This document shows, one piece after another, positions 1 through 32,790 of a stretch of 32,790 nucleotides of DNA. The stretch is taken from NCBI GenBank assembly GCA_021159005.1, contig JAGGSN010000018.1:1-32790 (forward strand), written 5' to 3'. A program made the position numbers and the translations under genes. This DNA comes from Candidatus Zixiibacteriota bacterium (GTDB taxonomy: Bacteria > Zixibacteria > MSB-5A5 > UBA10806 > 4484-95). Numbering within the stretch: position 1 is the first letter of the stretch; each line of letters opens with the position of its first letter. Under the pieces are notes generated by a model that was not told where the DNA came from, did no database searches, and saw only the letters and a program-made list of their open reading frames with translations.

Positions 1-1344
1 CTTGAATACAGATTTATTATAAATGAAATAGAGCCAGCTGAGAATCTTCTCGAAATCAATAACTTTTCGGAAACTGAAATAGCCAACGCAAGAGGGTTGA
101 TAGAAAAGTTAAGCACCAAAAAAAATGACATTATGAAATACATATTTTCCAAAGCAAGCAAAGGCTTGGGAATAAAAGGTCTGGATCACTCCCCGCTTCT
201 GAAGGTGTCTTTAGAATTTCTAGTGCTTCAAAGTCTGTCGGATTACACTGCCGGGAATAGATCAGCTAAACTGCATTCAATGATTGTAGGCCCTCCTGCA
301 GTAGGAAAAGGTAAACTAAGTGAGGCGGTTCGTGTACTGAATCCTTTATTCAGGGAGGCTTCAATCGCAAAGCCAACTCCTGCAGGATTTATCGGAACGT
401 CAAAATCAGAAGGTGGTAAATGGAAGTCAGAACCAGGGTTGTTTCCATTAGCTCACCGCGGAGTATTAATTATCCAGGATTTTCATGAACTTAAGAGCAA
501 ACACGAAACATTTAACATCTTTTCAAAAGTAATGGAAGATGGCGTTGTTATAGACTCATCCTCCTCTCGCGCAACTCACCTCGCTCTTACAGCACTTCAT
601 CTCGATACAAATAAGCTGGCTGATGTGTATTTTGACGACTCCGATAGAATACAGAAGAGTAGGTATAAAAAATTGAAAAAGATTGGCATACCATTACAAA
701 TATTATCACGATTTGACTTTATTGCCGATTTTGCGAGAGATACTGCAATTCAAAATATGATAGCACGTAAGATGCTTAATTCTGACGGCAGTTCAAAATC
801 ACTAATTGGGGATTTAGTATTTGAACCATGGGTAAGAGAACTTCAGGCTATCGTGGCTATATTGAGAACCGATTTTATTGATATAATATTTACGCCAGTA
901 ATAAAAAAATACATGCAAGAAAAATACGATGAATTGACGAAGGAAATCGGACCGGGCGATGACTATATTAGTGATTTTCTTCCAAGAATGTCCCAATCAT
1001 TTATAAAAATAGTTACCGCCACCTGCAGGGGAAACGCCAGAAAAGAGGCTTCCAAAGAGGATGTTGATTATGCCTATCGTTTCGTTAAGTTAAAGCTAGA
1101 TTTCCTGATGGCTGTAAAACCTGAAAGGGTTGGAAACGATGGCAAAAGCAGTACGACCATTTCACCAGCACTTCTGATTAATATAAAATATGAAGGGGAA
1201 ACAATAACACTACCTATGGCGAGGGAATATGTCAACTCTCACATAGATAATCCAGTGAGTGAAAGGCAGATACGGCGATACCTTGAAGGCATTTCAGAAA
1301 AAGCTGGGCGCGGAAAATGGAAAATCAACAAGTTGACATTTTGA
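1..1344 (+). CDS. MCM-like AAA+ ATPase/helicase (5' end outside window)
   Basis: The reading frame is open from base 1 with no stop, so the gene most likely begins left of the window; a TTG at 97 is only the first start-type codon seen. The visible part reads as the ATPase core of an MCM-family replicative helicase. Walker A is GPPAVGKGK (about 289-315), the Walker B region is GVLIIQDFHEL (about 460-492), and the arginine-finger region ILSRFDFIA matches the MCM signature LLSRFDLIF. The C-terminus (MAREYVNSHIDNPVSERQI...) resembles a winged helix for DNA binding. In MCMs the Walker B core is DE; here the aligned pair is QD, so hydrolysis may be altered. Bacterial MCM homologues are mostly carried by prophages and integrative elements, and a tyrosine integrase lies 360 bases downstream on the other strand. 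The likely role is replication or maintenance of the element. The family call is from motifs only. Confidence 0.7.
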   Translation, partial: LEYRFIINEIEPAENLLEINNFSETEIANARGLIEKLSTKKNDIMKYIFSKASKGLGIKGLDHSPLLKVSLEFLVLQSLSDYTAGNRSAKLHSMIVGPPAVGKGKLSEAVRVLNPLFREASIAKPTPAGFIGTSKSEGGKWKSEPGLFPLAHRGVLIIQDFHELKSKHETFNIFSKVMEDGVVIDSSSSRATHLALTALHLDTNKLADVYFDDSDRIQKSRYKKLKKIGIPLQILSRFDFIADFARDTAIQNMIARKMLNSDGSSKSLIGDLVFEPWVRELQAIVAILRTDFIDIIFTPVIKKYMQEKYDELTKEIGPGDDYISDFLPRMSQSFIKIVTATCRGNARKEASKEDVDYAYRFVKLKLDFLMAVKPERVGNDGKSSTTISPALLINIKYEGETITLPMAREYVNSHIDNPVSERQIRRYLEGISEKAGRGKWKINKLTF

Positions 1345-1456
1345 CATATTGACATCGGTTTTTCGGAGCTGTTTTCATTTTAGTCTCGATCTTTTTGTGC
1401 TACCAAATAATAACAATCACGAATAAAAAAAGCAATGTCAATGTCACAATGTCAAC
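1332..1456. repeat. TTGACAT iterons in two opposed clusters
   Basis: Three copies of TTGACAT occur at 1333, 1341 and 1349, an exact 8-base period that overlaps the stop codon of the MCM-like gene. A second cluster in the opposite orientation (ATGTCA at 1435, 1441 and 1449) lies about 80 bases further on. The pair forms a long imperfect inverted repeat around an AT-rich spacer. The layout suits a replication origin, an iteron-type initiator site, or an operator between the helicase and integrase genes. Which of these it is cannot be told from sequence. Confidence 0.6.
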
Positions 1457-1701
1457 TTCCGTATCTTGTTGAACACTATAGACATCGCTCGTTTTTCAGG
1501 AAATTCCCCGCTCAGGATGACGGGTGGGGTAAGAGATACCGTCTCACGAATTAGAGAGAGCGGGACTCCTAACTCTGGATCCAGGCAATCCGCCCTCGTA
1601 TATTATTTTTTTAGATTTTTTTAGCTCTAAAATACAAGTATGGTATAGTTGACAATGGCTGCAGCTAGCATTAAGCTAATCGGCGGCATTATACTGCTCG
1701 T
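1457..1701. other. Intergenic tail between convergent MCM-like and integrase genes
   Basis: I see no gene here. The stretch at about 1500-1525 (ATTCCCCGCTCAGGATGACG) resembles the common dispersed 'gattcccgct...cgggaatgac' palindromic repeat in degraded form. A-rich and T-rich runs around 1603-1625 could help end the leftward integrase transcript, but no clean stem precedes them. Confidence 0.4.
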
Positions 1702-2733
1702 TTATAATTTATCTACCTGTTCCTTTAAATAGTCTGGAGCAAGATGTGCATATTTCTTAGTCATTTTAATATCTGTATGTCCAAGAAGTTGTGAAACATC
1801 ATAGATGGAAACACTGCTCATCACCAAATGGGAGGCAAATGTATGACGTAATTTATGAATGTGCCCGGTAAGGCCTAGTTTAGTCAGTACTTTAATAAGA
1901 ACCTTTCGAGCGTATCCTTTAGAAATTTTTGAGTCTTTGATGGGTGTAAACACGAAATCGTGATTATCGTGTTTTTTACAGCGTTGCAAGATTTTAACAG
2001 CCTTGTCGTTAAGCGGTATATGCCTAACATTTTTCGTTTTGGTTTTCCAATGAGATTTACTTTCAATAGCTATTTGTTTTGTCTGCAAATTTACATCTGA
2101 CCATGTAAGGTTCACTAATTCTCCATCACGAAGACCAGTAAGATAGAAAAATTCAAAAACATCACGCCAATGCTCAGGGGAGTTTTTAAGAATTAATTCC
2201 ATCTCTTCTTTTGAAAAATATTCAACTGCTTTAACTGGAGCATCAGGAAAATTCCGTAAGTTTTTTGCTGGATTTTCTAAAACGTTATGATGTTCTTTAG
2301 CATATTTGAACATTCCTTTAATAAGCGAGAGCGTTTCATTTGCAGTTTTGCTAGAGTTACCCTTTGAGAATAGTGATTGGATGCATTCATCAACATGAAT
2401 TTCTTTCAACATATGGGCATAGAATTTCGCAGAAAAGTTTTGCTGTATAAAATTCGTAAAGCTATAGAGATATTGATTATAACGAGTCAATGTTGTAGCT
2501 CCAACTCTATTCTTTTTTGTATTTAGAAACTCTTTGGCTAAATCATTCAATGAAATTTCAACCAGATCTGGTTCAACCTCGAACTCTTCCTTATCAAATT
2601 TAATTTGCAATTCGGCTCGAATTCTCTCTGCTGTTTTTTTATGGTTAGAAACTTTTATCCGCTCATCTTTGCCATTCTTATTATAACGTACATACCAGCT
2701 TTTACCTCTTTTATATAATCCGACTGTTGGCAT
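1702..2733 (-). CDS. int: Tyrosine recombinase / integrase
   Basis: This is a 343-residue site-specific recombinase that would integrate and excise the surrounding element. The N-terminus (MPTVGLYKRGKSWYVRY) is the usual short arm-binding segment of phage-type integrases, followed by a SAM-like core-binding domain (about residues 60-160). The catalytic domain carries Arg in TGLRDGEL (about R202), HKLRH (H293, R296), LLGHTD (H319) and the tyrosine nucleophile in KKYAHL (Y328), so the active site is complete. The frame extends upstream to 2790. I chose the ATG at 2733 because AGAAGGA stands 8 bases before it and homologues start at this point. A tRNA/tmRNA 3' fragment lies about 120 bases upstream, the normal place for an attachment site. 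The MCM-like gene on the opposite strand probably belongs to the same element. Confidence 0.92.
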   Translation of the reverse strand: MPTVGLYKRGKSWYVRYNKNGKDERIKVSNHKKTAERIRAELQIKFDKEEFEVEPDLVEISLNDLAKEFLNTKKNRVGATTLTRYNQYLYSFTNFIQQNFSAKFYAHMLKEIHVDECIQSLFSKGNSSKTANETLSLIKGMFKYAKEHHNVLENPAKNLRNFPDAPVKAVEYFSKEEMELILKNSPEHWRDVFEFFYLTGLRDGELVNLTWSDVNLQTKQIAIESKSHWKTKTKNVRHIPLNDKAVKILQRCKKHDNHDFVFTPIKDSKISKGYARKVLIKVLTKLGLTGHIHKLRHTFASHLVMSSVSIYDVSQLLGHTDIKMTKKYAHLAPDYLKEQVDKL

Positions 2734-2853
2734 TTCTAAATTCCTTCTATTTCCCGCAATTTCACCGTTAATCTGGCACAATTCTGGCACAGCATAATTT
2801 CAACTTCCTTGTAATATAATGATAGTAAAGGGATTGTCAAATAGTGCTTTTTC

Positions 2854-2873
2854 TTCGAGCCTCGCCGGCTCCA
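2854..2873 (+). other. Putative attachment site: 3' fragment of Ala-type tRNA or tmRNA
   Basis: The 20 bases TTCGAGCCTCGCCGGCTCCA match tRNA positions 54-73: a T-loop TTCGAGC, the 3' half of the T-stem (CTCGC), the 3' acceptor strand CGGCTCC and discriminator A73. No matching 5' acceptor (GGGGCCG or GGAGCCG) or T-stem GCGAG occurs in the preceding 100 bases, so this is a fragment and not a gene. T at position 70 together with A73 is what tRNA-Ala and tmRNA show (G3-U70). Its place next to the integrase start fits a duplicated attachment half-site at the element's right boundary. The intact RNA gene would then lie left of the window in the same orientation. CCA is not encoded. Confidence 0.6.
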
Positions 2874-3057
2874 TTATTTGTATAACATCTTTTTAAATCA
2901 AGCAAGCATCATGATAGATTTTTAATATCATAAACCCAGACTCATATTATCTATAATCAAGTCACTCAAGTCAATGTTTTGCTTGATTATCTATTATATA
3001 TAAATTAATATGATTGTGGAATGATTGCTTTAGTATTGAAACATTTGGAGCGAAATT

Positions 3058-4242
3058 ATGGAAAAACTGATCTATTTGGATAATGCCGCAACCGCCTGGC
3101 CCAAGCCGGAAAATGTATATAAATTTATGGATGAATTCTACCGCAAGACCGGTGTAAACCCGGGGCGAAGCGGTTTCGATATGGCAATCGAGGCCGGGAA
3201 TATCCTCGAGAATCTGCGTGGACGCCTAACCAGGTTTTTCGGCGGGGATGAGGCCGCTCCGGAAAGATTATGTTTCAGCTATAACGCCACCGATGCCCTG
3301 AATCTGATTATACAGGGCTTGCTGTCATCCGGCGACCATGTAGTCAGCACCAATCTCGAACACAACTCGGTTATCCGGCCAATCAACTGTTTAGTGCGTG
3401 ATATAGATGTCGAAGCCACCTATGTGCCATTCAACAGCGCGGGATTTGTCGAGCCTGATGACATCATGAAGGCTATTAAAGCCAACACCAAGCTGGTTAT
3501 TGTTAATCATGGCTCCAATGTGCTTGGCACTATTCAACCGGTTGCCGAAATCGGCAAAATCTGCAAAGAAAAAGGCGTTCTTTTTGCCATCGATGTCTCC
3601 CAGACTGCTGGTGTTGTGCCTATCAACATGCAGGAAATGAATATCGATGTGCTGGCGTTTACCGGTCATAAGGCGCTGTTTGGTTCGACCGGCATCGGCG
3701 GTATGTATGTAAGAAAGCATGTCGATATAAAGCAGACCAGAAGCGGCGGTACCGGCGTGCGTTCGGCATATCCGTATCATCTTGAGGAGTACCCGTTCCG
3801 CATGGAGTACGGCACACCTAATATGGTCGGCATAGCCTCACTATGGGCGGGGCAGGAGTATATCTACAAGCGCGGGCAGGATAATATCTATAACCATGAG
3901 CATAAGCTCGCCTGCAAGCTTGTCGATGGCTTAAAGCAGATTGAGGGCGTTATAGTTTATTGCTGCGACAGTATGGAGAACCATCTATCGACGGTTTCGA
4001 TAAACATCGAGGGGATGGAGGCTGGCGATGTCGGCATCATGCTGGATGTCGAGCATGATATCGCTACTCGCACGGGTCTTCACTGCGCCCCGCTGGTGCA
4101 TAAGCAATTAGACACTATTAAAATACACGGCAGTGTCCGTTTCGCGATAGGCGCTTTCAACACCGAGGCCGACATTGACGCGGCGATTAAAGCCGTAGCG
4201 GAGATTGCGGAGTATCATTTGGAGAAGGTTGGGAAGGGGTAG
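3058..4242 (+). CDS. Cysteine desulfurase family aminotransferase (class V, PLP)
   Basis: This is a 394-residue PLP enzyme expected to release sulfur from L-cysteine as an enzyme persulfide. The start MEKLIYLDNAATAWPKPE is the family N-terminus. The PLP-binding lysine is in TGHKALFGSTGIGG (K205), the cofactor Asp is in FAIDVSQ (about D179), and the catalytic cysteine sits in GLHCAP (C343) near the C-terminus. The length and the TRTGLHCAP context fit the EF2568-type 'cysteine desulfurase family' subgroup better than IscS or SufS of housekeeping Fe-S operons. The ATG is preceded by GGAG at 7 bases. No isc/suf partner genes adjoin it. GC content looks clearly higher than in the flanking element and restriction island, so it is probably resident chromosome between two acquired segments. 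Confidence 0.9.
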   Translation: MEKLIYLDNAATAWPKPENVYKFMDEFYRKTGVNPGRSGFDMAIEAGNILENLRGRLTRFFGGDEAAPERLCFSYNATDALNLIIQGLLSSGDHVVSTNLEHNSVIRPINCLVRDIDVEATYVPFNSAGFVEPDDIMKAIKANTKLVIVNHGSNVLGTIQPVAEIGKICKEKGVLFAIDVSQTAGVVPINMQEMNIDVLAFTGHKALFGSTGIGGMYVRKHVDIKQTRSGGTGVRSAYPYHLEEYPFRMEYGTPNMVGIASLWAGQEYIYKRGQDNIYNHEHKLACKLVDGLKQIEGVIVYCCDSMENHLSTVSINIEGMEAGDVGIMLDVEHDIATRTGLHCAPLVHKQLDTIKIHGSVRFAIGAFNTEADIDAAIKAVAEIAEYHLEKVGKG

Positions 4243-4296
4243 GGATAGTTAAACGGTGGTTTTCCTCCTATTAGAACCCGGTCGACTGATATATTA

Positions 4297-4455
4297 ATGT
4301 TTATCTACTATAAAACAGAATTGCTAATTAAAATTATTGACATCTTAAAGCAGGACAGTTATGATATAAATGTTACCAGAAGTTATCTAAAGCCACACAT
4401 TGGTTCGAAACCAGGTACGACATTCGGAAGGCTTAAAAACTTTAATGATATCTAA
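4297..4455 (+). CDS. Small hypothetical protein (52 aa) ahead of the restriction gene
   Basis: This short open frame runs from an ATG at 4297 to a TAA at 4453-4455 and encodes a basic, Ile/Lys-rich peptide starting MFIYYKTELLIKIIDILK. It ends 21 bases before the restriction endonuclease start and shares its AT-rich composition. I do not recognise it, and no clear ribosome binding site precedes it. It could be a small regulator of the restriction-modification pair, the remnant of a gene cut by insertion of the island, or a chance frame. Confidence 0.35.
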   Translation: MFIYYKTELLIKIIDILKQDSYDINVTRSYLKPHIGSKPGTTFGRLKNFNDI

Positions 4456-4476
4456 TTACAATAATGGTAAAAATTA

Positions 4477-5109
4477 ATGATAGACCAGATAAAAGAGATT
4501 TTCAATAACCCAAAAACCATAAAAAAGGTACAAAATAAATTACCATATCTCTTTCAGTTAGCTGAACTAGATAGTCAGCGAGCCGGAAAAATTGGAATGG
4601 AAGTCGGCTCTTTAAGAGAAAAAATTCTTGTTTCATTATTGATATACAAGTATGGCGAAAACAATGTTGAAACTGAATTACCCATTACTAAACCTGAAAC
4701 GGATGTTCTCCTATTCAATAAACCTATTTCTGTCAAAACCAAGACTGGAAAAGGTTTTTCGGGTGTGAAATTAATTTGGACGGTAGATAGAGAAAAAGTA
4801 CTATATTTCAGAAATACTTATAATCCTTCATGTGATATGTTATTTACGCAAATTATTTGGGGAAATACGGGTGGGTTACTATATATTCCAAAAGAAGTAC
4901 AAGAACAAGTTTTTCAAGAATTAGGAAAAAACTCTTACATAAAGTTACCGCCTCAAGGGACAAATCCTAGGGGTGTTGAAATTACAGCTAAAGCTTTAAA
5001 GATGTTAGTTACACATAATCAAACGCGGAAAATAAACCTAGATTGGGAAAAAATAGAAATTAACTATAATCCTTTCGAGAAATGGGTAGAACATTGGCAG
5101 CAGGATTAA
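4477..5109 (+). CDS. Type II restriction endonuclease, ThaI-like
   Basis: This is a 210-residue nuclease expected to cut unmethylated DNA. A PD-(D/E)XK-like core is visible: E48 in GSLREK on an N-terminal helix, then ETDVLLFNKPISVKT with D76 and the lysine of SVK (K87), where the usual Glu of ExK is Ser. The conserved-looking GKGFSGVKLIWTVD and GTNPRGVEI segments remind me of the ThaI family (Pfam ThaI; CGCG cutters), but this is from memory and specificity is not shown by the sequence. It overlaps the start of the methyltransferase by 28 bases, the normal tight coupling of an R-M pair. Composition is AT-rich compared with the upstream cysteine desulfurase gene, which suggests horizontal acquisition. 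Confidence 0.72.
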   Translation: MIDQIKEIFNNPKTIKKVQNKLPYLFQLAELDSQRAGKIGMEVGSLREKILVSLLIYKYGENNVETELPITKPETDVLLFNKPISVKTKTGKGFSGVKLIWTVDREKVLYFRNTYNPSCDMLFTQIIWGNTGGLLYIPKEVQEQVFQELGKNSYIKLPPQGTNPRGVEITAKALKMLVTHNQTRKINLDWEKIEINYNPFEKWVEHWQQD

Positions 5110-6020
5110 ATAAAACAAAAAAACAGGGTACTGAAACAAGTTCATTTGGAACGCCCGGAAGAATCAATCACGATTCTTCAAAATTTTATAATACCAGACT
5201 TTACGAAGGCTTGAATAAAGGGAAAAAAGTGAAATATATTGAAAATGAAATTCCCAAAAAGTACCTAAATAAAATCTTCTGCAAATCAAGCGAATTAATG
5301 GATGAACTTCCTGATAACAGTGTTCACCTTATGATTACTTCCCCTCCATATAATGTTTCAAAGGAATATGATGATGATTTAAGTCTCACTGAATATTTAA
5401 ATTTACTTCATTCTGTATGGGAAGAAACTTACAGAGTTTTAGTACCTGGTGGAAGAGTTTGTATAAATGTAGCGAATCTAGGACGCAAACCTTATATCCC
5501 ATTGCATAGCTATATTATTGATAGGATGCATAAAATTGGTTTTTTAATGCGAGGAGAGATACTGTGGAATAAAGCCTCAAGCGCTAGTCCATCCACAGCT
5601 TGGGGTAGTTGGCTTTCGGCGGCTAATCCTGTTTTAAGAGATATCCACGAATATATCTTAGTTTTTTCGAAAGATTCATTTTCAAGGAAAAAAGGTAATA
5701 AAGAAAATACAATAAAAAAGGAAGAATTTCTTGGATGGACAAAAAGTGTTTGGACATTTCCAGCTGTTTCTGCTAAAAAAATAGGTCATCCCGCTCCATT
5801 TCCAGAAGAACTACCTCACAGATTAATTCAATTGTACTCATTTAAGGATGATGTAATTCTTGACCCCTTCGTAGGTAGCGGCACTACTTGCCTATCTGCA
5901 TTAAAGGATGATAGATGCTATGTAGCTTATGATATCGACGATAAGTATATAAAATTAGCTGAAACAAGGATTTCAACTTATAGAGACCAAGTTAGTCTTT
6001 TTGACAATAGAGAAAAGTAA
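5082..6020 (+). CDS. DNA methyltransferase of the R-M pair, N4-cytosine type
   Basis: This is a 312-residue S-adenosylmethionine-dependent DNA methyltransferase protecting the site cut by the neighbouring nuclease. Motif order is beta-class: catalytic motif TSPPYN (residues 86-91) comes first and the AdoMet-binding DPFVGSGTT (261-269) near the C-terminus. SPPY is typical of N4-cytosine enzymes and less often of N6-adenine ones. The N-terminal GRINHDSSKFYNTRLY (about 26-41) is the conserved leader of this subgroup. This supports the ATG at 5082 even though it lies inside the nuclease gene, 28 bases before that gene's stop, and implies translational coupling. If the nuclease is ThaI-like, a cytosine-modifying partner fits a GC-only recognition site. 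That specificity is inference. Confidence 0.9.
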   Translation: MGRTLAAGLNKTKKQGTETSSFGTPGRINHDSSKFYNTRLYEGLNKGKKVKYIENEIPKKYLNKIFCKSSELMDELPDNSVHLMITSPPYNVSKEYDDDLSLTEYLNLLHSVWEETYRVLVPGGRVCINVANLGRKPYIPLHSYIIDRMHKIGFLMRGEILWNKASSASPSTAWGSWLSAANPVLRDIHEYILVFSKDSFSRKKGNKENTIKKEEFLGWTKSVWTFPAVSAKKIGHPAPFPEELPHRLIQLYSFKDDVILDPFVGSGTTCLSALKDDRCYVAYDIDDKYIKLAETRISTYRDQVSLFDNREK

Positions 6021-6033
6021 ATGTTTTCAAGAT

Positions 6034-6063
6034 AAGCAGGGAAGGAATCCCCTATTCCTGCTT
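6034..6063 (+). terminator. Possible hairpin terminator after the R-M genes
   Basis: AAGCAGG pairs with CCTGCTT, and an alternative inner stem AGGAAT/ATTCCT closes a CCCCT loop. It stands 14 bases after the methyltransferase stop. No run of T follows, so it may be an mRNA-stabilising hairpin or a weak terminator only. Confidence 0.4.
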
Positions 6064-6189
6064 AATCAAGGCTGTTAAGAGTAAGTTTAAACACTGGTAC
6101 CCCATACAGTAAAAATGCCGGGTATCTCACACCGCAGCGAGTCAGAACCCGCCCTACTTAACTGAGGATAATTCAACGGAGTCTTATCT

Positions 6190-6636
6190 ATGGATTTCTT
6201 ATCTGTAACAGCTGCTTTATTCTTAATAATGGATCCTTTCGGGAATATCCCCGTCTTTTTGCCTATTCTTGAAAAGGTACCGCCGGAAAAAAGACGAAAA
6301 GCTCTAATTCGAGAACTTCTTTTTGCATTTCTCGCTATAATCGGATGCATCCTTTGCGGAAAACAAATAATCTCATTTCTTGGGCTAAGACAGGAATCAA
6401 TCAGCATCGCAGGCGGTATAATTTTATTTTTAATCGCAATCCGAATGATATTTCCGCTTCAACTATATAAATCAAAAATAGAAGATACAGATGAACCTTT
6501 TATCGTTCCGTTAGCAATACCTTTGATTGTCGGACCATCATTATTAGCGGTGTTGCTGTTTTTCTCATCTGCTGAAACAAGCAATTTATTAGAGCTAATT
6601 TTCTTAGCAAGCCCGGTGACTGCCACCAATAACTGA
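6190..6636 (+). pseudogene. Truncated MarC-family membrane protein
   Basis: The first 148 residues match MarC/SNARE-type integral membrane proteins: a hydrophobic start with MDPFGNIPVFLPIL, a charged loop PPEKRRKALIREL, further membrane segments (about 45-62 and 73-92), and the typical VPLAIPLIVGPSLLAVLLF. Family members are usually about 200-220 residues with six membrane segments. Here the frame ends abruptly after the fourth segment with SPVTATNN. None of the three forward frames beyond 6600 continues with hydrophobic MarC-like sequence, so this looks like a deletion or rearrangement endpoint rather than a simple frameshift. GGAG lies 8 bases before the ATG. MarC function in general is poorly understood. 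A truncated copy is probably inactive, though it could still be translated. Confidence 0.7.
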
Positions 6637-6755
6637 GGCATTACCTTAGGGTTTCCCCTGGTAATATATTTAATTGCGTGTAAGATTTATTATCAAACAA
6701 AGAAAAAGGGTATATCCTTATGATATTAAATAAATATTTAAAAATGGAGATCCCT

Positions 6756-6890
6756 ATGCCAATTAGAGAATTGAAATTTTCGCATCACAATTTAAATTTT
6801 GACTTTACTGAAGTCAAGAGGATGTTTGATATGCATCAAGAGAATGCTTGCCGGTATATATTCTCCGCGTCGTCAGCAACCCTTTCCTGA
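6756..6890 (+). CDS. Small hypothetical ORF (44 aa), possibly a gene fragment
   Basis: The frame runs from an ATG at 6756, with GGAGA 5 bases before it, to a TGA at 6888-6890, giving MPIRELKFSHHNLNFDFTEV and 24 further residues. The good ribosome binding site argues for a real start, but the stop lies inside an inverted repeat (6869-6894). A repeat insertion may therefore have cut a longer gene. I do not recognise the peptide. Confidence 0.3.
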   Translation: MPIRELKFSHHNLNFDFTEVKRMFDMHQENACRYIFSASSATLS

Positions 6891-6894
6891 CGAC
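6869..6894. repeat. Perfect 8-bp inverted repeat with CGTCAG core
   Basis: GTCGTCAG and CTGACGAC flank a 10-base loop. The CGTCAG core is shared with the larger inverted repeat at 10988-11030, so this is probably a member of a dispersed palindromic repeat family. No T-run follows in either direction. Confidence 0.6.
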
Positions 6895-6948
6895 ATCAGC
6901 GCCGCTATAATCTATTTGTAGTTCTGATGAAAAATTCTTGATAAACTA

Positions 6949-7152
6949 TCAAACGAAAATATCTATCAGCGACCGGTACATTTCATCGGCTGTTCGCAGA
7001 GCGGCGATATTAGCCTTAAGCGAGTGTTTGGCGTTAATCATATCAACCTGCGATTGCGTTATATCGCCCTTAGGCCCTTTTTGCGCCTCTAAAGCCGCTT
7101 TTTCCATTAGTTTCAAACTGGATTGGATACCGCTTATTGAGTGAAGAAACAT
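6949..7152 (-). CDS. Small stand-alone protein resembling flagellar rod/axial termini
   Basis: This 67-residue protein begins MFLHSISGIQSSLKLMEKAA, like the N-terminal helix of flagellar axial proteins. It ends QSQVDMINAKHSLKANIAA then LRTADEMYRSLIDIF, close to the Flg_bbr_C pattern of rod and hook proteins (VNMIxAQRxYxANxKVIxTADEMLxxLxNL). The whole middle domain of a normal rod protein is missing, leaving a mini protein of two helices. The start is well supported: AAGGAGG stands 4-5 bases before the ATG, among the strongest ribosome sites in the window. No other flagellar gene is present. It may form a small coiled-coil or assembly-like oligomer; function is unknown. Amphipathic helices can mimic this pattern, so the relationship needs a profile search. 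Confidence 0.7.
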   Translation of the reverse strand: MFLHSISGIQSSLKLMEKAALEAQKGPKGDITQSQVDMINAKHSLKANIAALRTADEMYRSLIDIFV

Positions 7153-7230
7153 AAAGCCTCCTTTTTATCGTATATTTATATATTATCGGCATTGTAAATC
7201 ACAAAATTTAAAATAAAATTTAAATTGGCG

Positions 7231-7458
7231 CACGGGGACGTACGTCAATCATGAAATTATCGATATGAAATCCGTTATAGCGATACTATTCTTGAATATA
7301 TGGCGAATACTTAAAGCGATAATAGAACCATATTATTCAAATGAAATCATGTCCCTGCACCCTACAGCGGATGCAGTGCACAAATACATAGATAAACAAA
7401 TGCTGTCTGGAAGGGGCGCACCCATTAGTTGTTTCTGTGGGCGGCACACGTCCCCGTG
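7231..7458. repeat. Segment bounded by an 11-bp perfect inverted repeat
   Basis: CACGGGGACGT at 7231-7241 is the exact reverse complement of ACGTCCCCGTG at 7448-7458. The right copy also folds locally (CACACG, loop TCCC, CGTGTG). Such GGGGACGT ends are common in REP- or MITE-like elements. No transposase is encoded inside. Confidence 0.45.
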
Positions 7459-7532
7459 TGTCCCTCTGCTTGGCTTGAGTGGACGGGCAGGCCAGTCCGC
7501 CTTAGGTGGATGCCGCACACAATAACTTCGCC

Positions 7533-7565
7533 CTCTGGTTACCAAGCGGTGCTTGATAGCCAGAG
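7533..7565 (+). repeat. 33-nt structured hairpin repeat, copy 1
   Basis: The outer stem CTCTGGTTA / TAGCCAGAG (one G-T pair) encloses CC, an inner stem AAGC/GCTT with loop GGT, then GA. Copy 2 at 11112-11144 has the same length, the same inner AAGC...GCTTGAT core and a different but still paired outer stem. Confidence 0.6.
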
Positions 7566-7613
7566 TAAAAATGCACTGTTAAATATCCGTACTCGACATC
7601 AAAAATATATTTC

Positions 7614-7646
7614 TTGACTTTGTATGGCTATGTTGCTATATTGCCA
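7614..7646 (+). promoter_or_regulatory. Promoter and candidate ArsR operator of the ars operon
   Basis: A -35 box TTGACT (7614-7619) and a -10 box TATATT (7637-7642) are separated by exactly 17 bases. The spacer and -10 box lie within an imperfect 22-base dyad (TGGC... 7625 to ...GCCA 7646), where an ArsR repressor would be expected to block RNA polymerase. The predicted start of transcription, about 7649, leaves only a few untranslated bases before the arsR ATG. Confidence 0.65.
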
Positions 7647-7655
7647 CATAATAGT

Positions 7656-7985
7656 ATGGCAAAAGATAATAAATACAGATTAGCGACTTTTAAAGCGGAA
7701 ATACTCAAAGCGATAAGCCATCCAACCCGCCTGATGATTGTGGAGATTCTGGAAAATGGCGAATTATGTGTCTGTGAAATAAATAAAGCATTTGATGCCG
7801 ACCATTCAACAATATCGAAACATCTATCGGTTCTGAAAAAGGCGGGCGTATTATCAAACCGCAAGGAAGGCTTAAAAGTATTTTATAAACTTGAGGCGCC
7901 TTGTATTATAAAGTTTATCAATTGCATAGCCTCAGTTATTGAATCGAGAACTAAGAAAGAACTATCAGCCTTGAAAGGAGAATAA
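7656..7985 (+). CDS. arsR: ArsR-family arsenic-responsive repressor
   Basis: This is a 109-residue winged-helix repressor of the ArsR/SmtB family, expected to repress the operon until trivalent arsenic binds. The metal site is the classical ELCVCE at the start of the recognition region (C38, C40), as in ArsR proteins of the C-V-C type. The helix-turn-helix follows as DADHSTISKHLSVLKKAGVL. The frame is open upstream to a TTG at 7614, but that codon is the promoter's -35 box, so I chose the ATG at 7656 (MAKDNKYRL). No Shine-Dalgarno sequence precedes this ATG, and the leader is predicted to be only a few bases. It is the first gene of a six-gene arsenic operon and ends 1 base before the next start. 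Confidence 0.9.
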   Translation: MAKDNKYRLATFKAEILKAISHPTRLMIVEILENGELCVCEINKAFDADHSTISKHLSVLKKAGVLSNRKEGLKVFYKLEAPCIIKFINCIASVIESRTKKELSALKGE

Positions 7986-7986
7986 A

Positions 7987-8253
7987 GTGAAAATACAGAT
8001 ACTAGGTACAGGCTGCAGTAAATGCAGCAGAGCCGGCCAAATTATAAAAGAAACTGCTGCTAATCTCGGACTGGTCGAGGGGCAAGACTTTAATTTGGAA
8101 AAAATTACAGATATTCAGGAGATAATGAAATATAAAGTCATGCTTACTCCCGGTATAGTTATTAATGGTAAAGTAGTCTCAACCGGAAAAGTGCCATCGA
8201 CAGCGGAGGCTCAGCAGTTTATAAACAATGCTCAAGCAAAGACAATGAAATGA
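7987..8253 (+). CDS. Thioredoxin-like small redox-active disulfide protein
   Basis: This 88-residue protein has a thioredoxin fold of the 'redox-active disulfide protein 2' (thioredoxin_3) family. The active site CSKC (C10, C13) follows the first strand (MKIQILGTG), and the cis-proline loop is visible as MLTPGIVING. It starts at GTG 7987 with AAGGAG 7 bases upstream, overlapping the end of arsR. It ends in an ATGA overlap with the next gene. Proteins of this family recur in arsenic operons, where they may pass electrons to arsenate reductase or handle arsenite-bound thiols. The link here rests on operon position. Confidence 0.85.
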   Translation: MKIQILGTGCSKCSRAGQIIKETAANLGLVEGQDFNLEKITDIQEIMKYKVMLTPGIVINGKVVSTGKVPSTAEAQQFINNAQAKTMK

Positions 8254-8675
8254 GAATGAAATCTTGGTTGCTGCAATCGCCGTTATTAATAATTATCTTA
8301 GTTACTTTAATTTCAAATTGCTCTGAGGATTCAAATAAAACCAATAACCAGAAAACAATATCCGAGGAGAAACCTGTTTCGAGCAAGCAAGCTGTTCAAT
8401 TACCCAAAATGATAGACTTAGGCAGTAAAAACTGCATTCCCTGTAAGAAAATGGCGCCAATTATTGATAGTCTGAAAATAGCTTATCAAGGAAAAGCGGA
8501 AATTATTTTTATCGACATTAAAGAGGATAAAAAAGCGGCTCGTGATTATGGTATAACTTTAATCCCAACTCAGGTTTTTATCGACACCCTTGGAAATGAG
8601 ATTTATCGTCATATCGGTTTCTTCCCGGCTGATTCGATAACTGCCCATATCAAAACAATGGGCTCTCAGATATAA
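8250..8675 (+). CDS. Exported thioredoxin-family protein
   Basis: This is a 141-residue protein with an N-terminal hydrophobic segment (about residues 7-21). It is followed by a possible, non-canonical lipobox cysteine (ISNC, C24), a polar linker, and a thioredoxin domain with active site CIPC (C62, C65). The cis-proline motif is ITLIPTQVFID. It is predicted to face the periplasm, anchored by signal peptide or lipid. The neighbouring CcdA-type membrane protein would supply its reducing electrons from cytoplasmic thioredoxin. The start overlaps the previous stop (ATGA) and the stop overlaps the next start (TAATG), so all three are translationally coupled. A start at the third residue is also possible. 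A role in arsenic defence is inferred from context. Confidence 0.85.
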   Translation: MRMKSWLLQSPLLIIILVTLISNCSEDSNKTNNQKTISEEKPVSSKQAVQLPKMIDLGSKNCIPCKKMAPIIDSLKIAYQGKAEIIFIDIKEDKKAARDYGITLIPTQVFIDTLGNEIYRHIGFFPADSITAHIKTMGSQI

Positions 8676-9352
8676 TGGAATCCATAGCTGTTTACTTGCA
8701 GAATAATCCCGAATTAGCAATCTTGACAGTTTTTATAGGCGGTTTAATATCCTCGGCTTCACCGTGCGTATTAGCCTTAGTGCCGCTGGTTATAGGTTTT
8801 GTGGGCGGCTATTCGCAGGGTGATAAGAAAAAGGCATTACGATACACGCTGATATTTATTCTGGGTTTATCGATTACATTCACGCTGATGGGAGCCGCCG
8901 CCGGATTCATCGGCTCATTTCTCAGCACAACCGGCGTGCTTTTCTACTGGATTATCGCTGTTATAGCTATCCTTATGGGGTTATCGCTTCTAGGATTGTT
9001 TGAGATAAACCTGCCCTTTAGATCGAAGCTTCAAACGAAAGCCACCGGTTTAATAGGTGCTCTACTGATGGGGATATTTTTCGGCTTGGCATCAACCCCC
9101 TGCGCAACACCGGTGCTGGTAGTAATATTAGCCTATGCCGCAGTAAAAGGTCAGGTTCTTTACGGCACTTTACTGCTTTTTGTTTATGCTGTCAGTCATT
9201 GCGCGTTGATTTTTATTGCCGGTATTGCAACCGGATTTGTAGAGAGTTTTATCGGTTCTAAGGGCGCGGTGCGTTTTTCTATCTATATGAAAAAAACATC
9301 CGGCGCTCTGATTGTTTTAGCAGGTTTGTATATTTTATATATTAACGTGTAA
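8675..9352 (+). CDS. ccdA: CcdA/DsbD-type transmembrane electron transporter
   Basis: This 225-residue polytopic membrane protein has about six hydrophobic segments and carries reducing equivalents across the inner membrane. The two cysteines of the family are present in matching positions: SASPCVLALVP (C31) in segment 1 and ASTPCATPVLV (C143) in segment 4. Length is right for the minimal CcdA form without DsbD's soluble domains. The start codon overlaps the stop of the thioredoxin gene by one base. Together these would form a relay from cytoplasmic thioredoxin through CcdA to the exported thioredoxin. CcdA more often serves cytochrome c maturation, but no such genes are near, and its place between arsR and acr3 argues for an arsenic-linked task. 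Confidence 0.9.
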   Translation: MESIAVYLQNNPELAILTVFIGGLISSASPCVLALVPLVIGFVGGYSQGDKKKALRYTLIFILGLSITFTLMGAAAGFIGSFLSTTGVLFYWIIAVIAILMGLSLLGLFEINLPFRSKLQTKATGLIGALLMGIFFGLASTPCATPVLVVILAYAAVKGQVLYGTLLLFVYAVSHCALIFIAGIATGFVESFIGSKGAVRFSIYMKKTSGALIVLAGLYILYINV

Positions 9353-9397
9353 GCATTTCAGGAAAGAATTAATCGTTATAATAAAAGCGATTAAAAA

Positions 9398-10453
9398 ATG
9401 AGAAAAGACGCAATTTATTCAAAACTTTCATTTTTAGACAGATTCCTAACTCTTTGGATTTTCTTAGCAATGGCGTTTGGGATATTTCTTGGTTATATAG
9501 TTCCGTCCATTACAAACCTGATAACATCTCTTTCAATCGGCACAACCTCAATTCCGATTGCCGCCGGATTGATTCTTATGATGTATCCGCCATTAGCCAA
9601 AGTTCGTTATGAGGAATTGGACAAAGTTTTCCGCGACTGGAAGATTCTCGGTTTATCGCTTATCCAAAACTGGGTGATAGGTCCTGTTTTGATGTTTGGA
9701 TTGGCGATACTGTTTCTAAGAGACTTTCCTGATTATATGGTTGGGCTTATTCTTATCGGTCTGGCTCGATGTATTGCCATGGTGATTGTCTGGAACGAAC
9801 TGGCGAAGGGTAATACCGAGTATGCCGCCGGTTTAGTTGCACTAAACAGCATCTTTCAGGTATTGTTATACAGTGTATATGCCTACATCTTTATCACTGT
9901 GCTGCCGCCGCTGTTCGGCTTACAGGGCAGTATTGTAAAAATCACTATAGGCCAGATTGCCAAAAGCGTATTTATATATTTAGGCATTCCATTTATAGCT
10001 GGTATAATTACGCGATTTGCTTTAATCAAAATAAAAAATAAAGTTTGGTATCATGCTAAGTTTATTCCCAAGATTAGCCCGATTACCCTTATTGCGCTTC
10101 TGTTTACAATTATCGTAATGTTTTCTCTCAAGGGCGATATGATAATCAAGCTTCCTCTGGATGTTTTAAGAATCGCCATGCCTTTACTTATATATTTCGT
10201 ATTTATGTTTTTTATAACATTTTATATGAGCAAAAAAGCCAATGCCGGTTATTCAAAATCTGCGACATTATCATTCATTGCCTCCAGCAATAATTTCGAA
10301 CTGGCGATAGCTGTAGCAATTGCGGTCTTTGGGATAAACTCCAGTCAGGCGTTCGCGGCGGTCATTGGCCCATTAGTTGAGGTACCGGTATTGATAAGCT
10401 TGGTCAATGTTTCACTTTGGTTCAAAAAGCGGTATTTTTTAACTAATAAATAG
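9398..10453 (+). CDS. acr3: Arsenite efflux permease, ACR3 family
   Basis: This is a 351-residue inner-membrane transporter with about ten hydrophobic segments, expected to export arsenite using the proton gradient. Family marks visible are the N-terminal [19 protein letters not shown], the conserved cysteine in [12 protein letters not shown] (C125), essential in characterised ACR3 proteins, and [17 protein letters not shown] near the end. It lies 45 bases after ccdA and 28 before arsC. The ribosome site is weak (AT-rich, no clear GGAG). With arsR and arsC it completes a standard arsenate reduction and arsenite export pathway. Confidence 0.95.
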
Positions 10454-10481
10454 GCAGGCAACAACTTCTTAAAAGGAAACA

Positions 10482-10901
10482 ATGAATAAGAAAGTTCTCA
10501 TACTCTGCACCGGCAATTCATGCCGAAGCATAATGGCTGAAGCGATGGTCAATCACTATCTTGGCAACAACTGGCAGGCATATTCCGCCGGTACGGCGCC
10601 ATTAAAAGTGAACCAGCGGACAATTCAGGTGATGGCTGAGATAGGCATAGACATTTCCGGAAGCAGGTCTAAGTCTGTGCAGGAGTTTATCAATCGCAAT
10701 GATCTCGATTTAGTGATAACTGTTTGCGGCAATGCCCGCGAGAACTGCCCGGTATTTCCGAATCCGGTCGAGCAGATTCATATCGGTTTTGATGACCCCG
10801 CGCCGTATACAGCTCAGCCTGATGAGATAGCCCTGCCGTTTTTCCGCAAGGTCAGGGATGAGATAAAAGAACGGTTGTTGGGCGAATTAATCAAAAGATA
10901 A
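10482..10901 (+). CDS. arsC: Arsenate reductase, thioredoxin-coupled (LMW phosphatase type)
   Basis: This 139-residue cytoplasmic enzyme reduces arsenate to arsenite. The anion-binding loop CTGNSCRS gives C9 and R15, and the relay cysteines are in VCGNARENCPVFP (C82 and C89). This is the triple-cysteine layout of Staphylococcus-type ArsC, which uses thioredoxin rather than glutaredoxin. The DDPAPYT segment supplies the conserved acid (DP) of the phosphatase fold. AAAGGA precedes the ATG. Its thioredoxin dependence gives a reason for the redox genes earlier in the operon. It is the last gene of the operon. Confidence 0.95.
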   Translation: MNKKVLILCTGNSCRSIMAEAMVNHYLGNNWQAYSAGTAPLKVNQRTIQVMAEIGIDISGSRSKSVQEFINRNDLDLVITVCGNARENCPVFPNPVEQIHIGFDDPAPYTAQPDEIALPFFRKVRDEIKERLLGELIKR

Positions 10902-10907
10902 ATTCGG

Positions 10908-10937
10908 CAACTGCCACACTTGTGGTTTTGGCTGTTG
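10908..10937 (+). terminator. Hairpin just after arsC
   Basis: CAACTGCCA and TGGCTGTTG form a 9-base stem with one mismatch and a 12-base loop, beginning 7 bases after the arsC stop. A T-run is lacking, so termination is possible but not certain. Confidence 0.4.
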
Positions 10938-10987
10938 GAGATATTAAGGAGGGTGTTCTTATTATAGCATGAAGTATATTACAGAAA

Positions 10988-11030
10988 GCGTCAGGATGTC
11001 GTTCGCTAAGGCGGACTTCCATCCTGACGC
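10988..11030. repeat. 11-bp perfect inverted repeat containing 'ctaaggcggac'
   Basis: GCGTCAGGATG (10988-10998) pairs exactly with CATCCTGACGC (11020-11030). The loop carries CTAAGGCGGAC, a motif found again near 7495, 16185 and 32592 in one orientation or the other. Confidence 0.65.
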
Positions 11031-11111
11031 ATAAATCGAAAAGGTCAAAACCTCCGAAGGACCTTGGCGGTTTGCGGTTTTGACTAAGGTTGTTGACAAA
11101 GCAACAAACCT

Positions 11112-11144
11112 CTCTTGTTGCCAAGCGCTGCTTGATAACAAGAG
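11112..11144 (+). repeat. 33-nt structured hairpin repeat, copy 2
   Basis: The outer stem CTCTTGTT / AACAAGAG encloses GCC, the inner stem AAGC/GCTT with loop GCT, then GAT. Compared with copy 1 (7533-7565), the outer stem differs on both arms yet stays paired. Confidence 0.6.
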
Positions 11145-11320
11145 GGCGTATGCAATACGCCCCTACGCGTTGGATTTATATAAAATTCAACATCATTATG
11201 GGAATTCCAAAAAATAGTCATTTGTCAACAGTCTGAGCTGCCTAAAGCAGACTGCCCTATTGAGTTCCGACCACTTGCTGATTTATAGCGTTGTAATATC
11301 CCATAACCCTGCGTATCTGC

Positions 11321-11350
11321 TTGACACAAACCATCAACCGATACTATCAT
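11321..11350 (+). promoter_or_regulatory. Promoter of the two-component operon, predicted leaderless
   Basis: A perfect -35 TTGACA (11321-11326) and a -10 TATCAT (11345-11350) are 18 bases apart. The kinase ATG begins 7 bases after the -10 box, at the expected transcription start, so the mRNA may have no leader. Confidence 0.55.
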
Positions 11351-11356
11351 AAGCGT

Positions 11357-13375
11357 ATGAACAAATTGCTGAAGATATTTTTCGGGCTAAGGCTTCGCTA
11401 TGTGCTGGCGTCATTTGTATTTCTAATCACCATTTTAATAGCCGCCGGATATTTTTCTATCAAAGCCGGACAGAAAGCTACGCTCGCCGGTTTGATTCAG
11501 CAGGGGAGAGCGCTTACCGCCATATTGGTTTCATCAGCCTCAAATATTATTTCCTTCGACAGACAGCTTACGAATATTGCCGTAGATGAATTATTGGCTA
11601 AAATCGATATTGTCATAAGCGATGCTGATTATGGTACCGACCGGGATTTTATCGATGGCCTAAATGCCGAGCTTGGCTTGATAAGAGCTTCTGTCTATGA
11701 TGGTTCACAAGTGAAACTTTATGAAATCAAGAATGAACCCAGAAGCATTTCCGCCGACCTCGACAGCTTAAGCGATGATTTCATTAGCAAGGTCAAATTC
11801 GATAAGCCGTTTGATATTATCTTCGATTTTTACCAGATAGAGGACAGGCGTTTTCTGTTTGGCATCCTGCCATATCGCGATAATATGTTCGTCCAGATAA
11901 TTTATCCCTGGACTATAGGCCAGTATGCCGACCGTAAGCTGTCGCTGTCGTATCTGTTGAATCAGCTTTCTCAGGAAGCGGGGATTGAATATATAATGCT
12001 TCAGAATCTCGATGGTATTGTGTTTGCCTCCAAGCAGATATACCAGACCGACAGGATAGAGGACGACCCGTTCTTAGTCGAGGCGCTTAAGGCTGACAGC
12101 GCCTTGTTCCGCGTTGTCGATTTTCAAGACCGCGAGGCGCTTGAGGTTGTTTCAACTTTTAACTCGGGCGAGGAATTTTACGGCCTTTTCAGAGTGGGAT
12201 TGTCTATGTTTGGCTATCGTCAGTTGATAACCAATTTGAAAAAACAGGTCTGGTTATTTGTGGCGCTTTTAGTTGTGCTTGGCTTGGTCGGTTTTGCGAT
12301 TGTAGTCGGTTATCAGAATATCAATATCATGGAGACATCTCTAAATAGAGCGCGGGCGATTTCGCTATCCCTGCATGACTCGATTGCCGGAATTGTTCTT
12401 TCCACCGACGAGAATCTGAATATTATCACCGCCAATGTATCAGCCAGGAAGCATTTCGGCCTTCCTGATGGCAAGCCCAACAAATGGGATTATAACGGCT
12501 ATTTCCCTGATGATCCTTTTCAGGTAAGGGCAGTTCTTGAGGAAAAAAGGCCGAGGAGTTTCGAAACTCAGATAAGGGGCAGGTCGGGTCAGATTGATTT
12601 GCTTGTTTCTACAAATGCGCTTGTAAATGATAAAGGCGAATCCACCGGTGTTATAGTAGTCGCCCATGATGTATCCGAAAAACGCGCGTTGGAACGTCAG
12701 GCACAGCAGGCGCATCGATTGTCGGAGCTTGGCACTGTCGCCGCCGGTTTGGCGCATGATATCAGAAATCCGCTTAACGCTCTTGGGATGATTATTCAGC
12801 GTATGGAGAATGAAATTAAACCAGCCAAGGGAGAAGAGGAATTCTCTGATTTCATTGATACTTTTAAAAGCGAGCTTAAAAAGCTTAATAACATAATCGA
12901 GAAAATATTACAGGTGGCTAAATCCAGCAAGCTTGACCTTAAGCGAATGGAAATAAAACCCGTTATCGAGGAGGTAATCTCGCTGTATCGGTATGAGGCA
13001 TCCGAGCGCAGTATTGACATTAAATCAACCCTGCAGGATGGCAAGGCATATATCAATGAAGTTGCTTTCAAAGGAATCATCTCCAATCTTATTAAGAATG
13101 CACTTGAGGCGATTGGCAAGGATGGCAATATCGATATAACCGCCAATTTCGGTAATGAGAAGATGACTATGATAGTTGAGGATGACGGTCCCGGCATATC
13201 GGATGAGCAGAAGGCGAGCTTATTCAAGCCGTTTTATACAACCAAGGTTTCCGGCACCGGATTAGGCTTAGCGACTGCCTATAAAGCGGCTGTTGACCAT
13301 GGCGGCGAATTGAAAATCGAATCAAAAACAGGCGGCCCGACCAGGTTTATTGTGTCGCTGCCGCTGACGAGGTGA
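11357..13375 (+). CDS. Membrane-bound sensor histidine kinase
   Basis: This is a 672-residue kinase. Membrane segments at about 15-36 and 297-318 bracket a 260-residue periplasmic sensor domain without obvious family marks. A PAS domain (about 335-440) comes next, then HisKA with the phosphorylated histidine in ELGTVAAGLAHDIRNPLN (H467), and an HATPase with N-box NLIKNALEA (577-585), DDGPGIS and GTGLGLA. All catalytic boxes are intact. The frame extends upstream to a TTG at 11321, but that TTGACA is the promoter -35 box, so I take the ATG at 11357. The response regulator follows 4 bases after the stop. The kinase organisation is like NtrB/ZraS/AtoS partners of sigma54 activators. The ligand is unknown. 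Confidence 0.92.
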   Translation: MNKLLKIFFGLRLRYVLASFVFLITILIAAGYFSIKAGQKATLAGLIQQGRALTAILVSSASNIISFDRQLTNIAVDELLAKIDIVISDADYGTDRDFIDGLNAELGLIRASVYDGSQVKLYEIKNEPRSISADLDSLSDDFISKVKFDKPFDIIFDFYQIEDRRFLFGILPYRDNMFVQIIYPWTIGQYADRKLSLSYLLNQLSQEAGIEYIMLQNLDGIVFASKQIYQTDRIEDDPFLVEALKADSALFRVVDFQDREALEVVSTFNSGEEFYGLFRVGLSMFGYRQLITNLKKQVWLFVALLVVLGLVGFAIVVGYQNINIMETSLNRARAISLSLHDSIAGIVLSTDENLNIITANVSARKHFGLPDGKPNKWDYNGYFPDDPFQVRAVLEEKRPRSFETQIRGRSGQIDLLVSTNALVNDKGESTGVIVVAHDVSEKRALERQAQQAHRLSELGTVAAGLAHDIRNPLNALGMIIQRMENEIKPAKGEEEFSDFIDTFKSELKKLNNIIEKILQVAKSSKLDLKRMEIKPVIEEVISLYRYEASERSIDIKSTLQDGKAYINEVAFKGIISNLIKNALEAIGKDGNIDITANFGNEKMTMIVEDDGPGISDEQKASLFKPFYTTKVSGTGLGLATAYKAAVDHGGELKIESKTGGPTRFIVSLPLTR

Positions 13376-13379
13376 GGAT

Positions 13380-14714
13380 ATGCGAATACTCGTAATAGAT
13401 GATGAAGAAAGCCAGCGCAAAATACTTTCGGGATATTTAGAAAAAAAAGGGCATAATGTCAGAAATGCTGCCTCCGGTTCTCAGGCTTTAGATATGCTTG
13501 CCGAAAGCGGGGCAGGGGTCGCCATCACTGATATGCGTATGCCCGAAATGGATGGCTTAACGCTGTTACAGGAAATCGTCAATATCTACCCGGATATGGC
13601 GGTGATTGTTATTACCGCATACGCTACTATAGAAAGCGCTATCAAGGCAATGAAAGCGGGTGCTTTTGATTATCTGTTTAAACCGATTAATCTCGAACAG
13701 TTAGATTTGATGCTTATAAAAATAGAACAAAGCCAGCTTGTAATTGCCGAAAACCGATACCTTAAACGCAAGCTGGAAGAGATAGATAATTTCCCGGATT
13801 TAATCGGCGAATCGCAGTCATTCAAAAAAGCGCTGTCGGATATCTCGGTTGTTGCTAAATCTGATTCGACAGTTCTAATCAGGGGCGAATCGGGCACCGG
13901 CAAGGAGCTGGCGGCTCGGGCAATACATTTCAGCTCATCTCGAAAGGATAAGCCGTTTTTAGCGGTAAATTGCGCCGCTTTGCCGGAAACATTGCTCGAA
14001 TCGGAGCTATTCGGCTATGAAAAAGGTGCCTTTACCGGCGCGACCAAGAGACGTCTTGGACGATTCGAATTAGCCGATAAGGGCACGCTGTTCTTGGATG
14101 AAATCGGCGATTTGCCCCTGCCGATTCAAATAAAGCTGCTGCGAGTGCTCGAAAGCAAATCGTTTGAACGTCTGGGCAGCGCTTATGCAATCGATGTTGA
14201 TATACGGCTTATTACTGCCACTAACAGAGACCTCGAAAGCAAAATCAATGATGGCACGTTCCGGGAGGACTTGTATTACCGTCTTAATGTAATCCCGTTA
14301 AATTTGCCCCCATTGCGCGAGCGAAAAGATGACATTCTACCGTTAGTCGAGCATTTCATTAAGAAATTCAGCGTCAAGTCAGGCAAGAAAATCAAAGGGA
14401 TTACACCGCCAACGCGAGATATTCTGATGACGCACAACTGGCCCGGCAATGTCCGCGAACTGGAAAACGCAATCGAACGAGCGGTGGTCATGACTCGCTC
14501 GGACTCTATCGATACGGATAGCCTAATAGCTTTTGCCGTTTCCGATACAAAGGCGGAAATGGCAGCTGACATTCTCAATTTAGCCGAACTTGAAAAGCGC
14601 GCAATAACAAAGGCATTAAAGCAAACTAATGGCAAACAGATTGAGGCTTCTGCCATATTGGGCATACATCGCAATACCCTGCGTTCGAAAATGAAGCAGT
14701 ATAGGCTAAAATAA
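13380..14714 (+). CDS. NtrC-family sigma54-dependent response regulator
   Basis: This is a 444-residue activator with three domains. The receiver (1-120) has acidic pocket DDEE, phospho-acceptor D51 in [12 protein letters not shown]79 and K101. The AAA+ domain (about 140-370) has Walker A GESGTGKE (169-176), the sigma54-contacting GAFTGA (216-221) and Walker B TLFLDE (236-241). A Fis-type helix-turn-helix ends the protein ([19 protein letters not shown]). It would be phosphorylated by the kinase encoded just before it and then activate sigma54 promoters. I found no convincing GG-N10-GC sigma54 promoter in this window, so its targets are probably elsewhere. It converges on the HDOD gene with a 23-base gap. 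Confidence 0.96.
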
Positions 14715-14737
14715 ATCTGATTGACCGCATCAAGAAA

Positions 14738-15934
14738 TTATGATACAGCAGCCATTGAAAAGTTGCGAAGATTACTTATCTGGTTTGTTAAATTAAGCTT
14801 GGTAAGATATTCCATATCTAAGGCTGAATTTTCATCGTCTTGAATATTATTTTGCTTGTCATAGTCTATAGCATAAGCAAGATGAACCGTTGTAAGTACG
14901 TTTATCATAGGGCTTGGCATTTTATGCGGCATATAATGCAAAGCCACTGCTTCCAATATTGAATCCGATAGACCCCATAAAGATAATAAATAGGCGCCAA
15001 TTTCGGCATCGCTCACGTCTAATATCTCTATCTGGGCTTGATATAACGGAATTGAATTGCTTTTTGCCAACTTTATAGATTCGGAAAATGCGGTCTTGAA
15101 ATGTGTCAACATAACAAGTTTTCCAACATCATGAAGCATTCCTGCTATAAGCGCATCTTCAGAGTGGGGTAATCCTAAAATCGTTGCATAAGTTCTAGCG
15201 CAGGCGCTTATTGATACAGAACGGTTATAAATGCTTTCAATTGAGAAGCCGGGCACTTTAGGATCATCAAATTGATTAAAGGCGCCTACAGCCAGAACTA
15301 AGCTTTTAACTGTATCAAGACCCAAAAGATTAATAGCATGCAGAGGATTTTGGATATGTGCCTTAAGACCAAAAAATGCCGAGTTAATCATTTGCAGAAG
15401 TTTTACAGTGATACTAACATCCTGTTTGATAAGGTCTGCAACTTTATGTATGGAAACATCTTGCGATTGAAGTTCCACTGCTAACTGTTTGAATATTTTA
15501 GGAGGGCTGGGAAGCGATTTTATTGAGGAAATAGTGTTAAAAATGCCATCGCTTTTAAGAATACTGCGCATATCGATAGAATTATTGATTATTTTTCTTA
15601 GTGTATTTGGGTCGCATGGTTTGGCGATAAATTGATGAACATATTCCATTGTTTTCATTATAAGTCTTTTATCGGCGCAGCTCGATAGAATGAAGCGTAC
15701 AATGCCGGGATAGAGTTCGCTTACCTCCTTAAGCAGTTGGTCGGCGTTCATATCTGAAGTAATCATCTCGCTGACAATTACTTGAAATGAATGTTCCTGC
15801 AGTGCTTTCAGGGCTTCAGCACCACTGCCAACAATCTCCAAATCCCATTTATCCTGCAAACTATTGACGGTTTGCGGATTATTTCTGATAGTCATTAGAG
15901 GGTTATCAACGAATAGTATTCTATCTTTTGACAT
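14738..15934 (-). CDS. HDOD-domain signalling protein with degenerate receiver
   Basis: This is a 398-residue protein. The N-terminal 120 residues fold like a response-regulator receiver, but the active site is changed: the acidic pair is FVDN (only D10) and the phospho-acceptor position is Glu (E56 in VIVSEMITSDMNADQ). The late lysine in FIAKPC (K105) is kept. A Glu here can mimic constant phosphorylation. The C-terminal HDOD domain (about 139-330) starts LPSPPKIFKQLAVELQ and includes GMLHDVGK, although HDOD proteins generally lack full HD phosphohydrolase sites. HDOD proteins take part in signalling and motility control by unclear means. The start has GGAG 6-7 bases upstream. It is divergently placed from the tRNA-Leu region and apparently transcribed alone. 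Confidence 0.88.
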   Translation of the reverse strand: MSKDRILFVDNPLMTIRNNPQTVNSLQDKWDLEIVGSGAEALKALQEHSFQVIVSEMITSDMNADQLLKEVSELYPGIVRFILSSCADKRLIMKTMEYVHQFIAKPCDPNTLRKIINNSIDMRSILKSDGIFNTISSIKSLPSPPKIFKQLAVELQSQDVSIHKVADLIKQDVSITVKLLQMINSAFFGLKAHIQNPLHAINLLGLDTVKSLVLAVGAFNQFDDPKVPGFSIESIYNRSVSISACARTYATILGLPHSEDALIAGMLHDVGKLVMLTHFKTAFSESIKLAKSNSIPLYQAQIEILDVSDAEIGAYLLSLWGLSDSILEAVALHYMPHKMPSPMINVLTTVHLAYAIDYDKQNNIQDDENSALDMEYLTKLNLTNQISNLRNFSMAAVS

Positions 15935-16341
15935 TATTTTACTCCGTTATTGATGTTTGTAAGTATCACCAGAGCAACACCCTGACTTGTATCTATTTAG
16001 GCTTAAAATCCGATGAAAAATAATCAAGTAATCTATTTTAAACTATTCTATTCTTATTGATAATATCGGTTAACTTTTATTGCTGCTAAAACAGATTAAA
16101 AGAAAATGTAGAATTGCCGGTAAATCAATCAGGCAGTTGTTCTATAATGTAATATTTTCGTTACTGTCCGGCCTTTTTATCCGCCTTAGGCGGATGCTAT
16201 ACTTAATATTATTCGCCCGAACACGAGAATCCAAGTTATTTACAAAGCAATAATGGGATAAAAAAACCATATCGATATAAGGGCTAAACTGCCTCATTAA
16301 ACTTAAAATACGAGAATATTTGCGGATTTACTGAAAACCAT
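15935..16341. other. Intergenic region upstream of the HDOD gene
   Basis: No gene is visible. It should contain the leftward HDOD promoter; AT-rich sequence at 16015-16075 is suitable but I cannot fix the boxes. A dispersed repeat ACTGTCCGGCCTTTTT (16163-16178) is followed directly by the palindrome ATCCGCC TTA GGCGGAT (16179-16195). Confidence 0.5.
16161..16195. repeat. Dispersed repeat 'ctgtccggccttttt' plus ATCCGCC/GGCGGAT palindrome
   Basis: TTACTGTCCGGCCTTTTT (16161-16178) recurs inverted at 16898-16917 and directly at 32644-32667. The adjoining 17-base palindrome has 7-base arms and a TTA centre, and related CCGCCTTAGG/CTAAGGCGG pieces occur near 7495, 11005 and 32592. Confidence 0.6.
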
Positions 16342-16380
16342 AAAAATAACGGGCTGCAACTCATTGTTGTAACCCGTTAT
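16342..16380 (-). terminator. Rho-independent terminator of tRNA-Leu
   Basis: Read leftward, ATAACGGG and CCCGTTAT form a perfect 8-base stem, with an inner CAAC/GTTG pairing, followed by TTTTT. It starts 7 bases after the tRNA 3' end, the expected position. Confidence 0.85.
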
Positions 16381-16386
16381 ACTACA

Positions 16387-16472
16387 TGCCGGAAGCCGGA
16401 ATTGAACCGGCACGAACGATACCGTTCGAGGGATTTTAAGTCCCTTGCGTCTACCTATTCCGCCATTCCGGC
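16387..16472 (-). tRNA. tRNA-Leu (anticodon UAA)
   Basis: Read leftward from 16472: acceptor GCCGGAA pairs with TTCCGGC, and discriminator A is at 16387. The anticodon arm is AGGGA, loop CTTAAAA, TCCCT, giving anticodon TAA. A long variable arm (CGAACGGTATCGTTCG) marks a class II tRNA. The T-arm is GCCGG TTCAATT CCGGC. Discriminator A agrees with leucine. The gene is 86 bases and does not encode CCA. Confidence 0.95.
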
Positions 16473-16597
16473 AATTGCTTGATTGTCATATCTTTAGGCT
16501 TTTCGGGAAGACCCCCTAAAGTAGCCCGGGTGTCCAAATAGTATCCATCAACATAGTAGTCGATGTACCATCTTATTCCTTTTTTAAAAACAGCCAT
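16451..16597 (-). pseudogene. Integrase N-terminal relic running into tRNA-Leu
   Basis: A 48-codon frame starts at an ATG at 16597 with GAGGAAA 4-5 bases upstream. It encodes MAVFKKGIRWYIDYYVDGYY and 28 more residues, very like the arm-binding N-terminus of phage-type tyrosine integrases (compare MPTVGLYKRGKSWYVRYNKN in the intact integrase at 1702-2733). The frame then reads straight into the 5' part of tRNA-Leu and stops at 16451-16453 inside the tRNA. The core-binding and catalytic domains are missing. I read it as the trace of an element once inserted beside this tRNA and since deleted. Confidence 0.6.
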
Positions 16598-16855
16598 TCA
16601 ATTTCCTCGATTGAAAAGTAAATAATTTAATTTTTAATGATAGTCAAGGGAATAAGTTGAAAAATTAATATTCTGAAACATTTTTAGTATATAAGCGATT
16701 TCGCATCTTTCGGAAACCCAAGAATTAATAGTAAATATGCTTAAGCCCAGAAAGTTGTTTGCAAAACCAATGATGGATAATAAAAATACCTTGCCCCGTG
16801 TCCGCAGACAGGCGGGCGCCGGCAGGCAGGAGGTATCGGCACAACCAATCTCTGG

Positions 16856-16875
16856 ACTCCCGTTTTCACGGGAGT
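16856..16875. repeat. Palindromic repeat ACTCCCGT / ACGGGAGT
   Basis: Perfect 8-base arms enclose a TTTC loop. The flanks (CTGG before, GACG after) match the widespread 'tggactcccg...cgggagtgacg' family of intergenic repeats. A degraded relative lies near 1500-1525. Confidence 0.65.
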
Positions 16876-16897
16876 GACGTTGATTATAATGTTCTGC

Positions 16898-16917
16898 AAA
16901 AAGCCGGACAGTAGTGA
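16898..16917 (-). repeat. Inverted copy of the 'ctgtccggc' dispersed repeat
   Basis: The reverse complement, TCACTACTGTCCGGCTTTTT, aligns with 16161-16178 and 32644-32667. It lies 22 bases from the ACTCCCGT palindrome, so the two repeat types may travel together. Confidence 0.55.
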
Positions 16918-17030
16918 ATTCAACTCGATATTTGATTTTAATTTATATGGGCTGTTTAAACAAAGGGTGATATTTTTTACGACAATATTCTGGTACACTT
17001 TTCATGCGCAGTTTTCAAATTAAAACACTC

Positions 17031-19169
17031 TTAAGAATTAATATTCAATTCCTCGGTACTTGCCTCCTTATTGACGAGTACTTTTCTTATGGCTTTGCCC
17101 AGATGCTGCATGGTATAGGGTTTTCTAATATAAATACCAACCCCAAGTGTTTCCGCCTTTTTTACCCGATCAGTTTCGGCAAAGCCACTTGCTATAATAG
17201 CTTTCTGTTCCGGATGGATTTTAATGATTTCAATATAAGTATCCAAACCATCAAACCCTTCTTCCATAATCATATCCAATATCACTACATCGACGCTTTT
17301 ATTCTTAAGATATTTCACGGCAGCATGGCCATCAGCAACAGTTTCAACGTCATAACCCAAGCTGGCCAATATTGTCGCTGCCAATTCTCTTTGTTCTTGA
17401 ATATCATCTACAACCAATATTTTTTCGCTTCCATGAATATCTACTATTACTTTATTATCCTCAGTTGTTGTTATATCCGTAACAGGCAAATAAATTATAA
17501 AATCAGTTCCATGATTTACTTTACTTAGAACATCTATATACCCATTGTGATCTTTTGTCACGCCATATACTATTGCCAGTCCCAAGCCGCTACCGCTTTT
17601 CCCCATTTCCTTTCTAGAATAGAAAGGCTCAAAAATGTGTTCAAGATCATTCTGCTCAATTCCTAAGCCTGTATCGCTAACAATCACTATAACATATTCT
17701 CCTGCCTCTATATTATTAAAACCACTGTTCAATTTCTCTAAATATTTATGTTCTGTTTTAACGGTAAGCTGACCACCTTGAGACATCGCCTCCATTGCGT
17801 TAATAATTAGGTTCATTATTACCTTATAGAGATGTGATTCTGAGCCGTGTATATTTTTAAGGGCTTTATTTAATTCCGTTTTGATAACTATATTATTATG
17901 TTTAGATTTAAGCTTTAAGAAACTAGGTGATTCCATATACGATTCAATGATGTCGTTAAAATTTAGGGGTACCATTTCGTAGCGTCCCCTTCTAGCCAAA
18001 GCAAGAAGATCCTGAACAACCTCTGATGCTCGCAGCGCGGATTTTTCGATCTTTAAAATATCTTTCATAATTGGGCTATCCTCGACTATCTTCATTCTAA
18101 TCAGTTCCGGATAGGCTACCAGCGGCCCAAGTATATTGTTTAAATCATGAGCTACTCCCCCAGCGAGAACTCCAAGAGATTCCATGTGTTTAGCCCGTGA
18201 AAGCTTCTCTCGCAATTCTTGTTTCTCTTTTTCAGCTTTTTTAATATTTGATATATCAGTAAATATTCCTATAGTTCCATAAACACTTCCATTATTATCA
18301 AGAAGCGGTGTTGCAGAGACGAATATTTGACATATTTGCCCATCTTTTCTTTTTAATGCAAGCTCATACTTACTTAGTTCTTTACTTTTTATTTTTTGAG
18401 TTTCCCTGATGGTCTTGCTTTTATTTTCTTCGCTTATAAAATTTCTAATGTTTATGCCTATCAACTCGCTTTTGGTATAGCCGAATATCTTACAGGAGGA
18501 TTCATTGGCAAATAGGATTTTCCCATTTATGTCGGTAGTTATTATTCCATCGGATATATTCTCTACTAAACTGCGATAATTTTTCTCACTATGCTGCAGC
18601 TCTATAAATAGAAATGAATTTGCTATTAGGGGAGATATAGTATTTATGAAGGCTGCGATTAACTTGCTCTCTTCTCGATCAAGGGATTTTTCTCCTATTC
18701 TTTCACCAAGACCGATGATGCCGATTAATTTATCGTTGTGCAGAAAGGGAACAATTATTTTTATACCAAAATTCTGATGAATGTATTCAAGATTTTCAGA
18801 TTCGTCTATTAAATGTAAATCATCTACCCAAAATGGGTCAATATTGCTTGCGAACTGCTTTTGAAGGGCTTTTGATTGCAATAAACCATTAATTTTTTTA
18901 CTTTTTCTTAATTTGCCCGTACCAAAATATAATTCCTTTTTGAAATTTGATGTGGGATCCCATATGGAAATAAACACAGTCGGTATCGAAAACTGCCCTG
19001 ATATAGTTAGCATTATAACATTTATGAGATTATCAAAATCCGATATTTTTATAAAGTCTTTAGTCAGCTTAGATAAAGTATTAAACGCAAGCATCTGCCT
19101 GTCTATTGAGAGCTGGCAATCCAAATACTCCTTTGATTGATATTGTTGGTTTCTTGTATCTTCTAACAT
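17031..19169 (-). CDS. Hybrid histidine kinase (GAF-PAS-HisKA-HATPase-REC)
   Basis: This 712-residue protein has no membrane segment, so it is a cytoplasmic sensor kinase. Order: a GAF-like domain (about 41-190), a PAS domain (195-312, LVENISDGIITTDINGKI), HisKA with the phosphorylated histidine in GVLAGGVAHDLNNILGPL (H341), HATPase boxes NLIINAMEA (453-461), SDTGLGI (498-504) and GSGLGLA, and a C-terminal receiver (583-700) with D632 and K683. The HDLNN H-box is typical of HisKA kinases with attached receivers. It is the last gene of the leftward train. The STAS gene before it ends TAG TAA directly before this ATG, so the two are co-transcribed. No separate output regulator adjoins it. It may be the target of the partner-switching proteins; that is inference. 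Confidence 0.93.
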   Translation of the reverse strand: MLEDTRNQQYQSKEYLDCQLSIDRQMLAFNTLSKLTKDFIKISDFDNLINVIMLTISGQFSIPTVFISIWDPTSNFKKELYFGTGKLRKSKKINGLLQSKALQKQFASNIDPFWVDDLHLIDESENLEYIHQNFGIKIIVPFLHNDKLIGIIGLGERIGEKSLDREESKLIAAFINTISPLIANSFLFIELQHSEKNYRSLVENISDGIITTDINGKILFANESSCKIFGYTKSELIGINIRNFISEENKSKTIRETQKIKSKELSKYELALKRKDGQICQIFVSATPLLDNNGSVYGTIGIFTDISNIKKAEKEKQELREKLSRAKHMESLGVLAGGVAHDLNNILGPLVAYPELIRMKIVEDSPIMKDILKIEKSALRASEVVQDLLALARRGRYEMVPLNFNDIIESYMESPSFLKLKSKHNNIVIKTELNKALKNIHGSESHLYKVIMNLIINAMEAMSQGGQLTVKTEHKYLEKLNSGFNNIEAGEYVIVIVSDTGLGIEQNDLEHIFEPFYSRKEMGKSGSGLGLAIVYGVTKDHNGYIDVLSKVNHGTDFIIYLPVTDITTTEDNKVIVDIHGSEKILVVDDIQEQRELAATILASLGYDVETVADGHAAVKYLKNKSVDVVILDMIMEEGFDGLDTYIEIIKIHPEQKAIIASGFAETDRVKKAETLGVGIYIRKPYTMQHLGKAIRKVLVNKEASTEELNINS

Positions 19170-19172
19170 TTA

Positions 19173-19529
19173 CTATTTCTCAATACCACAAAATCCAGCG
19201 GCTTCTTGTATATTAGTTCTAATCGTCATATAGCTGGCTAAATCCAAGACTTTAAATACGTGTAGTATATTATCCGAAATATTACATAACACTATATCGC
19301 CTCCTGCTTCTCGTGATGTTTCAACATTGCTAAGTATTGAGCCAACACCGGCTGAAGAAAGAAATTCCAATTCGTTCATATCGATTATGATATATTTGTA
19401 GCTTTCAGCCTGGAGTGCAGTGATTGTTTCGAGCATTTCGCCGGCATTACTGTTATTCAATATTTTCCCGGGGTTGATAATAATTGTATCATCCCCAAGC
19501 GGTTTTTTGCTTATATCGCGGCTACTCAT
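19173..19529 (-). CDS. STAS-domain anti-sigma-factor-antagonist-like protein
   Basis: This 118-residue single STAS domain is of the RsbV/SpoIIAA type. The phosphorylation loop reads NELEFLSSAGVGSIL: S59 aligns with the regulatory Ser of DSSG, the preceding Asp is Ser (S58) and the second Ser is Ala (A60). It should be phosphorylated by the RsbW-type kinase domain encoded just upstream, dephosphorylated by the SpoIIE phosphatase, and bind a partner only in the unphosphorylated state. Start: GGAG 8 bases before the ATG; the first 8 bases overlap the preceding gene. No sigma factor or obvious partner other than the kinases is encoded here. Confidence 0.9.
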   Translation of the reverse strand: MSSRDISKKPLGDDTIIINPGKILNNSNAGEMLETITALQAESYKYIIIDMNELEFLSSAGVGSILSNVETSREAGGDIVLCNISDNILHVFKVLDLASYMTIRTNIQEAAGFCGIEK

Positions 19530-20298
19530 AATTGTTGCTCCATCTTTTTTCCAATGTTAATTTATTCATACCGTTGTCGCTGTAGGTATAAGAAATATCA
19601 TCAATTAATTTTTTTATTATACTTAACCCAAAACCTCTTTTTTGGCGTTTCTTGGCTGCCTCTAATGGATGAAAATCTGTCATTTTTTCAGTTGGATTAA
19701 AAGGCAACCCATTGTCTTCAAATTGCATCACTATTCGATTATTGAAAACCTTGGCTTTAAAAATTACCTTATTGCTGCCATTGGTTGTCCCATGTGTACA
19801 GATATTATTGCCAACTTCATAAAAAATTATTATTAAATCAAAGCTAATATATTTTGTTAGGTTTATACGTATTAAGAATTGTTTAAATTTCTCTAAAGCC
19901 TTATTAAGGCTCTCGTTATCAGCAATAAATTCATCGCGGTATATTTCCGGAGAAGCTGATATTTCAAACGATATAAATTCCGTTCGATCTATTGTTTGTG
20001 AATCGCCGTCAAAGTTAAAAAACTCTGTCAAATTTAGTACTTTTAGGACGCGAATTAATTCTGGAGTAGGCCACAAAAGACTCATCTTTATACCTTTTTC
20101 TTCAAATATTTCTCTCGCTTGCCATAATAATCCTATATGAGTAGACGTTGTTTGCTTGAGTTGGGAGCAATTTAGTTTTATCGGTAATGAATGTACATTA
20201 CTTAAATTTTCCAGATGCTGTAAAAAACTTTGTTCAGCGTTTTCGGATAATTCAATTGGGACCATTATGGTATTATCGACCTCATTAACGAGTTTCAT
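19522..20298 (-). CDS. STAS - RsbW-type serine kinase fusion
   Basis: This 258-residue protein joins two roles usually on separate chains. Residues 1 to about 95 look like a STAS domain (IKLNCSQLKQTTSTHIGLLW aligns with the DSSG loop, here T-S-T-H). Residues about 120-258 form a GHKL kinase of the RsbW/SpoIIAB anti-sigma type, with N-box FYEVGNNICTHG, ATP-lid motifs FEDNGLPFNP and RGFGLSIIKKLID, and all ATP-binding residues apparently intact. It should phosphorylate the neighbouring STAS protein, while its own STAS part may sit on the kinase as a built-in partner. GGAG stands 7 bases before the ATG; the gene overlaps its neighbours by 14 and 8 bases. The STAS call is the weaker half. Confidence 0.85.
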   Translation of the reverse strand: MKLVNEVDNTIMVPIELSENAEQSFLQHLENLSNVHSLPIKLNCSQLKQTTSTHIGLLWQAREIFEEKGIKMSLLWPTPELIRVLKVLNLTEFFNFDGDSQTIDRTEFISFEISASPEIYRDEFIADNESLNKALEKFKQFLIRINLTKYISFDLIIIFYEVGNNICTHGTTNGSNKVIFKAKVFNNRIVMQFEDNGLPFNPTEKMTDFHPLEAAKKRQKRGFGLSIIKKLIDDISYTYSDNGMNKLTLEKRWSNNYE

Positions 20299-21907
20299 TT
20301 GTGTTCTCCATCAATTGGATATATTTTATGTCGGTAATTTTTTCACACCACTTAAGGGCAATAAGCGTAATGTCATCATATTGTGGCGCAGATCCTACAA
20401 ATGCTTGGTGTTGTTGAAGGACTTCATCTACTATTTCATCTGCTTTAAGATGTTTAAATGATTTTATAAGCTGCATAAAAAGGTCCATTCCGAATTCTTT
20501 ATTATTCGAGTTGAGCGCTTCATTGATTCCATCAGTGTACTGGATTATCAAATCATTCTTAGCCAACGAGAGATGACCGGTTTTGATTCTTTTATTAAAT
20601 TGTTCAGCAGGCATAAGTCCCAATGGATATCCGGTAGTTTGTATTAATTCGGCATTTCCACTGCCCCCATCAATTTTTATCAATGGATTGTGTCCGGCGG
20701 AAGCAAAATCAAGCTGCCCCGTATTTTTGTTTAAAAGCCCATAGAACATTGTTACAAAAGTTCCCCTTTTCAGATTTGGCCTTAGTTCCTGGTTGACATG
20801 TTTTAATAACTCCGCCGGCTGTATGATTGATCTGGTAAACTCCTTAATAATATCGCGAGTAAGCAGCATAATCAGCATTCCAGGCAGAGATTTTCCGGAA
20901 ACATCGGCTACGACAAAGGCCAGAAAATTATCGTCAATTTCAATAAAATCATAGTAATCTCCGCCAACTTCTTTGGCGCTGTAGTATTTTCCGGCAAACT
21001 CAAATAGTTCTGATTTAGGGAATTCTCGGGGTAAAATATTAGCCTGAATCTCCCTGGCGATTTCCAGTTCTCTGGCCATCCGCTCGTTTTCAATCAGATT
21101 ATTTTGAGCGATATTTAATCTGGCGGCCATAACCTTTAAGGTCTTAGCTAGATACCCAAATTCATTTTTGTCCTTCACAGAGAAATCAAATGAAAACTTT
21201 TCAAAATCAATTTGCTTTAAATAATTGGTGATTATACTGATAGAACGAAGCTTTCTACCCAATATTATCAATGTTGATGATATGCATAGGATAATTATTA
21301 TCACGGTTAAAAGAACAACGGTTAAGATTGATGTTTTGCGCGCAATTGTGATTTGTTTATCGGATGATGCCACCACCAGTTTTCCCAAACTCAAATTGTT
21401 TTCTATAACAGGTACAGCAGTAAAGACAGAATCCTTGCTAATTTCCAGTGATTCACCTGGTTTCAGCAGCTCGGGGAAAGAGCCGGATGTTACATCCGGC
21501 ATTTTCTCTGATGTTATCACTTTTACAATATCAGTATGAGCTATAAATATACCTTTTTGATTTGTGATACCTGCCCAATATACATCGGGATTTTCAGCGG
21601 CTAGTTTTTTACATATATTATTAAGCAACAGTTCATCGGGATCTTTAGATGAGATGATTAGTTTCCCCGCAGAACTGGAATATGATCGAGACTGGGTAAG
21701 CAATTTATCTAAAACATTTCTGGTTGCAGATTCAACATAAAAACTGGTTATAAAATAGCCGGTAATCGACATTAGAAGAATAATTATAGATGATATATAC
21801 AGAGCAAATTCGAATCGAATCGATTTTTTAAATTGATGCTGCTCCGGCCATTGAATGGCATCATTATCGGGTTCAATTTTTTTAATTTGAGTTGTTGGAA
21901 AGTTCAT
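20285..21907 (-). CDS. Membrane SpoIIE/RsbU-type serine phosphatase
   Basis: This 540-residue sensor phosphatase has two membrane segments (about 34-55 and 192-216) around a 135-residue periplasmic sensor domain, then a HAMP-like linker with coiled coil (217-295) and a PP2C-type SpoIIE domain (about 300-518). Metal-binding acids are present: GGDYYD (D317, D320), ADVSGKS (D335), YTDG (D459) and QYDDITLIAL (D511/D512). It would remove phosphate from STAS proteins when the periplasmic domain senses a signal. Its start lies 26 bases inside the end of the PorV-like/TPR gene, and its end overlaps the STAS-kinase gene by 14 bases, so the module is made in step with the outer-membrane protein. Confidence 0.93.
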   Translation of the reverse strand: MNFPTTQIKKIEPDNDAIQWPEQHQFKKSIRFEFALYISSIIILLMSITGYFITSFYVESATRNVLDKLLTQSRSYSSSAGKLIISSKDPDELLLNNICKKLAAENPDVYWAGITNQKGIFIAHTDIVKVITSEKMPDVTSGSFPELLKPGESLEISKDSVFTAVPVIENNLSLGKLVVASSDKQITIARKTSILTVVLLTVIIIILCISSTLIILGRKLRSISIITNYLKQIDFEKFSFDFSVKDKNEFGYLAKTLKVMAARLNIAQNNLIENERMARELEIAREIQANILPREFPKSELFEFAGKYYSAKEVGGDYYDFIEIDDNFLAFVVADVSGKSLPGMLIMLLTRDIIKEFTRSIIQPAELLKHVNQELRPNLKRGTFVTMFYGLLNKNTGQLDFASAGHNPLIKIDGGSGNAELIQTTGYPLGLMPAEQFNKRIKTGHLSLAKNDLIIQYTDGINEALNSNNKEFGMDLFMQLIKSFKHLKADEIVDEVLQQHQAFVGSAPQYDDITLIALKWCEKITDIKYIQLMENTNETR

Positions 21908-23897
21908 TTAGTCTCTCTAATTCGTTATTGGTTCTATCGATGTATTTTTTAATTTCGGCATTGGCAGGATCAAGTTTCCTTACTTTTTCCCACATTTCAA
22001 TCGCTTGCTTAAGTTTGTTGCACCCATAAAGTTCAACTCCGGCATATTTATAAGCATTGGCAAGATATTCTCTCACAGCTTCATAATCCGGCGCCAATTG
22101 CTCAACCTTCTCCCATTGAATAATTGCCTGATGCAAGTCACCTTTCACGAAAAGCTTTCGGGCTGCACTATAGGATTCCTCAACTTCTTTAAGCAGTACA
22201 TCACTGAGAGGTTTGGATATTCCATCAGCTCTATGAACGACTGGTGCAGAGTTTCTGCTCATTTTTTCAAGTATATTGTTATGCAAGTTTAGGCATAATT
22301 GGTGTTGCGGATAAAGCGTCAATGCCGAGTCAATGTTGACTAATGCCTTATCAAAGTCATTTTCCGAATAAGCGCTGGCGGCAGTTTCCCGGTAACGCTC
22401 AAATATAACCCGCTTATAAATCGTGCTCACCCTGTTATCTTCAGCGGCAAATTGCTTGATTTTTTGAACAGCCGAATATGCCTGGTTCAGTTCGCCATAA
22501 CTTAATAAGGAATCAATCAGCGATAGGTGTTTCCTGATCATCTCCTCTTTTGAAGCGATTTGCTGAATAGAATCATCTATTCGTTTTATAAGATCCAATG
22601 TTTCTTTGGAAACAGAATCTATGGATAAAGCAAGATTGGCATAATAACGGGCATCTATATAATTTTTGGATTCAAGCTTTGCTTGGGCAGAATCATGATA
22701 TTCGCGGTAATGCTTTTTATTGTTAATCTCGGTCAAACGAGACTTCGCTTTGGCTCCCAGTTGATAAATATTGCTGGTATCGATACTATTAATTCGCGCT
22801 AAGAACAATGCTCTCTCGAAAAAACTTATAGCTTTTTCGAGACTATCCAAACCAGCCGATTCCTGTCCTTTATGTACCATGTCGTTTATTATTTCTAAAT
22901 TATGCGTTGATAGCTGCTTATTCATTAAATCGTTGAATTCAGTTTCGCGATCCTGAGCTCTTCGTTGCCTTCTTTCACCCATAGATGCGCCGAAAGTCAT
23001 TGTGATGCTGAACATGTGCAGGCCGCCCATGTCTCGTCCAACATAGGCGTAATCGAAGTTTAATAATTTATAGTTGATTCCACAACCGGCAGAAAACTTG
23101 TTGCCACGCAGGCCGCTTCTGAGAGAAAGAATATCATATAAGCTATACTCCAGCCCAAAGGCCAGAGTTGATTCGATATCTTCAACCTTTGTAAACTTTG
23201 CCGTCATCGTCAATGCCTGATTCCAGCTTGGTTTGGGCAACAGGCGTACAGCCAAACCAAAATTGCCTCCGATAGGATAGGAGACACTCTCATCAGCCAG
23301 TTTGGAACTCAGGCTGATTAGGTTTCTACCAACAAGAGCTAATGAATAATATTCCAGCCAATTTAAATGAGTTGAGATTTGCCTGGCGACGGATAAGTTC
23401 AAGCCGGGAGATGAAGTTGTGCTGTAGGTATCCAGCGAATGGTGTTCCATGTTTAGGGCAAAACCGAAATCATATTGTGAAATGGCCTTACCGTAAGCTA
23501 AGTAAAATCCCAATCGCTCATCCTGAATATAACCCTTAAGAAAGTTATGAACATCCCGTTTTTCAATGCCGTTTATGCCAAGGCGAAATATGCCCAGACC
23601 AAAACTTCCATAATCTAATGTAGGAAAGACAAAGCCCATATATTGATAGGCAACGTCTGAATCGTATAGACGGCTATAAAAACCCCCAAGCGATATTCTA
23701 TCGGCCCGAGTCAGTCGCGAGGGGTTCCAGTATGGAGCGGTGGTGTTATCGCTGATAGCAAGATTAGACCCGCCGAGTGAAAGTTCCCGGGCTCCGGTAC
23801 CCATACTGAAAGGCGATTGAGTGCCGGCATCATCGGAAGCAAATGAGCAGCCGAAAGCCAGAATAATGCAGGTCAAATATGTTAATAATGTCCTCAT
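21882..23897 (-). CDS. PorV/UPF0164-like outer-membrane protein with C-terminal TPRs
   Basis: This 671-residue exported protein has a signal peptide (1 to about 20). It is followed by a beta-barrel-like part (about 23-310) starting SPFSMGTGARELSLGGSNLAI and then APYWNPSRL, the characteristic opening of PorV/PorQ/UPF0164 proteins. After a charged linker come helical repeats (about 330-665), the last two clear TPRs (AIIQWEKVEQLAPDY and AIEMWEKVRKLDPANA). PorV-type proteins carry type IX secretion substrates across or to the outer membrane. The upstream neighbour encodes just such a large protein with a C-terminal sorting-type domain, and the genes overlap by ATGA. The periplasmic TPRs could contact the phosphatase sensor domain encoded next. 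Those interactions are inference from order and domain type. Confidence 0.82.
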   Translation of the reverse strand: MRTLLTYLTCIILAFGCSFASDDAGTQSPFSMGTGARELSLGGSNLAISDNTTAPYWNPSRLTRADRISLGGFYSRLYDSDVAYQYMGFVFPTLDYGSFGLGIFRLGINGIEKRDVHNFLKGYIQDERLGFYLAYGKAISQYDFGFALNMEHHSLDTYSTTSSPGLNLSVARQISTHLNWLEYYSLALVGRNLISLSSKLADESVSYPIGGNFGLAVRLLPKPSWNQALTMTAKFTKVEDIESTLAFGLEYSLYDILSLRSGLRGNKFSAGCGINYKLLNFDYAYVGRDMGGLHMFSITMTFGASMGERRQRRAQDRETEFNDLMNKQLSTHNLEIINDMVHKGQESAGLDSLEKAISFFERALFLARINSIDTSNIYQLGAKAKSRLTEINNKKHYREYHDSAQAKLESKNYIDARYYANLALSIDSVSKETLDLIKRIDDSIQQIASKEEMIRKHLSLIDSLLSYGELNQAYSAVQKIKQFAAEDNRVSTIYKRVIFERYRETAASAYSENDFDKALVNIDSALTLYPQHQLCLNLHNNILEKMSRNSAPVVHRADGISKPLSDVLLKEVEESYSAARKLFVKGDLHQAIIQWEKVEQLAPDYEAVREYLANAYKYAGVELYGCNKLKQAIEMWEKVRKLDPANAEIKKYIDRTNNELERLNELSNNSN

Positions 23898-26800
23898 CTT
23901 ATCACCGCAATTTTCCTTCTAAAGCATTCCTCGCGCCCCGAAGTATATTTGGCTGTAATTCGACAGAAATATGTCCCGGAAACCACTTTAAGACATGAAT
24001 TATTGAAACCCATCCAAGAATCGCTTTGATATGAACCTGCCGGACGGAATGAATTAATTGTTACGTCCTTGACAGCATCGCCGGTTATGGTGAATATGGT
24101 TATATCAATAGTTGCATCTTCTGCCAGAACGAATCCAATAATGGTCTTCTCACCCCGTGAGGAGTGAAAGGGATTTGGATAGTTAGTAAAAGAGCGTTCA
24201 AGGTTAGCTGCTGATATCGATATCTCAGTTGCCTGAAGTGGGTACGAACCTTCAATTAATGTAGTATATATTGTATCCCCCAGATTTTTATCAGCCATTT
24301 CCAGGAATGTTGAGTCTTCGAAGATTATAACATAATTGCCAAGAATTGATTCGTTTTTAATGTCGCATTTAAGTGTTATGGGAATATTGCTTCCCCAGGA
24401 TACGTCGTAATTGTCTTCAATCGGAATTACCAGACTATCACTCGTCAAAATGCTATCAAAGGCGACTTGTTGACCATCGAGCATTAGATATATGGCTTCA
24501 AATATATCGCTTCCGGAAACGGACGATAAACCATCAAGCGTTCGCTTCTTAAAATGCCCGCGTAAACCATATATGCTTAAATCTCCTTGTGGATTAGGAT
24601 TATCATACACAATGATTCCCTCGAATATAGTTAGTTGGTCTTGACCCGGAAACCCGATTTTCAAGGGTGGATTCTGCAATTTCAGGTTTGGCCGACCTGC
24701 CGGCAAAAAGATGCGTGTAATACTTGTCGAAAACGGGAAGTCTATATCACATCCGTTAGCAATGCTGATCCCCGGATAGATTGAAGTATCAGCCGCATCA
24801 CGCAGGATTATTGAATTTTCCGACTGTACGACTAAAGCAAAATGATCAAAGGAAACATCGCCTTCGATATCTGCGACTAAATCAATATTAAGGTTTTCGC
24901 TGGGATTAATCAGCAAACCGGTATCCGATAAATTGAAAACTGCCGAACCATATAGTATTGGAACAAATGGCTGGTATTCTATTGGGCTATCGGAAATCCT
25001 GAAGCCGATTTTATCGAATAAACGATCAGGGTTTAATAGTTCGCCAAGACTATCAAGAACTGTTATCTGTATATCATACAGTCTAATGGGCGAATGAAGA
25101 CTGTCTGAAGGATAGCTAACGTTAAAATCAATCAGCGATAATGAATCTATGCCGCCTATTATCGATGAGGGTAGAGATGGAATCAAACATATTTCCGGTG
25201 CGGAAGCGGGTTGTCTAAACTCTGTCCAGCCGGAACTAATAGGGAAAGCCGAACCCTCGGATATTATCAGAGTATCCGTTGCGACCCCAAGTTGTGAACC
25301 GGAATTAAGATCACGAACCTCAAAGTAAGTGCTGTCGTGAACAACAAAATTGAAACCGGGATATGTCGTCTCATCTTTAATTGAAACCATCACTTCAAGG
25401 GTGTCGGTGTCGCCGGGATTTAAAGTAACCGGAGAAGCAAGTTGAATAGTCTGTAATGATGTGTCGGTCTCAAAGTCGTTCAACAATCCAATAATAAATG
25501 GTCCCCTGCCGATGGCGACTTCATCCAGCACGGATGTGATATTAATAGAGTTCCATAAACTATCGACCAGAACAAACGAGAGACTCGTAAATTGGATTTG
25601 CGAGTTGCCGGTTATTCCCGGATGCCGCAATCTCAACCGCAATATTTTGGCATATCTCTGGCCAAAATTCACCGTTTCGTTAAGCATCGAAGTATATGAT
25701 ACAGCCATTTGCTGCGAAGGATCATCTATACGGCAGGAAGCTGTTTGCATCGGAAAAACTACACCCGTATCTAATGGAACAGTTTGCAGGCTGTTTTCAT
25801 CAACGATTTGAATCATACTGCTGTTATCGATTGCCAGCATAAAATCGGAGGCTGATGCCTGGCTATCAATATCCACAAGCAAAGTATAAAGCTGTTGTTG
25901 TGATGGCGGAACTATTACCGGGCTGCTAAATACCAAAGGGACGGTTGTCTGCGCCGGAATATCTTCCAGAACGACCATATTATTATAGCCTGCAGATAAA
26001 ACCATTCGACTGAAAACCTCATCTGCATTCAATGGTTCGCCATTACTATTTTTAATGCTTATCTGCAGGCTATCGAGACGCAGAGATGCTGCCGTATTCT
26101 CAGTGTCAGGATGAGCATATTGCATACTAAAAGGAAAAATATTGGTCTGACCTCTAATTACTGCCGTGGGAATAGAGCTGATTAGCTGAATATAAATATC
26201 CGATGGTGAATCCTGTAGTGTAACCGTATTAGTCCGAACGATCGATGAAGAATCAGGTATAAGCGGTGCCATAGCACGAAACCGCCAGTAAACTTCACCG
26301 GTTTGGATAGCCGTGTAATAATATAAGAATTCAACAGAATCACCACTGGCCAGAGTTGCAGGTCCCGAAAAACTGCTGTCATAAACAACAATTGTAGAAT
26401 CGTTAACACTTATTACCTGGGCATATACACTATCCATAGGTTCCGTTGAAATGTTTTCAACCGTAAGCCCAACTTCAATCGTTTGACCTATCGAACGGGT
26501 TTGAATAAGCGGTCTATAGGAAACTCTTATTTCTGAGTTGGTGATATTGAAAGTTGCAGAACCAATCAGCGGATTATCGAGTGGACCGTCATTTAACGAT
26601 TTAAACTGGCAGCCATTTAGCGGTATAGTCCCCTGAAAATAGATGTCTTGAGAAGCTAAACTGCTGATATCTGCAAGCAGGAATAGCGTCGGTGGTTGTT
26701 CGTCAACTTCAATCTCAAGAGAGTTAGCAGTCCATGTCAATCCCGAATATACAAATGAACTAACGAACAGATCACTATTTTGCCAGATGTCATCGCCATT

Positions 26801-29800
26801 AATGTCCAACCAAATTTCCAGGGAAGAAATATCGCTGGTATCGGCATCTCCAATATTCCCGACGGTTACTGATTGCAGAGTATCTATCAGGTTGCCATTG
26901 GAAGCGGGGCGAAAGGCAAATAAAGTAACGGAGGTATCTCCTGGGCTTAGCGTCCTTGATACTAACTCGATTTCCTCATACTGAGAAAATACCGATCCAT
27001 TTATTATAAGGTAGCCTCCGCTAATAACGGGCAGATCGCCGTTGATATTGACAGATTGCGAGAAGGTTAAATCCGAAGGATTGGAAATTGAAATCGCCAG
27101 GCTATCCGAATCAATTGCATTCGAGGGAATATCTGCAACCATAAAGAAATAAAATAACGATTCCGGAGGTATTGCAATGTTAAATCCGGAAAACCTAAGA
27201 CTCCCGTCATTAAAATAGCCCGTTGCCAGCAGCGAATCATTATCCATAATTCTATTCTTATTTGTATCGAAAAACAAGGATACCTGTCCCAGCTCGCTGT
27301 CTGAATATTCCTGGGCAGCATTACTATGCGATATATTATTTGTTTGGATTGCCTGCAGATTCTGAGTGTCGCTTATATAACCATTATACAAGGCTGCGGC
27401 AAGCATAACATTATCGGAGCTTCCCGGTGCCGCCGTATCAGATTGTTCGGGGACCGAAATTACGGTAATGCGGTTTGATGGAAAAATAAGATGAGGTTGA
27501 GGATTGCCTATGTTTTCATCATCCGCGCCGGTGGTTCCCGATCTATACTCGATTCCCTCAACCGAGACCTCAAGTTGAATTGTTCCCCCTTCAAATTGAG
27601 CATTAGCAATATCAAGAGTAACAAAGAACCGTCTGCCGGAAGTATTAATCGGATATGCCAGACTCGCTAAAGTCCAAATTCCGGCATTAAAAGAAAACTG
27701 TCCTATCTCACTGTCGTCTGCCGTAAAACCGTTGCCGGTGATGTCAGCCCAGAGATTAAGAGTCAAATAGGTACTGGCATCCTGAAATGTGCCTGTATTT
27801 ATAAGCTGAATGCTGCTAAGACTATCCGAAGCATAGCCGTTACTCGGGAGGATGAAATCGAAAATCAATCTGTCTGTCTGGCCTCCATAAAAGGTGCTGC
27901 CGCTAATTGTGTTTACTGCAACATTATTAGCTGGAAATGCATTAATGACAAAATCATTTTCATTCTGCAGCGGAAAGTTGTCCGCGAGGTTAACCTGCGG
28001 TGTTAAAAAGAATCCCGTCGTATCCGGAATGCCAATATTAATCAGGTTTCCGTTTTTTGCATTTGCAGCGCTTAGAGCAGCCACAACTGATATTCCAATG
28101 ATGCTTCCCGAACCCGGTATCGATAACCCGGGCGTATTAAAAACTATGATCCCATCACTTAAAGCAGCGGTAGAAAGCAAAGTGTCTTCCAAGCCAAGAT
28201 CGGTATAATCACCATCTATGTTTGCATAAAGAAGCATGCTGTCTATCTGGCTATCGAGTTCACTTTGGCTTGCCCCATCCGGGTCGGTAGCCAGTAGATT
28301 CAGACTAAGGCTGTCTATTGATATGGACATAGCATAGCTGCTTATGAACTCCAAACCCAAAATCGGACCTGTGCTTTCTCCTGGAATGATATTTCGAGCG
28401 GGAATAGATACCGCAGATACCGCTAATTCCTCATCTGTTTGAATAATCACAGTATCCACAGGAACTATTTCAACGTCAAGCGGCCCGTCATTATTCGATG
28501 ACATCTCGAGGCCATGTAAAGGTATGCCAAGCGCAACAGTAGAAAGATTGGTTGGGTAAGCCGCTAATTTGACCGCAACATAATATCGAGTAAGTTGGTT
28601 TGTCAGTGGAGAATTTAAGCCGCTTATTGACCAATAGGCTCCGGTAAAAAATAAGAGCCCAAGACGAATTTCTTCCGCCTGTCCACCCCAGGAATTGCTG
28701 CCATCATCCATGAATAATATCATCGAATCCAGATCTGATTCATCCGCTGTACCCGAATTCCATACATTAAAACCATTAAGCGTATCCTCCTGATAGCCAT
28801 TGCGGGGAATGTCGATTATCATTATATTATAAAGCGAATCGCCCGGGCTTATTGTTGTCATACCCGTTGCAATCAAAGAAATCTGTTCGGATATTAAGCC
28901 ATCGATTATATTATATCCCTGAGAATTCAAAGTATCCGGACCCTGAAACATTGTTCCATCGCTTGTCTGGATATCCGTATCAGTTAAGACAAACAAGTCA
29001 AGAGAATCGCTATCATGAGGATTCGGGCTGATTACCGGACAAATAATAAATGAACGTTCTGATTCTGCCGGAATTGAAAAAGGTGAAAATAATAAAGTAA
29101 GAGTATCAAAAGTGAAACTTTCTGATGCAATCAGACTATCTATTCCGGTAATCGAAGTATCATTATCTGCATCAAAATACAAAGCCAGTGAATCAATGTT
29201 AGTTAATCTCTCGGCAAGATTGCCCGCCCCTCTGGAGGCATCATGCACGGTTACGCTTTCGATGTTTTTGGCTGTATCTAAACTATTATCAATGCGAAAA
29301 GCAAGTAAAGATGAGTTTGTCTGATTGGAATAAACAACGGTATTGCCAAGCGGGATTGCATGGATATACAATTTCGGAATTACTGCATTCATTGTTTCGG
29401 ATGTATCTGTAATTGCATTAATGTCAGATAGTACGATGATTTCACCGGAGCCCTCCTGGTCTGAGGTAAATAGACCAGTAGAATCTATAGAGCCGGATGA
29501 AAATGTATGCGACCAGGTAAGTACTCCCGGATAAGTCTGGAAATCGTTGCTGTCGAGAGCTTCAACATTAAACTGATAAGAGGAATCGACAAAAAGCGAA
29601 TCATAAAATGGTGTTATTGTCAGGCTGGCGAGATTGCCGGTTTCCAATGCCCCCATATCAGGGGTGCTGCCATTAAATATATAACCAAGATCAAGGCCGG
29701 CATCTATTGCCGGTGAAGAGCTTTTCAACCTGAAATTTTCCTGTGGGGGATTAGTAAACTTAGGAGATGCTGATATTCCGCCGGCAGAATCAACAACACC

Positions 29801-32275
29801 GCCAGAGTAATTTGCATTGCTGTTGCTCCAAACATCATTAAAACCGCATATATTCTCAACTCGACCAAAAATACCGTTATTATTCGATACGGTTATGTTA
29901 TTGAATATTCGCGCAGTGGTTACATTGCTTTCGAGATTGATTCCATCATTGGTGCAATTATAAGCTGTATTGTTATAAATATTATTATTCTCTCCCGAAT
30001 CAGAGATACTGATTCCATCTATGCCGGAATTGGTTGTAATGTTTCTCAGAATAAGATTGTCATCGCCAACAACCCTTATACCATTCCAAACATTATCATG
30101 TATATAGCAATTGGTTACAGCACATGAATCGCCGGTAAGATATATTCCGTTATGACCTGAATTGGTAAGCTCTAAACCATCGAGCTTAACATGTTTGGCA
30201 TTCAGCCATATAATTGATATAGCCAAGCCATTTATATCAAATACAGCATCGCCAACACCGAGTTTTCGATAAGTTATTGTGGATGTTTCCGTTCCCGATA
30301 AGGTCAAGTCAATATAATCTGTAAGAGAATATATTCCCGGTATCACGTTAATGGTATCGCCAGGCTGCAATATACCCAACTGATCGCCATTGTCTAACGA
30401 TGCCCAAGCATTGGCCGAATCCAATCCGCTATTGCCGTCATCGCCGGTAGGGGAAACGTAGAAGTTAATAGGTACATGTGTAGAATACTCTATAGCCCCC
30501 ATGTCTGGCGCGGCATCGTTATACGGATAGCCCAAATCTAAGCCTGCATCAATAGCGGGTGACCCTTCGCGAAGATGAAAATTATACGTTGATTGGTTTA
30601 CGAACTGAGGATCATCGGATATTCCACCTGCAGAATCAACAACTCCACCACTATAATCATTAGTACCGCTATTCCAAATATCGTTGTATCCGCATATATT
30701 CCCAGCTGTTCCATCGATTCCATCATCACCCCCAATGATGATATTGTTGAATACGCGTGCTGAGGATACAGAATTATCAATCCATATCCCGTCGAGAGGA
30801 CATGAATAAATAGTATTTCCATAGAATAAATTATTTTCGCTACCGTTGCGGTTAACAATTCCAGATTGGTTGGCGTTGTAAAATACATTTCTCAAAATGA
30901 GATTGTCGTTGCCTTCAATGTCTATTCCTTGCAGTCCGCAATCATGTATGCAACAGCCGGTAATAAGGCAGGAATCTCCGATTAACAGGATGCCATCGCG
31001 ACCGGGATTAATGATTTCAAGATTGAGAAGCTGTATGTTGTTACCTAAGACTTGTATGGCACATGTATCGCTGCCATCGGGATCTATGATTGCGGTTCCT
31101 GCTCCGAATTTACGATAAACAATCGGAAGTGCTTGAGTTCCGGATAATGTCAACTGAACAGTCGTTGAAACCGAATAAACACCGGGATATATATTAATCG
31201 TATCACCGGGATTTAGGATGCTTAGCTGATCGCCATTGTCTAACGATACCCAAGCGTTGGCCGAATCCAATCCGCTATTGACGTCATCACCGGCGGGGGA
31301 AACAAAGTAAGTAGTAATCGTATCAACGTCATTGAAGGCAACCCAATAAATCTTGGTGCTATTTTGATTAACCTCGTTTAATGATCCTACCTGGAAGCCA
31401 TCGGCTAAGAAAGCTTGAATTCCATCATCCAGATTGAAAGCCGAGTTAAAAAATAATGTACTATCTGCTGTCAGTGACGATGGGCGATGAACGGAATTAA
31501 TATTGCCTTCATTGGCTATTATTATATACTCAGGCTGAAAACCAACGTCTGTAATATCGCGGTTGTCATTGCCATCACCATTATACCAGTTGTCCGCAAT
31601 CCTTCCCGGCACAGAATTCCAGGCGATATAATGATAAATAACTCCTGAGTTATTAACTGTATTGTGATCACCAATTTGAAAACCATCAGCTTCGAAATCC
31701 TGGATTCTATTTGCCTTTTCATTATCATTATTAAATTGCATGCTTTGATTTATAGGTTCGGATGAGAAACGCTGCATGGCTCGTTTGTCTGCCTCGCTCA
31801 TTACTATCACATAACCAGGCTGAAAACCAATACTGTTTATGCTTCGATTGTCGGTGTCATCACCGGTATAGCTGCCAACAACCATTTCGCCCGCTTCTGC
31901 TTTAAAAGCGATCCAGTAGTAATCAACTCCGTTCCCATTCACAATGTCATCTCCGCCAACAACGAATCCATCAGTGGTGAATGATTGAATTATATCAGGT
32001 TGGAAAACAAAATCATCAACCAGCGATTTCGAGACATCACCAGTCATAGTTGAAGTGCGTATATAAGCGGATTCATTCAGGTTACCTTTGATGATTACCA
32101 CATCAGGTTGAAATCCCGGATAGTTGATTGGGCGATTGTCAGAGCCATCACCTTGATAGGTGCCTGCTGACAATTGCATAGCGGCAGATACGACACTAAC
32201 GTAAAATACGAATATCAATGAAGTGATAAATACTAAACGTATAAATTTAATTTCGAAAATTGCATATTTAAGCAT
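23894..32275 (-). CDS. Giant secreted beta-helix surface protein with sorting domain
   Basis: This 2793-residue exported protein has a signal peptide (1-32) and three 90-residue tandem repeats (about 37-314; GxYxGDGxDNRxI..GFQPxxVII...ADGFQVG...YYWIAF). Two right-handed beta-helix units (322-597 and 603-880) each start YVSPxGDDxNSGLDSANAWxSL and end SPAIDAGLDLGY...PDMGA. An Ig-like domain (883-965) comes next, then about 1700 residues of repeating beta-rich modules (GDSLxNIMIxxIPxNGY..DTL...SGT and similar). The FlgD-like C-terminal domain starts SFTNYPNPFHSS and ends SGTYFCRI...KIAVIR, as in type IX-type sorted proteins of FCB bacteria. Cysteines are few. The likely role is adhesion, glycan binding or a surface layer. 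No catalytic residues of a polysaccharide lyase can be claimed. The start ATG has only a weak ribosome site. Confidence 0.88.
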   Translation of the reverse strand: MLKYAIFEIKFIRLVFITSLIFVFYVSVVSAAMQLSAGTYQGDGSDNRPINYPGFQPDVVIIKGNLNESAYIRTSTMTGDVSKSLVDDFVFQPDIIQSFTTDGFVVGGDDIVNGNGVDYYWIAFKAEAGEMVVGSYTGDDTDNRSINSIGFQPGYVIVMSEADKRAMQRFSSEPINQSMQFNNDNEKANRIQDFEADGFQIGDHNTVNNSGVIYHYIAWNSVPGRIADNWYNGDGNDNRDITDVGFQPEYIIIANEGNINSVHRPSSLTADSTLFFNSAFNLDDGIQAFLADGFQVGSLNEVNQNSTKIYWVAFNDVDTITTYFVSPAGDDVNSGLDSANAWVSLDNGDQLSILNPGDTINIYPGVYSVSTTVQLTLSGTQALPIVYRKFGAGTAIIDPDGSDTCAIQVLGNNIQLLNLEIINPGRDGILLIGDSCLITGCCIHDCGLQGIDIEGNDNLILRNVFYNANQSGIVNRNGSENNLFYGNTIYSCPLDGIWIDNSVSSARVFNNIIIGGDDGIDGTAGNICGYNDIWNSGTNDYSGGVVDSAGGISDDPQFVNQSTYNFHLREGSPAIDAGLDLGYPYNDAAPDMGAIEYSTHVPINFYVSPTGDDGNSGLDSANAWASLDNGDQLGILQPGDTINVIPGIYSLTDYIDLTLSGTETSTITYRKLGVGDAVFDINGLAISIIWLNAKHVKLDGLELTNSGHNGIYLTGDSCAVTNCYIHDNVWNGIRVVGDDNLILRNITTNSGIDGISISDSGENNNIYNNTAYNCTNDGINLESNVTTARIFNNITVSNNNGIFGRVENICGFNDVWSNSNANYSGGVVDSAGGISASPKFTNPPQENFRLKSSSPAIDAGLDLGYIFNGSTPDMGALETGNLASLTITPFYDSLFVDSSYQFNVEALDSNDFQTYPGVLTWSHTFSSGSIDSTGLFTSDQEGSGEIIVLSDINAITDTSETMNAVIPKLYIHAIPLGNTVVYSNQTNSSLLAFRIDNSLDTAKNIESVTVHDASRGAGNLAERLTNIDSLALYFDADNDTSITGIDSLIASESFTFDTLTLLFSPFSIPAESERSFIICPVISPNPHDSDSLDLFVLTDTDIQTSDGTMFQGPDTLNSQGYNIIDGLISEQISLIATGMTTISPGDSLYNIMIIDIPRNGYQEDTLNGFNVWNSGTADESDLDSMILFMDDGSNSWGGQAEEIRLGLLFFTGAYWSISGLNSPLTNQLTRYYVAVKLAAYPTNLSTVALGIPLHGLEMSSNNDGPLDVEIVPVDTVIIQTDEELAVSAVSIPARNIIPGESTGPILGLEFISSYAMSISIDSLSLNLLATDPDGASQSELDSQIDSMLLYANIDGDYTDLGLEDTLLSTAALSDGIIVFNTPGLSIPGSGSIIGISVVAALSAANAKNGNLINIGIPDTTGFFLTPQVNLADNFPLQNENDFVINAFPANNVAVNTISGSTFYGGQTDRLIFDFILPSNGYASDSLSSIQLINTGTFQDASTYLTLNLWADITGNGFTADDSEIGQFSFNAGIWTLASLAYPINTSGRRFFVTLDIANAQFEGGTIQLEVSVEGIEYRSGTTGADDENIGNPQPHLIFPSNRITVISVPEQSDTAAPGSSDNVMLAAALYNGYISDTQNLQAIQTNNISHSNAAQEYSDSELGQVSLFFDTNKNRIMDNDSLLATGYFNDGSLRFSGFNIAIPPESLFYFFMVADIPSNAIDSDSLAISISNPSDLTFSQSVNINGDLPVISGGYLIINGSVFSQYEEIELVSRTLSPGDTSVTLFAFRPASNGNLIDTLQSVTVGNIGDADTSDISSLEIWLDINGDDIWQNSDLFVSSFVYSGLTWTANSLEIEVDEQPPTLFLLADISSLASQDIYFQGTIPLNGCQFKSLNDGPLDNPLIGSATFNITNSEIRVSYRPLIQTRSIGQTIEVGLTVENISTEPMDSVYAQVISVNDSTIVVYDSSFSGPATLASGDSVEFLYYYTAIQTGEVYWRFRAMAPLIPDSSSIVRTNTVTLQDSPSDIYIQLISSIPTAVIRGQTNIFPFSMQYAHPDTENTAASLRLDSLQISIKNSNGEPLNADEVFSRMVLSAGYNNMVVLEDIPAQTTVPLVFSSPVIVPPSQQQLYTLLVDIDSQASASDFMLAIDNSSMIQIVDENSLQTVPLDTGVVFPMQTASCRIDDPSQQMAVSYTSMLNETVNFGQRYAKILRLRLRHPGITGNSQIQFTSLSFVLVDSLWNSINITSVLDEVAIGRGPFIIGLLNDFETDTSLQTIQLASPVTLNPGDTDTLEVMVSIKDETTYPGFNFVVHDSTYFEVRDLNSGSQLGVATDTLIISEGSAFPISSGWTEFRQPASAPEICLIPSLPSSIIGGIDSLSLIDFNVSYPSDSLHSPIRLYDIQITVLDSLGELLNPDRLFDKIGFRISDSPIEYQPFVPILYGSAVFNLSDTGLLINPSENLNIDLVADIEGDVSFDHFALVVQSENSIILRDAADTSIYPGISIANGCDIDFPFSTSITRIFLPAGRPNLKLQNPPLKIGFPGQDQLTIFEGIIVYDNPNPQGDLSIYGLRGHFKKRTLDGLSSVSGSDIFEAIYLMLDGQQVAFDSILTSDSLVIPIEDNYDVSWGSNIPITLKCDIKNESILGNYVIIFEDSTFLEMADKNLGDTIYTTLIEGSYPLQATEISISAANLERSFTNYPNPFHSSRGEKTIIGFVLAEDATIDITIFTITGDAVKDVTINSFRPAGSYQSDSWMGFNNSCLKVVSGTYFCRITAKYTSGREECFRRKIAVIR
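30380..31300 (-). repeat. Near-identical 75-nt copies inside the giant gene
   Basis: Bases 30380-30454 and 31226-31300 match at 69 of 75 positions and lie 846 bases (282 codons) apart, the period of the two beta-helix units. They encode the GDDxNSGLDSANAWxSLDNGD start of each unit. Identity outside this segment is lower. Confidence 0.8.
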
Positions 32276-32703
32276 ATCATTTATAGGAATCGGTATTTAT
32301 AGCGAGGATGTTTAAATGTATCTGGTTAGAAGTAACAGGATAATTATAATTTTACAATCTGAAACACCTGTCTTATTTTGCGTAATTGTTTCACTTGGCA
32401 ACACTTTACCTACAGTATTTTGCATAATTAAATGACATAAAACTAATTCAAAATCATATAATTATGATATTTGATATTACCCCATTTTAACGGACACATT
32501 ATAAAGTAATTTAATTGTATTTCAAAGACAACAGGTGGTTTATCAGGAGTATTCCCATTATTTTATTCAATTACAGGTTGGGTTCTCAGACTAAGGCGGA
32601 TGAGGGGAGCGAACAAGCGGACTTAAAATATTTCATATTATTACACTGCTGTCCGGCCTTTTTTATAGAGTTCTTAAAATAATACCCAACAATCGAAACT
32701 TGC
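32276..32703. other. Gene-free region upstream of the giant gene
   Basis: No gene is seen. The leftward promoter of the 15-kb gene train should lie in the AT-rich 32276-32460 part; a TATAAT-like box on the minus strand near 32350 lacks a good -35 partner. Repeats are CTAAGGCGGATG (about 32591), an AAGCGGAC piece (about 32615) and a direct copy of the 'ctgtccggcc' repeat (32644-32667). Confidence 0.45.
32644..32667 (+). repeat. Third copy of the 'ctgtccggcc' dispersed repeat
   Basis: CACTGCTGTCCGGCC followed by a T-run matches 16161-16178 and, inverted, 16898-16917. Here too a CTAAGGCGGA-type piece is within 60 bases. Confidence 0.55.
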
Positions 32704-32790
32704 TTATTTCATAATCCATAGAGCAGCGGGATGTTGGGCGGCTCCGATAAACATCGGCACTTCATCTTTTATTTTGTTAAATATTTCGAG
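32704..32790 (-). CDS. C-terminal end of a leftward gene (start outside window)
   Basis: Read leftward from the window edge, an open frame of 28 codons gives LEIFNKIKDEVPMF and then IGAAQHPAALWIMK before a TAA at 32704-32706. Codon use looks normal for coding DNA and the adjacent non-coding sequence begins right after the stop. I do not recognise the family from this tail. It ends 428 bases before the giant gene starts, so it is probably a separate transcription unit. Confidence 0.55.
   Translation of the reverse strand, partial: LEIFNKIKDEVPMFIGAAQHPAALWIMK

Follow-up and report, generated by a model that had tools for sequence, protein, structure and literature searches.

The window, a stretch of 32,790 nucleotides, makes up the whole of contig C18, part of a Candidatus Zixiibacteriota draft genome of 3.66 Mb, and between positions 17031 and 32275 it carries six leftward open reading frames (ORFs), which overlap by 4, 26, 14, and 8 bases at four junctions and are 3 bases apart at the fifth. 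An earlier reading of the letters alone (the sequence-only reading) had described this gene train with the same overlaps and gap, and the ORF coordinates match it exactly. All six genes, and all of their features given below, lie on the minus strand. Gene 1 (23894-32275) encodes a 2793-aa surface protein with a signal peptide, a variable N-terminal head (DUF7483, beta-helix), and a conserved stalk of about 1900 aa; gene 2 (21882-23897) a PorV-like outer-membrane barrel with a C-terminal TPR domain, 671 aa in all; gene 3 (20285-21907) a membrane PP2C/SpoIIE phosphatase of 540 aa; gene 4 (19522-20298) a STAS domain fused to an RsbW/SpoIIAB-like kinase; gene 5 (19173-19529) a single-domain STAS protein; and gene 6 (17031-19169) a cytoplasmic GAF-PAS-HisKA-HATPase-receiver hybrid kinase. 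Domain calls for the six genes were made with Pfam and NCBIfam. The statement that no sigma factor is included holds by domain scan for the six genes, and the downstream neighbours differ between loci; this search covers the six genes and those adjoining them, and the rest of the genome could still encode one.

A possible sigma-70-type promoter (TTGAAA-16-TATAAT; 32498-32525, minus strand) stands ahead of gene 1 and is graded as weak, since in scans of the region promoter matches, like terminator matches, were no commoner than in shuffled sequences. The remainder of the window contains a phage-type integrase (1702-2790), a class V aminotransferase gene with clearly raised G+C (3058-4242; 48% G+C at 3001-4000 against 33-37% on both flanks), and a restriction-modification pair in which a ThaI-type restriction endonuclease (296 bits) overlaps an N6/N4 DNA methylase (4477-6020). 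At 11321-15934, a histidine kinase is followed after 4 bases by a sigma-54 response regulator and then by an HDOD response regulator on the opposite strand.

The domains found in the gene 1 protein are Beta_helix, DUF7483, and a choice-of-anchor Q domain. The head (aa 1-870; 29666-32275) differs between relatives, with an aligned identity of only 0.00-0.21 over aa 1-800; it is a beta-helix in most of them, and others add DUF7483, Big_9, Laminin_G, or Big_2. The stalk (aa 880-2680; 24236-29638) shares 38-47% identity with relatives. The C-terminal 110 aa (23897-24226) form a type IX secretion system (T9SS) type A/FlgD-Ig-like sorting tail, YPNPF...FRRKIAVIR, which reaches 24.0 bits against TIGR04183 (cut-off 23) when scanned alone; TIGR04183 was not among the matches in the whole-protein scan at E<=0.05. 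The genome encodes T9SS machinery, namely the SprA translocon, the PorU sortase, and a PorV-family protein adjoining PorU, and PorU is present in 129 of 133 Zixibacteria genomes. What had been called a giant secreted beta-helix protein does carry a signal peptide; the beta-helix is only part of it, as about 1900 of the 2793 residues are a conserved stalk with a T9SS tail.

In gene 2, the barrel (aa 26-304; 22986-23822) has 14 strands in the predicted model (mean pLDDT 85.5) and is followed by TPR helices. A fold search placed PorV of the T9SS translocon (6h3i_F) first of 1426 matches, with an E value of 4e-11 and a TM score of 0.66 by target length. The PorV_fam score of 65.5 bits, found together with TPR matches, does not reach the NCBIfam NF033709 cut-off of 90 bits. 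Thus the earlier description as a PorV-like/TPR protein is borne out by the predicted fold, with a score below the family cut-off, and the suggestion of a secretion-type outer-membrane protein next to its likely cargo is supported in the form of a T9SS-type cargo/PorV pair. The TPR part spans aa 306-669 (21891-22982). Its last 104 aa are the most conserved stretch of the protein, and conservation is 0.54 in the final TPR part against 0.49 in the barrel. Both ends of PorV-like barrels face the periplasm; therefore, the TPR part should be periplasmic.

Genes 3 to 5 correspond to a complete partner switch. The gene 3 protein matches SpoIIE at 151 bits, and its AlphaFold model consists of two long helices flanking a sensor, plus a PP2C domain. 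The sensor core (aa 92-182; 21362-21634), predicted from the model to be periplasmic, keeps W111, H124, E152, and E169 invariant across 23 diverged sequences. The SpoIIE-type PP2C domain (aa 296-520; 20348-21022) is nearest in fold to SiaA and RssB, with the SiaA PP2C domain as the best fold match, and D317, D335, D459, D511, and D512, which we take to be the PP2C metal ligands, are invariant in the 23 sequences. In gene 4, the STAS domain is joined to HATPase_c_2 (54.5 bits); the kinase half aligns with SpoIIAB, its best solved relative, and E161, N165, D195, G197, and G224 are invariant. At aa 48-58 of gene 4, the fused STAS domain has a serine at the phospho-acceptor position and a histidine where SpoIIAA has a glycine; this domain might serve as a substrate within the protein or in dimer formation. 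The closest solved relative of gene 5 is SpoIIAA, and all 22 sequences compared keep Ser59 (codon 19353-19355), the counterpart in the alignment of Ser58, which is phosphorylated in SpoIIAA. Because genes 3-5 keep their catalytic and phospho-acceptor residues, the partner-switch chemistry appears, from these alignments, to be intact. The full partner-switching module of SpoIIE phosphatase, STAS-kinase, and STAS protein that was recognised earlier is thus present with all of its domains and catalytic residues retained.

The order of genes 1 to 6 is not peculiar to the window. With a gene 4 profile, 35 loci were found at 236-333 bits in 34 of the 133 Zixibacteria genomes, the next match being at 71 bits, and the operon spans six families. 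The sequence-only reading had let its proposal stand or fall with this gene order in relatives; the order is retained in nearly all loci long enough to judge, and a functional link between the genes, kept across the six families, is supported. The exact 4-base overlap at the gene 1/2 junction occurs in 24 of 28 loci, genes 2 and 3 overlap in 30 of 30, and all measured junctions show either an overlap or a gap of at most 22 bases; these figures leave out two loci that had been anchored on the kinase half of gene 6. Since the order recurs in nearly every sufficiently long relative locus, the train is far beyond chance and not a peculiarity of one place; its recurrence in some 35 loci rules out that the genes came to stand in a row by chance.

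Type I gene 2, defined by at least 325 bits over the matched length, is restricted to genomes that also have gene 4, with the sole exception of G082, in which the contig breaks off within gene 3. Degradation is seen in one type I locus, L055, with genes 1 and 6 absent and gene 5 reduced to a remnant. An alignment scan of the genomes with gene 3 returned at least four orthologues with an identity of 49% or higher, each of them accompanied by the operon to the extent that its contig allows, and genes 1 and 2 are absent beside 76 more distant SpoIIE genes among the matches listed. In one genome (G122:C1) a break within the phosphatase gene divides the operon into two parts about 550 kb apart (L220, L242), which overlap in the PP2C region, as a result of either a rearrangement or an assembly fault. 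Another genome, G081, has a second and more distant copy of the operon (L083; G081:C1:3472000-3491900), where a hybrid kinase on the opposite strand replaces the sixth gene.

The operon was not found in the other examined members of the window's own family. In a tree of gene 3, sequences of families f9 and f18 are intermixed, with strong support in places, and because of this the gene set has probably moved between lineages, as far as a single-gene tree can suggest. An occurrence outside the phylum, in a Calditrichota-labelled locus (L094) that is one of these orthologues, was rejected, as gene 4 of that genome agrees in both place and score with gene 4 of the Zixibacteria genome G117. No orthologue was found in 82 KSB1 genomes, where the best match had 85 bits and contained stop codons, and a search of plasmids with gene 3 gave matches to the phosphatase half only, the best of them with an identity of about 32%.

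The sixth gene is conserved only in part. Gene 6 of the window carries an N-terminal GAF-like domain (aa 5-190; 18600-19157), which is the part in common with the sixth gene of other loci, followed by PAS, HisKA, and HATPase domains and a receiver (aa 584-695; 17085-17420) that is absent from most relatives. In most loci the sixth gene encodes a GAF-histidine kinase of about 550 aa without a receiver, all belonging to one orthologous family, and longer hybrid-type kinases are confined to the window, L058, L223, and L224. The hybrid kinase that had been proposed as the sixth component is therefore a minority form, and as the conserved output it is ruled out, since only the GAF part is conserved. 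The first 190 residues of the window's gene 6 score 183 bits against the common family, compared with 39 bits for the best unrelated GAF, whereas its kinase half, at 78 bits, is no different from unrelated kinases (82 and 79 bits). In L058, L223, and L224 the kinase half has been exchanged too, but the middle domain is retained. Altogether, four loci combine a conserved GAF domain with a replaced kinase half. A constant N-terminal GAF with an exchanged catalytic half is what would be expected of a docking place for the STAS protein, and from these comparisons the GAF domain may be that place. The idea that the switch feeds the sixth protein is in this way supported indirectly.

A sister locus is present in many Zixibacteria genomes, in which a surface protein, a PorV-TPR protein, a fused kinase-phosphatase, a STAS protein, and a diguanylate cyclase occur together, some loci being without one part. 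It is like the window's operon in the surface protein/PorV-TPR input and the STAS switch, but differs in having kinase and phosphatase in one protein and a diguanylate cyclase as output. A cyclase is hence not foreign to the design. The sister PorV-TPR protein has about 610 residues and scores above the PorV cut-off in all seven cases tested (93-137 bits). The kinase-phosphatase unites an RsbW-type kinase, a sensor, HAMP, and SpoIIE, and a ParA-like ATPase is often also found in the locus. When 20 sister loci were picked by the kinase profile alone, a PorV-TPR gene stood beside the kinase in 13, a small TPR-only gene in three, nothing of the kind in three, and a contig end in one. The sister loci listed are L227-L234, L236, L237, L244, L247-L249, L252-L257, and L262. 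A linkage of PorV and partner switching restricted to the window's operon is ruled out by them. Two differently built switches adjoin the same kind of surface pair; therefore, a chance link of surface pair and switch is unlikely. The GAF regions of the sister cyclases score only 18-38 bits against the GAF of gene 6, and no argument was built on this similarity, since an unrelated GAF reaches 39 bits.

The genome of the window has its sister locus in two pieces. Contig C175 carries the surface/PorV-TPR pair (L090; G000:C175, 2-6966), and the switch is on C216 (L085; G000:C216, 2838-11800), where an HTH-tailed kinase-phosphatase, a STAS protein, and the cyclase come after an ABC1-type gene, with polysaccharide export genes next to the cyclase on its far side. 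Physical linkage is thus not always needed.

A proposed function of the operon can be potentially described as follows. On balance it is somewhat probable that the six genes form an operon for signalling across the envelope, with type IX secretion as its basis, in which information passes from outside to inside via the partner switch. Gene 1 would be a surface protein of T9SS type, and gene 2 would serve it alone as a PorV-like shuttle or anchor. The delivery, anchoring, or loading of the gene 1 protein would lead the periplasmic TPR domain of gene 2 to alter the state of the gene 3 sensor. Gene 4 would phosphorylate Ser59 of gene 5 and gene 3 would take the phosphate off, and the dephosphorylated gene 5 protein would then dock on the gene 6 GAF domain, thereby setting the kinase activity of gene 6. 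In the sister loci, a similar input and switch would have the diguanylate cyclase as output. We infer the action of gene 2 on gene 3, the binding of gene 5 to the GAF domain, the outside-to-inside direction, and the co-transcription of the genes. A course from the surface through PorV-TPR, phosphatase, and STAS protein to an output enzyme is supported because the input remains constant while the output enzymes are swapped. Against it stand those sister loci with a TPR-only protein, or nothing, in the place of PorV-TPR, as well as the sister locus divided between C175 and C216, the degraded L055, and the broken operon of G122.

Three other explanations bear on the same gene order. In the first, which seems rather unlikely, the signal runs from inside to outside, so that the partner switch and the kinase regulate the production or secretion of gene 1 via gene 2 without reading gene 1, and serve this single large surface protein as its own on/off control. 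Regulators often adjoin their target, and the tight junctions suggest co-expression; however, the regulatory genes here come after the structural genes and not before them. Bordetella BtrU and BtrW do act on the type III secretion process (PMC8256260), but the output of the sister locus is a cyclase, near polysaccharide export genes in the window's own genome, and not a secretion regulator. Moreover, gene 3 keeps a conserved sensor across the membrane, where the TPR part of gene 2 should also be. That same sensor is open to the second explanation, by which gene 3 senses a small molecule alone and the surface pair is merely produced in the same circumstances as the signalling genes, such as when cells attach to surfaces. 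The invariant W, H, and E of the sensor could bind a small ligand, and the sister pair and sister switch lie on separate contigs in the window's genome. Yet two loci of different build both link PorV-TPR to a SpoIIE partner switch, and the higher conservation of the last TPR part relative to the barrel (0.54 versus 0.49) is as expected of a contact surface, so that mere co-regulation of neighbours is judged unlikely. The third, a mobile cluster of unrelated genes kept by transfer without joint function, would suit the mixing of f9 and f18 in the gene 3 tree, with strong support in places, and the lack of the operon in the other examined members of the window's family, but it is highly improbable given a near-fixed six-gene order with overlapping junctions down to about 30% identity, which argues for selection, and given that no type I gene 2 occurs without the switch apart from the truncated case of G082.

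The outside-to-inside reading can be compared with several known systems. As in SpoIIE-SpoIIAB-SpoIIAA and RsbU-RsbW-RsbV, the operon combines a PP2C phosphatase, an ATP-dependent kinase, and a STAS protein, with the catalytic residues and the phospho-serine position kept. Unlike those switches, it has no sigma factor inside, its kinase is fused to a second STAS domain, a GAF-histidine kinase is the output candidate, and the surface protein and PorV-TPR come first. SiaA/SiaC/SiaD of Pseudomonas aeruginosa is a STAS-type protein switch, and it is closer to the sister, cyclase-bearing locus than to the window's operon. HsbR/HsbA of the same species resembles the operon in a STAS-type protein with a choice of partners (PMC6482189). 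Neither of these two systems includes a surface protein or PorV, in which they differ from the operon. The Bordetella partner switch BtrUVW is required for type III secretion (PMC8256260), and BtrU-BtrV-BtrW is similar to the operon in being tied to a protein secretion system; however, the system is of type III, there is no outer-membrane shuttle, and no histidine kinase is part of the module.

On the side of type IX secretion, the T9SS surface protein PorA of Porphyromonas gingivalis is believed to pass a signal on to PorXY-SigP (PMC7712824). Like gene 1, PorA is T9SS-tailed, uses PorV, and takes part in a proposed surface-to-cytoplasm relay (PMC7712824), but its pathway consists of a two-component system and an ECF sigma factor with no partner switch, PorA has only 246 aa, and there is no PorV-TPR fusion. 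The T9SS shuttles PorV and PorP/SprF share with gene 2 the barrel fold and, as in dedicated cargo-shuttle pairs, the position adjoining a T9SS cargo (PMC12618676), whereas gene 2 has a large TPR domain, is coupled to signalling genes, and falls below the PorV family cut-off. A literature search, outside which most subscription-journal papers lie, returned nothing joining partner switching with type IX secretion and nothing joining Zixibacteria with type IX secretion, and as far as was searched no described system has the same composition. Overall, the combination of partner switching with a T9SS surface pair is real and conserved, and the outside-to-inside mechanism proposed for it is credible. 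It is also possible, although this is put forward tentatively, that the loci represent a new class of signalling across the envelope, used throughout the phylum, where the receptor consists of a T9SS surface protein together with its PorV-TPR shuttle and acts on a partner switch whose outputs, a GAF-kinase or a diguanylate cyclase, are interchangeable.

How a cell knows that its surface proteins have been secreted and attached is largely obscure in Gram-negative bacteria beyond a few systems, and the operon is a compact, conserved, and testable case that links type IX secretion to partner switching. Output enzymes have been exchanged in nature while the GAF domain before them stayed constant, which points to a possible docking place of the STAS protein. 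For a phylum known almost only from metagenomes, the operon provides a first signalling theme, and the conserved cluster of surface protein and switch points to an undescribed way of reporting surface events to the cell interior.
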